Source of the DNA: Shouchella clausii | Lineage (GTDB): Bacteria > Bacillota > Bacilli > Bacillales > Bacillaceae_D | Reading direction: 5' to 3' | Length of the DNA stretch: 64,000 nt | NCBI RefSeq assembly: GCF_001598215.1 | Contig: NZ_BCXJ01000005.1 | Location: forward strand, 248,001-312,000 | Shown: one piece after another, positions 1 through 64,000 of the stretch | How the letters are laid out: each line of letters starts with the position of its first letter | Position numbering within the stretch: position 1 is the stretch's first letter | Notes under the pieces: generated by a model | Seen by the model: the letters and a program-made list of their open reading frames with translations, nothing else | What the model was told of the DNA's origin: nothing | The model's database searches: none | Position numbers and translations under genes: made by a program

Positions 1-222
1 TCCATTTGTTGAAGCAAAATCTGCATGTTCCTCTGCGAACGTTTTAGAACTTGAAATAGTAGGAGGCAACTCAATCGCGCATGCCAAAAAACGACGAGCC
101 GGTGTATCAAACTTACTAAGATAGTCTCCTTGCCAATCTTCAGGTTGGATCGCACGCAATCTAACGTTATCGTCTTGCCAAAAATAATTGCTGTCATCTA
201 CTTTTTGTAAAATATCTTCCAT
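1..222 (-). CDS. GNAT-family N-acetyltransferase, N-terminal part (cut by window edge)
   Basis: The reading frame is open from the ATG at 222 to the window start, 74 codons. It contains 'VRLRAIQPEDW', the typical first strand of GNAT acetyltransferases (RimJ/RimL-like), which transfer acetyl from acetyl-CoA to an amine. The start at 222 is preferred over the in-frame ATG at 228 because the GGGG ribosome binding site then has normal spacing. The acetyl-CoA binding loop would lie beyond the window, so substrate and exact subfamily cannot be judged. Confidence 0.7.
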   Translation of the reverse strand, partial: MEDILQKVDDSNYFWQDDNVRLRAIQPEDWQGDYLSKFDTPARRFLACAIELPPTISSSKTFAEEHADFASTNG

Positions 223-297
223 AATCATAACCCCTTCATTCTATCTATCTGTTTCCTACCTATCTTATCATTCGTCGTCTGTTATGCCATTCCTTTT

Positions 298-332
298 AAA
301 AAAGGCTGCCCAAATAGACACGCGGCCTTTTT
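298..332 (-). terminator. Intrinsic terminator after the sugar-utilisation operon
   Basis: On the minus strand an 11-base stem with one mismatch (arms at 322-332 and 298-309) ends in a run of T. It lies just after the stop of the dehydrogenase gene at 353, where the long minus-strand operon should end. Confidence 0.65.
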
Positions 333-352
333 GGACAACCCTATTTCCTTCC

Positions 353-1084
353 CTACTCCCTTTTGCTTGCTTTTCCGCCAAATCCTAGCTCCTGGTAGGC
401 GTTTAATGTGCTCCACGGTTTATGGCGATTGTCAGAAACGCCATAATACGTCCCGTAGTTTTTGTCTGTTTCAATCGACGCTTGAACGAGTGCCACTAAG
501 TCTTCATCGGCAAGCAACGTCCGCTCAAGTCGATCATTTGGCTGTTTTCGTTTTTCGGCTGGAGGGACAGAGGCGATCCGCAAGTTGATGACAGATAGCT
601 TGCCTTCTTTGGCAAACAAATAACCTAGCTGTTCAGAGGCAAATTTCAGCACGCCATAAAGACTGTTCGTTTTCGGAAAATCGTCAACGGTAATTTCCCG
701 TGGCAATAAAGAGTAGCCGTCTTTTTCGTAACCATCCGTCACATGGTTGCTGCTCGCAAACACGACCCGGCGAACGCCTTTTGTTTGCGCTGCCAATAAC
801 AGATAATAACTGGCATTGAAAAACAACGCCGTCATGTCGTCAAATTGCTCTTTGCTGTCAAGACCCTTTGTTGACTCGATCCGCAACAAATTGACAATCG
901 TATCTGTGTCATCAGGAAACTTTTCTAAGAGACCGTGATAATCAATGGCATCCCCTTCAATAAAAGCCACATTGTCGTCTGGCTTTTGCACGTCCATGAC
1001 GACGATTTCATACTTGTCCTTTAGCCCTTCCGCAAGAATAGCGCCAATCGTCCCTGCTCCGCCCACTAAAACGATTTTTTTCAC
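353..1084 (-). CDS. NAD(P)-dependent sugar-acid dehydrogenase, uronate dehydrogenase-like
   Basis: This 243-residue protein is an extended short-chain dehydrogenase. It begins with a Rossmann motif (VLVGGAGTIG) and has the catalytic YxxxK motif in 'YGVLKFASE'. The segments 'VFASSNHVTDGY' and 'INLRIASVPP' resemble uronate dehydrogenases, which oxidise the C1 hydroxyl of hexuronic acids to aldaric acid lactones. The GTG start at 1084 is chosen because AAGGAGG lies 8 bases upstream; longer in-frame starts lack a ribosome binding site. It is the last gene of the minus-strand operon, 84 bases after the GH95 gene, so a role in oxidising a released sugar or uronic acid fits. The exact substrate is inferred and other NAD-dependent epimerases remain possible. 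Confidence 0.65.
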   Translation of the reverse strand: MKKIVLVGGAGTIGAILAEGLKDKYEIVVMDVQKPDDNVAFIEGDAIDYHGLLEKFPDDTDTIVNLLRIESTKGLDSKEQFDDMTALFFNASYYLLLAAQTKGVRRVVFASSNHVTDGYEKDGYSLLPREITVDDFPKTNSLYGVLKFASEQLGYLFAKEGKLSVINLRIASVPPAEKRKQPNDRLERTLLADEDLVALVQASIETDKNYGTYYGVSDNRHKPWSTLNAYQELGFGGKASKRE

Positions 1085-1168
1085 AACCGCGCCCTCCTTC
1101 TCATTCGGCAAACTCGTGCAAGCGCTTAGCGTGCCTCTCTATTGATTATTACCGTTTTCCGCTCCACA

Positions 1169-3517
1169 TTAACCATTGTTTTGAAAGGTATAGCATTTGC
1201 CTTTTTCCGCCTTAAACGCATAAAGCTTGCCTGCATCAATGGAAATTCGCTCTCCGTTTTCAGTCGTACTCATCACATTTGGGAAGACGACGATGCAAGC
1301 ATTCTCACAACTGGCATAGACGGTACAAGCAAGAACGCTGCTGTTTTGCCATTCGAGATCAATGGTAAAACCGCCTCGGCATCTGACTCCTGTAATAGCG
1401 CCTTGTTTCCAACGATGGGGAAGAGCCGGCAACAACCGGATAAACCCTTCATGGGACTGGACGAGCGTTTCAATCACTCCGGCAACAAAGCCAAAATTTC
1501 CATCAATTTGGAAAGGGGGGTGGGCGGAAAACAAATTCGGGTAGACGCCGCCGCTTTCATGCTGTTCATCGCCTTCGCGCACTGGTTGCATAAAACGGGA
1601 AATGAGCGCATCTGTCCGTTCCCCGTCAAGAAATCGTGCCCATAAACAGAGCTTCCACGCCAAACTCCAGCCAGTCCCTCCGTCGCCCCGTTCGCTTAAC
1701 GATTGCTTCGCTGCTCGGTAACGTTTTTGTTGGTGGTTGCTGCTCCACTGGCTGCCTGGATAGACACCATACAAATGAGACAGATGGCGATGGTGAATGT
1801 CTTCTCCTGGAAAGCCGTGCGTCCACTCTTGCAACGCTCCTTCAGCGCTTAACGGCGGCTTTTTCAACTGATTTAAAGCATCTTTCACATCGGTAGCCAA
1901 CTGCTGATCTCCGCCTACTAGCTCGTTTGCCGCTAAAAAAAGGTGAAAGGCATCTTCCAGTAAGGCAAGATCCATCACAGCGCCTTCGGAGACTGGATAA
2001 GGCTGGCCTTTGTACAGAAAGCGATGCTCTGGCGAAGTTGACGGGCTCGTATAGACGGCGCCGCTTTCATCTTGGACGAGCCAATCTAGGCAAAATAATA
2101 CGGCGCCTTTCATGACTGGATAGGCGCGCTCCGTTAAATAGGCACGATCCGCTGAAAACAAATAGTGCTCCCACAAATGGCGCGTGAGCCACGGAGCTGC
2201 CATTGGCCAAAAAGCCCAGACAGGATCGCCGTCGCCAAAACCGCCGACTGGCTCTGCTTGCCGCCAAATGTCGCTATTGTGGTGCGCTGTCCAGCCCCTA
2301 CATTGGTAGTAATTTTTGGCGACAGCTTTTCCTTGCTCGGCCAGCTCTTCGATAAATGTTAAAAAAGGCTGATGGCATTCTGGCAAAGCGGCGGTTTCTG
2401 CTGGCCAATAGTTCATTTGTGCATTAATGTTTAACGTATAATTGCTGCTCCAAGGCGGTTGAATGTGTTCATTCCATATTCCTTGGAGATTGGCTGCCTC
2501 TGTCCCCTCCCTTGAGCTAGAAATGAGGAGATAACGGCCCATTTGAAAGAGCAGCTCAACGAGCTTACCATCATTGGCGCCGTACTTGGCGAGGCGTTCG
2601 CTTGTGGAAAGCTTCTCTCGTTCCGTTTCGTTAAGGGTAAACGTCATCCGTTGAAAAAGGGATTGATAGTCTTGCAAATGCCGGCTCTGCAACGTCTCGT
2701 ACGTGCTCGTAACCGTTTCGCTGAGGCGTTTGCGAATGAGCGTAGCTGGCTCTTTGCCTTGGGCTGCCTGTGCTGATGCAAAACTAGTTTCCATAAGAAC
2801 GAGCACCGTTGCATAACGGGCATCCTCGACAACGAGTTTGTTGTTTTTAACCGCTGCGTTCCCGTCTGTTTCTAGTAATTGTATCGCACTAGCAAAGCGG
2901 ATCGCCGACGATGTTTCATAGCTTGTGTAACGAATCGGCTCTGAAGATGGAGCATAGTTGGGGTCCACATGTTCTGGGCACCAACCTGCTAGTCCGACAT
3001 GGTCCTGATCGGGCCATTCAATCGTACGCAATGGCGATGTTAGCCACGCCGAAAAAGATAACGGCAGCTCGGCAACTGCCTCTAAACGCAAAATGATGGC
3101 CTCGTCAGGCTTACTAGCAAAAACGCTTCGTTTGTATAACCCGTCTTCCACCGTCACCGTTGCCGTTTCTAACTGAAGCCTCCGTTCATAATCAGTGCTT
3201 GAATGCGTACGTAAAGGAAACGAGATATGCAAATCGCCGAGTGGCAAATACGATTGCGTGTATGGGCCTTGCATGTCTTTTGCATATCGACTTGCCGCCT
3301 GAAAGTCTCTTGCGGCAATAGCTGCGCGCATGTTCGCTACTGTTCCTTTCACAGGCGCTTGGTTTCTTTTAGCAGGCGGCCCTGACCAAAGGCTGTCCAT
3401 GTTTAAAGCCATTTTTTCGTGTTCAACACCGCCATAAACCATCGCCCCTATCCGCCCATTTCCAATCGGATAGGCTTCGGTCCACGTCCGCGCTGGTTGC
3501 TGTTCGGTCAGTTGCAT
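1169..3517 (-). CDS. Glycoside hydrolase family 95 (alpha-L-fucosidase or alpha-L-galactosidase type)
   Basis: The 782-residue protein has the GH95 layout: an N-terminal beta domain with 'EAYPIGNGRIGAMVYGG', a central (alpha/alpha)6 barrel with 'LNINAQMNYWPAE', and the late 'FQIDGNFGFVAGV' motif that carries the catalytic aspartate in the family. GH95 enzymes are inverting and remove terminal alpha-1,2-fucose or galactose, for example from xyloglucan. The start at 3517 follows AAAGGAGG; the upstream extension of 30 residues runs through a terminator hairpin and is unlikely. No signal peptide is visible, so the enzyme acts in the cytoplasm on oligosaccharides imported by the neighbouring ABC transporter. 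Fucosidase versus galactosidase cannot be decided here. Confidence 0.85.
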   Translation of the reverse strand: MQLTEQQPARTWTEAYPIGNGRIGAMVYGGVEHEKMALNMDSLWSGPPAKRNQAPVKGTVANMRAAIAARDFQAASRYAKDMQGPYTQSYLPLGDLHISFPLRTHSSTDYERRLQLETATVTVEDGLYKRSVFASKPDEAIILRLEAVAELPLSFSAWLTSPLRTIEWPDQDHVGLAGWCPEHVDPNYAPSSEPIRYTSYETSSAIRFASAIQLLETDGNAAVKNNKLVVEDARYATVLVLMETSFASAQAAQGKEPATLIRKRLSETVTSTYETLQSRHLQDYQSLFQRMTFTLNETEREKLSTSERLAKYGANDGKLVELLFQMGRYLLISSSREGTEAANLQGIWNEHIQPPWSSNYTLNINAQMNYWPAETAALPECHQPFLTFIEELAEQGKAVAKNYYQCRGWTAHHNSDIWRQAEPVGGFGDGDPVWAFWPMAAPWLTRHLWEHYLFSADRAYLTERAYPVMKGAVLFCLDWLVQDESGAVYTSPSTSPEHRFLYKGQPYPVSEGAVMDLALLEDAFHLFLAANELVGGDQQLATDVKDALNQLKKPPLSAEGALQEWTHGFPGEDIHHRHLSHLYGVYPGSQWSSNHQQKRYRAAKQSLSERGDGGTGWSLAWKLCLWARFLDGERTDALISRFMQPVREGDEQHESGGVYPNLFSAHPPFQIDGNFGFVAGVIETLVQSHEGFIRLLPALPHRWKQGAITGVRCRGGFTIDLEWQNSSVLACTVYASCENACIVVFPNVMSTTENGERISIDAGKLYAFKAEKGKCYTFQNNG

Positions 3518-3545
3518 CTGTTCTTCCTCCTTTTGTATATAGATT

Positions 3546-3591
3546 AAAAAAAGAACCTGCTTGCCGCAGGTTCTCAGACCATCAGTCTGAG
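3546..3591 (-). terminator. Hairpins between the solute-binding protein gene and the GH95 gene
   Basis: A perfect 8-base stem (3553-3560 with 3566-3573) followed on the minus strand by seven T forms a good intrinsic terminator. A second hairpin (CTCAGAC with GTCTGAG, 3573-3591) lies just before it. It may only partly stop transcription, keeping the abundant solute-binding protein mRNA above that of the glycosidase gene. Confidence 0.6.
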
Positions 3592-3659
3592 TGATGCTTG
3601 TAGCCAAACGCTCGCATCCGTCGTCTCCGCTGATGTGTTGTGGTCAGCCACCGTGATCG

Positions 3660-5321
3660 TCAGTCATTCCACAATTCAACGCGTGTGCGCACAAGTTCCG
3701 TGTATTCTTCTTCGGCTTCTTCGACGCCAGCTCCTTCAAGCTCGGCCATAAATTCATCCCAGACTTTATCAAATTCCTCTGGAGATGCTAAAATCGCTTC
3801 AGGAACTTTGCGTTTGACAATATCAAGGCAGCGCTGCATGATGACATTCAAATCGGAGGAAGAATCAACTGGAATATTGTAAGCAGCTCCCCATGGCTTA
3901 ACTGGAAATTCGTCTTCTTGTGGGTATAAGTCTTTCCACATCTCAGCGCCATAGTTGCTTAAGACTTCTTTTTCTACTTCTGTATAGGAATCGATGATTT
4001 GCTCTGTATTGGCGATTGTGAATGTTTGCCCTGTCGAATCTTCCACACCATCGCCGTAAGCTGGAGCGAAGCCCTTTAAAACGCCAATGCCCGTTTCCTT
4101 TACGTAGTTGGCATTGTTATTCCGTTCCTCCATTTCTTCTGGAGGGATGACACGCTTGCCATCGACGATTTCATAATGTTCTCCTTCCAATCCCCAGTTT
4201 TGCAGGATTTGCCCCTCTTCTGAAGCGAGGTAATCCAGAAATTGAATCGCCTTGACTGGGTCTTCATTGTCGACAGATATGCCAATGCCCCAGCCGCCAA
4301 GATACCCTGTATCTTGGAAATTAGGGTGCTTGTATTCTTCCGTTAATGTCACAGGATACATGCCGTACATCCGTTCATGTTTGCCTGCTTCTCGCAATGC
4401 CCTTTCCGCATCGTCCACTTGCCAATCTGCATCAATGAGCCCAAGCACACGCCCTGATGAGATTTTCTCTAAATATTGGTCGTATTTTTGCACGAAGCTT
4501 TCTGGGTCTAGTAAACCGCTGTCATTCATATGGTTCAGCCAGCGGAAATATTCCTTTTCTTCCGCGCGGCGGTAATGCATCGTCGCTTCATAGGTGTCTG
4601 GGTCAATATAAAACTCGCCGTCGTCTGAAGCTCCAGTCGCATAGAAAGCCGGATTCGTTGTCGATATCATAATCCGCCAATCATCAGCCAATAACGACAA
4701 ACCGAGTGTCGGCTGGCCATCAATTGTCGGATTTTCCTCCATGTAAGCACGGATCGCGTCTTCAAAATCTTTGACTGTGCGAATGTCAGGATAACCGAGT
4801 TCTTTTACGACTTCATGCTGGAGCATAAAGCCGTTGCCAGGCTCCCAATACGTATGGTCGATTGGCGCAGTCGGCAAAATGTAAATGCTCTCGTCTTCTT
4901 CGCTCCATTTTAGGCGGTTAAAGTAGTCGCCATACACTTTCTTTAAATTCGGCCCGTGCTCTTCGATCAAGTCTGTCAAGTCAATAAAGGCGCCAGCGTT
5001 GACAAGTGTGCTCGCAGAGCCTTTTGGCAAAATGAAATCTGGGTAATCGCCACTTGCCGCCATTAAGGCAATTTTTTGCTCGCCTCCGTTGACATCGAAT
5101 TCAGGCTGCAACGTAACGCCTGTTTCTTCCATCACTTTTTGGCTAACAGGGCTTTCCATGTTGTCCCACTGGGAGTGAGGATCGGCGCTAAACAACGTAA
5201 ATGTAACCGGGCTATCGTCTGACTCATTGCTAGCATCATCGCTCGTGCACCCTGCCATTCCCAGTGCCACTATAACCGCTCCAGCGATGGTTGATGCCCT
5301 TACCACGCTTCTTTTCTCCAT
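3660..5321 (-). CDS. ABC transporter solute-binding lipoprotein (LplA/YtcQ type)
   Basis: The 553-residue product starts with a basic, then hydrophobic signal peptide and a lipobox (GMAGC), giving an acylated Cys25. The mature part is a large extracellular solute-binding protein of family 1, typical of oligosaccharide importers of the LplABC type. It would capture the glycan outside the membrane and pass it to the two permeases encoded immediately upstream (24-base gap to the YtcP-like gene). No ATPase gene is present in this cluster, so a shared MsmX-type ATPase elsewhere in the genome is likely. Ligand identity is inferred only from the neighbouring glycosidases. Confidence 0.85.
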   Translation of the reverse strand: MEKRSVVRASTIAGAVIVALGMAGCTSDDASNESDDSPVTFTLFSADPHSQWDNMESPVSQKVMEETGVTLQPEFDVNGGEQKIALMAASGDYPDFILPKGSASTLVNAGAFIDLTDLIEEHGPNLKKVYGDYFNRLKWSEEDESIYILPTAPIDHTYWEPGNGFMLQHEVVKELGYPDIRTVKDFEDAIRAYMEENPTIDGQPTLGLSLLADDWRIMISTTNPAFYATGASDDGEFYIDPDTYEATMHYRRAEEKEYFRWLNHMNDSGLLDPESFVQKYDQYLEKISSGRVLGLIDADWQVDDAERALREAGKHERMYGMYPVTLTEEYKHPNFQDTGYLGGWGIGISVDNEDPVKAIQFLDYLASEEGQILQNWGLEGEHYEIVDGKRVIPPEEMEERNNNANYVKETGIGVLKGFAPAYGDGVEDSTGQTFTIANTEQIIDSYTEVEKEVLSNYGAEMWKDLYPQEDEFPVKPWGAAYNIPVDSSSDLNVIMQRCLDIVKRKVPEAILASPEEFDKVWDEFMAELEGAGVEEAEEEYTELVRTRVELWND

Positions 5322-5344
5322 GTCTTCTTCCCCCTTTTTATCAT

Positions 5345-6259
5345 TTAGCTTTTTACAGCACCGAGCGTCATGCCTTGGACGAAAAAGCGCTGTAAAAATG
5401 GGTAAACCAATAAAATCGGCACGACCGTCACCATTGAAATCGCCATTTTAATCGACTCAGGCGAGACCGTTTGCGCGGCTTGTTCGCCGCTTATGCTGCG
5501 GTAAGCGTTGGCATCGCCAGAACCGCCCATTGTCGTATTTTGCAAGATTTTCATCAGTTCGTACTGCAATGTCGTCAAGTCTGGATTGCTGCCATTGTAC
5601 AAATACGTATCAAACCAAGCATTCCACTGGCCAACTGCGACAAACAAGGCAATCGTCGCTAGCACGGGCGTACATAATGGCATGATAATGCGCCAAAAAA
5701 TCGTAAAATCATTGGCGCCATCCATCTTGGCCGATTCCTGAAGGGAGTACGGCAGCCCGTCCATAAACGAGCGGACGATGATAATGTGAAACGCATTCAC
5801 CATTCCAGGGAGAACATAGACCCAAAACGTGTTAATTAAGTTCAACTCTCTCATTAACATGTAGCCGGGAATTAATCCTCCTGTAAAATAAAGCGTCAAC
5901 ACAAGCGTCGTCGACACAAACTTTTGCCCTTGAAAATCGGCGCGGCTCAGTGTAAACGCAACCATGGCCGAAGAGAAAACGCCAAGCACAGTGCCAATGA
6001 TCGTCCGCAACACGGAATTGATGAACCCTGTCACCAAATGGTCGTATTGGAAGATCGTTCGGTAATTCTCAAGCGTCCATTCCCGGGGCCAAATGTAAAT
6101 GCCGCCTCGAACTGTGTCGGTTGAATCATTTAAAGAAATCGCCAGCACGTTTAAAAAAGGGTAAAGCGTTGCTAAAAACACGATCGTTAAAAAACAGTAA
6201 TTGATCACATTAAACAACCCATCGCTTGTTAAAAAACGCATCGGCTTGCTTTTATTCAC
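5345..6259 (-). CDS. Carbohydrate ABC transporter permease (YtcP/LplC type)
   Basis: The 304-residue protein has about six transmembrane segments and the MalG-type cytoplasmic loop 'ESAKMDGANDFTIFWRIIMPL' (EAA motif), which contacts the ATPase. It ends in 'GMTLGAVKS', the usual C-terminus of YtcP/LplC permeases. It pairs with the LplB-like permease 12 bases upstream to form the channel of the CUT1-type importer. Confidence 0.88.
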   Translation of the reverse strand: MNKSKPMRFLTSDGLFNVINYCFLTIVFLATLYPFLNVLAISLNDSTDTVRGGIYIWPREWTLENYRTIFQYDHLVTGFINSVLRTIIGTVLGVFSSAMVAFTLSRADFQGQKFVSTTLVLTLYFTGGLIPGYMLMRELNLINTFWVYVLPGMVNAFHIIIVRSFMDGLPYSLQESAKMDGANDFTIFWRIIMPLCTPVLATIALFVAVGQWNAWFDTYLYNGSNPDLTTLQYELMKILQNTTMGGSGDANAYRSISGEQAAQTVSPESIKMAISMVTVVPILLVYPFLQRFFVQGMTLGAVKS

Positions 6260-6271
6260 TTCCCTCCCCCC

Positions 6272-7237
6272 TTACATGACACTTTGATTGGAATAGCGTT
6301 TGAATATGCCGTTTGCAATAAAAAGCAGAATAATCGCTACAAGCGAGTTGAAAATGCCGATCGCTGTCCCATAAGAAAAACGACTAAGGTTAATGCCATA
6401 ATTTAACGCATACAAATCAAGTACTTCAGAATAGTTAACAACTGTCGGGTTTCCAAGCAAAAATTGCTTTTCAAAACCGATGGTCATTAAGCTGCCAATC
6501 GACAGAATGAGCACGACTAAAATCGTTGGGCGGATGCCTGGCAACGTAATATGCCAAATTTGCCGCCACCTGCTGGCGCCATCGACTTTGGCCGCCTCAT
6601 AAAGCTGAGGATCGACTCCAGCCATTGCCGCCAAAAAGATGATCGAGTTCCAGCCCATTTCCTTCCACAAATCAGCAAGTGTGACAATAATCCAAAACCA
6701 TTCGCCTTTCGTCATAAATTGGATCGGCTTATCAGCAGCCCCTGTCGCCACGAGAATTTCATTGACAATGCCTCCATCAACAGAAAGCATTTTTGTGACA
6801 ATCCCGGCAACAACGACCCACGAGACAAAATGGGGCAAGTACGAAACGGTTTGTACAGTCTTTTTAAACAATTTTGCCCGCGCTTCGTTTAACAGCACGG
6901 CAAATAGAATTGGAAATGTAAAACCGACAAGCAACCCTAAAATGCTCATGACTAACGTGTTCCGCAACACTAAGTAAAAGCGTTCATCTTGGAACAACTC
7001 AATGAAATGCTTGAGCCCTACCCATTCCTGCTCAAAAAAGGCCAGCCCTGGGCGATAATCTTGAAAGGCCATCGTCCAGCCAAACAACGGCAAATAATGG
7101 AATACAAACACCCAGGCGACAAACGGCAATGACATCGCATAGAGATACCGTTGCTGCAGTACAGTTTGCCAAAAGGAGCGTTTTTGCCCTAAAGGCGCAG
7201 CAGCGACTGAATGCGCTTTCTTTTTTGTGAGCTTCAT
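6272..7237 (-). CDS. Carbohydrate ABC transporter permease (LplB type)
   Basis: The 321-residue protein has a short cytoplasmic N-terminus, about six transmembrane segments and the EAA loop 'YEAAKVDGASRWRQIWH'. It is the MalF-like partner of the permease encoded 12 bases downstream. The gene follows the response-regulator gene after a 94-base gap, so an internal promoter activated by that regulator is possible, but no strong one is visible. Confidence 0.88.
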   Translation of the reverse strand: MKLTKKKAHSVAAAPLGQKRSFWQTVLQQRYLYAMSLPFVAWVFVFHYLPLFGWTMAFQDYRPGLAFFEQEWVGLKHFIELFQDERFYLVLRNTLVMSILGLLVGFTFPILFAVLLNEARAKLFKKTVQTVSYLPHFVSWVVVAGIVTKMLSVDGGIVNEILVATGAADKPIQFMTKGEWFWIIVTLADLWKEMGWNSIIFLAAMAGVDPQLYEAAKVDGASRWRQIWHITLPGIRPTILVVLILSIGSLMTIGFEKQFLLGNPTVVNYSEVLDLYALNYGINLSRFSYGTAIGIFNSLVAIILLFIANGIFKRYSNQSVM

Positions 7238-7331
7238 TTCACCCCCGCCTCTCTGTCTTTCATCTTAGCTGGATTTCGATTTTGGAAATACCAACTAAAT
7301 CCGACTAGAAATCAGGTCAAAATTGGAGGGC

Positions 7332-8813
7332 CTAGCTTTTTTTTCTGAATGCCGACGGCGACATTCCCGTGTATTTTTTAAACTTGCGGTGAAAATAATC
7401 GACATTGGGATAGCCAACTTTTTCTGCCGCTTCATATACTTTGCAGCCAGCGCGAAGCAGCTCTTTGCTTTTGTTAATGCGGACTTTATCCAAATACGTG
7501 TTAAAATAATCGCCTGTTTCTTGTTTAAACCGTTTGCCTAAATAGGCGCTGTTGTAGTTTAAAACGGCAGAAATCGTCTCAAGCCGCAAATTTTCGTCGT
7601 AGCGGCTATCAATCATATCGATCATTTTTTTAACGGCGGCATCGTTGCTGCGCACGTTCGTATTCGCAGCAAGCTCGTCGCACAAACATAGAAGCACATG
7701 CCGCAATTGTAAAAAGTCTTCCGCTTCTTGGAGCTGGGCCGTGAAGCGATAGCCTTTTTGCGCCCATTCCTTTGCCAATACACGGCTAGCGATTAAGCGT
7801 TGGATGACGTTCAGCGCCAATTCACTTGCTTTTGCTTTTAAAGGAGCCTCCTTCATACCCCCGGCAGCGACATCCGCCAAAAAATCGGAGACCGCCTGTT
7901 TGGCCGGCTCTTTCTCACCAATATGGAGCGCCAAATAGGCGCGCTCTTCATAAAACGAAAGCGGCTTTTTCGCTGGCTGACCGCTTTGGAGCACGGTCGG
8001 CCGTTCTGAAATCACACTTCCTTTGTCTGCATAAAAGGCGAGTGAAAGAAGCTTTTTAGCAGCAGTATAGGAAACTTGAATCGCAGACAGCTTGCGAACA
8101 CACTTCCCTAATGCCCCATGGCGCATATGGGCGAGCAGGTGAGACGCCCACTGCTGCAACTCGCTTTTCGCCAATCCCCCTTGCCTATGGCAAATCAATA
8201 AACCAGCGTGCCCGCCTTTGGCAAAGGGCACGGCGGTGTGGGGAATTTGTTCGGCTAAGTGCTCTAACTCGTCTCTCTCCCCAGCGTGTACCAAAAATAT
8301 TTGATAGCGTGAGGCAGCAAGGCTAAGCCGAGAGATGTCCACACTTGGCGGAAGCGGTTTTCCTTCCAATAGGTTGAGCAGAAGTCGTTGTTGCTCAAAC
8401 CGTACACTTTGCTGGTGCAAGACATGCGTTTGCTTTTTTTGTTCCAATTTGTGAAAGACGATTTGCAAATGCTCAATAAGCTCGTCTTCCTCTAAAGGCT
8501 TGAGCAAATACCCGTCTACGCCTTGACCGATCGCCTCTTGTGCGTAGTGAAAGTCGGCATGCCCACTAAGCAATAAAAAAGGGACAGCTTCGTTTTCAGT
8601 GCGAATTTGCTTCAGCAAAGACAGCCCGTCCATTTGTGGCATTCGTATATCAGCGATGACCAAATCAGGCTTATGGTGTTTGTATTTTTCAAGGGCATCT
8701 TTGCCATTGCATGCTAAGCTAGCCACTTCAAAACCATAGTGTTTCCAGGGAATTAGATTTTTTACCCCTTCCCGAATCATCCATTCATCGTCGGCAATTA
8801 ACACTTTATACAT
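7332..8813 (-). CDS. AraC-family response regulator (YesN type)
   Basis: The 493-residue protein begins with a receiver domain in which Asp8/Asp9, the phosphorylation site Asp55 (in 'IADIRMPQMDG') and Lys105 are all present. A long middle region follows, and the C-terminal 100 residues form an AraC/XylS helix-turn-helix domain ending 'YFHRKFKKYTGMSPSAFRKK'. It should be phosphorylated by the kinase whose gene overlaps its start by 8 bases, and then activate the transporter and glycosidase genes downstream. The two-component pair next to a CUT1 importer is the standard arrangement for plant-polysaccharide loci in Bacillus. Confidence 0.88.
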   Translation of the reverse strand: MYKVLIADDEWMIREGVKNLIPWKHYGFEVASLACNGKDALEKYKHHKPDLVIADIRMPQMDGLSLLKQIRTENEAVPFLLLSGHADFHYAQEAIGQGVDGYLLKPLEEDELIEHLQIVFHKLEQKKQTHVLHQQSVRFEQQRLLLNLLEGKPLPPSVDISRLSLAASRYQIFLVHAGERDELEHLAEQIPHTAVPFAKGGHAGLLICHRQGGLAKSELQQWASHLLAHMRHGALGKCVRKLSAIQVSYTAAKKLLSLAFYADKGSVISERPTVLQSGQPAKKPLSFYEERAYLALHIGEKEPAKQAVSDFLADVAAGGMKEAPLKAKASELALNVIQRLIASRVLAKEWAQKGYRFTAQLQEAEDFLQLRHVLLCLCDELAANTNVRSNDAAVKKMIDMIDSRYDENLRLETISAVLNYNSAYLGKRFKQETGDYFNTYLDKVRINKSKELLRAGCKVYEAAEKVGYPNVDYFHRKFKKYTGMSPSAFRKKS

Positions 8814-10605
8814 GGCTTCCTCCCTCCTTCGGAATAAAAAAACGCACCGTTGTCCCCTCTCCTTGGCTGCTGCTGATCAGGAGCCCGTCGGTGCCATATG
8901 TTTGTTTTAAACGCTGATGGACATTGCGCAAACCAATCCGGTTTTCCGGCTTTTCAAGAGGATCTTCGATCATCGCGCGAACTTCTTGCTGCCGTTGTGG
9001 CCCCATTCCGATCCCGTTATCGCTCACTTCGATCCATATTCCGTCTTCTGCCTGCTTCACGCAAATGTTCACGTAGCCATCTGCCTCATTGGCTTCAAGC
9101 CCATGGGAGACGGCGTTTTCGACGAGCGGTTGGATCGTGAGAGGAATCACGGCAACTTCATCGATTGTAACAGCATCGTCCATGTCATACGTTAACCGCT
9201 CCCCATAGCGAAACGACTGAATTTCTAGATAGCTCCGCACCATTTCAAGTTCCTCCTTCAATGGAATCATGCTGCTGCCGACTTCTAAACTTTTTCGCAA
9301 TAGCTGCCCTAGGCGTTTGACAGCCTTCGCAATGTCCGTTTCATTGCTCATATGGGCGCGCATACGGATTGCCTCAAGCGTATTAAACAAAAAATGGGGG
9401 TTCATTTGGCTTGCCATCATTTTAAATTTCATTTCATTTTGCTTCCGTTCAAGTGCCGTTTTCTGTTCATTGGCTTCGAGCACTTGGGCAATCGATTTGT
9501 TTAAGTCATCAATCATTTTGTTCAGCTGTAAAGAAATTTGACCAATTTCATCTGTTCCATCGAGCGCCACTTTCGTCGTTAAATTGCCTTGTGCCACTTC
9601 TTTCATCGTCGCGCTTAAACGCGAGAGCCTATTCACATACCCCCATGAAAACCACACGATTAAAAATAACGAGAACGCAATGCCAAGCCCGGTAACAAGA
9701 ATGCCAAAATAACTAAGTTTTTTCGCCGCGCCAACGATATCCTCCGTATGGATAATCGAGACAATCCGCAGTTGGTTTTGGCTTAACTCGGGAAACAGAC
9801 TAGTTTCCATCATGTGAATCGGTTCCCCATTTGCTTGGCCTTCGTAAAATCCACGCTTTCCTTCTCCCTGGTCTGTCACCACGACAAGCTCGTCCAAGTT
9901 TTCGCCAATGAATGACGGTTCCGACGACGAAATAATGGAATTGTGTTCATCGACCACGACCGTCTGGTGCGTTTCCTGTTGCATAATCGTTTCCAACAGG
10001 TCAGGGGCAATCGTAATAACGAGCAATCCGAATGTGCCATATTCAATAAAATTAATCCGTTTCATTAAACTTAAATAGTAACCGCCACCTTGCGTCTCGT
10101 CTTGCAAATAAAACCATTGGTAAAAGCCTACATCCGCTTTTGCGATGTTGTACCAACTGGCCATTTGCGACTCTTCAACTGGTATAAACGTCCAGTTATT
10201 CAACAACGTTGGGTTGTCTACATAAAGGCGGATGGTTTCAATTTCTGGGTGGTTTCCTTTGTGGTAGGCAAAATCAGGGTAAGAGCGGTATGCTTGAAAG
10301 ACAGAAAACGAGTGATCGTAGTCAGTGTTGACCAGTTCGCTTAACCGTTCATCAAATTGCAAATGGTTCGCAACCATAATGGGCCCTTTCAGCACTTCAT
10401 TGATTCGCTGTTTGACACGTTCGACATTCATTTCTGCCTGTTCTTGCGCATCCTTTATGGCATTGGCTTTTAATTCATTGGTTAAAAACAAGCCAACAAC
10501 CGCAATTGGGATGACCACGCCAGACAGGAACATCAAAATAAGCTTATCCCTTATTTTGATTTGATTCAGTTTCGTCGAAACATATTGATGGAAAGCCTTC
10601 CTCAT
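8806..10605 (-). CDS. Sensor histidine kinase (YesM type)
   Basis: The 599-residue protein has a transmembrane segment near residues 22-43, an extracellular sensing domain, a second transmembrane segment near 297-320, a HAMP domain, and a His_kinase/HATPase core. His404 lies in 'MNPHFLFNTLEAIR', the N box is 'PLVENAVSHG' (491-502), and 'DNGIGM' and 'GLRNVHQRL' complete the ATP site. The ATG at 10605 is chosen because GAAGGAG lies just upstream; the longer frame adds only seven residues. It is the first gene of the operon and probably senses the oligosaccharide or its loaded binding protein. Confidence 0.88.
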   Translation of the reverse strand: MRKAFHQYVSTKLNQIKIRDKLILMFLSGVVIPIAVVGLFLTNELKANAIKDAQEQAEMNVERVKQRINEVLKGPIMVANHLQFDERLSELVNTDYDHSFSVFQAYRSYPDFAYHKGNHPEIETIRLYVDNPTLLNNWTFIPVEESQMASWYNIAKADVGFYQWFYLQDETQGGGYYLSLMKRINFIEYGTFGLLVITIAPDLLETIMQQETHQTVVVDEHNSIISSSEPSFIGENLDELVVVTDQGEGKRGFYEGQANGEPIHMMETSLFPELSQNQLRIVSIIHTEDIVGAAKKLSYFGILVTGLGIAFSLFLIVWFSWGYVNRLSRLSATMKEVAQGNLTTKVALDGTDEIGQISLQLNKMIDDLNKSIAQVLEANEQKTALERKQNEMKFKMMASQMNPHFLFNTLEAIRMRAHMSNETDIAKAVKRLGQLLRKSLEVGSSMIPLKEELEMVRSYLEIQSFRYGERLTYDMDDAVTIDEVAVIPLTIQPLVENAVSHGLEANEADGYVNICVKQAEDGIWIEVSDNGIGMGPQRQQEVRAMIEDPLEKPENRIGLRNVHQRLKQTYGTDGLLISSSQGEGTTVRFFIPKEGGSHV

Positions 10606-10621
10606 GTTGTCATCTCCTTCA

Positions 10622-10652
10622 AGCAAACGCTTTCAATTGTGCCCTCATTATA
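10622..10652 (-). promoter_or_regulatory. Promoter -10 and CcpA cre site of the kinase/transporter operon
   Basis: On the minus strand TATAAT (10647-10652) is followed at once by TTGAAAGCGTTTGCT (10622-10636). The latter fits the Bacillus cre consensus WTGNAANCGNWNNCW at every defined position. It lies between the -10 box and the ribosome binding site of the kinase gene, a position where bound CcpA would block transcription when glucose is present. No good -35 box is seen, as expected for an activator-dependent promoter. Confidence 0.7.
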
Positions 10653-10997
10653 ACGTATGCCTAAAAAGCCGATTTCCCGGAATCCGCTAAGGCTTTGATT
10701 CAGTCGACGTCAGACTGATGAAAACACTTGTCAGATAAAGAGTGAAGATGCGAGTAGACCGTAAGTCCGAAGTGCCAACAATCACAGAAGTTGCCCCGTT
10801 TGGCTATCGTTGCTGTTCCTACTTCTACATTCAGTGTAGGACAAAGGCAAGGGCGCCATATAGAGAAAAAATCAGTGCAAATTTCATGTTAAAATTATAG
10901 GTAACAAGACAACACGATTGCTGGAAAACCGTATGCCATCAAGTCTTTTCTCCGGTCCTCTCGTCGTTTTGCTTCTTTTTGCCCTTAAGCTGCCTCA

Positions 10998-11051
10998 TTG
11001 CGCATAACGGCAATCTCATGTACGATAATCCCGATTTCGAAAACGCTATCA
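10998..11051 (+). promoter_or_regulatory. Possible promoter and cre-like site of the alpha-xylosidase gene
   Basis: TTGCGC (10998-11003) and TACGAT (11021-11026) are separated by 17 bases and could be a weak promoter. TCGAAAACGCTATCA (11037-11051) matches the cre consensus except for one base and lies just before the ribosome binding site. The placement mirrors the perfect cre site of the divergent operon, which supports catabolite control. The 340 bases between the two promoters hold no gene. Confidence 0.4.
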
Positions 11052-11073
11052 TATAAATGAGGTGAGTGAGACG

Positions 11074-13377
11074 ATGAAGTTTAGCAATGGCTGCTGGATG
11101 AATCGAGCAGGCTTTGAGATTCGATCTCCGCAAGAAGTGTATGACATTCGCAAAACAGACTCAGAGGCAACACTGTTTGGCCCATTCCAAAAAATTGCTC
11201 ATCCAGGGATGACACTTGACGGCGGCATGATGACCGTCACTGTATCGGCTCCTATGAATGACGTCATTCGCGTCCATAGCGTCCACCACGGAGGCGGCGT
11301 TGACCAGGGCCCTGATTTTCCTCTTTATATGGAAAAAGCAGACGTTGCCAGCAAAGAAGACGAACAGTCCTTTTCTTTCCAAAGCGGCGAACTTCTGCTA
11401 ACAGTCAATAAAAACGACTGGCGTTTCGCTTTTTCCCGAAAAGGCGAAGTCGTGACGACAAGCGAAAGGCAATGCTTAAGCCACATTATCGATGACAACG
11501 GGGCCCCATTTATGCGCGAACAGCTGTCACTTGACGTCGGTGAGTACGTATACGGGCTCGGCGAACGGTTTACGCCATTTGTCAAAAATGGCCAGTCTGT
11601 TGACATTTGGAACGAAGACGGCGGCACTGGCAGCGAGCAAGCTTACAAAAACATCCCGTTTTACGTAAGCAATAAAGGCTACGGCGTTTTTGTCAACCAT
11701 CCAGAACGGGTATCTTTTGAAATCGCTTCAGAGAAAGTATCAAAAGCGCAATTTAGCGTTCCCGGCGAACAGCTTGAGTATTTCATTATTTCTGGTGATA
11801 CGCTTAAAGATGTGCTCCGCACCTACACAACGCTCACCGGCAAGCCGCCGCTGCTGCCGAAGTGGTCATTTGGCTTGTGGCTAAGCACGTCGTTTTTAAC
11901 AAACTACGACGAAAAAACGGTCCATTCGTTTGTCGACGGCATGCAAGAACGGGACTTGCCTTTTGATGTCTTCCATTTTGATTGCTTATGGATGAAAGAG
12001 TTCGAATGGTGCAACTTCCAGTGGGATGAACGGACATTTCCAGACCCAAAAGGCATGCTTTCACGTTTAAAAGAAAAAGGGCTAAACATTTGTGTTTGGA
12101 TCAATCCCTATATCGGCCAAAAATCACCGCTATTTGCCGAAGCCAAACAGAAAGGCTACTTGCTAAAGCGCCCTGACGGCAGCGTGTGGCAGTGGGACAA
12201 ATGGCAGCCTGGCCTTGCCGTTGTTGACTTTACAAATGAAGAGGCAAAAACGTGGTATACAGAAATGCTGGAAGCATTGATTGACATGGGCGTTGATAGT
12301 TTTAAAACCGATTTTGGCGAACGAATACCGACGGACGTCGTTTATGCAAATGGGGCCGACCCTCTGAAAATGCATAACTATTACACGCAACTTTATAACG
12401 AAACCGTTTACACATTGCTTGAAAAGCGCCTAGGAAAAAACAAAGCGGTCCTGTTTGCTCGCTCGGCAACGGTTGGCGGCCAGCAATTTCCAGTCCATTG
12501 GGGTGGCGATAGCTTTTCCACATACGCTTCCATGGCCGAGACGCTCCGGGGCGGCCTTTCACTTGGATTAGCTGGCTTTGGCTATTGGAGCCACGACATT
12601 GGCGGATTTGAAACAGGCTCAACGCCTGATCTGTACAAGCGTTGGACGCAATTTGGCTTGCTGTCCTCCCATAGCCGCTACCATGGAAGCGGCGATTACA
12701 AAGTGCCATGGCTGTATGACGAGGAAGCGGTAGATGTCACACGGTTGTTTACGAAATTAAAAAACCGATTAATGCCTTATTTATTTGCTAAAGCCGTTGA
12801 AGCAAGCAAAAATGGCGTGCCAATGCTGCGGCCGATGCTGCTCGAATACCGAGATGACGAAACATGCCACACACTTGACCGTCAATACATGCTTGGCGAC
12901 CGCCTTCTCGTCGCGCCGATTTTTAATGAAACAGGAAACGTCCGCTATTACGCGCCAGCAGGCAATTGGACCAACCTCCTGACAAACGCGTTCATCGACG
13001 GCGGAAAATGGCATAGCGAACACCACAGTTATGAAACATTGCCACTGCTCGTCCGCGAAAACACGATTCTTCCTTTCGGAGCAGAAGAGCAAACAGCGGA
13101 CTATGATTATACCGAAAATGTGGCCTTTCATTTATTCGAAATAAACGGTGAAGCAACGTGTACGATCCACGATGAAAACGGGACAGCTGCTGCTTCTGCC
13201 CGCGCCTCAAAAACAGGCAACACACTCGCTTTGAGCGCAAGCGGCGTAACAGGAACATGCACTTGGCTGCTGCGCAACGTCGACACCATTCGCAACCTAG
13301 ACGGTGGGACGTGGACAACACATGAGCTTGGCGTCTTGGTAGTGGGCGAAGACGTAAGCGTCACATTGCCTGATTAA
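11074..13377 (+). CDS. yicI: Alpha-xylosidase, glycoside hydrolase family 31 (YicI type)
   Basis: The 767-residue protein aligns by eye from its first residues with E. coli YicI (772 residues). It hydrolyses alpha-1,6-xylosyl residues from the non-reducing end of oligosaccharides such as isoprimeverose and xyloglucan fragments. The nucleophile Asp413 lies in 'FKTDFGERIPTDV', a segment typical of alpha-xylosidases rather than alpha-glucosidases, and the acid/base Asp479 lies in 'WGGDSFSTY'. The ATG at 11074 is chosen over the in-frame GTG at 11062 because GAGGTG precedes it and homology begins there. It is divergent from the transporter operon and lacks a signal peptide, so it acts on imported oligosaccharides. 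Confidence 0.92.
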   Translation: MKFSNGCWMNRAGFEIRSPQEVYDIRKTDSEATLFGPFQKIAHPGMTLDGGMMTVTVSAPMNDVIRVHSVHHGGGVDQGPDFPLYMEKADVASKEDEQSFSFQSGELLLTVNKNDWRFAFSRKGEVVTTSERQCLSHIIDDNGAPFMREQLSLDVGEYVYGLGERFTPFVKNGQSVDIWNEDGGTGSEQAYKNIPFYVSNKGYGVFVNHPERVSFEIASEKVSKAQFSVPGEQLEYFIISGDTLKDVLRTYTTLTGKPPLLPKWSFGLWLSTSFLTNYDEKTVHSFVDGMQERDLPFDVFHFDCLWMKEFEWCNFQWDERTFPDPKGMLSRLKEKGLNICVWINPYIGQKSPLFAEAKQKGYLLKRPDGSVWQWDKWQPGLAVVDFTNEEAKTWYTEMLEALIDMGVDSFKTDFGERIPTDVVYANGADPLKMHNYYTQLYNETVYTLLEKRLGKNKAVLFARSATVGGQQFPVHWGGDSFSTYASMAETLRGGLSLGLAGFGYWSHDIGGFETGSTPDLYKRWTQFGLLSSHSRYHGSGDYKVPWLYDEEAVDVTRLFTKLKNRLMPYLFAKAVEASKNGVPMLRPMLLEYRDDETCHTLDRQYMLGDRLLVAPIFNETGNVRYYAPAGNWTNLLTNAFIDGGKWHSEHHSYETLPLLVRENTILPFGAEEQTADYDYTENVAFHLFEINGEATCTIHDENGTAAASARASKTGNTLALSASGVTGTCTWLLRNVDTIRNLDGGTWTTHELGVLVVGEDVSVTLPD

Positions 13378-13382
13378 CATAA

Positions 13383-13410
13383 GAACGGGGCAGCGATTGC
13401 TGCCCCGTTC
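13383..13410. terminator. Perfect 12-base hairpin between convergent genes
   Basis: GAACGGGGCAGC (13383-13394), a GATT loop and the exact complement (13399-13410) form a strong hairpin 5 bases after the alpha-xylosidase stop. Neither side has a good T run, but its place between two convergent genes suggests a bidirectional terminator. Confidence 0.6.
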
Positions 13411-13488
13411 AAACTGTCTTCCCTCTCCTGTACGCTTGATCCACTTGTCAGATGGCCATCCCCACAACATTTTTCTCTGTCGTCCTCG

Positions 13489-14711
13489 TCACCCAACTTC
13501 ACTTATCCGTTCACTGCCGCCTTTTCCCGCTTCTCTTAACAACCGTTTGCGAAAATGGAAGATGAGAAACATCAACGCTGTCATTACGATTGCAATCGCG
13601 AAAATCACGAGCAGCGTTACTTGCACGGAGTAATGATCAAGCAAGCTTCCTGTTAGACGAGGCAACAGCGCTCCGCCTAGTCCACCCATCGCAATTAACA
13701 AGCTCGTTGTCCGGTCTTCAAGCCCGGGTAGCCCTTCATTCACGACAAGCAATCCTAACGAAAAGATGCCTCCCATTAGCAACCCTGCGAAAAAGATGAC
13801 GATAAAACGGATGATGTAATGGGGAGAAATCGCAAACAATCCGAGCATCGCTAACTGTCCAAAAACAGCAAGCAAAAACAAGGTCGCGACGTTTACTTTG
13901 CCGACGACAAAGACCATGATCATTCGCCCAATCGTCATCGCCCCCCAAAAGACGGTAATGCTAAGGGCAAGCACAGACGGGGAAAGGTCAGATGTCATTG
14001 CTAAAATCGAAGGCAAATAATTCGGGAACGTCATTTCGACGCCAACATAGCAAAAGAAAAACAATGAGCCAACTAAAACCAATGGCAGCGACGTTTTTGG
14101 ATAACGAGCCTTTAATGGCCTCTCATCCCCATCAGCACCGGCAACGGCTTCTTTTGTTAGCAGCGGCTCATAGTCATCAAAACGGAGAAACAGCCATAAA
14201 CAGAAGCTAATTAGCACAGCTGCACCGACGACCAAAAAGACCATATTCCAATTTCCATTTGCAATCAATAGAGCGGAAAGGACGGGCACAGCCAGCGCGC
14301 CTACCCCGAAAAACACTTCTGTCAGCACCATAATCGAAGCCTTTTTTCCTTCAACTTGCCAATAATCAAACCGGCAAGAACGGTCTCCGTAAGCCCTAAC
14401 CCTGCACCTCCAAGGGGGATGATTGCAAGCAATACATTCCAAGGCAGCATCAAGAACAGCGACAATTGCGAGGCTGCAAACAACGCTAACGCCAACAGCA
14501 AAACGAGCCTACGGCCAAGTACCTTTATGACGAGGGGCGCAAACAACACCCCTACTAAAAATCCAAGAAATTGGTTCATAATCAGCTGCCCACCATCACG
14601 GTAATCAAGCTGATACGCATTCATCATTGGCTCTAGGACAGAACCGATAATAATATGGCCAAATCCAGCAAGCAAATACGCCAAACAAGCCATCCATACG
14701 AGTTTTCTCAT
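13489..14711 (-). pseudogene. GlcP-like MFS sugar:H+ symporter, frameshifted
   Basis: Two overlapping frames together make one transporter of about 12 transmembrane segments. The first (start 14711, after GGAGG) carries the N-terminal part up to 'AGLIIGKLKEK'. The second continues with 'GKKASIMVLTEVFFGVGAL' to the stop at 13489. The combined protein resembles Bacillus GlcP of the FHS family, which imports glucose or mannose with protons. The break lies in a run of six A near 14340-14350 (minus strand); seven A would restore one frame. It may be a sequencing error or a real mutation. The gene follows the ROK repressor by 21 bases and is probably its target. Confidence 0.75.
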
Positions 14712-14732
14712 CGTTTCCTCCGATTTCGTCTC

Positions 14733-15725
14733 TCATTCATACACTTTTTCTTCTAGTCCTCTTAACACCATCGCCTTCAAGCCTCGCAGAAAATCAGCGC
14801 CAAAATCGTCAGATACCATCACTTTTGGCGAGACTGGCATCGTCTGCTTTTGCTCGTGCGCTTGCCAAGCAGCTAACAATTGTTCGTTGGTACAGCGATT
14901 TTGGTAAATAATGATTTTGTCAGGGGCAAGCACGGCATTCAGCAGTTGCAGCGTGTAGCAAACGAATTCAGTAAAACGCCTGCTTTCAAGCGGCTGATAC
15001 CAATCAACGTCGACAGGCAGAAATTTAATTTCTCCCGCCATCCCGTTTTTGCCTTTAAACAATTTGCCGTCTATATACATGGCTGAACCAGGTGGGCGAT
15101 GTGCTGGAAAAAAGAGGCCAATGACAGACTCCCCTTCATTTGGCGGATCGTTTGTACAATAGCCGCTCAAGGCAGCATTAATGTCATTTTCCCACCATAC
15201 TGGCAAAGCGCATTGCTGCTGGATCGTTTCCGTTAACCTCGCGCCAATTAGTTTTTCATGGCTGCTGACTTTCATTTCTCCGTCCACTTGCTGGCCAGGA
15301 ATGCCCATTCCAATCATTTTAATCGCTGGATAGGCCGCTACATATTCATCGACAAGGGCACAAATCGCGTCAACGTCAAAATTGGCGACTGCATGCGTAT
15401 GTTCTATCAGAGAGTCGCCGTTTAGGTTAATCACCGATACGAGCACTTCTTCCTTATGCTCATGAAGGATTAACAACAATGCCATGCAAACGTCATAGTT
15501 GTAATGATACGTTACTGGCGGACGGCCTCCCGTTGAATGAGCTGTCTTTCCTTCATAGATTTCCCCTATCTGTATAAGCTCTTTTACAAGCGAGGCGATT
15601 GTCACAACGCTTAACCCAGTCGCTTCCGCCAATTGCGGTTTTGTCGCACTTCCTGCTGTGCGCATGGCACGGCGCACATTGTCCAAATTGATTTCTTTGA
15701 GCAATTGCGTATGCCCTTTTCCCAT
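14733..15725 (-). CDS. ROK-family transcriptional repressor (XylR/NagC type)
   Basis: The 330-residue protein has an N-terminal winged helix-turn-helix (about residues 15-70, 'KPQLAEATGLSVVTIASLV') and a ROK sugar-kinase-like domain with 'GMGIPGQQVDGEM'. The usual zinc-binding cysteine cluster of ROK proteins is not evident, so sugar sensing may differ. The ATG at 15725 follows GGAGGTG; the ATG at 15737 overlaps that site. It should bind the palindrome directly upstream and repress itself and the GlcP-like symporter gene downstream. Confidence 0.82.
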   Translation of the reverse strand: MGKGHTQLLKEINLDNVRRAMRTAGSATKPQLAEATGLSVVTIASLVKELIQIGEIYEGKTAHSTGGRPPVTYHYNYDVCMALLLILHEHKEEVLVSVINLNGDSLIEHTHAVANFDVDAICALVDEYVAAYPAIKMIGMGIPGQQVDGEMKVSSHEKLIGARLTETIQQQCALPVWWENDINAALSGYCTNDPPNEGESVIGLFFPAHRPPGSAMYIDGKLFKGKNGMAGEIKFLPVDVDWYQPLESRRFTEFVCYTLQLLNAVLAPDKIIIYQNRCTNEQLLAAWQAHEQKQTMPVSPKVMVSDDFGADFLRGLKAMVLRGLEEKVYE

Positions 15726-15744
15726 AGGCACCTCCATCCCTACT

Positions 15745-15810
15745 TTTATAAAATGACTTTATAAAGTCATTTTATAAAGTAAGTATGGTGCAGCATGGAT
15801 TCGCTGTCAA
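15745..15810 (-). promoter_or_regulatory. Promoter with 34-base palindromic operator of the ROK operon
   Basis: On the minus strand TTGACA (15805-15810), a 17-base spacer and CATACT (15782-15787) form a promoter. Directly downstream, 15745-15778 is a perfect 34-base palindrome in which TTTATAAA occurs three times at 13-base spacing. A dimer or two adjacent dimers of the ROK repressor binding here would block transcription near the start point. Confidence 0.75.
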
Positions 15811-15813
15811 GAC

Positions 15814-15846
15814 AAAAAAAGAGCAATAACACTTGGTTATGCTCTT
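15814..15846 (-). terminator. Intrinsic terminator of selO
   Basis: On the minus strand an 11-pair stem with one bulge (15836-15846 with 15819-15830) is followed by seven T. It lies 50 bases after the selO stop. Confidence 0.75.
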
Positions 15847-15895
15847 CCTTGAGAAAATAGGCAACACTGCTGCCGAACGTACCATTGCCTTACAC

Positions 15896-17356
15896 TCATG
15901 TCCCACAATAAGTCACATAGCCATGTTGGCAACGTTCTGGTACCTCGGCATATCGTTCTTGCTCTTTGCTGTACGCATAAGGCTCTTTTAGCACGGCAAT
16001 CAATTGTTTCACCAAGCTGTCATCTCCTTCATCGACTGCTTGCGCAAGTGCTTCTTCGACACGGTGGTTACGTGGGATAACGGCAGGATTGTTGGTTCGC
16101 ATCAGCTTCATCGCCTCGTCCTTCGTTTGCGCTTGCCTGCTTTGCCGCTGTTGCCATTGTTCCAGCCAATCGGCAAATTCAGCTGCGCCATTCATCCCCG
16201 TTTTTTCAGGCTGGCCTAGTGTTAACAACCGGAATGTATTGGTGTAATCCGCTTCATGCTCATGCATAAGGCGAAGCAACTTCTCAACAAAATCCTTGTC
16301 GCCGTCTTCAGCATCGAATAAACCTAGCTTTTTGCGCATGCCTGCCAGCCAATTGCTTACGTATTGGCCTTTAAAGCCTTCAATCGCTGATTGGGCCATT
16401 TCCACCCCTTTTGTTTCATCTTCGGCAAGCAAAGGCACGAGTGTTTCAGCAAACCTTGCCAAATTCCAGTTGGCGATTTGCGGCTGGTTGCCGTATGCAT
16501 AACGCCCTTGCGTATCAATCGAACTAAATACAGTCGCCGGGTCGTAGTTATCCATAAAAGCACATGGCCCGTAATCGATCGTTTCCCCGCTTATCGTCAT
16601 ATTGTCGGTGTTCATGACGCCGTGGACAAAGCCAACGAGCTGCCATTGGGAAATTAGGTTAGCTTGGCGGGAAATGACTTGTTCCAACAAGGATAAATAA
16701 GGATTCTCGCTTTCCGCTATTTCTGGATAGTGGCGCTTAATCGCATAGTCAGCCAATGTTTTCACATCGCTTACTTCGCCACGGCCAGCCGCATACTGGA
16801 ACGTGCCCACACGAAGATGGCTTTCGGCGACGCGTGTCAGCACAGCGCCAGGCAGTTCCGTTTCACGGAAAATTTCCTCTCTGGTAGTCACAACAGCGAG
16901 ACTTCTTGTTGTCGGAATGCCAAGTGCGTGCATCGCTTCACTAATCAAAAATTCCCTCAACATCGGACCAAGCGCCGCACGACCGTCGCCGCCACGGGAA
17001 AAAGGCGTCCGCCCTGATCCTTTTAACTGGATGTCAAAGCGTTTGCCTTCAGGCGTGATTTGCTCGCCAATGAGTAACGCGCGGCCGTCCCCTAACATTG
17101 TAAAGTGGCCGAATTGGTGGCCAGCATACGCTTGAGCGAGCGCCTCCCCTCCTTCAGGGATCGCATTGCCTGCAAGTACAGCGACGCCTTCAGGTTGTTG
17201 CAACGCTTCCCCATTCAAACCAAGAGCAGTCGCCAACGGTTCATTAAAGAGGACAAGCTTTGGCGACCGCACTGGGTTTGGCTTAAGGCGAGCGAAAAAC
17301 GGCTGTGGAAGACGGGCGTAACTGTTGTCAAAATTCCATTTCGCTTGTTCAGTCAT
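15896..17356 (-). CDS. selO: Protein adenylyltransferase SelO (YdiU/UPF0061)
   Basis: The 486-residue protein has the full SelO pseudokinase sequence, including '[20 protein letters not shown]', '[13 protein letters not shown]' and '[10 protein letters not shown]', where the metal-binding Asn/Asp residues lie. SelO transfers AMP from ATP to Ser, Thr or Tyr of proteins and is linked to oxidative stress. The C-terminus ends in 'YVTYCGT', so the position of selenocysteine in other members is a cysteine here. It starts at an ATG after AAGGGG and appears to be a single-gene unit. Target proteins in this organism are unknown. Confidence 0.92.
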
Positions 17357-17660
17357 GGTATCCCCTTTTCGTATGTGCCATTGATTATAGTCAGTGTTTG
17401 TTGTTTATTTTTCCATTATACATGGCATCATTACACATACCAATGATAACGACCGCCTTCCCTTTTCATCAGCCAACGCCAGCGGCCTTGGACTTGCTAC
17501 TCCCTCTCTCTATTTAAAAAGTAGGGCCAATCCGCCAAATGCCAAAATCATGTTGTTTTAAGATTTCGGCTTTCGTCCGTTTGCCTGTTCAGGCCTGCAA
17601 AACAAAAAAGCATTGCTTTCCTACTTATTGTTGACAAGTGGTCTGCAGACGCTGTACCTG
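17357..17660. other. Intergenic region without recognised gene
   Basis: The 304 bases between the start of selO and the end of the DinB-family gene hold only the probable selO promoter region. No open frame with a convincing ribosome binding site was seen. Confidence 0.5.
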
Positions 17661-18128
17661 CTACTGCTCCTTGATCTGTCTTTTTATCGCTATGATGGCA
17701 CCCATATGGAGTCCTTCATGGAAAATCGTTCTGACAAGCACTTGCTCAATCGTATGCATCCCCATATCTGTTGGCGGAAATTCCTCTTCCAGCCGTTCCC
17801 GGTATTTCTGCTCAATCAAGCGGGGCTGTTCCCGAAGAAATGAGATCAATTCGGCAAGGGACGGCGTTTCGTCTGTAAAATGAGACGGATCGGTTCCATA
17901 ACCGAACCATTGGTTAAATGTCATGGAGATAGGCATATCCTCTTTTGTAAGCACGCGTATCCACAAATACTGATCGAGGACCACATGTCCCAAATTCCAC
18001 CTGATGTTATTATTAAACCCTCTTGGGATGATTTCCGCCTCTTCTTCGGTTACGTCCTCCACCATTTTCAACAGCTCGCTGCGATATGTATTCAACTGCT
18101 CAAATAAAACATCATGCCTTCTTTCCAC
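17661..18128 (-). CDS. DinB-family (DUF664/YfiT-like) four-helix protein
   Basis: The 155-residue protein has the DinB fold signature. It has three histidines that would bind a metal: one in 'NLGHVVLDQYLW' and two in 'FHEGLHMGAI' near the C-terminus. Members include bacillithiol-S-transferases and metal-dependent hydrolases, so a thiol-transferase role is possible but not shown. The GTG start at 18128 follows AGAGGGGG at normal spacing. It has no clear operon partner. Confidence 0.75.
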   Translation of the reverse strand: MERRHDVLFEQLNTYRSELLKMVEDVTEEEAEIIPRGFNNNIRWNLGHVVLDQYLWIRVLTKEDMPISMTFNQWFGYGTDPSHFTDETPSLAELISFLREQPRLIEQKYRERLEEEFPPTDMGMHTIEQVLVRTIFHEGLHMGAIIAIKRQIKEQ

Positions 18129-18192
18129 TAAGGTACCCCCTCTGTTTTAATAATAATCTATTATATAAAAATCGATAAAATCCTCTCTTGTT

Positions 18193-18393
18193 CTAACTAA
18201 TTTTCTTCATACTGTTGGTATTTGTCACCAAGTTGGTCAACTTGCCATTATGGAACACATCAGCAAAAGCTGCATTTATACTCTTGAACAACTCGTCATC
18301 GATGCTTCTTTTCTGGACAACAGGTAATTGATCCGCAGCATGTCCAATTGGGAATCGTTGGCCATAAATATCGGGCTTTCCGCGCGCTTCCAC
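18193..18393 (-). pseudogene. Possible C-terminal remnant of an amino-acid-type solute-binding protein
   Basis: The frame reads 'GQRFPIG' and then 'DDELFKSINAAFADVFHNGKL', which resembles the last helix of family 3 solute-binding proteins. It has no ribosome binding site, no signal peptide and no transporter neighbours. I treat it as a remnant; the likeness rests on a short stretch judged by eye. Confidence 0.3.
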
Positions 18394-18754
18394 TAGAACA
18401 ACGCGAGCCGCATACCGACCTAGACATCGAAAAAAGCACCCGTGCGATTACTTTTCTACTAAAAACGCCATGATTGATTTCTGATTTTTATGTTAAAATG
18501 GAAAACAACGTAAGGAACAAGCTGCCGAATAGCGATTAAAGCGGAGTTAATGACCCGTTGTGCTTTTCAGGCAAATGAAAGACCATTCCCTCAGCAAGCA
18601 ACGTTTCTTTTTATAGAGTGGAGTTGGCCTTACCTGTTTGAAGAAGTACCCGATGTTATGCCCTGCCGCCAGGAACGGGTTTTGCATCCTTTTGTCGAAA
18701 GGTTGTTTTCACCCAATGAGCTGACATTAACAAAACAAAAAAGGAGTCGTTCGC
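18394..18754. other. Intergenic region upstream of the FAH gene
   Basis: These 361 bases should carry the promoter of the 18755 operon. A plus-strand frame at 18550-18825 is open but lacks a ribosome binding site and runs into the next gene, so it is not called. No riboswitch-like structure was recognised. Confidence 0.4.
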
Positions 18755-19633
18755 TTGAAACTATGCACGTTGGAACACAACCACTTAGGCGTCGAACGAA
18801 ATGGGCAGATTGCAAATATTTATGAGGCTTTGCAAGCTCACCCAGCTGCGGGAGTCCCGGCAACAATGGACGAGCTAATCAACCAGCCAGCGTCGATGCA
18901 GGCTTTAGAAGCCTACATGCAAACGTTAGAACAAACAGGGCCATATATGCATACACTCGAAGCATGCACATTTGGCCCTGCCATTCCGAACCCCGAGAAA
19001 ATCATTTGCATCGGCCTTAACTATAGGCGCCATGCAGATGAAACAGGTTCCCCTTATCCAGAAACGCCGATTCTCTTTAGCAAATTTAATAACACCCTTA
19101 CTGGTCATGGCAGCAACATTGTCGTTCCCCCTGTGACGAAAGCATTGGATTACGAAGTGGAGCTCGCTGTTGTCATTGGCAAAACGGCGAAACAAGTCAC
19201 TGAGGACGATGCGCTTGATTATGTGTTAGGCTACTGCACGGCTAACGACTTGTCCGCCCGTGATCTGCAAATGACAACAGCGCAATGGCTTTTAGGCAAA
19301 ACATGCGATGGATTTTGCCCAATCGGTCCTTATCTTGTCACAAAAGAAGAAATTGCTGATCCGCAAAACTTAGCGCTTGAGACAAGAGTCAACGGCGAAA
19401 TCAAACAGCAATCGAATACAGCCGATATGATCTTCACATGTGCCGAGATTATCAGTTATGTATCCCGCCACTTTACACTAAAGCCAGGGGATATTGTCCT
19501 TACTGGCACGCCTGAAGGAGTCATTCTTGGCCTACCTGAAGCAGAGCGGCGTTATTTGCAACCTGGAGACACCGTTTCCGTTCATATTGAACAATTAGGA
19601 ACATTAACAAACAAGCTCGTGAAAGCGGAATAA
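18755..19633 (+). CDS. Fumarylacetoacetate hydrolase (FAH) family protein
   Basis: The 292-residue protein has the FAH catalytic domain from about residue 80: 'IICIGLNYRRHADETG', the acidic metal ligands in 'LDYEVELAVVIG' and 'ANDLSARDLQ', and 'GDIVLTGTPEGV' near the end. These enzymes cleave or decarboxylate 2-oxo acids or act on acylpyruvates with Mg2+. The start is TTG at 18755 behind AAGGAG. The peptidase E homologue follows after 37 bases and may be co-transcribed. The substrate is unknown. It is only distantly related to the second FAH protein at 48588. Confidence 0.85.
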   Translation: MKLCTLEHNHLGVERNGQIANIYEALQAHPAAGVPATMDELINQPASMQALEAYMQTLEQTGPYMHTLEACTFGPAIPNPEKIICIGLNYRRHADETGSPYPETPILFSKFNNTLTGHGSNIVVPPVTKALDYEVELAVVIGKTAKQVTEDDALDYVLGYCTANDLSARDLQMTTAQWLLGKTCDGFCPIGPYLVTKEEIADPQNLALETRVNGEIKQQSNTADMIFTCAEIISYVSRHFTLKPGDIVLTGTPEGVILGLPEAERRYLQPGDTVSVHIEQLGTLTNKLVKAE

Positions 19634-19670
19634 GAGCAAATCGTTCGTTGTTAGAGAAAGGATGAATCGA

Positions 19671-20375
19671 ATGAGGCAAATCATTGCCCTCGGAGGGGGT
19701 GGGTTCTCGATGGAACCTGAAAACCCTTTATTAGACCGCTACATACTGAATCAATCCGCTAATCCCAAACCAACCATTTGCTTTATCCCGACTGCTAGCG
19801 GTGATGCCGAACATTATATCGCTAAATTTTACCACTTCTTCCGCAACGAACATTGCCAGCCTTCCGATTTGTCTTTATTTAGACCGCCTACTCGAGATTT
19901 AGAAAGCTATTTGCTCGAAAAAAACATCATCTATGTAGGCGGCGGAAATACGAAAAATTTGCTCGTTTTATGGAGGGAATGGGGCTTAGATACGATAATG
20001 AAAAAAGCGTGGCAACAAGGAATCGTACTAGCAGGCATTAGCGCCGGTTCCATTTGTTGGTTTGAAGAAGGCGTGACAGACTCATACGGAAATGGGCTCG
20101 AACCATTAACCAATGGACTAGGGCTTTTAAAAGGAAGCAACTGCCCCCATTACGATGGCGAAGCAGACAGAAGGCCGAGCTACCAGCAATTCGTAGCGGC
20201 TGGCAACATCAAACCTGGAATTGCCGCTGATGACGGAGTCGCCCTTCATTATAAAGAAAAAGACGTGTGGAAAATTGTCAGCTCAAGACCGCAAGCGAAA
20301 GCCTACCAAGTCGATTATGATGGCAAACAGGTGAAGGAAGTCGAGTTAGAGACAACGTTTTTAGGTGCCGATTAA
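19671..20375 (+). CDS. Peptidase E-like serine hydrolase (family S51)
   Basis: The 234-residue protein has the class I glutamine-amidotransferase-like fold of the S51 peptidases. The nucleophile lies in 'GISAGSICWFEEG'. The ordered motifs 'FIPTASGD', 'YVGGGNTKNLL' and 'DDGVALHY' are present. Family members cleave Asp-X dipeptides or cyanophycin. The ATG at 19671 is chosen because AAAGGATG lies at proper distance; the ATG at 19662 is too close to it. No cyanophycin synthetase is nearby. Confidence 0.85.
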   Translation: MRQIIALGGGGFSMEPENPLLDRYILNQSANPKPTICFIPTASGDAEHYIAKFYHFFRNEHCQPSDLSLFRPPTRDLESYLLEKNIIYVGGGNTKNLLVLWREWGLDTIMKKAWQQGIVLAGISAGSICWFEEGVTDSYGNGLEPLTNGLGLLKGSNCPHYDGEADRRPSYQQFVAAGNIKPGIAADDGVALHYKEKDVWKIVSSRPQAKAYQVDYDGKQVKEVELETTFLGAD

Positions 20376-20528
20376 AAAGCGGCATCGACCTAACGCATGG
20401 CTTGAGTAGCGACTTTTTCCTTTGGCGCTGCTTTCCGGCGCCTTTCCTGTCCATGCGCTGCTAAGGCCGAGGCAATCGGATACATGCAGCGGTTTTTCAA
20501 AATCGGTCAGCACAAAAGGAGAAACGCA

Positions 20529-21350
20529 ATGAAATGAGAACAACGAGTCCTTGAAAAGGACGGTTGCCCGATTCATTATTGGGTGACTGCCAACCATTGC
20601 GGCCCTTGGTTGATTTTCATGCATGGCGCCGGTACTGATCATCGCATGTTTGCTGAACAGCTCAATGTAATCGATGAAACCTACGGACTACTTTTGTGGG
20701 ATGCACGAGGACATGGGCTATCGCGGCCAATTGGGACGGATTTTACGATCAAGCTGCTGATCGATGACATGTTGGCGATTATGACGAAAGAAGGCATTGA
20801 GAAAGCGACATTTATTGGCCAATCGATGGGCGGAAATGTGGCTCAAGAGTTGGTGTTTCACCATCCAGATAAAGTCGAGAGCTTGGTTTTGATTGATTGT
20901 ACGTGTAATACGCAAAAGCTGACGTTCATAGAGAAAGGACTAATCACCATCACGCCGCTGCTCTTGTCACTGTATCCGTGGAATATGTTAGTCAATCAAA
21001 GTGCACGCGCTAGCTCGATTAAACCCGATGTGCAGACCTATTTACACGAGTGCTTTCATACGGTTGGCCCGAAGGATTTCCCGAAAATCTTTCAAGGCAT
21101 GCAAGGCTGCTTGCACGAAGAAAAAACATACTATATCCGAAAACGATTTTTACTTGTCTGCGGCGTCAATGACCATACAGGCAATATAAAAAAAACAGCA
21201 CCACGCTGGGCGAAGCGAGAGCCAAATGGGGAGTTCTATTGGATTGACAATGCCAGCCATTGCGCCCATCAAGATAACCCCGAAGCGTTTAACAAGCTGT
21301 TTTTATCGTTTCTTGACCACATTTATTCCTTACATGCTGAAAACGAATGA
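20529..21350 (+). pseudogene. Alpha/beta hydrolase with an in-frame TGA at codon 3
   Basis: An ideal ribosome binding site (AAAAGGAG) precedes an ATG at 20529. Codon 3 (20535-20537) is TGA, and the same frame then runs open as 'EQRVLEKDGCPIHYWV' into a full alpha/beta hydrolase. That protein has the oxyanion segment 'FMHGAGTDHRMF', the nucleophile elbow 'IGQSMGGN', an acid in 'VNDHTGN' and the final 'NASHCAHQDNPEAF'. The catalytic part is intact, so the gene may be silenced, may start weakly at GTG 20583, or may use readthrough. It follows the peptidase E gene after about 150 bases. The substrate is unknown. Confidence 0.7.
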
Positions 21351-21377
21351 ATACGCGATTCTCATGTTGAAGGTTCT

Positions 21378-21551
21378 ATGAAAAACATTCTTCTTGGCTT
21401 CTTAGCGGCGCTAGGGGCAGTGCTCGGATCGGCAATCATCCAGACCTTTTTTGACAGCATGAATGGGTTTTATGTACTCGGCTCTGCGTTCGGGGCATTC
21501 TTTCTTATAGCTGTGGTCAGACCTTTGTATATGAAAGCTTATGAGGAATGA
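21378..21551 (+). CDS. Small two-helix membrane protein (57 residues)
   Basis: An ATG at 21378 opens 57 codons encoding two hydrophobic segments. The first is glycine- and alanine-rich ('LLGFLAALGAVLGSAII') and the second runs 'GFYVLGSAFGAFFLIAVV'. A short basic tail follows. A weak GAAGG precedes the start at short spacing. The gene is 27 bases after the hydrolase and before a strong terminator, so it is probably the last cistron of that unit. Function is not recognised. Confidence 0.5.
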   Translation: MKNILLGFLAALGAVLGSAIIQTFFDSMNGFYVLGSAFGAFFLIAVVRPLYMKAYEE

Positions 21552-21639
21552 ACTGGCTGGTTAGGGCGGGCCTCTTTTTTTTCCCTCTAAACCAGCACAC
21601 GTCTGTGAGCCAAACTACGGTAAAAACGAGGCATTAAGG

Positions 21640-21680
21640 AACCCCCTACTTACTCTTCGCAAAAAAGTAGGGGGTTTTTT
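21640..21680 (+). terminator. Intrinsic terminator after the 18755-21551 unit
   Basis: A 12-base stem (21640-21651 with 21665-21676), a 13-base loop and a run of six T form a strong plus-strand terminator. Confidence 0.85.
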
Positions 21681-22125
21681 ACAGTCACACCGTTTACTAA
21701 ATAGATTGGCTACTGCTGTCGCTGCCATTGATTCCAACACTTTTTCAAGTGGGTGGGAACTCGCTGTCTACTACTTCTCGCTTAACTAAGCGATCCGTAG
21801 AGATACTTGATTCTATTTGGGCCAAATCTCGAATTTCTCTATGCAGGAGTATTCCACTTCATAAGGATCCACCGTCAAATTAAAGATCGTCTCCATTCGA
21901 GGCAATCACATTATTTTTTACTTAATCATAGTACAAACAAATGAAATAATAACCACTTACGATTTAGACAAATCCTAAAGACGCTGAGTTTCCCCTCGTT
22001 CCGACAGGCTACAAATCTAAATTCCCTTGTAATAAACATCCACAGGTGACACGCCTCTATCGCAGAGATATAATGTTACGAAAAGAGCAAACAATGTCCG
22101 TGATAGACAAAAGGAGCCAGTCATT
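21681..22125. other. Intergenic region with a tiny GH1-type remnant
   Basis: These 445 bases contain no intact gene. On the minus strand at 21880-21915 a 12-codon stretch ends 'NVIASNGDDL' and a stop. This is the usual C-terminus of family 1 6-phospho-beta-glucosidases, and the frame is closed just upstream. The rest holds the promoter region of the LysR gene. Confidence 0.35.
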
Positions 22126-23019
22126 ATGAACATCCAATTATTGAAAACGTTTTGTTTTGTCGTAGAGACTGGTAGCATCAATCAGGCGGCTAAATCTTTA
22201 TATTTATCTCAACCTGCGATAACGAAACAAATCCATCAAATAGAAGCAGAATATGGAGCGCTCCTCTTTAATAGAAAAGACGGGAGGTTGATACTCACTG
22301 ATAGTGGCCATGTGCTGTATCCGTTCGCTAAGTCGATCGTTCAAGATTACAACCAATCAAAGGAAGCGGTCATTGCAAAATTAAAAGGGTACGAGAGTAC
22401 ATTAAAAATAGGGGCTAGCCTCACAATCGGGGAGTACTTGTTACCAGGTTTACTGGGAAGATTTAAACATAAAAATCCGGATTTTCGTTTATCGTTATAT
22501 GTAGAAAATACGCCAAACGTTTTAGAGCTTCTTTTGGACGATAGGATCGACCTTGCCTTAGTGGAAGGGCTTGTAGATAACGCAAAACTATCCATCGAAA
22601 AAGTAATAGAAGATGAGCTCGTTCTCATACACGCACCAGACCATCCATGGAGCTTGAAAAATGAAGTCCAAATAGACGAAATAGCTCAAGAGAGAATGAT
22701 ATGGCGAGAGCCCTCATCGGGCACGAGAGCGATTATCACAAACTTCTTAAAGGAGTGGGGAATTTTAGGGAAAATTGAAAGCTATATGGAGCTTGGCAGT
22801 ACACAATCGATAAAAAGTGCGGTAGAAGCTGGTCTTGGGATAAGTATTGTCTCAAGGCTAACCGTAGCCCGTGAAATTGAACAAGGATTTTTACATGAAA
22901 AGAAAATACGTGATACGGTGTTAAAGCGTAATTTATGGATGGTTTGGAAGCCAAAGAGATTTACCAAAAAAAGCGTTCAAGCACTTATGGAATATATACG
23001 AACGAAGGAAAAAAGGTGA
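22126..23019 (+). CDS. LysR-family transcriptional regulator
   Basis: The 297-residue protein has an N-terminal winged helix-turn-helix ('GSINQAAKSLYLSQPAITKQI', residues about 17-37) and a substrate-binding co-inducer domain from about residue 90. It resembles the CysL/YeiE subgroup. The ATG follows AAAAGGAG. LysR regulators usually control a divergent neighbour, but here the upstream side is a gene-free, decayed region, so its original target may be lost. The co-inducer is unknown. Confidence 0.85.
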   Translation: MNIQLLKTFCFVVETGSINQAAKSLYLSQPAITKQIHQIEAEYGALLFNRKDGRLILTDSGHVLYPFAKSIVQDYNQSKEAVIAKLKGYESTLKIGASLTIGEYLLPGLLGRFKHKNPDFRLSLYVENTPNVLELLLDDRIDLALVEGLVDNAKLSIEKVIEDELVLIHAPDHPWSLKNEVQIDEIAQERMIWREPSSGTRAIITNFLKEWGILGKIESYMELGSTQSIKSAVEAGLGISIVSRLTVAREIEQGFLHEKKIRDTVLKRNLWMVWKPKRFTKKSVQALMEYIRTKEKR

Positions 23020-23043
23020 GGTTCACAATAACTGAACTTCACC
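23008..23043 (-). terminator. Terminator of the formylglycine-enzyme pseudogene
   Basis: On the minus strand an 11-base stem with one mismatch (arms 23033-23043 and 23015-23025) is followed by six T. It overlaps the last codons of the convergent LysR gene. Confidence 0.7.
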
Positions 23044-23062
23044 TCCAAAAACTATGCATCCA

Positions 23063-24005
23063 TTAACAACGAAACCCTAAATTACCTGTAGCACTATCGA
23101 TCGTATTCGAACTACGTGCTGCGACTCGGTATCGATTACAGTAGGATTTATGGCAAAGATACGAGCCTCCACGCATGACTTTACCCTGCCCTGTTTTTGG
23201 CCCAACTGGATTTACCACCTCAGCTAAATCGGGTGTCCTCGTAAACCAGTCTGCACACCATTCCCAGACATTACCAGAGTCCATACCCATTGGGAGGAAA
23301 AGATTTGGCAGGCGCTGTCCCGACATAGCCATCTTCCTCTGTATTCTCGTTCGGAAAATCCCCTTGCCAAATATTACAATAGTGCTCTCCATTCGGTGTA
23401 AGCTCATCTCCCCAAGGAAAAAGCTTCTGCTCAAGCCCTCCTCTTGCCGCATACTCTCATTCTGCCTCTGTCGGCAAACGTTTTCCAGCCCACTTACAAA
23501 AAGCTACAGCATCATTCCAGTTTACCTGAATGACAGGGTGATCCATACGATCATCAATGTGTGAGCCAGGCCCCTCTGGTTGATACCAATATGCTTCTTC
23601 TACTGCATACCACCACGGAGTTTGCGGTAATGGTTTTGCCCGATCTGCTATACTCTTTGAAAGAAATGTATAAAAAACAAACGACCATCCGAATTTTTCC
23701 GACTCTGTCACATAGCCTGTCTCTTTAACAAAGGCACTAAACTCTTCGTTGGTTACCGCATAAGCATCGATATAGTATGGGGCAACCGTTATTTTTCTAA
23801 TCGGCCCTTCGCCATCTGCTGGAAACCCTTCATTGTCTTCGGTTCCCATTAAAAATTCTCCTCCAGTAAGAGGGATCATTTTTTCTTTATATTTAATTTG
23901 TTGACCTTCTTCTATTTTTTTCGGTTGGTTTTCTGTTTTCATTATCCTTTTCATGTCTGCCCGACTTCCAGCACAGCAAGAACGTTGCGTATTTTCTTTA
24001 TCCAT
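23063..24005 (-). pseudogene. Formylglycine-generating enzyme (SUMF1/FGE family), broken
   Basis: The frame from 24005 encodes the start of an FGE-like protein ('CCAGSRADM', 'GGEFLMGTEDNEGFPADGEG') up to 'RLPTEAE', where the expected Trp codon is TGA. After this stop the same frame continues with '[18 protein letters not shown]' until about 23290, where a short deletion shifts the frame. The C-terminal part in the new frame keeps 'NVWEWCADWF' and 'SYLCHKSYCNRY', which carries the two active-site cysteines. FGE oxidises a cysteine of sulfatases to formylglycine. Two independent lesions make a sequencing error unlikely. No sulfatase gene is in the window. Confidence 0.8.
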
Positions 24006-24461
24006 TTATATCGAACCCCTATATTGATATATTGACATTCGTATACATTATTTTTATTTGACCATTCCATACAACGAATTCATCCAATTGGTTATACCCT
24101 ATTACAAAGAGTGAATCTCATCGCATTAAACTTCCAAGATGATGTATGTATAGAAATTTGTCTCGGGGCAACTGTATGGATATACATTCCTTGTTCCCCT
24201 CCCTGTCATAAAATGATCCATGATTCTTACAATTTGCATGTATCTTCCTCCATTAATGAACGGTAGCGCCTCTTTCAACCCGCTAACTAGTCTATTGATG
24301 TTTCACTTTGTGATAAAAAGTTGCTTTGTTGGGAGGGCTAAACTTATGAAATCTGCTTATTCTGTACATAATAAGAACGCTACTCTCGACTTTCAGGAGT
24401 TCATTCAATGACATAAAGGATCATTTAAAAGATGGTCTGTTCATCAGAAAGGGGCATAAGG
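24006..24461. other. Intergenic region between divergent genes
   Basis: These 456 bases separate the broken FGE gene from the first lipid-kinase gene and must hold both promoters. A plus-strand frame at 24220-24411 has no ribosome binding site and no recognisable product. Nothing else is seen. Confidence 0.4.
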
Positions 24462-25346
24462 ATGTATGCATTTATCATTAATAGAACTTCTGGAAACGGG
24501 AAGGGAGATCGTACATGGAAACGTATCGAGAACATATTACAACAACAAAATCTCCCTTATATTGCTCGTTTTACAGAGGTTTCTCAACACGTATCCGAGA
24601 TCGTCAAAGACCTTTTAAATGAGGATGTTCAAACCGTTATTGTCGTGGGCGGGGATGGAACCATTCATGAGGTCGCTAATGAGCTTGTACATACGGATCT
24701 CTCTTTAGGGATTATTCCTGCTGGCTCTGGAAACGATTTCGCTCGTTGTATCGGTATACCAATGAATTATTCAAAGGCGTTAGAGAGAATTGTTTTAAAT
24801 AATGGGATAAAAGTAGATTTACTCAACCTTGGCAATCGATATTGCCTAACGGTAACCGGCATTGGTTTCGACGGGCAAATTGCGCGAAACGTGAATAAAG
24901 CCAAGTACAAACGTTTTCTGAACCACTTTCGACTAGGCGGGCTCGTCTATACGGTGAGTATGCTGGCAACCTTAAGGGATTATCGTCCGACGAAAATAGA
25001 CATTACGGTTGACGGCAAAGAAATGACATTTTCAGAGGTTTGGCTTGTTGCTGTAGCCAATGCACCAAACTATGGGGGCGGAATTAAAATTTGTCCAGAC
25101 GCCTCTTACAATGATGGGATGCTAAACCTTTGTATTGTTCACGATATAAAAAGATGGGAGTTGTTACGATTGCTACCAAAAGCTTACAAAGGAAAGCATA
25201 CGACAGATAAAAACGTCACATTGTTAACAGGAAAGGAAGTGTATATTTCCTCTGAAAAACCTGTTCTTGTCCAAAGTGACGGCGAACAATTTACGGAAAG
25301 CCCGATCAACATAAGTGTGGTCAAAGACGCTCTTCGTGTTATGTGA
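24462..25346 (+). CDS. Diacylglycerol/lipid kinase family protein (DagK/YegS-like)
   Basis: The 294-residue protein has the DAGK catalytic domain: 'NRTSGNG' at the start, the nucleotide loop GGDGT at residues 63-67, and 'IPAGSGNDFAR' at 85-95. The C-terminal beta-sandwich domain contains 'APNYGGGIKICPDASYNDG'. Such kinases phosphorylate diacylglycerol, undecaprenol or related lipids with ATP. The ATG at 24462 follows AAAGGGG; the longer frame has no such site. It is the first of two related kinases in this cluster. The lipid substrate is not evident. Confidence 0.85.
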   Translation: MYAFIINRTSGNGKGDRTWKRIENILQQQNLPYIARFTEVSQHVSEIVKDLLNEDVQTVIVVGGDGTIHEVANELVHTDLSLGIIPAGSGNDFARCIGIPMNYSKALERIVLNNGIKVDLLNLGNRYCLTVTGIGFDGQIARNVNKAKYKRFLNHFRLGGLVYTVSMLATLRDYRPTKIDITVDGKEMTFSEVWLVAVANAPNYGGGIKICPDASYNDGMLNLCIVHDIKRWELLRLLPKAYKGKHTTDKNVTLLTGKEVYISSEKPVLVQSDGEQFTESPINISVVKDALRVM

Positions 25347-25369
25347 ACATCTATTCAGTCAAGTTTCTA

Positions 25370-26113
25370 TCACTGGGACGAATGTGCATTGAATAGGAGT
25401 GTAGCTAGTATCGGTAAATGATCGGAGCATTCCGGCAAAGATGTGAAAACGTTCATATCGATGATCTGAATAGGAGAGGTTACAAATATATAATCTAACC
25501 TAAGTCTCGGTCTGGTCGAAGGATACGTATATCCGTTCCCAACCCCTGCTTTTCTCCAAGCGTCAACAAATCTTTGATTGAATTTTTTCCACCGATTCGT
25601 ACCGGGACGCATATTAAAATCGCCAAGAAGTACTGTAGGGTGGTCCTCTCTTTCCGTTCTATCTAAAATAAAAGCGGTCTGTTTTTGGTGTAAGAAAGGA
25701 TTGAGGCTTAGATGGGTTACATACATGTTTAATCGCTGCTTGTTTAAAAGAACAGTGGCTTCTAATAGCGAACGATTCTCCGCATGGTAGCCAGTAACAG
25801 GAAAAAGGTGACTTTTACTTTTTTCAATCGGATAACGAGATAGAAGTGCATTTCCATATTGGCGGTCTTCTGCAAACGGGTTTGATTTCAACGTTAAAGC
25901 CGGGCTAAAAGCGTAGTCAAATGATAAATACTTTGCTAACTCTGCAACTTGATCTTTATAATCACTTCTTTTTGAAAAATGTTTGTCCACTTCGTTAAGA
26001 CCAATGATATCCGCTCCGCTTTTTTCGATGACACTCGCCGTTCGCCTAAGGTTCACTTTTTTGTCAATCCCTTTCCCATGATGAATATTGAACGTCATTA
26101 CTTTTATCTCCAA
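25370..26113 (-). CDS. Endonuclease/exonuclease/phosphatase (EEP) family hydrolase
   Basis: The 247-residue protein begins 'MTFNIHHGKG', has the catalytic Glu in 'IIGLNEVDKH' and 'VLLGDFNMRP', and ends with 'SDHLPILATLLF'. These are the metal-binding and catalytic motifs of the EEP superfamily. The short form without signal peptide resembles YbhP-type proteins and bacterial phosphodiesterases acting on phospholipids or nucleic acids. The start is TTG at 26113 behind AAAGGGG. It converges on the lipid kinase and diverges from the phosphatase gene, so a lipid phosphodiester substrate is plausible but inferred. Confidence 0.8.
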   Translation of the reverse strand: MEIKVMTFNIHHGKGIDKKVNLRRTASVIEKSGADIIGLNEVDKHFSKRSDYKDQVAELAKYLSFDYAFSPALTLKSNPFAEDRQYGNALLSRYPIEKSKSHLFPVTGYHAENRSLLEATVLLNKQRLNMYVTHLSLNPFLHQKQTAFILDRTEREDHPTVLLGDFNMRPGTNRWKKFNQRFVDAWRKAGVGNGYTYPSTRPRLRLDYIFVTSPIQIIDMNVFTSLPECSDHLPILATLLFNAHSSQ

Positions 26114-26210
26114 GTCTACAATCCCCTTTCTCTAATAAGTATATTGAACTGAATTTAGGTAATAATACATCCATGTATCTCTGCAAATATTTTGGAAAGG
26201 AACGGGTTTT

Positions 26211-27780
26211 ATGGGACTCCTCTTACTGGTCATCTTCGTCTTATTAATCGTAGGTGCATATCGATACTTCCGACAAAAACGAGGCCAAGAAGAAAACAGC
26301 ACTTCCTCCTTACAGAATCATACTTCGGGAGGCGTCATTGTCATGGTCATTGACTCATTGATGGATAAACCATTGCAAGATGCCATTAAAAACAATAAAG
26401 CACCAGCTTTAAACTATTTAATCGAAAACGGCCAGTACTTTCCTAACGTTGTTAGTTCATTCCCGACAATGTCCGTAACGATCGATACTTCATTGTTAAC
26501 AGGCACGTATCCGGATCAACATAAAATCCCAGGTCTTGTTTGGTATGATAAAAAAAAACAATAACCTCATTAGCTACGGTAGTGCATGGCAAGAGATCCT
26601 TATGCTTGGTGTAAAAAATGTGTTAAACAACGCCCTTTATCATTTGAACAACAGCCATATCAGCCCGGATGTCCGCACCATTCACGAGGAATTGGCACAA
26701 AACGGAGAACAGTCAGCGTCTGTCAATGCTCTTGTTTACAGGGGCAGCACCTCTAAACAACTTCGGCCACCACGGCTTGCCACCTTTTTTAAGTTATTGC
26801 CTCACGAAATCCATATAAAAGGGACGTCGCTTTTTTCTTTCGGATCGCTTTCACAACTGAACCCTAAAAACCGGTATGGCCATTTATGGCAAGCATATGG
26901 CTTAAACGACAAATTCAGTACGTCCGAAATGATCCATTTGATAAAGAACGGAAAGCTACCAAAATTTACGATCGCATACTTTCCGGTTAATGATAAAGAC
27001 GTGCATAAAAAGGGACCAAAGACAACTGTGGGAATTGAAAAGGTAGACCATGAAGTACAAAAACTTCTAAATACATACGGCTCGTGGGATGAGGCATTAA
27101 AGGAAAATGTGTGGATTGTGATGGGAGATAGCGGCCAGGCACGGATTGGCAATGATAAACATGCATTAATTGATTTGCCACTCCTTTTAAAGAATTACCG
27201 GATACCAACGTTATCGAAATCGGTACAACGTGATGATCAAATTGCACTTGGATTAAATGAACGAATGGCTTATGTCTATTTACTGGACAACCATCTTGAT
27301 TCGACGTCGATCGCTACTCTCCTCAAAAAAGATCAACGAATAGGCTTTGTCGCATGGCGAAAAGGAGAAGACATACATGTCGCTTCGTCAGAATACGAAA
27401 CAGTCTTCTCCTTCCGAAATGGTGGACAATATATTGATCAATACGGACAATCATGGTCGTTAGAAGGCGAAACCCAAATTTTAGACATAACCATCAACGA
27501 AGAAAAACGCATTTTTTATGGGAATTATCCTGACCCATTAGCGAGATTATTAGCTGTATTTCGTTCCCATGAAGGTCGTTTCCTCGTCGTTGATGCAAAG
27601 CCTGGATTTGAGTTTGTTCGTAGTGGGAGTCCTAACTACAAAGGCGGTGCAGCACATGGCTCCTTACATGCGGACGATTCTCTGGTCCCAATGATTGTAA
27701 CCGGAACGAACACCCGTCCAGAACATTTACGGATTGTTGACCTAAAAAAATGGATCATGCAATTAATGAAGACTAGATAG
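26211..27780 (+). pseudogene. Alkaline-phosphatase-superfamily (type I phosphodiesterase) protein, frameshifted at a run of nine A
   Basis: The first frame (26211-26564) encodes an N-terminal membrane anchor and the beginning of a phosphodiesterase/nucleotide pyrophosphatase domain. It includes 'VIVMVIDSLMD' and the nucleophile region 'SFPTMSVTIDTSLLTGTYP'. It stops after 'VWYDKKKQ'. The second frame continues as 'NNNLISYGSAWQEI' and carries the remaining metal site ('VMGDSGQA', 'GGAAHGSLHADDS'). The switch lies in A9 near 26550-26558; eight A would join the frames. Long A runs allow RNA polymerase slippage, so some full-length protein could be made. The joined product of about 520 residues would face outside the membrane. 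Confidence 0.75.
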
Positions 27781-27872
27781 TACAGGGCTGCCCACCGACC
27801 AAAGTGATTTTGGTTTGTTTTGCGATACGTGATCACCATATAGTCAAAGCCGCATTTCTTCGTTATTTGACG

Positions 27873-28787
27873 TTATCCACTTTGTATAGCGTGGGAATTA
27901 GCTGTGAAAACTTGAAGATGATTCGATAAAACTCGGAACTTCCTTTCCGTTATTTTGTGCTGTTCTCCGTCCACGTTTATAGGCATTGCGTCCGGCAAAT
28001 AAATTTCAGAATCAACTACTTCTTGATGGTTGATTAGTGAACGGGGATTTCCGAGCCTCAATACAGTTAACATTAAAATGAAGAAAAAATACAATCGATT
28101 ACACCTGTGACAAGTAATTAAGTGAAAAGCTCCATCGCTCTTACTTTCTTGGGGAATAAAGCGTTCAAAAGGTCCGACGGAATTCCCATTCATTAAAAGA
28201 AAAAAAGATACGTCTGAAATTTGTCGATCAGGCAAAACGTGAATGGAAATGGATTCAGAAGGTCTCCTTCGCAAAAACTTCTTTATAAAATAAGGATAAT
28301 ACGCAAATTCACCAAACGTTGATTTAAGGGCAGTTGGCGTTTCGTACGTGATGTCTGTTAACCAACCAGCTGCTGCGATGTTTGCAAAGTAACGTTCCCC
28401 AAGTTTTCCGATATTTACAAAAGATGTCTCTCCTTTCTCAATGTACGAGAGAATCGTGAATAGGTTCTTCGGTAAACCAATCACTTGTGCGAATTCGTTG
28501 CTTGTCCCAAACGGAAAAACTCCAACTACTGGTCGATATTGTTCTGCGGACAAAAACTGGAAAACGGTATTAATCGTCCCATCTCCCCCTGCCACAAACA
28601 GTGCTTCCCACCGATTCGCACAAGCATGTTTTATAAGCGATTCTAATTTTGCTACATCTTTTGAGGCATGAATGCGAATGTCATAGCCAATGCTCGTTAG
28701 TTTTTCGATTACCATTGGGAATTTTTTATGGTTTCGCTTTCTACCTGAGGAAGGATTATAAATCATGAGGGCACGTTTGCTCGTCAT
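27873..28787 (-). CDS. Diacylglycerol/lipid kinase family protein (second copy)
   Basis: The 304-residue protein has 'IYNPSSGRKRNHKKF' at the start, GGDGT at residues 67-71, and 'FPFGTSNEFAQ' at about 91-101. In most members the last motif is GTxNDFAR, so the Asn/Asp pair is Asn/Glu here. The ATG at 28787 follows GGAGGA. The gene overlaps the end of the PlsC-like gene by 32 bases, so the two are translationally coupled. A kinase producing a phosphorylated lipid next to an acyltransferase suggests a joint step in glycerolipid synthesis. It is not closely similar to the kinase at 24462. Confidence 0.83.
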   Translation of the reverse strand: MTSKRALMIYNPSSGRKRNHKKFPMVIEKLTSIGYDIRIHASKDVAKLESLIKHACANRWEALFVAGGDGTINTVFQFLSAEQYRPVVGVFPFGTSNEFAQVIGLPKNLFTILSYIEKGETSFVNIGKLGERYFANIAAAGWLTDITYETPTALKSTFGEFAYYPYFIKKFLRRRPSESISIHVLPDRQISDVSFFLLMNGNSVGPFERFIPQESKSDGAFHLITCHRCNRLYFFFILMLTVLRLGNPRSLINHQEVVDSEIYLPDAMPINVDGEQHKITERKFRVLSNHLQVFTANSHAIQSG

Positions 28788-29379
28788 ATTCGTTGTTCCT
28801 CCAATCATATAATTCACTAAACTCATTAATTCGTCCCATGACAACCTGGGAGATAAAATCGTAATCAGCGTCCAAAAAATTGGCGGTATAAATTGGATCA
28901 CCAATAATGATTTTGATCGGTGTTCGTCTGAGCCCTGTTCCCAATCTCACAATAGCAACCGGGAGGATAGGGGCATCGGTTTTGCAGCCGAAAAATGCCA
29001 CACCTTTTTTGGGGCGGATCCTCTCTCCTTCTTTACATCTTTTTCCTTCAGGGAAGATACCGAATACTTCTCCTCGCTTAAGGACATCCAAACCATGGCG
29101 TACCGGACGAATCACCGTCCCGTTATGACGATCGACGGGGATAGCATGAAGCTTATGAAAAAACCAGTTCGAGAAATGGTTGCTAAACAGTTCTTTCTTC
29201 GCAATAAAATGAATGTCTCGCTTGAACATACAAGAAAGGATAATCGGATCAAAGTTGCTTATATGGTTGGCAGCAACAATGACAGCACCGGAAGGAATTC
29301 GGTCTTTTCCGATCAATTCTACTTTAAAAATAAAAAACAAAACGACTTTTGCAACAGATTTCAATAAACGATAAATCAT
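28756..29379 (-). CDS. 1-acylglycerol-phosphate acyltransferase family protein (PlsC type)
   Basis: The 207-residue protein has the acyltransferase motifs NHxxxxD (His39 to Asp44 in 'ANHISNFDPIIL') and 'FPEGKR' at 109-114. A hydrophobic segment near residues 8-22 would anchor it to the membrane. PlsC enzymes acylate lysophosphatidic acid to phosphatidic acid; short family members also act on other lysolipids. It is the first gene of a two-gene unit with the lipid kinase. As Bacillus already has a housekeeping PlsC, this copy may act on a special lipid. Confidence 0.87.
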   Translation of the reverse strand: MIYRLLKSVAKVVLFFIFKVELIGKDRIPSGAVIVAANHISNFDPIILSCMFKRDIHFIAKKELFSNHFSNWFFHKLHAIPVDRHNGTVIRPVRHGLDVLKRGEVFGIFPEGKRCKEGERIRPKKGVAFFGCKTDAPILPVAIVRLGTGLRRTPIKIIIGDPIYTANFLDADYDFISQVVMGRINEFSELYDWRNNEYDEQTCPHDL

Positions 29380-29522
29380 CCTATTCCCTCAATCATCAGA
29401 TTTTCTCCTATTATCTCCCTGGATCCATTAAAAAATTCTCCTAAAAAAAACGTATAGCCACTCTTTTCCTGGTTACAGTATAATTAGCGCTTTTCCAAAT
29501 TACGACAGTTAGGTGGTGTATT

Positions 29523-30743
29523 GTGGAATCATTACAATTTGATTTTAAACCCTCTCGCTATCTTTTCACTAAAACACTTGGGAGGTTTTCGAAATCTTTG
29601 TACTGGTCTTCAAAGGCGTCCTGTCTTCGTTTGACGCATTTGCCAGATCCAGACTTACCTAATGACGATTGGGTGAAAATGAAAGTAAAATACGGTGGGA
29701 TTTGTGGAAGCGATCTAAATATTTTATGTCTTAATGAGAGCCCGGCGACTTCCCCTTATGCTTCTTTCCCTTTTACGATCGGACACGAATCCGTTGGGGT
29801 TATTGCAGAGGTCGGTAACAACGTCACCGATTTATCAGTAGGGGACCGAGTGATTGTCGACCCGATTTTATCATGTGAAACTAGAGGGATTCATGATCGA
29901 TGTCCTGCCTGTGTGAGAGGAGATTACAGCATATGTGAAAATATGACGGATGGTCATATTTCTCCTGGTTTGCTAACAGGTACATGCCGGGATACAGGCG
30001 GAAGCTGGAGTTCATATCTTGTCGCTCACCAGAACCAAGTATTTCGCTTGCCTGATCAAATTGATGACCTCAATGGGGTGATGATAGAGCCTTTTAGCTG
30101 TGCTCTGCATGGAGTGCTACGTACCCCTCCAAAAGAAAATGATACGGTGCTTGTGATTGGCGGAGGCGTCATTGGGATTTGTGTGGTGGCGGCACTTCGA
30201 GCTTTGAATCTCCCATGCAAAGTGGTCGTGTTAGTGAAACATGATTTTCAGGCCGAATGTGCAGCCCGATTCGGTGCAGACCATGTAATCCGCTTATCTA
30301 GAAATTATGTTAAAGAATTAAGTGAAGCGGTAGGTGCGAAAAGACTGAAGCCACTATTTGGTCCGGATGTCATTGAGGGAGGGGCAAATGTTGTTTATGA
30401 ATGCGTTGGAAAAACACAAAGTGTAAACGATTCCTTGCGCTTTGCAGCAAGTGGTAGCAAAGTTGTCCTGCTCGGTTTGGCAGGAATTATGAATGGCATC
30501 GATTGGACGACTGTTTGGCTAAATGAATTAGAGGTAAAAGGAAGCTTTGCGTATAGTACAGACGAGTATCAAGGCGTGAGAATGAGAACATTCGATATCG
30601 CCATTGAATTATTGCGTTCAGGGAAAGTAGATCTATCTTCGCTTGTCACCCATCGTTTCCCTATAAAAGAATACCGACAGGCACTAAACGTTGCTTCAAG
30701 TAAGGCGGTAGGGACAAGTATGAAAGTTGTATTTGAACCTTAA
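29523..30743 (+). CDS. Zinc-dependent medium-chain alcohol dehydrogenase
   Basis: The 406-residue protein has the catalytic zinc ligands Cys61 ('GGICGSDLN') and His88-Glu89 ('IGHESVG'). The structural zinc cysteines at 118, 127, 130 and 138 are within 'RCPACVRGDYSICEN'. The Rossmann motif is 'VLVIGGGVIGICVV'. It resembles threonine/sorbitol dehydrogenase-like enzymes. An extra N-terminal stretch of about 40 residues precedes the usual start; the GTG at 29523 is supported by AGGTGG. It is followed after 24 bases by the aldolase-like gene, so the two probably act in sequence. The substrate is unknown. Confidence 0.83.
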   Translation: MESLQFDFKPSRYLFTKTLGRFSKSLYWSSKASCLRLTHLPDPDLPNDDWVKMKVKYGGICGSDLNILCLNESPATSPYASFPFTIGHESVGVIAEVGNNVTDLSVGDRVIVDPILSCETRGIHDRCPACVRGDYSICENMTDGHISPGLLTGTCRDTGGSWSSYLVAHQNQVFRLPDQIDDLNGVMIEPFSCALHGVLRTPPKENDTVLVIGGGVIGICVVAALRALNLPCKVVVLVKHDFQAECAARFGADHVIRLSRNYVKELSEAVGAKRLKPLFGPDVIEGGANVVYECVGKTQSVNDSLRFAASGSKVVLLGLAGIMNGIDWTTVWLNELEVKGSFAYSTDEYQGVRMRTFDIAIELLRSGKVDLSSLVTHRFPIKEYRQALNVASSKAVGTSMKVVFEP

Positions 30744-30767
30744 TAAGCATTTAGGAGGGATTAGCAA

Positions 30768-31859
30768 ATGAAAACCTTTACGGTTAACGGAAAAACCAAT
30801 CGTCCATTCTTGACATGGTTGACAGAGGGGATGATCCATACATTTCAAAAGGCTGGATATGAGTATAAGGAATCGCCGATAGACCAGATCAATCTAGTTT
30901 TTAATGTGATTGACCCTGATCGGCCTCGACATTTTCGTCGCCATTCTCAATCGACTTTCGTTGTGAGCATCCTCGAAACAGAAGAAAAACCAGAAAATGT
31001 TTTTAAAACGGCCTATCCTTATTTGATTCGGTCTCTAGCGAATCATTTGATGTATATTTACCACCAAGATGACGATATACACCTCTATTTTCTCACGCCC
31101 GAACAAGGCTTTTATAGCATGACTCATCGTACGGATGAAGCAGAAGAAGTATTATTTGAACGTATATTTGACAGGTTGAAACCTTTGGCTTCCTCACAGT
31201 TAGTGATTGATAATCATTTCAATGAAGACCTCATTGACGATTTATTAGATGGAAATGATAGAACCAGGAAAATGTATTTATCGGGAAAAAGACTGGACAA
31301 AATGAATTTATTGCCAGCGCCATTTCCAATTGACAATTACTTATCTCCTCGAGATATGCGCCATTTAAAGAAATTGTATGGCATTGGTGGATTAAGTTAC
31401 GGGAACCTTAGTAGTCGTGAAAATAACGACCATTTCTGGATGAGTGCTAGCGGAATTGATAAATCCAATATGAAAGAGATTGGAAGGGACATTCTCTATA
31501 TCACTGGATACGATTCTACAAAGAACGCCATGAAAATTAGCATACCGCCAAATATTACCCCGAAAAGAGCGTCCGTGGATGCGATTGAACATTGGATGAT
31601 CTATCGGGAACATCCAGATGTTGGGGCCATTGTACATATACATGCCTGGATGGACGGAATAGAAGCTACGCAAATAAACTATCCGTGCGGAACAATCCAG
31701 CTTGCCGAAACGGTTGCAGAGTTGGTACGTCAAGCCGATGACCCAAGCAGAGCAGTGATTGGCCTTAAAAATCATGGTCTGACCATAACCGGGCATGATT
31801 TGGATGAAATCTTTGAACGTATTGAGGATAAAGTCATTCCTCAAGTGCCCATGACTTGA
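30768..31859 (+). CDS. Class II aldolase/adducin-like protein with a novel N-terminal half
   Basis: The C-terminal part (about residues 190-363) is a class II aldolase/epimerase domain. The zinc ligands are His290 and His292 in 'VHIHAWMD' and His336 in 'LKNHGLTITG', and 'YGNLSSREN' lies at 211-219. The first 180 residues, rich in aromatic and charged residues, match no family I recognise. The gene follows GGAGGG and is 24 bases after the alcohol dehydrogenase. Class II aldolases cleave or condense sugar phosphates at C3-C4 or epimerise them. A fused unknown domain may bring in a lipid or larger substrate; this is inference. Confidence 0.75.
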   Translation: MKTFTVNGKTNRPFLTWLTEGMIHTFQKAGYEYKESPIDQINLVFNVIDPDRPRHFRRHSQSTFVVSILETEEKPENVFKTAYPYLIRSLANHLMYIYHQDDDIHLYFLTPEQGFYSMTHRTDEAEEVLFERIFDRLKPLASSQLVIDNHFNEDLIDDLLDGNDRTRKMYLSGKRLDKMNLLPAPFPIDNYLSPRDMRHLKKLYGIGGLSYGNLSSRENNDHFWMSASGIDKSNMKEIGRDILYITGYDSTKNAMKISIPPNITPKRASVDAIEHWMIYREHPDVGAIVHIHAWMDGIEATQINYPCGTIQLAETVAELVRQADDPSRAVIGLKNHGLTITGHDLDEIFERIEDKVIPQVPMT

Positions 31860-32331
31860 AATGAAGCCTCCTTTGTTCAAATGAACGTTTCAGGTTTTCG
31901 CTTCCAGTTAGGGTAATAGTCGGCACATGCATGGAAGTTTAACAAACGGCGCATCAATGTTGAGGGAATGACAAAGAAAGAAGAAGAACAGGAAAGAATT
32001 TACCTTTGTTGCACCGACAAATGAATGGATCTATACCGTTGGGTACATTAAGACATTGGGGCAGGTAAGGACATGGAGACTATGCTAAAGCAAATAGTAA
32101 GTCAAATAGTAGAAATTCTTATTGCATGTTTTGAGTTCGAATATGAAGAGATCCTTGAACGGACTTCCACTAGCGAAAAAGAAAACGAATAAATCTAGGC
32201 GGCCGTATATCTGTTTATATAACTAGCGAATGGAAGTCTGCCTTTTGCTTGCATGCAAAGTTCGTATGTACCCAGAAAGTTCTACAGCATATTCTGTTAT
32301 AGAGTGTTGCATGTGAAGGAGAGAACATAGG
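31860..32331. other. Gene-poor stretch before the glycosyltransferase gene
   Basis: In these 472 bases the best short frame is 32073-32192 on the plus strand. It has 39 codons, with GGTAAGG before its ATG and an acidic, hydrophobic-helix product. It is too weakly supported to be called a gene. Other frames are interrupted. The promoter of the downstream gene should lie near 32230-32310. Confidence 0.35.
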
Positions 32332-33447
32332 ATGAGAAATCAGCCATTGATTTTTTCTGCATCAATTGGATATGGCCACCATCAGGCGGCTAAAGCCCTA
32401 CAACATGAATTTAATCATCATGGCTTTCATCCTGAAATTGTTGATACGTTTCACGCGATCAGCCCAAGGCTTCATAAGTTGATGCTGAGCAGTTATATTC
32501 ATTTGCTAAAACGATACCCAGTAGTATGGAGAAAAATTTATTTATATGCAGAAGAACATCCGTTGTATTTATGGTTAGATCGCTTTGGCTCCCTTTTTGT
32601 AGAACAACTCTATTCAATCATTGATAAACAGAAGTGTTCATTCATGATTTCAACGCATCCATTTGTGACAGCGTTTTTAACAAGAGTCAAACAGGTAAAA
32701 CAATTAGAGGTCCCCTTGTATACGGTTATAACGGACTTTGTCTTGCATCCTGCCTATGTAAGGCAAGAAATAAATGGCTATTTTACAGCATCCCCTAAAA
32801 TTGAAGAATTTGCCAACTTGTCCAACATTCCTTCCCACCTTTTTTATTCAACAGGCATCCCCATTTCAAATCATGACGATTTACAAATAACGAAGTTACA
32901 AGCTCGTCATGATTTGGGACTTGATCTGGATAAGAAGATCCTGTTAATTTCAGGAGGCGGCATTGGTTTATCAAATTATACTCGCATAATACGGGAATTA
33001 GAACAATTACAACAATCGATTCAGATTGTATGTATGGTAGGGCACAATCGTAAAGCGAAGCAAAGCATTTTACGGCAGAACAGTAAACACTCCATAAAAA
33101 TCGTTGAATTTACAGATCAATTTTTACTGTATCTAAAGGCAAGTGACGGGATACTTTCCAAAGCAGGCGGATTAACTATGGCAGAAGCTCTTGCTTGTGA
33201 AACACCGATTATGATTTACAATCCTATTCCAGGGCACGAGGAGCAAAATGCCGAATATTTATCCAATTCAGGGGCTGCCGTAAAAGTAGAACGTTGTATT
33301 CAATTACCTCAAGTAATAGAGAGTGTGTTGTATCAAACATCTCATTATAAAGCGCTCCAGCATCATGCACGTAAATTAAAAAAACCAAACGCCGCCAACC
33401 ATATTGTTGAGAAGATTATACGATTTGAACAACAAAAAAATGGCTAA
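32332..33447 (+). CDS. Glycolipid-type glycosyltransferase (MGDG synthase/UgtP-like, GT28)
   Basis: The 371-residue protein has the N-terminal MGDG synthase domain with 'SASIGYGHHQAAKAL', matching the glycine-histidine loop of UgtP-type enzymes. The C-terminal GT28 nucleotide-sugar site has 'SGGGIGL', 'SKAGGLTMAEAL' and 'PGHEEQNAEY'. Bacillus UgtP adds glucose from UDP-glucose to diacylglycerol. This is probably a paralogue acting on a lipid acceptor at the inner membrane face. The start follows GGAGAG. Its presence beside two lipid kinases and an acyltransferase fits a specialised glycolipid pathway. Confidence 0.85.
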   Translation: MRNQPLIFSASIGYGHHQAAKALQHEFNHHGFHPEIVDTFHAISPRLHKLMLSSYIHLLKRYPVVWRKIYLYAEEHPLYLWLDRFGSLFVEQLYSIIDKQKCSFMISTHPFVTAFLTRVKQVKQLEVPLYTVITDFVLHPAYVRQEINGYFTASPKIEEFANLSNIPSHLFYSTGIPISNHDDLQITKLQARHDLGLDLDKKILLISGGGIGLSNYTRIIRELEQLQQSIQIVCMVGHNRKAKQSILRQNSKHSIKIVEFTDQFLLYLKASDGILSKAGGLTMAEALACETPIMIYNPIPGHEEQNAEYLSNSGAAVKVERCIQLPQVIESVLYQTSHYKALQHHARKLKKPNAANHIVEKIIRFEQQKNG

Positions 33448-33463
33448 CGACAAGAGGTTTTGC

Positions 33464-34018
33464 TCATTCCATATTCCCCTCTCTGTCAAGATCCATATAG
33501 ACTTTGCTAGGGGTAGCCCCTTCTTGATATAAATATTTTCCGCGATAGCCTTCTGTAGCTTGGTCGACGTTTGCGATCACTAACTGGCAAACACGGATGC
33601 CGACCTGCAATTGAACAGGAACACGGTTTGCATTAAACAATTCCAATGTAATTTGGCCAGAGAAGCCTGGATCAATCCAGCCAGCATTTTGAATAAACAC
33701 ACCTAGTCTTCCGATCGAGCTTCTCCCTTCAACAAAAGCTGTTAAATCATCAGGCAAACGAATTTGTTCTAACGTTGTTCCTAGCATAAACGTTTTAGGT
33801 GGAATCGAAATCACTCCGCCTTCTGGCACCTGTGTTTCATGATAGTTCGCCGGCTTGTCAACTGATAATAAAGGGGTAGACATGTCATCCACTACTAAAA
33901 AATGATCCCCCAAGCGTAGATCAATCGATGCTGGTTGTATGCTTAAGCCTGTAAAAGGGGTAATCACCATGCGTTCTTCCTGTATGAATTGCTTGATCGT
34001 TTGTCCTGATAAAATCAC
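33464..34018 (-). CDS. dcd: dCTP deaminase (possibly bifunctional DCD/DUT)
   Basis: The 184-residue protein has the dCTP deaminase/dUTPase fold motifs 'IQPASIDLRLGD', 'EGRSSIGRLG' and 'AGWIDPGFSGQITLELFN', the last holding the catalytic Glu. The enzyme deaminates dCTP toward dUTP, or directly to dUMP in bifunctional forms, and uses no zinc. The GTG at 34018 is preferred because family members begin 'MILSG'; the ATG at 34030 is possible. It lies 64 bases after the Zur-boxed FeoB-like gene in the same direction without a clear terminator between. It may therefore be induced by zinc shortage and replace the zinc-dependent dCMP deaminase route. Confidence 0.88.
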   Translation of the reverse strand: MILSGQTIKQFIQEERMVITPFTGLSIQPASIDLRLGDHFLVVDDMSTPLLSVDKPANYHETQVPEGGVISIPPKTFMLGTTLEQIRLPDDLTAFVEGRSSIGRLGVFIQNAGWIDPGFSGQITLELFNANRVPVQLQVGIRVCQLVIANVDQATEGYRGKYLYQEGATPSKVYMDLDREGNME

Positions 34019-34082
34019 TATTCCCACCACCCATTATAATTGCTCTGAATGTGGAGCGATTCGCTCACTATCATGCTTCCTT

Positions 34083-35765
34083 TTAGTTAATGAAAGATAG
34101 CCCCACCGCAACAACAGCTGCACTAATAACACTTGTCAGCATTTGTTTCCATCCAATCGACAAGGCCGTTTTCCAACTTGTCTCTTTGCTGATTGTCCAT
34201 AACGTCACAAGACAAGCAGATAAAGTGGAAGCCAAATAGACAAGAATAAACACCTGAGCGATTGACATCTCCATTAATAAGCTCCCTTGCCCCTCATTCA
34301 ACACAAGCAAGCCATCCTTTCTAATAAAAGAAAAGATTAAGCCAGGCGCTGCTTCTACAGGTAAGGAAAATAGAGTTAACAAAGGCAGAGCGAGCCAGCT
34401 AAAAATTGATAACATCCCTATTGTTTCAAATACAGATGCAACAAGACAGATCGCCAAGAAAATCGGCATAGCTTGGAGCAAAAACTGTTTCATGACACTA
34501 GATACCTTCCACCAAAACCCTTTCCAGTTCATCCCTTGCAAATAAGGAAGCGGCGCAATAGGTATTAGCTCATTTGTGGTGCTTTTGTGCCAAATTCTCG
34601 TGTGAATGGCTCCTACAATAAGTAATAAAAGCAAATACGGAATAAATAAAAACGGAACATGTGCGGCATTAAAAATCGACAACGTCGCCCCTATTTGATA
34701 ACTGCATGCTGAAGCAAATGAAATCATCGACATGCATGACGCCCGCGTACAGCTACTACAACTTCTGCTTTGCATCACGGCTACCACATTGCAACCAAAT
34801 CCCGTTATGACAGGAAGCAAATCTCTTCCAGTTAAACCGATTTTACGCAGCCACGGATCTAACGCATTGGTTAAATGCTCCTGTATCCCAATCTCTTCTG
34901 TAATCGTAGTCGTGATACTGATCATGATGACAACAGGAAAAGCCCAGAGAAATGAGTACCAGCCTAAAGTGATTAATCCATAATTACCTGTTAAGACATT
35001 TGCTAAAAAGGGCGGTACCTGCTCAAGTAACAAAGAGATGAGTGGTACAAGCAAATATTGTTCTGTCAATGGCTCGAGCCAACTGACAAACATATAGGCA
35101 GTAAATACTGGCAAAGCAAATATGGCCAAAATAAATAGGCATGCGAGCATTGGCCCTATGATCGGCAAACGGAATATCGGCAATAAACGGTTAACAGGAT
35201 TAGGCGAAGCAGGCAAGAAATAAATAATACTTGTCGTCACTCCCCAGACACGGGCATTCTCGATACATGCCATCACTTGCTCTTGTTCCCCTTGCTCCAT
35301 CTTTCGGGCATTCATCCAGACAACGGGAACTTGTAACAGTTCTTGCACTCTTTTTTGTTCGGCTTTTGAGGGCAAGTACTTGTCTCGGTGCGTTGCGGCA
35401 ATCGCTATTCTTTTCCCTTTCAATTCCAATTTTTGCTGTAGCTGTATTAACTCCTCCTTCAAGTTCGTTGCCCTTACAACTAAGAGAATCGTTTCCTCTC
35501 CTTCTAAATGATCTAACGTAAGCTGTGTGCTGTGGCTGTCCATATCAAATTGAAGTCCTGGCAAATCTGTTAATCGAACATCGCTGTTGATTGTACAGGT
35601 TGCGCTTAAAGCAGCTACGGTTGAGCCTTTTATGTTGCTTGCTAATGCTCGTTTCTCACCCGTCAACTGGCGAAATAAACCTGATTTGCCAACAGATTCA
35701 CAACCCACTAACAATACATCTGTCGGTTGAGCGGGGGAAGGCCGCACACTTTCTAACATTGACAC
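34083..35765 (-). CDS. FeoB-like GTPase/metal transporter
   Basis: The 560-residue protein has a small N-terminal G domain with the P loop 'GCESVGKSGLF' (21-31) and 'DLPG' (67-70). It is followed by two Gate-type membrane domains with about nine segments and the conserved 'PVITGFGCNVVAVMQSR' segment. It is shorter than classic ferrous iron FeoB (about 650-770 residues) and has a cysteine-rich stretch 'SCSSCTRASCMSM' in the membrane part. The GTG (35765) or ATG (35759) start follows AGGAGG. A Zur box lies directly upstream, and the gene follows the COG0523 GTPase gene, so zinc rather than iron is the likely substrate. That is inference. Confidence 0.8.
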   Translation of the reverse strand: MSMLESVRPSPAQPTDVLLVGCESVGKSGLFRQLTGEKRALASNIKGSTVAALSATCTINSDVRLTDLPGLQFDMDSHSTQLTLDHLEGEETILLVVRATNLKEELIQLQQKLELKGKRIAIAATHRDKYLPSKAEQKRVQELLQVPVVWMNARKMEQGEQEQVMACIENARVWGVTTSIIYFLPASPNPVNRLLPIFRLPIIGPMLACLFILAIFALPVFTAYMFVSWLEPLTEQYLLVPLISLLLEQVPPFLANVLTGNYGLITLGWYSFLWAFPVVIMISITTTITEEIGIQEHLTNALDPWLRKIGLTGRDLLPVITGFGCNVVAVMQSRSCSSCTRASCMSMISFASACSYQIGATLSIFNAAHVPFLFIPYLLLLLIVGAIHTRIWHKSTTNELIPIAPLPYLQGMNWKGFWWKVSSVMKQFLLQAMPIFLAICLVASVFETIGMLSIFSWLALPLLTLFSLPVEAAPGLIFSFIRKDGLLVLNEGQGSLLMEMSIAQVFILVYLASTLSACLVTLWTISKETSWKTALSIGWKQMLTSVISAAVVAVGLSFIN

Positions 35766-35866
35766 TCTCCCCTCCTATTAAAAGATCGTTCAGATTGAGC
35801 TATAGGGCCCTGTCGTCGTACCTATCGAAAACGATTGGAATCACGGAATGCTCTGCATGGTGACCA

Positions 35867-35889
35867 TAAACCATAATTATTACGATTTA
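35867..35889 (-). promoter_or_regulatory. Zur box upstream of the FeoB-like gene
   Basis: This 23-base element has half sites TAAACCATAAT and ATTACGATTTA around a central T. The Bacillus Zur consensus has TAAATCGTAAT and ATTACGATTTA, so the left half differs at two positions and the right half is perfect. It lies 102 bases before the FeoB-like start and 14 bases after the GTPase stop. Confidence 0.75.
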
Positions 35890-35903
35890 AAGCACAAAAA
35901 AAA

Positions 35904-36869
35904 TTAAGCACGACAATAGTGAAAGCCTTTCGCTAGTTCCTGATCGTCGAGATGCTTGCCAATAAAGACGATCTCACTTTGCCTTTTTTCCTCTTTCGCC
36001 CACGGCGCTCCCTCTGTGCCTGCAAACAGCATATGTACGCCTTGAAAAACAACTCTTTTCTCAAGTTGCTTTATATAAAGGACACCTTTATAACGATACA
36101 GCGTTTCTCCTTTAAATTGGACTAAATAGGCGAACCAGTTGTTCACTTTTTCTAAATCAAGGGGATGGTCTTCCTGAAACACAAAAGAAGTCACTTGTTC
36201 ATTATGATGGTGGTGATGCGTTTCGGTTAATAAAGTCGGATCTATTTTTAATACATTTTTTAAATCAAAGGATTTTTTCCCAACGACATCTCGAATATCT
36301 ACATGAGCATATGTCGTATAAATCTGCTTCGCATGTGGGTTCATATGGGTCAGCTGTTGTTCTAGTTTATTTTTTTCCTCATCCGTAATCAAATCAATCT
36401 TATTTATCAAAAGAACATCAGCAAAAGCGATTTGTTGCCCAGGTTCTTCTTCCGCTAAATGTTGCCAAATATGCTTGGCGTCAACCATCGTAATCACACT
36501 ATCGATTTCAAATGAATGGGCCGTTTCCTTATCCATTAAAAACGTTTGAATGACAGGTGCCGGATTAGCCATACCCGTTGTCTCAATGACAATACGGTCA
36601 AGCGGTTCTTCTCGTTCATTCAAATTCCTTAATAGATTGATTAAATCAGCCCGTACATTGCAACAAATACAACCACTATTCACTTCTATTATTTCTTCCT
36701 TAGTTGGCACGACCAAGTGGCTATCAATCGATGTATCGCCAAATTCATTAATGATGACAACGACATTTTGCTCAGTGATCCCTTTTAGTAAGTGATTGAG
36801 AAATGTGGTTTTTCCTGCACCTAAAAAGCCAGTTAAAATCGTAACGGGAACCGTTTGTTCTTTTGGCAA
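35904..36869 (-). CDS. COG0523 (CobW/YciC/ZagA-type) GTP-dependent zinc metallochaperone
   Basis: With the TTG start at 36869 (after GGAGGA) the 321-residue protein begins 'PKEQTVPVTILTGFLGAGKTT'. Its Walker A is at 14-21 and the zinc-binding CxCC motif at Cys67, Cys69 and Cys70. A 'HHHHH' stretch and a C-terminal CobW_C domain follow. The ORF can be extended to 36932, but the extra residues merely translate the ribosome binding site. In B. subtilis the Zur-regulated member ZagA delivers zinc to FolE during starvation. A Zur box overlaps the leader, which supports the same role. Its client proteins here are unknown. Confidence 0.88.
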   Translation of the reverse strand: MPKEQTVPVTILTGFLGAGKTTFLNHLLKGITEQNVVVIINEFGDTSIDSHLVVPTKEEIIEVNSGCICCNVRADLINLLRNLNEREEPLDRIVIETTGMANPAPVIQTFLMDKETAHSFEIDSVITMVDAKHIWQHLAEEEPGQQIAFADVLLINKIDLITDEEKNKLEQQLTHMNPHAKQIYTTYAHVDIRDVVGKKSFDLKNVLKIDPTLLTETHHHHHNEQVTSFVFQEDHPLDLEKVNNWFAYLVQFKGETLYRYKGVLYIKQLEKRVVFQGVHMLFAGTEGAPWAKEEKRQSEIVFIGKHLDDQELAKGFHYCRA

Positions 36870-36965
36870 TCCTCTTTTTCCTCCATCGTCTAAATTTCCG
36901 ACTTTGATCGTAACATGTACAGCGGCAACCATAAGACTATTCCATGCCTGCTAAAACAGAAACAA

Positions 36966-37022
36966 CAAATCGTAACAATTACGATTTAAAAGGATTATAT
37001 GATATCCACGTAGGATTGTAAA
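36966..37022 (-). promoter_or_regulatory. Promoter and Zur box of the GTPase gene
   Basis: On the minus strand TTTACA (37017-37022), a 17-base spacer and TATAAT (36994-36999) form a strong promoter. Immediately downstream at 36966-36988 is a Zur box with half sites CAAATCGTAAC and ATTACGATTTA. Each half differs from the consensus by two bases or fewer. Zur with zinc bound here would cover the transcription start. Confidence 0.82.
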
Positions 37023-37293
37023 TAGCAAAGATTGTCCCCTCCCCTCATACGTCCGTTTCTTCACGTAAAAGAAAATCAATGGTGAGTTTGACAAACATGA
37101 ACGCTTCCCTCTTAACAGCGAAACTGGCTGATTATGGGACTTAAAACAACTATGATACCCAACGTTACTCACCACAAATCCACCTTGACAGAGGCAAAGT
37201 GAGAGATTCAATCAGCCAACAGCTCCGATCCCCCCCTTTATGGATACAGATGACCACAAGCCGATTATTATTCGATCGAATGAAATAAACTTC

Positions 37294-37350
37294 TTGACGG
37301 AATAGCGGAATTAGTGTTAGCTTGTAACAAAACGTAATCATTTCGATTTA
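37294..37350 (+). promoter_or_regulatory. Promoter and Zur box of zinT-znuA
   Basis: TTGACG (37294-37299) with a 17- or 18-base spacer precedes a weak -10 (TAGCTT, 37318-37323). The Zur box follows at 37328-37350, with half sites CAAAACGTAAT and ATTTCGATTTA around a central C, three mismatches in all. The box starts a few bases after the -10, like the one on the divergent promoter. Confidence 0.75.
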
Positions 37351-37380
37351 CATATCGCCTTAAAGGAGAGGAAGAAAAAA

Positions 37381-38382
37381 ATGAAAAGACTGCTTATTAG
37401 CTTATCAAGTTTATTAGTACTAAGTACTTATTTAACAGCATGTCAAGGAACAAAAGACGAGGAGCAAGTGAACGGAATAGAAGAAGGAGAATCAGAAGTA
37501 CATACAGATGAGGGTCATGCCCACAGTGAGACGAACGATTTTGAGGCTCCAGAAAGTATAAAAATCGAAGGGGTTGCTGATCACTATCATACGGGCGATG
37601 CGATTGAGCTAACCGCAGTACTGGATGAAGAAACAGAATATGATCATTGGCACTGGTATAGCAGAGAAAGTGCAGATGAGGAATGGGAAGGCGTTTCAGG
37701 ACAGGAAACGGACACATTTACAGGAGAAGCAACAATCGATGGCTTAGAAATAAAAGCTGTTTTATTCGATCATGACCATGAGCCTCATGTTCAATCTGCA
37801 CCAGTCAAAGTGGTGATTGATGATCATCATGGACATGATGAAGAAAGCCGCCAAATCTATCAAGGCTACTTTGAAGATAGTCAGGTTGAAGACCGTGAAT
37901 TGTCTGATTGGGAAGGAGATTGGCAATCGGTTTATCCTTATCTTTTATCTGGAGATCTAGATGAAGTGTTTGAACATAAGGCAGAAGATGGAGATATGAC
38001 AGAAGAAGAGTACAAACAGTATTACACGGTAGGATATGAAACAGATGTTGATCGTATCATCATTGAAGACAATACCGTCACTTTCTTTGAAAATGACAAC
38101 GAGTATTCAGGAGAGTACGAATCAGATGGTTACGAGATTCTTACCTATGAAGCAGGTAATAGAGGCGTACGATTTATCTTTAAATTAGTTGATGGATCAG
38201 ATGAAATGCCTCCATACATTCAGTTTAGTGATCACAATATCTTTCCAGTAGATTCCCATCATTTTCACTTATATTGGGGAGATGACCGTGAGGCCCTATT
38301 GGAGGAAGTTACAAATTGGCCAACGTACTATCCTTCTGAATTAGACAAAGATGGGATCGTACGTGATATGTTGGCACATTAA
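37381..38382 (+). CDS. zinT: ZinT/YodA-family zinc-binding lipoprotein with an extra histidine-rich domain
   Basis: The 333-residue protein has a lipobox ending at Cys21, then an acidic and His-containing linker. A module of about 90 residues (60-148) contains 'ADHYHTGD' and 'YDHWHWYSRESADEEW'. The C-terminal ZinT domain (about 155-333) has the zinc ligands His285, His294 and His296 in 'FSDHNIF' and 'DSHHFHLYWG'. ZinT binds zinc outside the membrane and passes it to ZnuA. The extra module is absent from standard ZinT and is repeated twice in the ZnuA encoded next. The gene follows a Zur box and AAAGGAGAGG. Confidence 0.9.
   Translation: MKRLLISLSSLLVLSTYLTACQGTKDEEQVNGIEEGESEVHTDEGHAHSETNDFEAPESIKIEGVADHYHTGDAIELTAVLDEETEYDHWHWYSRESADEEWEGVSGQETDTFTGEATIDGLEIKAVLFDHDHEPHVQSAPVKVVIDDHHGHDEESRQIYQGYFEDSQVEDRELSDWEGDWQSVYPYLLSGDLDEVFEHKAEDGDMTEEEYKQYYTVGYETDVDRIIIEDNTVTFFENDNEYSGEYESDGYEILTYEAGNRGVRFIFKLVDGSDEMPPYIQFSDHNIFPVDSHHFHLYWGDDREALLEEVTNWPTYYPSELDKDGIVRDMLAH
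37558..37824 (+). repeat. Copy 1 of the HYHTGD/DHWHW module (in zinT)
   Basis: The coding stretch for residues 60-148 of ZinT is similar, also at the DNA level, to two stretches in znuA. Shared marks are 'VADHYHTG', 'DYDHWHWY', 'ESADEEW', 'VRAVLFD' and 'VIDDH'. The predicted fold is a small beta sandwich carrying surface histidines. Confidence 0.8.
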
Positions 38383-38399
38383 TCTCTGTCGCAGAGATT
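38381..38399 (+). terminator. Hairpin between zinT and znuA (partial terminator or RNA processing site)
   Basis: AATCTCTG, a TCG loop and CAGAGATT form an 8-base perfect stem right at the zinT stop, followed only by CATTTAAG. It may limit readthrough into znuA or protect the zinT message. Confidence 0.4.
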
Positions 38400-38453
38400 C
38401 ATTTAAGAGAATATAGCTGAGATCTGATCATTCGTACGGTGAGGAGAATATAG

Positions 38454-40046
38454 ATGAAAGCCAATCGGTTCGTTACCATTTTGTTTAGTTCCATTATGTG
38501 TACCACTCTTATGGGCTGTAACCAAAATGAAGACGAAAACACTGCAAGTGAGAAGTTATCCGTTGTAACATCGTTTTACCCAATGTATGAATTTGCTCAA
38601 CAAGTCGCAGGGGATCGTGCAGACGTATCACTAATGGTTTCTGCAGGAGAAGATGCCCATCATTATGAACCAAGTGCCCAAGATGTAGCGGCTGTTAATG
38701 AAGCAGAAGTATTTGTCTATAGTAGTGAAGAAATGGAACATTGGGTTGAAAGTCTATTTAACACAGTAGAGAACAATGATCTGGTCATCGCTCGTACAGC
38801 AGATGGTGTTGATTTAGTGGATACTAGTGGATCAGGTCATTCTCATGGCCACGATCAACATGGAAACGAGGAAAAACAAGAAGCCGCTGGAAAGATAAAC
38901 ATTCAAGGTGTTGCCGACCATTATCATACTGGCAACATGATTGAATTAACGGCGGAATTAGATGAAGAAGTAGACTATGATCATTGGCACTGGTATACAA
39001 GAGAAAGTGCGGATGAGGAATGGGTAACTGTTCCCAATCAAGGAGGACCTGAATTCAACTATGAGGCATCAGGAGATAGCTTTGAGGTCCGGGCAGTCCT
39101 TTTTGATGATAGTCACAATGAATACGCAGAGTCAGAACCAGTAGAAATTGTCATTGATGATCACGGCCACGGCCACGACCACGGCCAGGAAGAGGAACAT
39201 GAGCATGAGGAGGAACATGGTCAACATCAGGAGCATGGAAGTGATAGCGCAATTGAAATTGTTGGATTGGCGGATCACTATCATACAGGAGATGTCGTTA
39301 CACTCGTTGCTCAGCTTGAAGAAGAGGTAGACTACGATCATTGGCACTGGTACACACGTATGAGTGAAGATGATGAATGGGAAGCTGTATCTGGACAAGG
39401 AACCGATCACTTTGAGTATGAAACAACTGGAGAAAGCTTCGAAGTACGGGCAGTCCTTTTTGATGACGATCATAATACGTATGCAGAATCAGAGCCAGTA
39501 TCGGTCATCATTGATGATCATGAATCACACGATCCACATATTTGGCTAGACCCCGTATTGGCACAAGAGCAAGTTAACGTCATTCGCGATGCCCTGATTG
39601 AGGCAGATCCAGACGGACAAGCGATTTATGAGGAAAATGCAGAAGCCTTTAATAAAGAGCTTCAAGCATTACATGAGGACTATCAAGCTGCGCTTGAAGA
39701 TGCAGAAAGCCGCGTGTTTGTCGTCCAACACCAAGCATTTGGATACCTTGCGCAACGTTATCAGTTAGAACAAGTAGCGATTGGCGGTTTATCTACAGAA
39801 GTTGAACCGAGTCCATCGCGTATTGCTGAAATTGGAAACCTCGTGGAAGAACATGATGTGCCAGTTATTTATTATCAACAAGGAGCCAATTCAGCCATTG
39901 CCGAAACGGTCGCTACTGAAACAGGGACAGAGACAGCCGTCTTGTATGACTTAGAAGTACTATCTGAAGAGCTTCAAGCAGAGGATCTAGGATACGTCGA
40001 TGCCATGCGGCAAAACTTGGAAGCTTTACAGTTAAGCATCCAATAA
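38454..40046 (+). CDS. znuA: Zinc ABC transporter solute-binding lipoprotein ZnuA with two inserted histidine-rich modules
   Basis: The 530-residue protein is far longer than usual ZnuA/AdcA cores (about 300). The lipobox gives Cys22. The N-lobe has His69 in 'AHHYEPS', and the C-lobe has His362 in 'HDPHIWLDP', His426 in 'VVQHQAFGYLA' and 'GLSTEVEPSP'. The space normally filled by a flexible His-rich loop (about 125-358) instead holds two modules of about 90 residues (148-236 and 267-356). Histidine- and acid-rich linkers, such as 'HDHGQEEEHEHEEEHGQHQE', separate them. They could capture zinc or recognise zinc complexes. It follows zinT after 71 bases without its own Zur box. Confidence 0.92.
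   Translation: MKANRFVTILFSSIMCTTLMGCNQNEDENTASEKLSVVTSFYPMYEFAQQVAGDRADVSLMVSAGEDAHHYEPSAQDVAAVNEAEVFVYSSEEMEHWVESLFNTVENNDLVIARTADGVDLVDTSGSGHSHGHDQHGNEEKQEAAGKINIQGVADHYHTGNMIELTAELDEEVDYDHWHWYTRESADEEWVTVPNQGGPEFNYEASGDSFEVRAVLFDDSHNEYAESEPVEIVIDDHGHGHDHGQEEEHEHEEEHGQHQEHGSDSAIEIVGLADHYHTGDVVTLVAQLEEEVDYDHWHWYTRMSEDDEWEAVSGQGTDHFEYETTGESFEVRAVLFDDDHNTYAESEPVSVIIDDHESHDPHIWLDPVLAQEQVNVIRDALIEADPDGQAIYEENAEAFNKELQALHEDYQAALEDAESRVFVVQHQAFGYLAQRYQLEQVAIGGLSTEVEPSPSRIAEIGNLVEEHDVPVIYYQQGANSAIAETVATETGTETAVLYDLEVLSEELQAEDLGYVDAMRQNLEALQLSIQ
38895..39161 (+). repeat. Copy 2 of the HYHTGD/DHWHW module (first in znuA)
   Basis: Residues 148-236 of ZnuA: 'GVADHYHTGNMIELTAELDE', 'YDHWHWYTRESADEEW' and 'VRAVLFDD' match copies 1 and 3. 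Copies 2 and 3 share long identical DNA runs near 'cgggcagtcctttttgatga', which points to recent duplication. Confidence 0.85.
39252..39521 (+). repeat. Copy 3 of the HYHTGD/DHWHW module (second in znuA)
   Basis: Residues 267-356 of ZnuA: 'GLADHYHTGDVVTLVAQLEE', 'YDHWHWYTRMSEDDEW' and 'VRAVLFDDDHNTYAESEPV'. It directly precedes the second lobe of the binding protein at 'HDPHIW'. Confidence 0.85.
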
Positions 40047-40087
40047 CGGGCATGATTAAACGATTGTAGATAGGAAACAACGAAACG

Positions 40088-40133
40088 TATAGATCGTATT
40101 CTTAAACGATAAGTAGAAAGAATACGATCTATA
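40088..40133. repeat. Perfect 16-base inverted repeat between znuA and znuC
   Basis: Arms 40088-40103 and 40118-40133 are exact complements around a 14-base loop. No T run follows, so it is not a normal terminator. A TATAAT (40130-40135) overlaps the right arm and might be a -10 box for znuCB. It could set the ratio of binding protein to permease messages. Confidence 0.7.
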
Positions 40134-40152
40134 ATAGAAAGGTCGTTTCATT

Positions 40153-40860
40153 ATGCATTATATTGAAGTAAAAAATCTCGCCTTTCAGTATGAAAACGAA
40201 CCAGTGTTGGAAAATATTTCATTTGAAGTAGATGCAGAGGATTTTGTGATGCTAACCGGAGAAAATGGTGCCGCAAAGACGACTTTGTTGCGCAATATTT
40301 TAGGTTTGTTGAAACCGTCAAAAGGTAGCGTCCGAATTTCACCAAAAAATCGTTTTGGCGAGAAGCTCATGATTGGATATGTTTCACAGCAGGTTGCCTC
40401 CTTTAACGCTGGATTTCCGAGTACTGTGCTTGAACTTGTGCAATCTGGCCGCTATCAAAGAGGCAAATGGTTTAAACGATTAGATAAAGATGACAAAGAG
40501 CATGTGCGGCGCTCACTAGAATCCGTGGGAATGTGGGACATGCGCCATAAAAAGATAGGAGAATTATCTGGCGGGCAAAAACAGCGGATTTCCATTGCCC
40601 GTGTATTTGCAACAGACCCTGATTTGTTTGTGCTAGATGAACCTACAACTGGAATGGACGTGAATTCTAGAGAAGAATTCTATAAATTGTTAAAACACAA
40701 TTGCCGTGAACATGGGAAAGCGATTTTAATGGTTACCCATGATCATGAAGAAATCCGTCATTATGCTGACAAACATATTGAGCTAGTCAGGAAGGAGGAC
40801 TCTCCATGGAGATGTTTTTCCATGGATTCATGCAAAGAGCTTTCCAAGCCTCACTCCTAA
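40153..40860 (+). CDS. znuC: Zinc ABC transporter ATP-binding protein ZnuC (AdcC)
   Basis: The 235-residue ATPase has Walker A 'GENGAAKTT', signature '[13 protein letters not shown]', Walker B '[12 protein letters not shown]' and the switch His in 'VTHDHEE'. The Ala in place of the last Walker A glycine is usual in the AdcC/ZnuC group of Firmicutes. The segment '[20 protein letters not shown]' is also characteristic. It powers zinc uptake through ZnuB. The 3' end overlaps the znuB start by 55 bases. Confidence 0.93.
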
Positions 40861-41636
40861 TCTCATTCATTGCACCATTGTTAGGCTTGTTTTTAATATT
40901 ACGTAGACAGTCTCTAATGGCGGATACTCTATCACATGTATCCTTAGCGGGTGTAGCACTAGGTTTGCTAATCGGCGTCAATCCAACGTGGACCAATCTT
41001 TTAGTCGTTGCGGTAATTGCCATCATGCTTGAATATTTACGTGTGGTGTATCGCACGTATTCGGAAATTTCGATTGCGATTTTAATGTCAGTCGGCATGG
41101 CTCTAGCCCTATTCCTGATGGGGTTAAATGATGGTGGAGCTACTTTAAGCATGAACCAATTTTTATTTGGCTCCATTGTCACCATTAGTAAGCAGCAAGT
41201 ATGGATGTTGTTCATCCTAACGATTATGATTAGTCTCCTCTATTTCGTTTTCCGAAAACCTATGTATATTTTGACATTTGATGAGGAAATTGCCTTCACC
41301 GCTGGTTTGCCTATCAAAACGATGTCTATTTTGTTTAACGTGTTAACAGGGGTAACGATTGCAATCATTATGCCGATAGTCGGCGCTTTACTCGTTTCAG
41401 CCATTATCGTCTTACCTGCTGCGATTTCAATGCGGTTAAGCAAAAGCTTTAATGGTGTTATTTTCATTGGAATCGTGATTGCCTTAATTGGCATGTTGAG
41501 TGGTTTAGTCGCTTCGTATGAATTAGGTACACCACCAGGAGCTTCTATCATATTAATCTTCATGATCCTTTTTGCTGCGACTGCACTGATTAAACATATC
41601 TTGCGTCACACTAAATTAGAGAAACGCTTTAAATAG
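40806..41636 (+). CDS. znuB: Zinc ABC transporter permease ZnuB (AdcB)
   Basis: The 276-residue protein has about eight transmembrane segments and the ABC-3 family motifs '[17 protein letters not shown]' and '[18 protein letters not shown]'. It forms the membrane channel for zinc delivered by ZnuA. A strong AGGAAGGAGG before the ATG lies within the 3' end of znuC. A terminator follows 10 bases after the stop, ending the zinT-znuACB unit. Confidence 0.93.
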
Positions 41637-41646
41637 AAGTGATGAC

Positions 41647-41683
41647 AAAAATCGCAACGTGTGTAAACATGTTGCGATTTTTT
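41647..41683 (+). terminator. Intrinsic terminator after znuB
   Basis: A 14-pair stem (41649-41662 with 41667-41680, one G-T pair) with a four-base loop is followed by a T run and preceded by A, so it could act in both directions. Confidence 0.85.
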
Positions 41684-41846
41684 CATGACTGTTTTGCCAC
41701 GACAGTGCCATCTTTGCTTCAGGTCTTGTCTTTTTGGTTCAAACCTAGATTAATACACGAAATGAAGGCAACCTAGTAATACATTCAGCCAACATTCTTA
41801 ATCCTCCCCTATATGAAGTTCATTTTTCGGGAAACGTTTCCCTCTC

Positions 41847-43109
41847 TTAACATTTATTTTTTTGCGACCAAATCATGAAAATAACAAGTAACAGGGCTAA
41901 AACACCTCCTACTAACGATAAAGCTTCGTAACTAGAACCAGCAACCACCATGCCTGCTAATGCACTGCCAGAAGCTCCGGATAAAGCTATAAAAACATCG
42001 ACGGTTCCTTGTGTCTTAGCACGTGTTGATGGTTCAGTTGAATCAATAATTAGAGCTGTGCCACTAATCAGGCCAAAATTCCACCCTATCCCAAGAAAGG
42101 AAAGAGCAATAATGAGAAGAATGATGGAATCGCCTGGTGCGATTGACGCTAAAACACCAGAAAGTAGTAATGTAACGCCAGAAGCAATCGCCATATTAAC
42201 TCGACCAACTTTATCAACAAGGATTCCTGTAACAAGAGAAGGGAGATACATAGAACCAATATGAAAACCAATAACAAGCCCAATAGTCTTTAAACTGTGA
42301 CCGTGATCTTCCATATGAATAGGCGTCATGATCATAATTGCAACCATTACGATTTGGGTAAGTATCATGATGATAGCGGCAGTAGCAACTCCCTTTTTAT
42401 TTAATTGAGTCTCTTTCAGGAGCTTATTAGGTTTAATAAGTCGCCTATTTTCATTTATCTTTAACGCTATAATAAATGGATCAGGACGTAAAAATACAAA
42501 TAAAAACAGACCTGCTACTACAAATGCTACTGCCGATAAAATAAAAGGTCCTGCTAATTCTGGAACTCCGATAGAAAGAGCAAAATTTCCCATCACATTT
42601 ACTAAGTTTGGGCCTGCAACTGCTCCAAATGTTGTAGAAACCATCGCTATACTTACAGCAGTTCCTCGCTGCTTATTAGTTGCTAGGTCAGTTCCAGCAT
42701 AACGAGCTTGTAAATTGGTTGCGGTGCCTGCACCATAAATGAATAAGGACGCAAATAATAAAAATATATTATGGATAAGAGCTGCAATGACAACACCTGC
42801 TGCTCCAAGCCCTCCAGCTATAAATCCTATCGTAAGTCCCGTGCGCCTTCCAAAATGATTAGAAAGTCTCCCTACCGTTAATGCTGCTCCAGCTGAGCCT
42901 AACGTAAATAAAGCTGCTGGAATACCAGCATATGCATTGGTTCCAAGCATTTCTTCTGCAAGCAATGCACCTACTGTCAATCCAGCGGCTAATCCTGCCC
43001 CTCCAAATACTTGTGAAATAACTACTATAATTAAGATTCGTTTATATAATCGTTTTTGTTTCTTCGGATTGTCTATATAACTTTCTATTACCTTCCTTTT
43101 TTTATCCAA
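41847..43109 (-). CDS. Major facilitator superfamily transporter
   Basis: The 420-residue protein has 12 predicted transmembrane segments and the MFS loop motif 'GRLSNHFGRRTGLTIG' between segments 2 and 3, repeated as 'GILVDKVGRVNMAIA' after segment 8. This is the pattern of drug or metabolite exporters (DHA1-like). The start is TTG at 43109 behind AAGGAG. It stands alone behind a TetR-type palindrome. Its substrate is not evident; export of a metal-binding compound is a possibility given the Fur- and Zur-linked neighbours. Confidence 0.82.
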   Translation of the reverse strand: MDKKRKVIESYIDNPKKQKRLYKRILIIVVISQVFGGAGLAAGLTVGALLAEEMLGTNAYAGIPAALFTLGSAGAALTVGRLSNHFGRRTGLTIGFIAGGLGAAGVVIAALIHNIFLLFASLFIYGAGTATNLQARYAGTDLATNKQRGTAVSIAMVSTTFGAVAGPNLVNVMGNFALSIGVPELAGPFILSAVAFVVAGLFLFVFLRPDPFIIALKINENRRLIKPNKLLKETQLNKKGVATAAIIMILTQIVMVAIMIMTPIHMEDHGHSLKTIGLVIGFHIGSMYLPSLVTGILVDKVGRVNMAIASGVTLLLSGVLASIAPGDSIILLIIALSFLGIGWNFGLISGTALIIDSTEPSTRAKTQGTVDVFIALSGASGSALAGMVVAGSSYEALSLVGGVLALLLVIFMIWSQKNKC

Positions 43110-43144
43110 AATATCAATCTCCTTTTATTCAATCTAATTCCACT

Positions 43145-43198
43145 ATTATATTAAATTAATTCTATTTATAATGAACATTCAAAATAAATAATGTTCAT
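43145..43198 (-). promoter_or_regulatory. Promoter -10 and TetR-type operator of the MFS gene
   Basis: ATGAACATT (43171-43179) and its exact complement AATGTTCAT (43190-43198), 10 bases apart, form a palindrome typical of TetR/QacR-family operators. TATAAT on the minus strand (43145-43150) would be the -10 box, and the operator covers the -35 region. No TetR-family gene lies in the window. Confidence 0.6.
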
Positions 43199-43307
43199 TT
43201 TGTTTATTCATCCATGTTGATCTCCATCATTTCTTTTTTGGAAAAAATTGTTATATCTAGTTTAAAAAAGCTTATAGTAACCTTCCACACTGTAGACAGC
43301 GCTCGCA

Positions 43308-43377
43308 TACTCCGAGGTTTGTCAAGCGTTTTCTCTCAGTCTGGTCGAGGTTATCGACTTGGCGACAACCTCAGAGT
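43308..43377 (-). terminator. Long imperfect hairpin after the saccharopine-dehydrogenase-like gene
   Basis: CTCCGAGGTTTGTCAAG and CTTGGCGACAACCTCAGAG pair imperfectly around a loop of about 32 bases, directly after the stop codon at 43378. No clear T run follows. Similar GTCGACAGG-type hairpins recur at 56314 and 59840. Confidence 0.35.
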
Positions 43378-44424
43378 TTATTTCTTTATAAGCTTTATAT
43401 CTCCCTTATCAAGGCAAAATAGATCATCTATATGATAGATGCCATAAGGTAACGGTGAATGAATTAGTTGTTTAACAACTAGTGATGTTATAGAAGCTGT
43501 CGTCATTGCTTCACTGTTTGCATACCATATCTCGTGTATTTCATTTATCAGGTTGTTTTCGCTATTCGTAGCTTCTACTTTTATTGCACAAATATCTGAA
43601 CTTGACGGAACACGACAGAAGCTTTGAATCATTTTAATCACCACACGCTTTGCCCAGGAATACTTAAGGAGTGCCGTAAATCTCAACCTATGGACTATCG
43701 CTAGTATCCGATTAACCCACTCTACATCAAATGTAAGATAGGTTTGCACCTCGCTGCGGGGTAGCTTTCGTTGAAGAATATGTTGATCCGAAAAATTAAA
43801 CAAATAGCTAGTTCTTTTCCCTAATCGGTTAAAATACGTCATTCTTTTTCCTGAAAAATTTCTAACCGTTTGTGTAACACCGTTCTTTTTAACGTTGTAA
43901 GATTGATTTATCTGTTCAAGCAACCATTGAATTGCCCCGACTCCATGTTCTTCTCCTAAACCCAATAAAATAGATATGTGTAATTCCTCAATCGATTCCA
44001 TACGATCTATAAGATGTTTAGCAAGTAAATTAGAAAGACCTGGAGCAAAGCCTACGCTCATTATAACGGTGGACTGTTGGGCCAAAGGGTTGAGCTGCTC
44101 GATTTGCTTATGAAAAGCAAAATTAGCTGTTATATCAATATAATGGATATGATGCTCTAAGCAGTACTGAACCAAAGCTGCATTCTGCTGATCCATGCAC
44201 ATGATCACTAAATCTGCAAGCAAGATTGCTTCATAACTTTTTGGTTTTCGTATATCTATTTCCACAGGATGGGCACTGGAACCAAGTTGCCGACAGTAAT
44301 ATTCAGCTTTTTCTAACCGCCTTCCGGCAATCAAGATTCGTAAGTCTGTTGATTGTGTTAACTGCTTGGCAATATTTCCACCTACTTCACCATAACCACC
44401 GATAATCATAACTGAATTGATCAT
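43378..44424 (-). CDS. Saccharopine dehydrogenase-like NAD(P)-binding oxidoreductase
   Basis: The 348-residue protein begins with a Rossmann motif ('MIIGGYGEVGGNIAKQL') and has the saccharopine dehydrogenase features 'VEIDIRKPKSYEAIL', 'YIDITANFAFHKQI' and 'VGFAPGLSNLLAKHL'. Such enzymes make or cleave opine-type imines, but many members have other substrates. The ATG at 44424 follows AAAGGAG. Its promoter region holds a perfect Fur box shared with the divergent regulator, so iron limitation should induce it. An opine-type metallophore step is an inference; no nicotianamine-synthase-like partner is present. Confidence 0.78.
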   Translation of the reverse strand: MINSVMIIGGYGEVGGNIAKQLTQSTDLRILIAGRRLEKAEYYCRQLGSSAHPVEIDIRKPKSYEAILLADLVIMCMDQQNAALVQYCLEHHIHYIDITANFAFHKQIEQLNPLAQQSTVIMSVGFAPGLSNLLAKHLIDRMESIEELHISILLGLGEEHGVGAIQWLLEQINQSYNVKKNGVTQTVRNFSGKRMTYFNRLGKRTSYLFNFSDQHILQRKLPRSEVQTYLTFDVEWVNRILAIVHRLRFTALLKYSWAKRVVIKMIQSFCRVPSSSDICAIKVEATNSENNLINEIHEIWYANSEAMTTASITSLVVKQLIHSPLPYGIYHIDDLFCLDKGDIKLIKK

Positions 44425-44592
44425 GCTTTTCTCTCCTTTTTTGCTATATAGATTTCAATATTGTATTGCCTCTTTTGTTCGATAATTGCAGAAACAAAAA
44501 GGAGCCCTCTATAACCGCATTCAATACATTCAGTACACCTTTCTCCATCAACATTCCCTTCATTTTTAACGTTCTCCCTGCTATAATTTATA

Positions 44593-44621
44593 TTGATAAT
44601 TATTATCAATTATAAAATACT
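44593..44621. promoter_or_regulatory. Fur box in a divergent promoter region
   Basis: TGATAATTATTATCA (44594-44608) is a perfect 7-1-7 Fur box of the Bacillus type. On the plus strand TTGATA (44593-44598) and AATACT (44616-44621) could be a promoter for the LuxR gene with a 17-base spacer. On the minus strand TTGATA within the same palindrome is placed for the oxidoreductase gene. Both -35 boxes would be covered by Fur. Confidence 0.8.
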
Positions 44622-44660
44622 GGCTTATAGACACTATCCCATGAATAAGGGGGGACTAAG

Positions 44661-45716
44661 TTGCAGTGCTCTATTGATTACTGGAAAGAAAAGTCAAACA
44701 ACATTTGGAATAGATATACGGATTCTTATCTATATAGAAAAAGGATGATTCTTCGTTTAAAACAGCAAGTTTCCTTCGATGCGTATTGTTGTGCAGTAGT
44801 AAATCCGATGACACTAACTACGGTTGGAGCAATAACAGAATGCTCTCTCGAACCTATTCATCAAGATTTATTAACTTCTGAGTATCTTGAAGATGATGTA
44901 CATTTATACCGAGAGTTAGTGGAAAAGTCTGTTAAAACAGCCAGATTAAGTGATACCTTTGGCAAACAGGAAAGTAGACGTTTTACTGACATATTAAAGC
45001 CACACCAATTCTCAGATGAAATGCGAGTAGCTTTAATGGATAAGGGGAAATGCTACGGGTTTTTAACATTATTTAAAAAAGAAGAGAGTACACATTTCAC
45101 TGATAAAGAAGTATTACTATTAGAAGGGTTGTCCCCAATAATGGGAAAAGCATTAAGGAATTATTTTTTTATGGAATCAGAACAAAGTTCCCAATCCCTT
45201 CATACTGATCCTGGCGTAATTATTGTAGATCGACATTTGTCATTACAGTCAATGAATGAAGCAGGTAAAAGATATATGACCTTGTTGCAAGAATTCGAAC
45301 GTTCTGAGGATCCAGGTAGTCTTCCTAAGCCTATTCAAGCTATATGCTTTAAGCTTTTATCCCAGAAAGATAGAAACGTAACACTCTTTATTCCTGTAGC
45401 AGATAAAATCCAATTCGTAGCATCCGCTTCCTTTTTGCAAACGGATAGTTCAAAGAAAAATGTTGCAATTGCTATTACAATAAACAAAGCTTCTGCCAAA
45501 GAAATGCTGGAACATTTAATGGAAACATATGCTTTAACAGCCCGAGAGAAACAAGTGGTGAAAGCTTGCCTGCCAGGACATACCACAAAAGAAATCGCAA
45601 ACAAACTTAACATTTCCTATTATACGGTTCAAGATTATTTTAAAAATATTTTTTATAAGGTAGGCGTGACTACTAGAAATGAACTAGTTTGGAAACTGTT
45701 TGCGAAATATCAATAA
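44661..45716 (+). CDS. LuxR-family transcriptional regulator
   Basis: The 351-residue protein ends in a LuxR/NarL helix-turn-helix of about 60 residues ('LTAREKQVVKACLPGHTTKE' to 'VTTRNELVWKLF'). The preceding part looks like a GAF or PAS type sensor but without a clear family match. It starts at TTG 44661 behind GGGGGG. It lacks an autoinducer or receiver domain. Because it shares the Fur-controlled divergent region, it probably regulates the adjacent oxidoreductase gene and perhaps the MFS gene. Confidence 0.82.
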   Translation: MQCSIDYWKEKSNNIWNRYTDSYLYRKRMILRLKQQVSFDAYCCAVVNPMTLTTVGAITECSLEPIHQDLLTSEYLEDDVHLYRELVEKSVKTARLSDTFGKQESRRFTDILKPHQFSDEMRVALMDKGKCYGFLTLFKKEESTHFTDKEVLLLEGLSPIMGKALRNYFFMESEQSSQSLHTDPGVIIVDRHLSLQSMNEAGKRYMTLLQEFERSEDPGSLPKPIQAICFKLLSQKDRNVTLFIPVADKIQFVASASFLQTDSSKKNVAIAITINKASAKEMLEHLMETYALTAREKQVVKACLPGHTTKEIANKLNISYYTVQDYFKNIFYKVGVTTRNELVWKLFAKYQ

Positions 45717-46057
45717 AATTAAGTTATCATCGCTTCCCCCACATTTGATCACGCCTCTTCTGATTATGATTATTTTTAGATGTCCTTTCATCTGACTAGA
45801 GCGGAAACCACTCGTCCATCTGCTTTTGAAGCTCGCTATGGAGAACGATAGGTGAGACTAGCAGCGCTGATCATAGGACGAAAATGGACGTGATCCATCT
45901 CGCAGAATCTATCCAGTGACTGCCACGGGCGCGATTTTAAAAATCCCACGTAGCACGTTTTATTATGAAGGCACCCAAGGACTTGTATCAACGTACACAG
46001 CTTCCTCAACTTTGCGTAAGAGTTCATTGTCAAACTATATCTGTTGTGAAAAAGATG
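45717..46057 (+). pseudogene. Region with an IS3-type transposase remnant
   Basis: In this 341-base stretch the plus-strand frame near 45937-45972 reads 'LKIPRSTFYYEG', typical of the N-terminus of IS3-family OrfB transposases. Stop codons interrupt the surroundings and no inverted repeats were found. It appears to be an old insertion-sequence scar. Confidence 0.35.
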
Positions 46058-46096
46058 AAACGGCTTAAGCTCTGGAATTCAGAGCTCAAGCCGTTT
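46058..46096 (-). terminator. Terminator of the pentonate operon (minus strand)
   Basis: A 17-base stem with one mismatch (46058-46074 with 46080-46096) and a five-base loop is followed on the minus strand by a T-rich run. It lies 43 bases after the aldehyde dehydrogenase stop. Confidence 0.7.
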
Positions 46097-46138
46097 ACAT
46101 GTTGATCATTTCGACTGCCTATTTGGACAGAGGTTCAC

Positions 46139-47608
46139 TCAATTTCTAATCAAAACGGTTTTAATCGCCGTATAAAATTCTTTGGCAGCTTCCCCTTGTT
46201 CACGTGTTCCCGTACTTGAAGCTTTCATCCCGCCAAATGGCGCCTGTAATTCGACACCGGCACTTTCTGCGTTAACACGGACTAATCCAGCTTCGATATC
46301 ATCAATGAAAGACAGGGCTGAGCCAATATTGGATGTGTACAAGGAAGCACTTAACCCGAATTCGGTGTCATTTGCGATATCAATTGCTTCTTCGACACTT
46401 TTTACTTTAATGAGAGCAATGACTGGTCCAAATATTTCTTCCTGGGCAATACGCATTGTAGAAGTCACATCTTCAAATATCGCTGGCTCGACGTAGAAGC
46501 CATTAGCGTATTCCTTTTCAGTTAAACGTTGCCCACCAAATAGAAGTGTGGCGCCTTCTTCTTGTCCGATTTGAATGTACTCTAAAACGGTATTTAATTG
46601 GCTTTCACTGGCGCACGGCCCCATCCAAATGGTTGAATTCATTCCATCGCCGATCGTGATCTTTTTCGTTTCCTCTAAAAGGAGGTTTTTCAGCTCTTCG
46701 TAAATCCCTTCTTGTACAATGACACGACTCGTTGCCGTACATTTTTGCCCTGTTGATTTGAAGGCACCGCTTAAAATTCCTTGCACAGCGCTTTGGAGAT
46801 CAGCGTCATCTAGAACAATGACCGGATTTTTCCCGCCCATTTCTAGTTGGTATTTTACGCCATTAGCACTCGCTGCTTTTGCGACTAGCTTACCAGTGGA
46901 CTCAGATCCAGTGAACGTAATCCCGTTTAATTTCTTGCTATTTATAAGGGCATCGCCAACAATGGAGCCTTTTCCGGTAATAAAGTTCAATACACCTTTA
47001 GGAAGACCGGCATGTTCAAAACATCTGACAACTTTAGCGGCTGTGACCGCACTTTCAGAAGCTGGCTTAAAGACCACTGTATTTCCGTAAACCAATGCCG
47101 GGGCAATTTTCCATATAGGGATTGCCACCGGAAAGTTCCAAGGGGTAATGATGCCAACTACGCCCAGGGGTGTCCGCTTCGTAAACATTAGCGCCTCTTT
47201 ATCAGAAGCTGGAATCACTTCCCCCTCTTTTCTCATCCCTTCCGCTGCATAATACCGTAATATCGCAATACCACGTTGAGTTTCACCAATTGCTTCAGGT
47301 AACGTTTTTCCCATTTCTTTTGTTAACGTTTCGGCAATGTCATCAACGTTTTTTTCTAACTCATTAGCGACACTAGCTAATAGTTGGCCCCGTTGATATG
47401 GCCCGATTTTACGCCAGCCGACTTTCGCTTCAGTGGCCGATTGAATCGCTTCTTCCACTTCTTCAGTTGTAGACGACTGAATTCGGCCAATCGTTTCATT
47501 TTGGTTTGCTGGATTCACACTGTCCATTACTTGTCCGCTCGTACTGTCTTTCCATTCGCCATTCAAATAATTTTGAAATACTTCTACTGTTTGTGTAAAT
47601 TTGGCCAC
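46139..47608 (-). CDS. Aldehyde dehydrogenase, probably 2-oxoglutarate semialdehyde dehydrogenase
   Basis: The 489-residue protein is a complete ALDH. Asn158 is in 'TPWNFP', Lys181 in 'VVFKPASE', Glu256 in 'QLEMGGKN' and the catalytic Cys290 in '[10 protein letters not shown]'. It is closest by eye to 2-oxoglutarate semialdehyde/succinate semialdehyde dehydrogenases. It is the last gene of the IclR-KdaD-DapA-ALDH group, where oxidation of 2-oxoglutarate semialdehyde to 2-oxoglutarate would complete the oxidative pentonate route. The product assignment rests on this context. Confidence 0.85.
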
Positions 47609-47658
47609 TTATATGCACCCCTGTCTGATTTCATTTAACTTACTCGAATCCCAATCAA

Positions 47659-48567
47659 TCAGTCTTCTTTCAATTTACGATTGATGTTATGGACGATTCT
47701 TTCTACTTCTGACCTTGTATTGGCGTTAATTAAATGAAAAGGTTTCTTATGATAGACGTGTTCACCGTTAAACCATCTATAGGAAACCGCCTCTTTCATC
47801 GTTGAAAAGAATGAGTGATTTATATCATATAGTTGCATAGCTTCAGCTATTAGATTTTGGTAATGATTTACTGCTTCGAAATGTTGATGTTCCATCGCTT
47901 TCTTTAGCTTGACGGAGATTTCCGGGAATACGACAGCTGTACTATTAATACTTCCATTGGTGCCGATCATCATACCAGGTAATAAATGATCATCAAAACC
48001 TGTTAAAATGACAAATTCAGTGTTTTTAGGTCTAACGTTTTCAATTAATTTTCTGTATCTGCCTATATCACTAACCGTTTCTTTTATTCCTTTTAAATTG
48101 TCATGTCTTTCTAGTAACGGAGGAATGATGTTTACTGGAATCTCTTGTGATGAAAGCATCGGCACATTATAGAGATAGGCATCCATTTTAATGGATTGAA
48201 TAATTTCGCTGAAATAATCGATCAGTTGTGCTTCACTTAATGGCCAATAAAAGGGATTAACAATTAAAACTGCATCCGCTCCTGCTTTTTCAGCTTTTAT
48301 CGCTAAATCTACCGCCTCTTCAACAACATTGCTTCCGACATTTACCATACACTTAACCCGCTTGTTGATATATGGGATGACATGATGGATATAATCGATC
48401 TTTTGTTGGTGCGTCATTGAAGTGAACTCACCGCTACTCCCTAATAAGAGAAATCCATCTACCTCTTTTTCAATCAGAATATCGATTAGTCGGAAATTCT
48501 TTTCTTTATCTACTGAGCCATTTTCATCAAAAAACGTAACAAGCGGAGGAATGATGCCTTGCAACAA
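47659..48567 (-). CDS. DapA-family aldolase/dehydratase
   Basis: The 302-residue protein is a TIM-barrel member of the dihydrodipicolinate synthase/N-acetylneuraminate lyase family. The Schiff-base lysine is Lys162 in 'LKGIKETVSD', the catalytic tyrosine Tyr133 in 'YLYNVPM', and 'LLLGSSGEFTSMT' forms the substrate loop. In a sugar-acid operon this family includes 2-keto-3-deoxy-gluconate/pentonate aldolases and 2-keto-3-deoxy-arabinonate dehydratases. The start is a TTG after GAGGTGA (48567; 48564 and GTG 48576 are alternatives). It is 21 bases or less after the KdaD-like gene, so two competing fates for the same intermediate are possible. Confidence 0.83.
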   Translation of the reverse strand: MLQGIIPPLVTFFDENGSVDKEKNFRLIDILIEKEVDGFLLLGSSGEFTSMTHQQKIDYIHHVIPYINKRVKCMVNVGSNVVEEAVDLAIKAEKAGADAVLIVNPFYWPLSEAQLIDYFSEIIQSIKMDAYLYNVPMLSSQEIPVNIIPPLLERHDNLKGIKETVSDIGRYRKLIENVRPKNTEFVILTGFDDHLLPGMMIGTNGSINSTAVVFPEISVKLKKAMEHQHFEAVNHYQNLIAEAMQLYDINHSFFSTMKEAVSYRWFNGEHVYHKKPFHLINANTRSEVERIVHNINRKLKED

Positions 48568-48587
48568 CGTAATCACCTCAGACTGCT

Positions 48588-49460
48588 TTATTTTTGAAAG
48601 GAACCGACATGATTCTTTAATGTTCCGATGTGTGTAGAGCTAATCTCCATCACATCACCTACCGATAATGTGAAATCGTTATCGGGAACAATACACGTGC
48701 CCGTCAATAAGACCGTTCCAGGTACGATGTCATTGTCGCGTATTAGAAACTCTACTAATTCCTCTAGTTTTCTTTTTAATTGACTCACACTTGCAGACCC
48801 CTGGAAAACAACCTCTTTCTCCCTGCTAATCGTACACATAATCGAAAGCTCATATGGATTTTCAATACCAGTTGGCATAAGAATGGCTGGACCAATGGAA
48901 CAAGATTTTTTCCACACTTTCGCCTGTGGTAAATATAAAGGATTTTCCCCCTCAATATCTCTGCAACTCATATCATTCCCTAATGTATAACCAATGATCT
49001 CTTCCCCTTCGCCAATAACCAAGCCCAGTTCAGGTTCAGGAATTTGCCAGTTTGAATCACTTCGGATCAATAACTCTTTATTTGGACCTTGGGTGCGACG
49101 TGCAGTCGATTTCAAAAAGATTTCAGGGCGCTCAGCGTTGTACACTTTATCGTAAAACGTTAATACATCGAGCTTTCCATTCGTAGCTTCGTAATTTCGG
49201 GCCTCTCTGCTTTTCATGTATGTTACTCCTGAAGCCCATACCTCATCTGCCTCTATTGGGATCTCCAAGGCCGTTTCTTCAATTGATACCGGAGCCAGGC
49301 TGTTCTCTTTGATATACATTTCTGCGGTTTTCGCGTTTTCTTTAAGATAATAATAAAAATTCACATAGTTATCGAAAGGGACGACATACATTTTAGAAAA
49401 TGTCTGTCCAATCGCAGAATGGACAATATGCTCTTGATCTTTAAATCGAATGAATTTCAT
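48588..49460 (-). CDS. 2-keto-3-deoxy-D-arabinonate/xylonate dehydratase (KdaD type, FAH family)
   Basis: The 290-residue protein matches, by eye, the Sulfolobus 2-keto-3-deoxy-D-arabinonate dehydratase over its length. Examples are 'DEVWASGVTYMKSREARNYE', 'YDKVYNAERPEIFLKST', 'RSDSNWQIPEPELGLVIG' and 'SCRDIEGENPLYLPQAKVW'. The acidic metal ligands of the FAH fold are present. It would convert 2-keto-3-deoxypentonate to 2-oxoglutarate semialdehyde. The start at 49460 follows AAGGAG. It links the YagF-type dehydratase (51035) to the aldehyde dehydrogenase (46139) in a Weimberg-type pathway. Confidence 0.87.
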   Translation of the reverse strand: MKFIRFKDQEHIVHSAIGQTFSKMYVVPFDNYVNFYYYLKENAKTAEMYIKENSLAPVSIEETALEIPIEADEVWASGVTYMKSREARNYEATNGKLDVLTFYDKVYNAERPEIFLKSTARRTQGPNKELLIRSDSNWQIPEPELGLVIGEGEEIIGYTLGNDMSCRDIEGENPLYLPQAKVWKKSCSIGPAILMPTGIENPYELSIMCTISREKEVVFQGSASVSQLKRKLEELVEFLIRDNDIVPGTVLLTGTCIVPDNDFTLSVGDVMEISSTHIGTLKNHVGSFQK

Positions 49461-49665
49461 ATAGAGTTAGTCTCCTTTTTGATTGTTTAGCCGATTTACA
49501 AATCACAGCATGATAACGCATTCATTTTTTTAGTCGCTTCCCGGATCTCCAACGTTTCTCATCGGCTTTATGATAAACTATTAAAATCTCTTTACGTTGG
49601 CAGAATGACATTCCATCCACTTGCATAGTTAAAAATCGCTAATCCTTCTTAAAGCTGTTTTCTTT

Positions 49666-49711
49666 CAATCCAAGAAAATGGTCTTGAACCAAAACCATTC
49701 TTCTTGGATTG
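49666..49711. repeat. Inverted repeat after the IclR gene
   Basis: Arms at 49666-49682 and 49694-49711 pair over 17 bases with one bulge and leave an 11-base loop. It lies 15 bases beyond the IclR stop, without a T run. It may be a weak terminator or an operator for the pentonate genes. Confidence 0.5.
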
Positions 49712-49725
49712 CTCACAAACTCTTT

Positions 49726-50502
49726 CTATTGAGGTTCCACCGGCTTTAAAAACCCTGCATGAAGAGAAATTCTCTTGGCCAAGTCTACAATCTCCTGTTC
49801 TGCTTCTTTTTGTTTCTTTTCCCAACTTGTTGTTAGCATGGTTACACTAACAGCTGCAATGACTTCATCCTCTTGATTCTTTACTGGGGCAGCAATACAG
49901 AAGAAATTTTCTACGGCTTCTTGATATTCCTTGATATAGCCCTGTTCATCTAGTAGGGCGATTTGTGCCCATAGCTCCTCTAATGTTTTGATGGTGTATG
50001 GCGTTTTAGCCTCAAGCCTTCTTCCTTCATACAAGTCCTTCATTTGGTTAAACGTATATTTGGAAAGGAGAACTTTTCCCATCGCGGTTGCATGAGCAGG
50101 AAATTTCATTCCTGGATCAGTGGCGACCCTTACTGGGGAACTCCCCTCTTTCTTTGCCAAATATAAAATATCGACACCATCCAAAATCGAAAGCTGAACC
50201 GTTTCATCTAAATTATTGACAGTGGTCGCAGCCTCCTCCGAAAACGTGCCAATTAAATCAAATTGACTCGAGTATAAAGCACTAAAAACACCAAATCTCA
50301 TTCCAAGGGAATACGTATCATCCTTCCCTTTCTTCACCCAACCGAGCGTTTCGAGTGTATTTAGTAATGAATAAAGCGAGCTTTTATTAATTTTTAATTC
50401 ATTGGAGAGATCAATTAACCGATATTGATTGGGCCGATAGGCAATAAGATTTAAAATGTTATCTGCCCTCCCAATCGCGGGAACCCAATATTTTTTCTCC
50501 AT
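49726..50502 (-). CDS. IclR-family transcriptional regulator
   Basis: The 258-residue protein has an N-terminal winged helix-turn-helix ('YRLIDLSNELKINKSSLYSL') and a C-terminal IclR effector domain with 'FPAHATAMGKVLLS' and 'AAPVKNQEDEVIAAVSV'. IclR proteins of sugar-acid operons such as KdgR sense 2-keto-3-deoxy acids. The ATG at 50502 follows GAAGGG; the longer frame to 50571 lacks a ribosome binding site. It lies between the minus-strand catabolic genes and the plus-strand dehydratase gene, so it can control both. Confidence 0.87.
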   Translation of the reverse strand: MEKKYWVPAIGRADNILNLIAYRPNQYRLIDLSNELKINKSSLYSLLNTLETLGWVKKGKDDTYSLGMRFGVFSALYSSQFDLIGTFSEEAATTVNNLDETVQLSILDGVDILYLAKKEGSSPVRVATDPGMKFPAHATAMGKVLLSKYTFNQMKDLYEGRRLEAKTPYTIKTLEELWAQIALLDEQGYIKEYQEAVENFFCIAAPVKNQEDEVIAAVSVTMLTTSWEKKQKEAEQEIVDLAKRISLHAGFLKPVEPQ

Positions 50503-51034
50503 AGCGACAAACCCTTCTATTTTGTTTAATATAATAAACTCAGTTTTCTTATTAAAACCTAACATGATCATTTCAAGTAGTCAATATCGTATTTTTATTT
50601 ACATTCAATTGTCCATTCAAGTCGGTTCAATGAGATAGGCGGCACTGTTCATATAGCCATTCATCTTTACGTTCACGTTTTTTTAATTGAAAAAAACATA
50701 TTTCCAACTCATAAATTGTATGATATCATCAAAATAGTTTAATACAAAAAACTAGGTTTTTTATATAAAACCAAAATAACAGCGTTACTAGCTGCATGAG
50801 ATGAATGGAGCCATCTAACTAGCATGAACAAGTAAAAAACACCTAGTTGAGCAAAACTTTAAGGGGGTGAATTTCCAATTAAGTTGAAAGCGCTTTATTG
50901 AAATTCAGCTTATAGGTGATTCTCGAAGCAATGATAAGACGTTTACAAGGGAAGTTTGGCTTAATGAACGAGCAATAAAAATGTTTAGCTTTCATTTCGT
51001 TGAAAGGAATAATCTCAATCATGGAGGAAAACAT
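50503..51034 (+). promoter_or_regulatory. Divergent control region with a cre-like site
   Basis: These 532 bases hold no convincing gene. TTGAAAGCGCTTTAT (50884-50898) matches the cre consensus with one mismatch and is itself nearly palindromic. It lies about 140 bases before the dehydratase start, so CcpA control is likely. AT-rich inverted sequence near 50750-50780 may include IclR sites, but I cannot delimit one. Confidence 0.45.
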
Positions 51035-53017
51035 ATGTCCTTGCATTTAATATTTGGCGATGAGGATGTCTCTCTTTACAACATTCAGACTCATGCAAAA
51101 GGAGCAGATGGCTCACTCCCCCTTACATCCGAGATGTTGTTACATTCACCAAGTGGCGACCTTTTTGGACTATCTCAAAACGTTGGCATGGGATGGGCGC
51201 CTTCCCGTCTCCTTGGAAAACAAATTCTAATCCTAGGCACCCAAGGTGGAATCAGGCATGAAAATGGCGCTCCGATTGCCTTAGGCTATCACACTGGCCA
51301 CTGGGAAATAGGCCTGCTCATGAAGGAAGCGGCGGAAGAGATTCGCAGACAAGGAGGCGTTCCTTTTGCCGGATTCGTTAGTGACCCATGTGATGGCCGT
51401 TCCCAAGGAACGACTGGCATGTTTGATTCCCTGCCGTTTCGAAACGACGCAGCGATTGTTTATCGAAGGTTAATTCGCTCGTTGCCAACGCGCCGTGCCG
51501 TTATTGGCGTAGCGACATGCGATAAAGGCCTTCCGGCAATGATGGTCGCTTTAGCGTCCATGCATGACTTACCAACTATTATTGTCCCAGGAGGTGTCAC
51601 GCTTCCGCCTACAAACGGTGAAGACGCAGGAAAAATTCAAACGATTGGAGCAAGATACGCAAATAACGAAATAACGTTACAAGAAGCTGCCGATCTCGGG
51701 TGCCGTGCTTGTGCGACACCGGGAGGAGGATGCCAATTCCTTGGAACAGCTGGCACCTCTCAAGTCGTTGCCGAAGCCATGGGTATCGCGTTGCCTCACT
51801 CGGCACTGGCGCCATCTGGTCAGCCGATCTGGATGGAAATGGCGAGACAATCAGCGCGTGCGGCATTAGAGATGGAGAAAAAAGGGCTATCAACTAAAGA
51901 TATTCTGACGGATAAAGCGATCGAAAATGCGATGGTGGTTCACGCGGCTTTTGGCGGGTCAACCAATTTACTCCTTCATATCCCAGCCATTGCCCACGCC
52001 GCTAATTGCAAGATACCAACTGTGGAGGACTGGACAAGAATCAATAAAAAAATCCCTCGCCTCGTTGATGTCCTCCCAAATGGTCCTGTTGGTCACACAA
52101 CCGTTAAGGTATTCCTAGCAGGGGGTGTTCCTGAGGTTATGCTTCATTTAAGAAAATTAGGCGTACTGCATGAAGATGTACGAACTATAACAGGAGAAAC
52201 TCTTGGTGCAAACCTTGATTGGTGGGAAAACTCCGCAAGACGTGCTCTGATGAAAAAACAGTTGCTCGATACAGATGGGATTGATCCTGACGATATTATC
52301 ATGGATCCAATCAAAGCGAGAGAAAGAGGCCTGACTTCTACTGTTACATTCCCGAAAGGAAATATTGCTCCTGAAGGCTCTGTCATTAAATCGACTTCTA
52401 TTGATCCTTCAGTGGTAGGAGAAGACGGAATCTATAGACATACTGGGAAAGCGAAAGTTTTTACTTCAGAAAAGGCTGCTATAAAGGCAATTAAACATGG
52501 AAACATTGAAGCAGGAGACATCATGGTTGTGATGGGCGGCGGTCCTTCAGGAACTGGGATGGAGGAAACCTACCAACTAACATCGGCATTAAAACATTTG
52601 TCCTATGGAAAACATGTCTCCTTGATTACAGATGCCCGTTTTTCAGGTGTTTCTACTGGCGCATGCATTGGACATATCGGACCTGAGGCATTGGCAGGCG
52701 GACCAATTGGAAAACTACGCGATGGAGATATGATTGAAATCATGGTTGACCGCAATCAGTTAGTGGGTTCTGTCAATTTCATTGGAACGGAAAATGAACG
52801 GCTTTCTTTGGCCGATGCAAGTCAAGTACTGAAAGAACGTGCCCTTCATCCAGACCTTCAACCGAATCCAGATCTGCCAGACGACACTCGCTTATGGGCT
52901 GCGCTTCAATCCGTCAGTGGAGGAACTTGGCGCGGAAATATTTACGATACAGATCGAATCATTGAAGTTCTAAAAGCCGGCGTAAAAGCGTTAGAGGAAG
53001 AACAAATAAACGTCTAA
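51035..53017 (+). CDS. Sugar-acid dehydratase, YagF/YjhG family (D-xylonate dehydratase)
   Basis: The 660-residue protein belongs to the IlvD/Edd dehydratases. Cluster-binding cysteines lie in '[11 protein letters not shown]', '[12 protein letters not shown]' and '[18 protein letters not shown]'. '[18 protein letters not shown]' and '[20 protein letters not shown]' complete the family pattern. Length and N-terminus fit E. coli YagF/YjhG, which dehydrate D-xylonate to 2-keto-3-deoxy-D-xylonate. The ATG at 51035 follows GGAGG at 7 bases; the longer frame to 50981 is not needed. It supplies the substrate of the KdaD-type dehydratase. Confidence 0.9.
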
Positions 53018-53050
53018 ATGGCACACATGTTAAATTGTGTGTAAGATTTT

Positions 53051-53074
53051 CCCCCATTGTTTTATAAATGGGGG
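53051..53074 (+). terminator. Hairpin after the dehydratase gene
   Basis: CCCCCATT (53051-53058) and AATGGGGG (53067-53074) form a perfect 8-base stem followed by ATTTATT. The T run is short, so it may attenuate rather than stop transcription before the permease gene. Confidence 0.6.
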
Positions 53075-53079
53075 ATTTA

Positions 53080-53094
53080 TTGAAAGCGTTTTCT
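53080..53094 (+). promoter_or_regulatory. CcpA cre site before the GntP-type permease gene
   Basis: TTGAAAGCGTTTTCT fits the cre consensus at every defined position. It lies between the dehydratase terminator and the permease start, about 97 bases upstream of the latter. Confidence 0.7.
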
Positions 53095-53190
53095 ATGTAT
53101 GGCGTTCTTCAATGAAGGGCGCTTTCAGATAGTAAACAATCCAAGTATGTTGAGATCACACGAATACTTATTCATTTTTGGAGGTTTAGG

Positions 53191-54633
53191 ATGCCATTAT
53201 TTATCGTAGCAGTTGGAATTGTCTTGTTACTCATTTTGATTACTGGGTTCAAGTTAAATACATTTGTTTCATTAATTATTGTCGCTTTTATCGTAGCGTT
53301 GGCATTAGGAATGCCTCTCGAAAATGTGGTGTCCTCCATTGAAGGTGGATTAGGAGGTACACTTGGCCATATCGCGTTAATTTTTGGACTCGGTGCTATG
53401 CTTGGCAGGTTAATTGCAGACGCAGGGGGAGCCCAGCGTATCGCCATGACGTTAATTAACAAGTTCGGAGAAAAGAGAATTCAGTGGGCTGTTGTCGTTG
53501 CTTCGTTCATTGTAGGCATTGCCCTATTTTTTGAGGTCGGCTTAGTATTATTAATTCCGATTGTATTTTCGATTGCAAAAGAACTAAGAATTTCTATTTT
53601 ATACTTAGGCATTCCCATGGCCGCCGCTTTATTAGCAACTCATAGTTTTTTACCGCCGCACCCAGGACCAACCGTAATAGCCGGCGAATATGGGGCTGAT
53701 CTGGGAGTCGTTTTACTCTACGGGATTATGATTGCCATACCCACTGTCATTATAGCAGGCCCTCTCTTTACTAAGGTTGCCAAAAAAATTGTACCGGATG
53801 CATTTAACAAAACAGGGAATATAGACTCTTTAGGAGAACAAAAAACATTCAAACTCGAACAGACGCCTGGCTTTGGTATTAGTGTCTTAACTGCGATGTT
53901 CCCTGTTTTATTAATGGCTATTTCTACAATAGTCGATCTAGTCCAGAACTCAGTAGGGTTCGACGATCATCCAATCATAGCGATCATTCGCCTTATCGGA
54001 AACCCTTCGTCTGCCATGTTACTATCTTTATTGCTTGCCTTTTATACAATGGGGATAGCAAGAAAGATTCCAATCAAACAAGTGATGGATTCGTGTGCAT
54101 CATCGATTGCAGCGATTGGGATGATGCTATTAATTATTGGAGGCGGAGGCGCCTTTAAGCAAGTGCTCATTGATGGCGGTGTCGGAGATTATGTAGCCGA
54201 ACTATTTAAAGAAACGTCTATGTCCCCTCTTTTATTTGCTTGGCTCGTAGCTGCCATCTTGCGTATATCTTTAGGTTCAGCCACCGTTGCGGCTATATCG
54301 ACTGCTGGATTAGTTGTGCCAATGCTAGCCCAATACGATGTCAATTTAGCCTTGGTCACTCTTGCAACTGGAGCAGGCAGCTCGATTTGCTCCCATGTGA
54401 ATGATGCCGGATTTTGGATGATCAAAGAATACTTTGGGTTAAGCATGAAAGAAACATTTTCAACATGGACGATCCTATCGACGATCACTTCTGTCGTTGG
54501 ATTAGGGTTTATTTTATTATTCGATACATCCTTAATCATTGCAGGAATGGCCATCGTTCTTATTAGCGTAACAGCCATATACTTCAGTACCATTACTCCA
54601 ACAAAGGATAAAGGAAAGGCGTTAGGGGCATAG
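53191..54633 (+). CDS. GntP-family gluconate/sugar-acid permease
   Basis: The 480-residue protein has about 12-14 transmembrane segments and the GntP-family motifs '[22 protein letters not shown]', read here as [16 protein letters not shown], then '[20 protein letters not shown]' and '[20 protein letters not shown]'. The family imports gluconate or related sugar acids with protons. The ATG follows GGAGG. Downstream of the xylonate dehydratase and under a cre site, it probably imports pentonates or hexonates for the pathway in this window. Confidence 0.9.
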
Positions 54634-54751
54634 AGTCGTAGACTCGTGCTCCTCCTTTCCTTCCACTTCCCTTTGCGACTGGCTCGCCTTGCTCCCGCCA
54701 ACAGTTCACAGTCTAGCAAACAATTGTGGGAGAGGCATGCACTCCTTTCTT

Positions 54752-55168
54752 TCAATAGTGTTGCTCATTCTTTTTTTCGAGCAAGCCGTACCTTTTTTCG
54801 GCCTGCTCCGGGTTTTCGTAAACGGTGATTTTTGAATCAATAAGCGCCAGATTTTTCTTCAGTGCTTCCATCTGCTTTACGACTTGTTGACGATGATCGA
54901 CGAGCATTGTTTTTCGTTCTTCGATCGTCTGCAAGCCCTCCGCACACCAATCCGCGTACTGCTTGATGTCTTTGATCTTCATTCCCGTATCCTTTAAGCA
55001 GCATACCATAGCGACCCAGTTGAGATCCGTGTCAGTGAATACCCGGTTGCCAGATTTATCCCTTCCGATAAAGGGCATTAGACCTTCTTTATCATAGAAG
55101 CGTAGGGTATGGGCGGACAAGCCAAACTTGCTCGCGACCTCGTTAATAGAGTAAGTCAATTTTTTCAT
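54752..55168 (-). CDS. MerR-family regulator (AdhR-like)
   Basis: The 138-residue protein has the MerR helix-turn-helix ('YSINEVASKFGLSAHTLRFYDKEG', read as INEVASKFGLSAHTLRFYDK) and a dimerising coiled coil. Cys56, Cys57 and Cys75 are candidates for aldehyde or thiol sensing as in AdhR of B. subtilis. The ATG at 55168 follows AAGGGG; the frame to 55201 overlaps the promoter. It is divergent from a short-chain dehydrogenase whose promoter has the 19-base spacer typical of MerR activation. Confidence 0.85.
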   Translation of the reverse strand: MKKLTYSINEVASKFGLSAHTLRFYDKEGLMPFIGRDKSGNRVFTDTDLNWVAMVCCLKDTGMKIKDIKQYADWCAEGLQTIEERKTMLVDHRQQVVKQMEALKKNLALIDSKITVYENPEQAEKRYGLLEKKNEQHY

Positions 55169-55176
55169 TTCACCCC

Positions 55177-55207
55177 TTGACTTAGAGTTAACTCGAAGCA
55201 CTACACT
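55177..55207 (+). promoter_or_regulatory. MerR-type promoter with a 19-base spacer
   Basis: TTGACT (55177-55182) and TACACT (55202-55207) are separated by 19 bases. The spacer contains the imperfect palindrome CTTAGAGTTAACTCGAAG (55181-55198). This is the layout at which MerR regulators distort DNA to activate transcription. It drives the dehydrogenase gene at 55272. Confidence 0.8.
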
Positions 55208-55271
55208 TACTATAGACCACTGCTAACAAGAGATCAATGGTCACATTAATAATCAGAAGGAGAATAGGACT

Positions 55272-56036
55272 ATGATTTCAACGCAAAAAATTGCACTCGT
55301 AACCGGAGGAAGCCGAGGGCTTGGCCGAAATGCCGCTATCGCCCTTTCCCGTAAAGGGATTGACGTAATTATCACGTATCATACTCGCAAGGACGAGGCG
55401 GACAAAGTTGTTCAAGAAATAGAAAACAGTGGTCGAAAAGCGGCAGCGATCCAGTTAGATACCGGCAACGTATCCTTTTTCGACGCGTTTGTTTCCCGGT
55501 TGTCCGCTGTTTTGAACGAAAGATGGAATCGGAATCAGATCGACATTTTGGTCAACAATGCGGGCTTCGGCATTCACGCTTCCGTTGCGGAAACGACGGA
55601 AGGGCAATTCGACAACATGATGAACGTGCAGTTCAAGGGCGTATTTTTCCTATCACAAAAACTGTTCCCTCACATCGTTGACAACGGCAGAGTTGTCAAT
55701 GTTTCTACGGGTCTGACCCGTTTTGTCGTTGAAGGGTTTGGCGCTTATGCGGCGATGAAAGGCGCGATCGAGGTCTTAACGAAGTATATGGCCAAAGAAT
55801 GGGGAAAGCGAGGCATTCGGGTCAACGTGGTCGCCCCCGGTGCGATCGCAACCGATTTTGGCGGAGGAGCGGTAAGGGACAATCCACAGATGAATGAACA
55901 TGTCGCCTCTAATATCGCACTAGGCAGGGTTGGAGAAGCCGACGATATCGGCGGGGTTATCGCTTCCTTGTGCACAGAGGAGTTCAGCTGGGTGAATGGG
56001 ACTCGCCTCGAAGTATCTGGCGGGCAAATGCTTTAA
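55272..56036 (+). CDS. Short-chain dehydrogenase/reductase
   Basis: The 254-residue protein is a classical SDR. The cofactor loop is 'VTGGSRGLGRNAAIAL', the structural motif is 'ILVNNAGFG', the catalytic Ser is in 'VNVSTGLTRF' and YxxxK is in 'YAAMKGAIEVL'. 'RVNVVAPGAIATDF' and 'GGQML' at the end complete the pattern. The basic residues after the glycine loop suggest NADP. It follows AAGGAG and the MerR promoter, so it probably reduces reactive aldehydes or ketones sensed by the MerR protein. The true substrate is unknown. Confidence 0.88.
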   Translation: MISTQKIALVTGGSRGLGRNAAIALSRKGIDVIITYHTRKDEADKVVQEIENSGRKAAAIQLDTGNVSFFDAFVSRLSAVLNERWNRNQIDILVNNAGFGIHASVAETTEGQFDNMMNVQFKGVFFLSQKLFPHIVDNGRVVNVSTGLTRFVVEGFGAYAAMKGAIEVLTKYMAKEWGKRGIRVNVVAPGAIATDFGGGAVRDNPQMNEHVASNIALGRVGEADDIGGVIASLCTEEFSWVNGTRLEVSGGQML

Positions 56037-56108
56037 TTGAACAAGGTATTCGTTGTAAGTAGGCAAAAAACAAATTACCACTTGGTAACACTTTCTTCAG
56101 GCATTAAT

Positions 56109-56144
56109 AAAACGCCTCTGAGAACTGAATCTCAAAGGCGTTTT
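56109..56144. terminator. Terminator after the SDR gene (repeat copy 1)
   Basis: A 15-pair stem with one mismatch (56109-56123 with 56130-56144), A-rich before and T-rich after, would work in both directions. The same hairpin recurs at 59554-59592. Confidence 0.7.
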
Positions 56145-56425
56145 GTCTAGTGGCATCGGCGTTTGCTTTATTTTGGTTCGAATTTCTTGAAATACAAAAC
56201 CTTTGTCGCTGGTTCTTTTTAGAATGGGATAAAATCACTATCCCAATGATCATCTGTTCAACTAGGACATCCCCGTGTACATCGCTTTTCTTTTCCTCTT
56301 TAATTGTCCAAAAAAGCCTGCCGACTACCTCAGCAAAACGGAGACTTTGTCGACAGGCTGAAGCGGCCCCCTTTTTAATCGAGGCCGCTTTTTTCAATCT
56401 CATCGGATGCAATGAATGATCCTAA
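56145..56425. repeat. Diverged copy of the hairpin-rich region at 59593-59950
   Basis: This stretch and 59593-59950 share blocks in the same order. These are a GTTCTTTT-AGAATG-GATAAAA block, a CATCTGTTCAA block, a hairpin following AAAAAAGCC with GTCGAC/GTCGAC-like arms, and an AAGCGG...CCGCTTTTTT terminator. No frame in it has a ribosome binding site; the 102-codon minus-strand frame is not called. Confidence 0.55.
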
Positions 56426-56614
56426 TTTCTTATTCTTCTCGTCCAAAAGCCTTTGTATCAATGTTTTTCTCATCAAGGAATTCTTCTATTTTTTTCTGTT
56501 CTTTTCCATTCACTACACCACTTTGATCGAGTAGTGATTCAAAGTCCATTTCCAAAAAATTTCCTTCACTAATGTCGTCAATCAGATTATTGAGTGCATC
56601 ATTTAATTCATAAA
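56426..56614 (-). pseudogene. 3' fragment of a lipoprotein gene (direct repeat of 59956-60144)
   Basis: These 189 bases match 59956-60144 with only about five differences. The copy at 59960 is the end of an intact lipoprotein gene. Here only the last 60 or so codons remain, ending at the same stop ('DEKNIDTKAFGREE'), and the sequence diverges abruptly at 56614. The fragment marks the left edge of the HEPN/zinc-ribbon cassette. Confidence 0.85.
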
Positions 56615-56697
56615 TTTTTCATATTGCCATGGACACACCTGCTTTTGGCTATGTATTTACCAATATAAGGTCGTACTCGAGACTTGCACTCGTAAGA

Positions 56698-56748
56698 GTT
56701 CGCCCATGCTGGGCGAACTAAAAAGAAGTAGCTTACACAAGCTACTTC
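56698..56748 (-). terminator. Terminator of the HEPN/zinc-ribbon operon
   Basis: On the minus strand GAAGTAGCTT, a GTGT loop and its exact complement (56725-56748) are followed by five T (56720-56724). A second perfect 9-base hairpin lies at 56698-56718. They start 6 bases after the stop of the last gene. Confidence 0.85.
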
Positions 56749-56753
56749 AAAAA

Positions 56754-57545
56754 TTAACTATTGATTTCTTCGTATTTTATAGCATTCTGATTAATTAAAT
56801 TGATTTGCCACCATTTATAATTAAAGTTCAGATTTCCAATCGTAACGATTTGATATGTTTTATCTTCATCTACATTATCTTTAATTCTACCGCGATATAT
56901 AGTGGTTCTATATTTCCAATCTCCACTTCTGTTCTGTGTTTTAAGCGTTAATAGATAATATAAATATTCTTTTTTCTCTTTGTTCATTCCGATTTTTTCC
57001 TTAACAGACAATTTTACTTTTCCATAAAAGATGTATAAATCAGTCCCATCAGATTCATCAATCCAGCCTACTAAACGTTTTCTTCTAAGAGCCTTTAAAT
57101 TACGAGATTCTTTTGTAATATCTGGAACCAAGAAAGGATTATCTTTAGCCTTGCAGCTTGCATTACTACCATTGGATGTTAAGCCACTCTTTTGCGTGTT
57201 ATTACAGAGCATATTCATTATTGCGTTCAATCTGTCTTGAACTTGATTATACGACAAGGTATTGACATATTCTTTTATTAGCTTCTTGGCAGCATATTCA
57301 AAATTATAAGAACAGTATTCTGTGTGATTTGCTGATTGTATTTTCTTCAAATGGGCACGCCTGTATGATGATTTGTGAACAAAAGTCAGTTCCGCTTTTT
57401 GGCATTCCGGGCATAACATAAATCCCTTATAGAGAGTATAATCTCCCTTATGCTTGTCGGCATAATCACTAACTACTTCTATATTGTATAACGAATTTTT
57501 CTTTGAGTAGAAAAACTCTTCAAAGCTTTTGGATTTACCACCCAT
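56754..57545 (-). CDS. Unknown protein with an N-terminal zinc-ribbon-like motif
   Basis: The 263-residue protein is not recognised. Cys45 and Cys48 ('LCPECQKAEL'), several histidines (57, 65, 74) and Cys78 ('NHTEYCSY') form a likely zinc site, a layout that recalls the start of CoiA-like nuclease proteins. The C-terminal half is basic and rich in aromatic residues ('NYKWWQINLINQNAIKYEE'). The ATG follows TAGGAGG and is 11 bases after the HEPN gene, so the two are co-translated. Base composition is more AT-rich than in the sugar loci. A role as nucleic-acid-binding partner or antidote of the HEPN protein is inference. Confidence 0.7.
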   Translation of the reverse strand: MGGKSKSFEEFFYSKKNSLYNIEVVSDYADKHKGDYTLYKGFMLCPECQKAELTFVHKSSYRRAHLKKIQSANHTEYCSYNFEYAAKKLIKEYVNTLSYNQVQDRLNAIMNMLCNNTQKSGLTSNGSNASCKAKDNPFLVPDITKESRNLKALRRKRLVGWIDESDGTDLYIFYGKVKLSVKEKIGMNKEKKEYLYYLLTLKTQNRSGDWKYRTTIYRGRIKDNVDEDKTYQIVTIGNLNFNYKWWQINLINQNAIKYEEINS

Positions 57546-57556
57546 ATTACTACCTC

Positions 57557-59155
57557 CTAAAAATTAGGGTTCCAGTTATATTCTATTGTTCCTTCCCGTC
57601 TCCGCTTAAGATGAGGGTCTATAAACCCATTTCGAATCGGAAAATTCATATCAACATCATATTGAACTAGTGCAATAAAATTATCATTGTTTGGAAATAA
57701 GGCTCTGTCTTTCCCTCTACGCACTTCTTTTTTGTATAGAACCAAGTAAATTATATCAGCTTCCATTTTTCCATGTTTTACTTTATGAGATGAGAATCCA
57801 TAATTCTCCAAAGCTTTTATTCGACTTACGATTTCTTCTGCAACATCGCGTACATGACGTGGTCTTTTTGCTCTTTTTAGATATGCAACAGCTCTAAACC
57901 TTTTTTTATTTTCTAAGCTAACATCTTCTATTTCCGTTATAAGATAATCGTCAGTTTCTATATCGGCGTAGTAACGAAAAGCATCCTCAAACTCGTTTCT
58001 ATCTTCATCATTGACCGGAAACATCAACACATTTTTACTATTGAGTACGTGTTTCCATGCTTCTTCCATATCAATTGTACCATTTGTTAAGTCACTAACT
58101 ACTGAACAGTTAATCACAAAAAAAGAGTTAGCAACTTTAGGAGAGTGAAAAGAAACCATTATAGTATCTTTTGTAGATAACTTTCTTAGATGAAAAACCC
58201 TTTCCGCAGTACATAAACCAAGAAAAATTCTTGATTCAATATTCAAGTCCACACCTACAAATTCGACGTTTACATGCTCTCTTTTTTCTTCCTGTTTGTT
58301 AATTTCTAGTTGAAATACCTTATCACAGGTTGTTAGCAGTGTTGAGAGAGATAATCTCTCGAAAAATAGTGAGGTATCTTCGTGGACAGATTCATTTTCA
58401 TATACTTCATTATAGGAAATATTTTCTTCACATAAGTAACCAAACCAAGCCAGTATAATAGCAGTCACTCCGTCGTATAAATGCAACATAGTGTCTTTGA
58501 AGTCATATACCGTGGCTTCTTGTTGTAGGTATTGTGCTCCTTTTCTATACGAAAACATCACCTTTGTTCCGCTAGCTTTTACACCACCGTGCGATATTGC
58601 ATTACGGATATTTGAATCTGCTAAATCAGTTATTTTTTGGTATCCTCTTTTTGGACTAGCTAAACACTCGATTTGTGTAGTTAGGTTTTTTTGATATAGA
58701 TTAGTTCCCTCGATTACACTCTGGAATTTAATAAATAGCTTTAACATATTACTGAAGGCAGTATTCAGTAAATCGTTATAGATATTGATACTGAAAATCT
58801 TTGCTTTAAGTTCTTCATTACCTTTAAATCTATTCATCATCATAATTCTTTCTTCTAAATCTAATAAGCCTTGATAAGCATAAGCCAAGAGATGGAAATT
58901 TGATATTAAGGTCGAATACATGGCTTCTTTGCCTATTTCATTTTCAATTTCTCGGATTTTATCTTTTGAAAAGGAGTATATTTCCTCATCCCAATGTTTC
59001 ATTTGAGGATTTTTAACATATTTATATAAAATCGGGTGATAAATTGAGGGTAGAAAATCAGCTTTAGAAAATAGGTTTATAAAAGTCTCCTGTACATCTT
59101 CTAACCCGGTTTCTTTATTTGATTCCCACCAATTGATATAATCACTCACTTGCAT
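57557..59155 (-). CDS. Unknown large protein with a HEPN-type RNase motif
   Basis: The 532-residue protein is not assigned to a named family. Residues 184-189 read R-N-A-I-S-H within 'DSNIRNAISHGG', preceded by long helices (about 60-150). This is the RNxxxH signature of HEPN ribonucleases found in toxin and abortive-infection systems. The rest is a mixed alpha/beta region with 'RPRHVRDVAEEIVSRIKAL' near 430. No signal peptide or transmembrane segment is seen. The ATG follows GGAGGTGG, and a consensus promoter lies 28 bases upstream. With the zinc-ribbon gene it forms a stand-alone two-gene unit in an island-like setting. Confidence 0.72.
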   Translation of the reverse strand: MQVSDYINWWESNKETGLEDVQETFINLFSKADFLPSIYHPILYKYVKNPQMKHWDEEIYSFSKDKIREIENEIGKEAMYSTLISNFHLLAYAYQGLLDLEERIMMMNRFKGNEELKAKIFSINIYNDLLNTAFSNMLKLFIKFQSVIEGTNLYQKNLTTQIECLASPKRGYQKITDLADSNIRNAISHGGVKASGTKVMFSYRKGAQYLQQEATVYDFKDTMLHLYDGVTAIILAWFGYLCEENISYNEVYENESVHEDTSLFFERLSLSTLLTTCDKVFQLEINKQEEKREHVNVEFVGVDLNIESRIFLGLCTAERVFHLRKLSTKDTIMVSFHSPKVANSFFVINCSVVSDLTNGTIDMEEAWKHVLNSKNVLMFPVNDEDRNEFEDAFRYYADIETDDYLITEIEDVSLENKKRFRAVAYLKRAKRPRHVRDVAEEIVSRIKALENYGFSSHKVKHGKMEADIIYLVLYKKEVRRGKDRALFPNNDNFIALVQYDVDMNFPIRNGFIDPHLKRRREGTIEYNWNPNF

Positions 59156-59182
59156 TTATTCCCACCTCCAACTGTTGATTTA

Positions 59183-59211
59183 ATTATACTTGTCAGAATT
59201 ATATATCTCAA
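59183..59211 (-). promoter_or_regulatory. Promoter of the HEPN/zinc-ribbon operon
   Basis: On the minus strand TTGAGA (59206-59211), a 17-base spacer and a perfect TATAAT (59183-59188) form a strong sigma-A promoter. It lies just upstream of the GGAGGTGG ribosome binding site. No operator palindrome is seen, which suggests constitutive expression. Confidence 0.78.
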
Positions 59212-59358
59212 GGAGATCAGCTTAACGTACGTCTGATGGTTACTAATGGGATTAAAAACAATGCCCCCGGCACAATACCAAGGTCATCACTAGTGCTTAA
59301 ATTTTTGACTGTCTATTAGAAAGGGTGTAGATCATCCCTCATTCCAAGGTCTACTTAT

Positions 59359-59535
59359 TTACAACTTTTCTCCATTCGAAGCAATCACGTTCTTATACCA
59401 CTCAAACGAATCTTTCTTCGACCGTTTCATCGATCCATTTCTTTCATTATCATCACGATCGACATGAATCATGCCGTAGCGTTTCTTCATCTCACCAGGA
59501 GTGAAGGAAACAATATCGATGCTTCCCCAGTAACA
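59359..59535 (-). pseudogene. C-terminal remnant of a family 1 6-phospho-beta-glucosidase
   Basis: The frame reads '[20 protein letters not shown]', then '[14 protein letters not shown]' and '[16 protein letters not shown]' before the stop. This matches the last 58 or so residues of GH1 6-phospho-beta-glucosidases, enzymes of PTS beta-glucoside use. Homology ends abruptly at about 59535, where the repeat region begins. It is a scar of recombination at the right side of the cassette. Confidence 0.85.
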
Positions 59536-59553
59536 CTTGCCTCAGGCCATGAA

Positions 59554-59592
59554 CAAAACGCCTCTGAGAAATGAATCTCAAAGGCGTTTTGT
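59554..59592. terminator. Hairpin (repeat copy 2)
   Basis: ACAAAACGCCTCTGAGA and TCTCAAAGGCGTTTTGT pair over 17 positions with one mismatch around a short loop. It is the counterpart of the hairpin at 56109. Confidence 0.7.
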
Positions 59593-59955
59593 TCGTCATA
59601 AGGGTTCTGGTGACTTTGGTGTTAGCTTTAATTTGTTTCAAATCGATAGAAGCCACTACTTGATACACAAATCCTTTGCCCATGGTTCTTTTCAGAATGC
59701 GATAAAAGCACTTATTCAAACACTATCCAATGAACATCTGTTCAATTAAGAACATCCGCATTTACATACGCTTATCTGCCAACTGTTAGGCCAACATTCT
59801 TCCTTACCCCTACGCTTTTCCTCATTTACTGTACAAAAAAGCCCGTCGACTATCTCGGCAAAAACCGAGTCATTGTCGCCAGGCTGAAGCGGTCCCCATT
59901 TAAGATAAAGGGACGCTTTTTGAATATTATACGGTTCAATAGATTATCGTTTTTA
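59593..59955. repeat. Hairpin-rich repeat region, copy 2
   Basis: This is the second copy of the region at 56145-56425, more diverged than the lipoprotein repeat. A terminator-like hairpin (AAGCGGTCCC... with GGGACGCTTTTT, 59887-59922) and another imperfect hairpin following AAAAAAGCC at 59835 are visible. Stop codons close all useful frames, so no gene is called. Confidence 0.5.
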
Positions 59956-59959
59956 TTTC

Positions 59960-60565
59960 TTATTCTTCTCGTCCAAAAGCCTTTGTATCAATGTTTTTCT
60001 CATCAAGGAATTCTTCTATTTTTTTCTGCTCTTTTCCATTCACTACACCACTTTGATCGATTAGTGATTCAAAGTCCATTTCCAAAAAATTTCCTTCACT
60101 AATGTCGTCAATCAGATTATTGAGTGCATCGTTTAATTTATAAAGGTATTGATTGGACGCTGTCATGTACTGGCTAATTCTTTCAGCCTCTTCTTGATAC
60201 CCTTCAGGCAACGTATTATTTAAAATATAATTAGAGAAATTCTTATCGTTTTCTTTTATGAGATCGTTGATTTCGTTAAATGCATCCAAATCACTTTTAG
60301 TTAATTGTTCAGCTGCATCGATCATCTCCTCGAAAGGAACGCTTGCATGATATAAATCTTCGCTGCTGTCTAAATACATTTTTATGCTTTGTTTGATTTC
60401 TTCTTCGTCAATGAAGTCATTGTTTTTTTCAGAAGTGAAAATCGTACTCGGTATTTCTACGTCGCTTGTGCTAGGTGTTGCATCCTCAGTAGCATCGATA
60501 TTTTCTTCTTGGGAACATGCAGCCAACACAAAAATGATGAAGAAGCTAATAACGATTCTTTTCAT
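59960..60565 (-). CDS. Small secreted lipoprotein of unknown function
   Basis: The 201-residue protein has a signal peptide ending in the lipobox LAAC (Cys17), followed by an acidic Ser/Thr-rich linker. A mainly helical domain with heptad-like spacing follows ('AERISQYMTASNQYLYKLND', 'LNNLIDDISEGNFLEMDFES'). It starts at 60565 behind GGGAGAAA. The last 189 bases are duplicated at 56426-56614, so a second, now truncated, paralogue once lay there. No enzymatic motif is visible; a cell-envelope role is inferred only from the lipid anchor. Confidence 0.78.
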   Translation of the reverse strand: MKRIVISFFIIFVLAACSQEENIDATEDATPSTSDVEIPSTIFTSEKNNDFIDEEEIKQSIKMYLDSSEDLYHASVPFEEMIDAAEQLTKSDLDAFNEINDLIKENDKNFSNYILNNTLPEGYQEEAERISQYMTASNQYLYKLNDALNNLIDDISEGNFLEMDFESLIDQSGVVNGKEQKKIEEFLDEKNIDTKAFGREE

Positions 60566-60770
60566 TCATTTCTCCCTCTTTCCTCTCTCCACTTTATCTC
60601 CTGCTCTTTAAATATTATAAACGTTTCTTGTTACAAATTTATAACCAATCTTACAACCGCTTCTACGTGTGTGAAGATGATAGTACATACAGAAGTGACA
60701 TTAGTTCTGTTATTTATAAAGTACATTTCTTGAGTCATAAATAAAGTTTCTAATTTCTTCTATAGTTCCC
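60566..60770. other. Intergenic region upstream of the lipoprotein gene
   Basis: These 205 bases contain the likely promoter region of the lipoprotein gene and no open frame with a ribosome binding site. Confidence 0.4.
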
Positions 60771-60926
60771 TTAGAAATTACATTTAAGCTGATTGATAGA
60801 ATATTTGAGAGAAGTTGAAAAGTGGTGTAATAGCCGGATCCATGTTAGTACAATCTTAAAGATGTATAAGATTGTACATTTCTTTCTCTTTGCTTCAAAT
60901 CGGTTCATACGAGTATTATTTTTCAT
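60771..60926 (-). CDS. Short ORF (51 residues), perhaps a truncated membrane-protein gene
   Basis: The ATG at 60926 is preceded by a consensus AGGAGG at good spacing. The product begins with a basic stretch ('MNRFEAKRKK') followed by a hydrophobic segment ('CTILYIFKIVLTWI'), like the N-terminus of a membrane-anchored envelope protein. It then becomes non-descript and ends after 51 codons. The coding strand crosses an 11-base perfect inverted repeat (60848-60877). It is probably the decapitated start of a longer gene, though a small membrane peptide cannot be excluded. Confidence 0.4.
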   Translation of the reverse strand: MKNNTRMNRFEAKRKKCTILYIFKIVLTWIRLLHHFSTSLKYSINQLKCNF

Positions 60927-61265
60927 CTTATCGTTTCCTCCTATTTTATAGAGGTCTAAGCCCCCCTCCGCTCACATTTTAGGGAAGATTGGGAAATGAA
61001 CCAAATCAACGCTTGCCATTAAACAAAAAACCCTGCTCACGTACGAAAAATGAGTGATTATTATGTTGGACGCTAGAATACGTTGACACGTAACAAACAC
61101 GTAAACTTTCTACCGCCGCTTTGGCAAATTAATCGTGCAGAGAAATTCCCATAGTATTACTCATAGATTTAGATTACTATATTAATGGAGTTGTTTTCCA
61201 ATATTACCACTTGACTAATTAGTATAAAACAGCCCCTTTGATTAATTTCCATTTTAATACAAGAA
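60927..61265. other. Gene-free stretch
   Basis: These 339 bases hold the promoter region of the short ORF near the left end and otherwise only short interrupted frames. I see no RNA gene or mobile-element end. Confidence 0.4.
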
Positions 61266-61291
61266 AAGAAGCCTTATTAATAAGACCTCTT
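61266..61291 (-). terminator. Imperfect terminator of the nuclease gene
   Basis: AAGAAGCCTTATT and AATAAGACCTCTT form a 13-pair stem with two mismatches. On the minus strand a T-rich run follows. It is 35 bases after the nuclease stop. Confidence 0.5.
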
Positions 61292-61326
61292 AATCATATA
61301 AATTATATACCAAACTGTATTTATAT

Positions 61327-62760
61327 TTATTTAATATTAGAAGCTGAGGGTTTATCATAAATTGAGTCTATAACAAAGACATCAATAAACTTACCTAACT
61401 TTTCACTTAATTTTTTTGCTTCCCCTTTTAGACCACTAATTTTTTTGTACTCTTCTTCTTTTTGTACAATAACAACATAGTAACCAATTTGAATATCTTC
61501 ACTATCTAGATACTGGGGTAATTGACTTAGCAGACCTTGTTTTATTTTTGAACTACTTGCCCTTTTTACTTCAATTAACACTCTGTCTTGGTATCCACTT
61601 GAAAATTTGAAGTCTACAGGGCCTCTTCCTTGATTGACTTCCCTAGAAAAATCAATATTATTTGCCTTACAGTGTTCCTTAACTAACCCAAAGAATAATA
61701 ATTGAGCAGCTTCTTCTCTCTTTGGTGTTAGAGGTGTTTCATTCCACAATAGTTTATAACCCGAGTTGTTAATTATAAACGAATTGAAACTTTCGATAAG
61801 TAATTTAACCAAGGCAGCTAACTCAACAGAATTTTTAGGGATTGGGAGTTCTAAAGGTTGCATTTGTTGAATTTTTTGAGATTGTTCATACCATTTATAA
61901 ATACCGCTTGGATCCTTATCTATATCGTAAGGTAATGAACCTTTACTTTCTACATAACTCACATACCTTTCCAATAAGTCAACCCTATTAGAAACAACCT
62001 TCATAATGTCTTCTTTATTAATTTTGCTTTTGACTTCAAAATTAAAATCAGTTCTCAAGATTTCATTCTCATTTGACCAAGCCCAATCAAGGAACCCATC
62101 TGCGTTAATACTGGGAAGCTCTCTTAATACGCTTTCAGGTACTAGTAAAATAGGTTTGTTATTGGTTGGATTTAAAGGAAGAGAAACAATATTATTTTCC
62201 CATCTCTTAAAATCGAAATTAAACCTTGAATTTTTAACCTTAAATTGCTTAAGAGGTATTTTATGTTCAGAGCAAATATCTTGAGTATACATAATCAATT
62301 CTTCTTTAATAATATTTGCACAAATATCACTTATTCTATCACGTCCAATACCTTTCTCGAGTATCCCCATTTCTTCAAAATGATTAATCTCTTTAATTCC
62401 AACTCTAATAGATTTTATTAGTGCTGCAGCTATAGAGTGAGAAAATCCCTCTCCACCACCTGAACCCCCAGTACTTTTATTTGTGTAACCTAAACAAATT
62501 TCCTCAACCTCTGGAAAAGTAAGCATTGATATTAGTTTTTTGTAAGATAAGCTTGAAGGCACTCCACTACTCTTTGCTGCCAATATAAATGCCTCATTAA
62601 AAAACTGAATTATTTTAGAATCTGCATTTTTAAAGTGTCCTTCTGAAAAACTAAATAACAGAAAAGGATCGATAAATAATTTAGTGTCAACATCTAAAAT
62701 AGGGTCAAACCATGTTTCATCTTTACTCCTTACTACACTATATAGCTCTGAAAAAAGCAT
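61327..62760 (-). CDS. Unknown protein with a C-terminal PD-(D/E)XK-type nuclease motif
   Basis: The 477-residue protein has an N-terminal region of unknown type ('WFDPILDVDTKLFIDPFLLF', then a Gly/Ser-rich 'STGGSGGGEG' loop). The C-terminal domain has Asp383 in 'GRGPVDFKFSS' and Glu397-x-Lys399 in 'VLIEVKRASS', the core of PD-(D/E)XK nucleases. The distance of 14 residues between Asp and Glu is normal for the fold. It starts at 62760 after GGAGG. It is a single AT-rich gene divergent from a MazG-like gene. A restriction or anti-phage nuclease is likely from the motif and neighbourhood, but the target is unknown. Confidence 0.72.
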   Translation of the reverse strand: MLFSELYSVVRSKDETWFDPILDVDTKLFIDPFLLFSFSEGHFKNADSKIIQFFNEAFILAAKSSGVPSSLSYKKLISMLTFPEVEEICLGYTNKSTGGSGGGEGFSHSIAAALIKSIRVGIKEINHFEEMGILEKGIGRDRISDICANIIKEELIMYTQDICSEHKIPLKQFKVKNSRFNFDFKRWENNIVSLPLNPTNNKPILLVPESVLRELPSINADGFLDWAWSNENEILRTDFNFEVKSKINKEDIMKVVSNRVDLLERYVSYVESKGSLPYDIDKDPSGIYKWYEQSQKIQQMQPLELPIPKNSVELAALVKLLIESFNSFIINNSGYKLLWNETPLTPKREEAAQLLFFGLVKEHCKANNIDFSREVNQGRGPVDFKFSSGYQDRVLIEVKRASSSKIKQGLLSQLPQYLDSEDIQIGYYVVIVQKEEEYKKISGLKGEAKKLSEKLGKFIDVFVIDSIYDKPSASNIK

Positions 62761-63057
62761 TTTTTAATCCTCCACAAATGTAAAATACTTCCTTAACGTA
62801 TCATACCACAGATAATCTGCTAAAACTAGCCACAGTTTTATGCGATATTCTTTACCAGCTATATTTAATCTCACGATAGGATACTAAGTTTAATAGAACC
62901 AACCCAGTATCGATTGATTTCTTTTTTAAAGGGAAAATGAGAGTATTTGGCATTCTCCCTACTCTATATGTTATCAAATATGTTTTTACGTCAAACTTAA
63001 ATTTAAAATCGATATGTTAAAATACCTATATAAAATTTATTGGAAAGAGGTCTAATA

Positions 63058-63393
63058 ATGGAGTATATTAAAAAGAAAGTAATAAAATTTAGAGATGAAA
63101 GAAATTGGTGGCAATTTCATAATCCTAAAGACTTGGCAATTTCATTAAGTCTGGAGGCTAGTGAGCTGCTTGAAAACTTCCAATGGAAAGATAGTGAAGA
63201 GTCTGTGAAGCAAAATTTAAATAATATTAGAGAAGAATTAGCGGACACATTAATATACAGTATTTTATTAGCTAATGAACTTAACCTGGATATTGAAGAG
63301 ATCATTTTAGATAAACTAGCTAAGAATGAAAAGAAATATCCTATAGAAAAAGCTTTTGGATCAAACAAAAAATACACGGAACTTGGTGAATGA
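63058..63393 (+). CDS. MazG-like nucleotide pyrophosphohydrolase
   Basis: The 111-residue protein has the all-alpha NTP pyrophosphatase motifs. 'FRDERNWWQFHNPKDLAISL' is followed by Glu residues in 'EASELLENFQW' and 'REELADTLIYSILL', which bind Mg2+. It resembles the RS21-C6/dCTPase-like branch that hydrolyses (d)NTPs to monophosphates. The ATG at 63058 follows AAAGAGG. It is directly followed by a broken DUF2075-type gene, a pairing I recall from other Bacillaceae accessory regions. The 297-base divergent region upstream holds its promoter and that of the nuclease gene. Confidence 0.85.
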   Translation: MEYIKKKVIKFRDERNWWQFHNPKDLAISLSLEASELLENFQWKDSEESVKQNLNNIREELADTLIYSILLANELNLDIEEIILDKLAKNEKKYPIEKAFGSNKKYTELGE

Positions 63394-63395
63394 TA

Positions 63396-64000
63396 ATGAA
63401 TGAACTTTTAAAGGATCTGTCAGTCAATTATTTAAAAATGCCAAAGATGAAAAGAAAAGTTTAGGTGTTTATCTAAAAGATATTTACGAATTACATTGAG
63501 ATAAGAACACCCCACCTTCAGAAGGTGAAGTTAATTCATGGGATAAATCCCTTACTAACTAATTGGAGTTAACTCATTCTATAGAGGGGTTAGAAAATAT
63601 ACAAATTCTAGTGGAGTGTCAATTAGCCTCCACACTCGAAAGAATTGATTGTATTTTAACTGGAGTTGAAGAAGGCATTCCTAGAGTTCTGTTGAGAGAA
63701 TTGAAACAATGGTCGAACGTAAATACTACTAATAGTATTAAGAAAGTAGAATACGAGTGGCAAGATAAGTTCACTAGATGTCTTCACCCATGCGTACAGA
63801 TAGGGAATTACGAGAATTTCTTACGTAATAGCCATTCTTTCCTTTCTTAAAAATGAGTTGAGATTTCATCTTGTGTGTATATGTATAATCTATCTGATAA
63901 TGAGATAGAGAAAATTATACACAGTTCGTTCTCACACATCCCTATCTTTAATAAGAAAAATACCTTAGCAGAGTTTATTAAGGATAAATTTTCAAATCTT
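63396..64000 (+). pseudogene. Decayed DUF2075-type (Schlafen-like) helicase/nuclease gene, runs off the window
   Basis: After a plausible start near 63396 ('MNELLKD') the similarity moves to another frame: 'GSVSQLFKNAKDEKKSLGVY', then TGA (63497), 'PSEGEVNSWDKSLTN', TAA (63560), 'LENIQILVECQLASTLERID' and 'RVLLRELKQWSNVNTTN'. Beyond 63850 yet another frame reads 'SDNEIEKIIHSSFSHIPIFN' to the window end. These segments match the N-terminal nuclease-like region of DUF2075 AAA proteins, including its ELKQW motif. At least two stops and two frameshifts make it a pseudogene. It probably formed a unit with the MazG-like gene. Confidence 0.75.

Follow-up and report, generated by a model that had tools for sequence, protein, structure and literature searches.

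The route by which Gram-positive bacteria collect extracytoplasmic zinc and transfer it to the receptor of an ABC transporter is an unsettled question. A study of the streptococcal receptor AdcA notes that the contribution of ZinT to uptake is still unexplained and that no direct contact of ZinT with other proteins has been observed in vivo in Gram-negatives (PMC7858048). In the locus described here, within a window of 64,000 nucleotides of the Shouchella clausii genome, ZinT and ZnuA share a histidine-bearing module. A shared domain with named histidines, and with natural variants devoid of one proposed site, makes capture, hand-over and docking testable, and it would add a domain to several proteins that the models applied here classed as plain ZinT, ZnuA or choice-of-anchor M proteins. 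The module recurs in zinc-scavenging surface proteins of Shouchella and other Gram-positives, where it probably helps to catch zinc and to pass it to the uptake pump.

The zinT-znuA locus and its three module copies

The zinT gene (37381..38382, forward strand) encodes a probable lipoprotein of 333 aa, with a lipobox-like L-T-A-C21, composed of the module and a ZinT domain. Residues 156-333 (37846..38379, +) matched the ZinT (YodA) zinc-recruitment family PF09223 of Pfam with 278.8 bits against a gathering score of 27, and the zinc-ligand pattern H-x8-H-x-H was present as HNIFPVDSHHFH, whose histidines we take to be the AdcA/ZinT ligands. The znuA gene (38454..40046, +) encodes a probable lipoprotein zinc receptor of 530 aa with two inserted modules, which matched PF01297 (242.6 bits against 29); its best Foldseek matches, and closest solved relatives, were AdcA (7jj8, 7jj9) and YcdH (2o1e). 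Its N-lobe spans residues 31-125 (38544..38828, +) and its C-lobe residues 356-530 (39519..40043, +). C22 was invariant across 32 rows, and the three histidine ligands H69, H362 and H426, the last two in the C-lobe, were kept in all 32 two-module ZnuAs and aligned with His63, His140 and His204, which together with Glu279 are described as the zinc ligands of AdcA (PMC7858048). At the position of Glu279 the window ZnuA carries Q475, and two-module ZnuAs present Q in 28/32 and E in 4/32 cases.

ZinT holds one copy of the module, which is about 95 residues long, and ZnuA holds two, as the original prediction had it, with 58-62% identity between copies; the genome encodes another ZnuA, which contains a fourth copy. 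The motifs ADHYHTG, DHWHWY and VLFD were located at ZinT 66/88/127, ZnuA 154/176/215 and ZnuA 273/295/334, and profile bounds (own-genome locus L001) placed the modules at ZinT 55-152 (37543..37836, +), ZnuA 144-241, or 242 at the widest (38883..39176, +), and ZnuA 263-360 (39240..39533, +). ZinT matched ZnuA by blastp with 58.9% identity over 95 aa (E 1.6e-34) and 59.8% over 92 aa (E 9.3e-32), and these matches survived low-complexity masking; the similarity is therefore neither chance nor mere His/Glu composition. The two ZnuA modules were 62% identical to each other. They had been expected to replace the His-rich loop between the lobes; instead, they are inserted within it, and His-rich linkers persist before, between and after them. 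The linker preceding module 1 (residues 126-143; 38829..38882, +) and the His/Glu-rich linker separating the modules (residues 242-262; 39177..39239, +) fall where the ZnuA model was predicted to be disordered, with pLDDT <50 over 123-143 and 238-263.

A recent duplication inside the window was rejected, since numerous silent sites differ between the copies at the DNA level; it is also disfavoured by the tree, in which module-1 and module-2 slots from different genera grouped into two distinct clades (support 88 and 98). These monophyly counts exclude L064, L086, L087 and L093, in which both copies were adjacent in the FastTree leaf order, suggesting separate duplications. The ZinT modules did not form one clade, the best one comprising 38/54 with support 0.

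Downstream of znuA lie znuC (40153..40860, +), an ABC ATPase with family-level matches, none above the NCBIfam cut-off among the best 25 of 187, and the permease gene znuB (40806..41636, +), matched by the AztB and ZnuB models below their cut-offs. The divergent neighbour is a zagA/yciC-like COG0523 GTPase gene (35904..36932, reverse strand), matched by ZigA, CobW and GTPase models below cut-offs. Two Zur-box-like sites were recognized by comparison with the Zur-box consensus: ACGTAATCATTTCGA upstream of zinT (37332..37346, +; 12/14 positions) and TCGTAACAATTACGA between zagA and zinT, closer to zagA (36970..36984, +; 13/14 positions). An Rfam search of window positions 30000-45000 gave 0 matches.

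Fold and family assignment

The original prediction knew of no described family and proposed a profile search of the module alone. That search gave no credible match for the window modules in Pfam, nor for the 129-module set among the best 25 of 46 weak families; in NCBIfam, no model matched credibly, including for the 129 modules at E up to 1 (all 15 families). Literature searches, limited in depth, returned no paper naming the module. The 129-module alignment (A3) comprised 126 of the 127 modules remaining after thinning 153 at 90%, plus the three window modules; two L033 rows duplicate modules already present, L033 module 1 being 100% identical to window module 1. Alignment A4 likewise holds an L033 row 100% identical to the window ZnuA, and alignment A2 had 26 rows, the three window modules and 23 hand-picked from the 33 left after thinning.

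The module had been proposed to be a structured domain, and the AlphaFold model of ZnuA module 2 alone was in line with this, giving a confident seven-strand Ig/Fn3-like sandwich (pLDDT 92) that matched Ig/Fn3 structures at the fold level. The core Trp of strand C was present as W37 in 129/129 modules, and H36-W37-Y38 aligned with the light-chain H-W-Y, W37 facing the light-chain Trp, at a weak E of about 1. The intersheet disulfide Cys pair of V/C/I sets is missing from the window modules, which contain no Cys and have A24 at the light-chain Cys position. PDB sequence searches with module profiles reached best E-values of 1.1 and 0.58, mostly with Ig domains and with one uncharacterized protein (3lyd). 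The module thus appears, on its predicted structure, to be an Ig-like fold with conserved histidines that is absent from the two protein-family libraries searched, Pfam and NCBIfam.

Conserved and jointly varying histidines

In A3, H13, H15 and H94 were near-invariant, the conservation of HYH being inflated by its part in the pattern used to scan genome contigs. H34, H36 and H78 co-varied, and H36-H78 ranked first of 820 variable column pairs. A stricter test with independent pairs on supported branches was not significant and underpowered at 5-7 pairs: 36/78 gave 5 pairs, 2.4 varying the same way and 0 the opposite way (median p 0.5); 34/36 gave 7 pairs, 2.7 same and 0.1 opposite (p 0.25); and 34/78 gave 7 pairs, 1.7 same and 0.2 opposite (p 1). 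Moreover, 27/153 modules were in a mixed state (12 without H34 only, 10 without H78 only, 3 without H36 only and 2 without both H36 and H78), which shows that the three histidines need not be present or absent together.

Near-invariance of one triad and joint variation of the other are how metal-site histidines would be expected to behave, in line with the zinc-capture role first proposed, and from alignment and model together we infer two candidate zinc-binding sites on an Ig scaffold. Site one would comprise H13, H15 and H94 with the acidic neighbours D92/D93, at the junction of the A-B turn and the end of strand G; site two, apparently dispensable, would comprise H34, H36 and H78, between the beginning of strand C and the F-G hairpin. 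The presumed proximity of these residues was argued from strand order in the predicted fold, and the conserved histidines can alternatively serve docking or folding.

Relatives and regulatory context

The relatives of the module were found mostly in zinc-uptake proteins, namely ZinT, ZnuA (in the loop or at the C-terminus), small lipoproteins and actinobacterial wall proteins, the last mostly adjoining a ZnuA-like gene, a setting in keeping with the original prediction. At L077, L091, L092 and L096, none of the neighbouring genes in the stretch covered matched a zinc system. A Zur-box-like site preceded 72/116 scored module genes and 8/229 controls; it was absent upstream of 15/54 module-ZinT genes and of all 9 actinobacterial module genes, for which the Zur box may differ from the consensus used. 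The relatives include Niallia, Robertmurraya, Neobacillus, Bacillus methanolicus, Lysinibacillus, Paenibacillus and Streptomyces, which are not all alkaliphiles, and this range does not fit the suggested link with alkaline pH. Strong matches were found in 3/398 genomes of a class sample and 1/398 of a phylum sample, the own genome included in both; elsewhere in the phylum there were four weak matches (E 4e-4 to 0.009), three of which (L143, L144, L145) resembled Ig-like repeats by eye.

Possible roles of the module

The observed base consists of the three copies in ZinT and ZnuA, the Ig/Fn3-like predicted fold, the association with zinc uptake, accompanied in Bacillota by Zur-box-like sites, and the conservation or joint variation of specific histidines. 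With somewhat better than even confidence, we read the module as an Ig-like beta-sandwich bead that captures zinc on extracytoplasmic lipoproteins, beside the receptor of the transporter. ZinT and ZnuA would carry such beads on flexible His/Glu-rich linkers, and these tethered beads could raise the odds of catching scarce zinc near the membrane; the metal might then move over the linkers into the ZnuA cleft (H69, H362, H426) and on to ZnuBC. A finding on Streptococcus AdcA speaks against this reading: growth in low zinc was not significantly impaired by deletion of either the His-rich loop or the ZinT domain alone, and was impaired when both were missing (PMC7858048).

The strongest competitor, which we regard as possible but fairly improbable, is homotypic docking, in which the ZinT module would pair with a ZnuA module, perhaps zinc-bridged through an exposed H34/H36/H78 face, and bring ZinT to the receptor, a union that is covalent by fusion in AdcA. 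Co-occurrence speaks for it: module-ZnuA was present in 18/18 module-ZinT genomes among 41 family genomes (G003 included, although two frames share its ZnuA) and in 19/20 among 33 genomes picked by locus (with type partly from ORF length and at least 2 organisms overlapping the family set), and the only AdcA-type ZnuA-ZinT fusion observed in the family belongs to a genome (G023) that had no module. However, module-ZnuA also occurred in genomes that have no ZinT at all (G019, G020) or whose ZinT lacks the module (G036), module-ZnuA-length ORFs stood without a ZinT-length module ORF in a scan covering module-bearing ORFs (G1093, G1095-G1098), one module-ZinT had no other module in its genome (G1072), and no ZinT was seen beside actinobacterial modules.

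It is unlikely that the module is a spacer or surface-binding Ig-like domain, which would distance the binding domains from the membrane or bind wall polymers, its histidines mattering little for zinc. Ig-like domains are common spacers on bacterial surfaces, in L189 the module is directly followed by a generic Ig-like repeat without the histidines, and the likeness of the three weak phylum matches to such repeats points the same way; but near-invariant H13/H15/H94 and joint variation of H34/H36/H78 would be unexpected in a mere spacer, and the near restriction of the module to zinc-uptake settings also argues against it. That the module binds another metal or buffers several, being merely co-regulated with zinc uptake, seems very improbable: three-His sites also accept Cu, Co and Ni, and the receptor beside the module in a Streptomyces locus belongs to TIGR03772, a name silent on metal, but the Bacillota copies lie mostly with ZinT, znuABC or zagA under Zur-box-like sites.

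Comparison with known systems

For the zinc-capture bead, the closest precedents are the HxD/HxH domain of Corynebacterium diphtheriae and cyanobacterial ZepA. The former, which on its motif may be equated with NCBIfam choice_anch_M/TIGR03769, is described in ZnuE, ZnuF, ZnuG, CmrA and ZnuA (PMC12445094), the motif in the ZnuA receptor being reversed in order and shorter. Like the module, it is extracellular, His-bearing and repeated in wall proteins, whereas its motif spacing differs and no ZinT is involved there; a zinc-binding role of its histidines in vitro was not conclusively shown, yet they mattered for growth (PMC12445094). In Streptomyces, choice_anch_M shares a polypeptide with the module and also lies within the neighbouring TIGR03772 receptor. 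Kinship between the two domains was rejected (hhalign probability 0.5% with three sequences; no match for the 129 modules at E up to 1). A broader picture, which we hold to be unlikely, is that of a natural metallo-immunoglobulin family whose members each carry two separate zinc sites built of His; found across Bacillota and Actinomycetota, it would act as an exchangeable bead swapped among ZinT, ZnuA and wall proteins, in which ZinT and ZnuA would meet by zinc-bridged pairing of like modules and the HxD/HxH domain would fill the same slot elsewhere.

ZepA of Anabaena is likewise an exoprotein that handles zinc; its domain A is Ig-like, and a zinc motif of the form H-x2-9-H-[FY]-H is predicted in the protein (PMC10957091). 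The window modules present HYH without the preceding His. ZepA is a PEP-CTERM protein with a second domain, whereas the module proteins are lipoproteins. Streptococcal Pht proteins also act on zinc at the cell surface and have been proposed to supply a zinc receptor (PMC3842936). The supposed tie to these histidine-triad proteins was not supported and a relation was rejected: no such Pfam family matched the three window modules at E up to 1 or stood among the best 25 of 46 families for the 129-module set, HYH lacks the His three positions before that would make it HxxHxH (the Pht motif as cited in PMC12445094), and the predicted fold is Ig-like. In S. pneumoniae AdcA, as is proposed for the window pair, ZnuA and ZinT units cooperate, with a His-rich loop at the interface; unlike in the pair, ZinT is fused, the loop has just 17 residues that mostly lack electron density, and there is no Ig-like module (PMC7858048).

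In the module, candidate ligands stand where strand C begins and within the F-G loop. The same arrangement occurs in engineered three-His zinc sites of antibody light chains, which are designed and placed in V domains with a disulfide.

Module copies in the zinc locus

In the window, the ORFs called as zinT (37381-38382, + strand) and znuA (38454-40046, + strand) are followed by znuC and then znuB, with a zagA-like GTPase gene divergent from all four. The original prediction of one histidine-bearing module in ZinT and two inside ZnuA was borne out by protein comparison, which placed the copies at residues 55-152 of ZinT and 144-241 (module 1) and 263-360 (module 2) of ZnuA, with 59-60% identity between the modules of the two proteins (E 1e-31 to 1e-34). 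A fourth copy was found in the same S. clausii genome, on contig C2, where a second ZnuA (466-codon frame; L004, 970-2343) carries a single module in its loop, positioned as in the window ZnuA. The closest named locus was that of Shouchella tritolerans, whose module 1 was 100% identical to that of the window.

The earlier note knew of no described family for the module, and none was found in Pfam and NCBIfam, in which the three window modules matched nothing credible (best E 0.036), as did each of 129 module relatives. The Pfam matches of these relatives were weak and scattered; among the best 25 of 46 families, Ig- and PKD-like domains (SCAB-Ig, best of all at E 7.6e-4; Ig_7, 0.0034; PKD_6, 0.021) stood beside unrelated ones. 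PDB sequence searches returned mainly Ig domains, with E near 1.

Distribution of the module

Whole-genome profile searches recovered module relatives in 21 of 41 family-level genomes and in 18/299, 3/398 and 5/398 genomes of the order, class and phylum samples, which overlap and all include the S. clausii genome itself. This genome gave the only strong match of the phylum sample; the sample's four remaining matches, at E 4e-4 to 0.009, came from frames 548 to 1898 codons long, and by eye three of these look Ig-like. When 84,980 species genomes were scanned with a pattern that included HYH, 94 relatives were obtained, and 76 loci were retained. The 212 module-bearing ORFs counted in 138 loci, including copies of one gene from overlapping loci, comprised 101 module-ZinTs, 60 ZnuAs with two modules, 23 with one, 13 interrupted by the locus end and two with a C-terminal module, besides 13 other proteins. 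The ZnuAs of L124 (1486-2865, - strand) and L126 (1486-2838, - strand) carry the module C-terminally and retain a plain His-rich loop, and the module-ZnuA of genome G003 is split into two frames (L176, 454-1816, - strand).

Conserved and co-varying histidines

H13 was kept in 128 of 129 modules, and H15 and H94 in all 129. Since HYH formed part of the scan pattern, a separate check was made on 82 distinct modules from the profile searches, in which each of the three was kept in 81, and in 28 of the 29 not matching the pattern; the sole exception was a generic Ig repeat devoid of all three. The triad H34/H36/H78 was complete in 110 of 153 modules, wholly absent in 16 and mixed in 27, and among 820 pairs of 41 variable columns the pairs 36-78, 34-36 and 34-78 ranked first, third and sixth in correlation. 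Independent change simulated on the module tree, with the best tree treated as given, reached the observed value in 0/1000 simulations in each of six runs; in a stricter, underpowered test confined to supported branches, none of the three pairs was significant. According to the DSSP string of the predicted structure, strand C carries H34 and H36 next to W37, the F-G turn holds H78, and H13/H15 and H94 are neighbours of Y14 and I91, two isolated bridge residues. The conservation, joint variation and strand positions of these histidines point to two putative metal sites in the module.

Zur-box-like sites upstream of module genes

A Zur-box-like site was defined as a 15-mer matching at least 12 of 14 fixed positions of the consensus, within 300 bp upstream; distances are rough because the first ATG of each frame was taken as the start codon. 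Of the 116 complete module ORFs of loci L033-L108 that were preceded by 150 bp or more of sequence, 72 had such a site: 39/54 for ZinT, 19/34 for two-module ZnuA, 10/15 for one-module ZnuA and 4/13 for the others, in which it preceded all four Bacillota lipoprotein genes and the nine without it were actinobacterial. Some ZnuA genes lacking a site directly follow zinT, with which they may form one operon. As controls, the site was found in 8/229 other ORFs of these loci, some possibly having their intergenic region in common with a module gene, and in 9/79 other zinc-system ORFs.

In the window, the match extended to 12/14 positions for zinT, 13/14 for zagA and 8/14 in the short gap 5′ of znuA; the second ZnuA gene had a site at 12/14. 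The motif count inside the window alone is weak evidence, with eight matches at up to three mismatches against 3.64 expected, equalled in 4/100 shuffles. The ZinT search, as a control, found ZinT in B. subtilis, which we take to be YrpE. The yrpE gene is under Zur repression (PMC4324032).

Adjoining zagA, a FeoB-like GTPase/permease gene (34083-35765, - strand), with a Zur-box-like site of two mismatches at 35871-35885, scored 103.5 bits, far under the feoB cut-off of 315.65; its product may be a Zur-regulated transporter for a metal other than iron. A dCTP deaminase gene (PF22769; 33464-34030, - strand) also adjoins the zinc cluster, and its product might conceivably substitute for a zinc enzyme without itself needing zinc.

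Proposed capture of zinc

Most likely, the lipoproteins ZinT and ZnuA would display Ig-like beads on His/Glu-rich tethers, zinc being caught by both beads and tethers. The tether within ZnuA runs straight into ligand H362 (DPH motif) and could hand zinc to the cleft, a transfer that would follow the pattern suggested for the loop of AdcA, the Streptococcus ZnuA-ZinT fusion receptor (PMC7858048). The main rival, in which ZinT docks on ZnuA through their like modules, draws on the co-occurrence of module-ZinT with module-ZnuA in 18/18 genomes, and in 19/20 of a second, overlapping set; however, genomes G019, G020 and G036, and also G1093 and G1095-G1098 as judged by ORF length, have module-ZnuA without module-ZinT.

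At the position of AdcA ligand Glu279, 28 of 32 two-module ZnuAs have Gln, among them the window ZnuA (Q475, codon 39876-39878). The E280Q variant of S. pneumoniae AdcAII had a zinc thermal shift of +15.0 °C instead of +24.9 °C and grew about as well as the wild type (PMC8416893). Conceivably, the modules might make up for a weaker zinc site in ZnuA. In the second ZnuA of S. clausii, Glu is seemingly retained at this place (VFEPN, by eye).

History and relatives of the module

In the module tree, the two ZnuA slots are separate clades across genera: all 30 module-1 rows fell in a 31-member clade with a support of 88, and all 30 module-2 rows in one of 34 members with a support of 98. These counts leave out L064, L086, L087 and L093, in which both copies are adjacent in FastTree leaf order, suggesting that the module was duplicated repeatedly. 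ZinT modules formed no single clade.

The general idea is already in print: a His-bearing extracellular domain common to zinc receptor and helper proteins was reported for the Znu system of Corynebacterium diphtheriae (PMC12445094), and an Ig-like zinc-related exoprotein for Anabaena (PMC10957091). In the literature searched, no description was found of an Ig-like module with the HYH motif or of its occurrence in both ZinT and ZnuA.

The 13 other module ORFs comprised four small lipoprotein-like ones (L073 and L081, each directly 5′ of a module-ZnuA, L091 and L092) and nine actinobacterial ones. Five of the nine (L072, L077, L088, L089 and L096) were run against NCBIfam, and all except L096 matched TIGR03773 and choice_anch_M, which judging by its motif probably corresponds to the domain of the C. 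diphtheriae Znu proteins; those of L082, L090, L094 and L103 resemble these four by eye. A ZnuA-like C-lobe lies after or beside the module gene in L072, L082, L088, L089, L090 and L103, whereas the neighbour matched in L094 was a ZnuC-like gene; within the locus stretches examined (5.8 kb for L096), no neighbouring zinc-system gene was matched in L077, L091, L092 or L096. In a Streptomyces locus (L191), the gene after the module gene encodes a full TIGR03772 receptor (772.5 bits) with choice_anch_M between its two lobes. The L096 ORF (344-2167), from Nocardioides, matched a HAF repeat in NCBIfam, with an ArsP_1 permease adjacent. In an actinobacterial surface protein (L189, 312-2894), a generic Ig-like repeat lacking the histidines comes after a module that has them, an arrangement that is possibly a picture of the module's origin.
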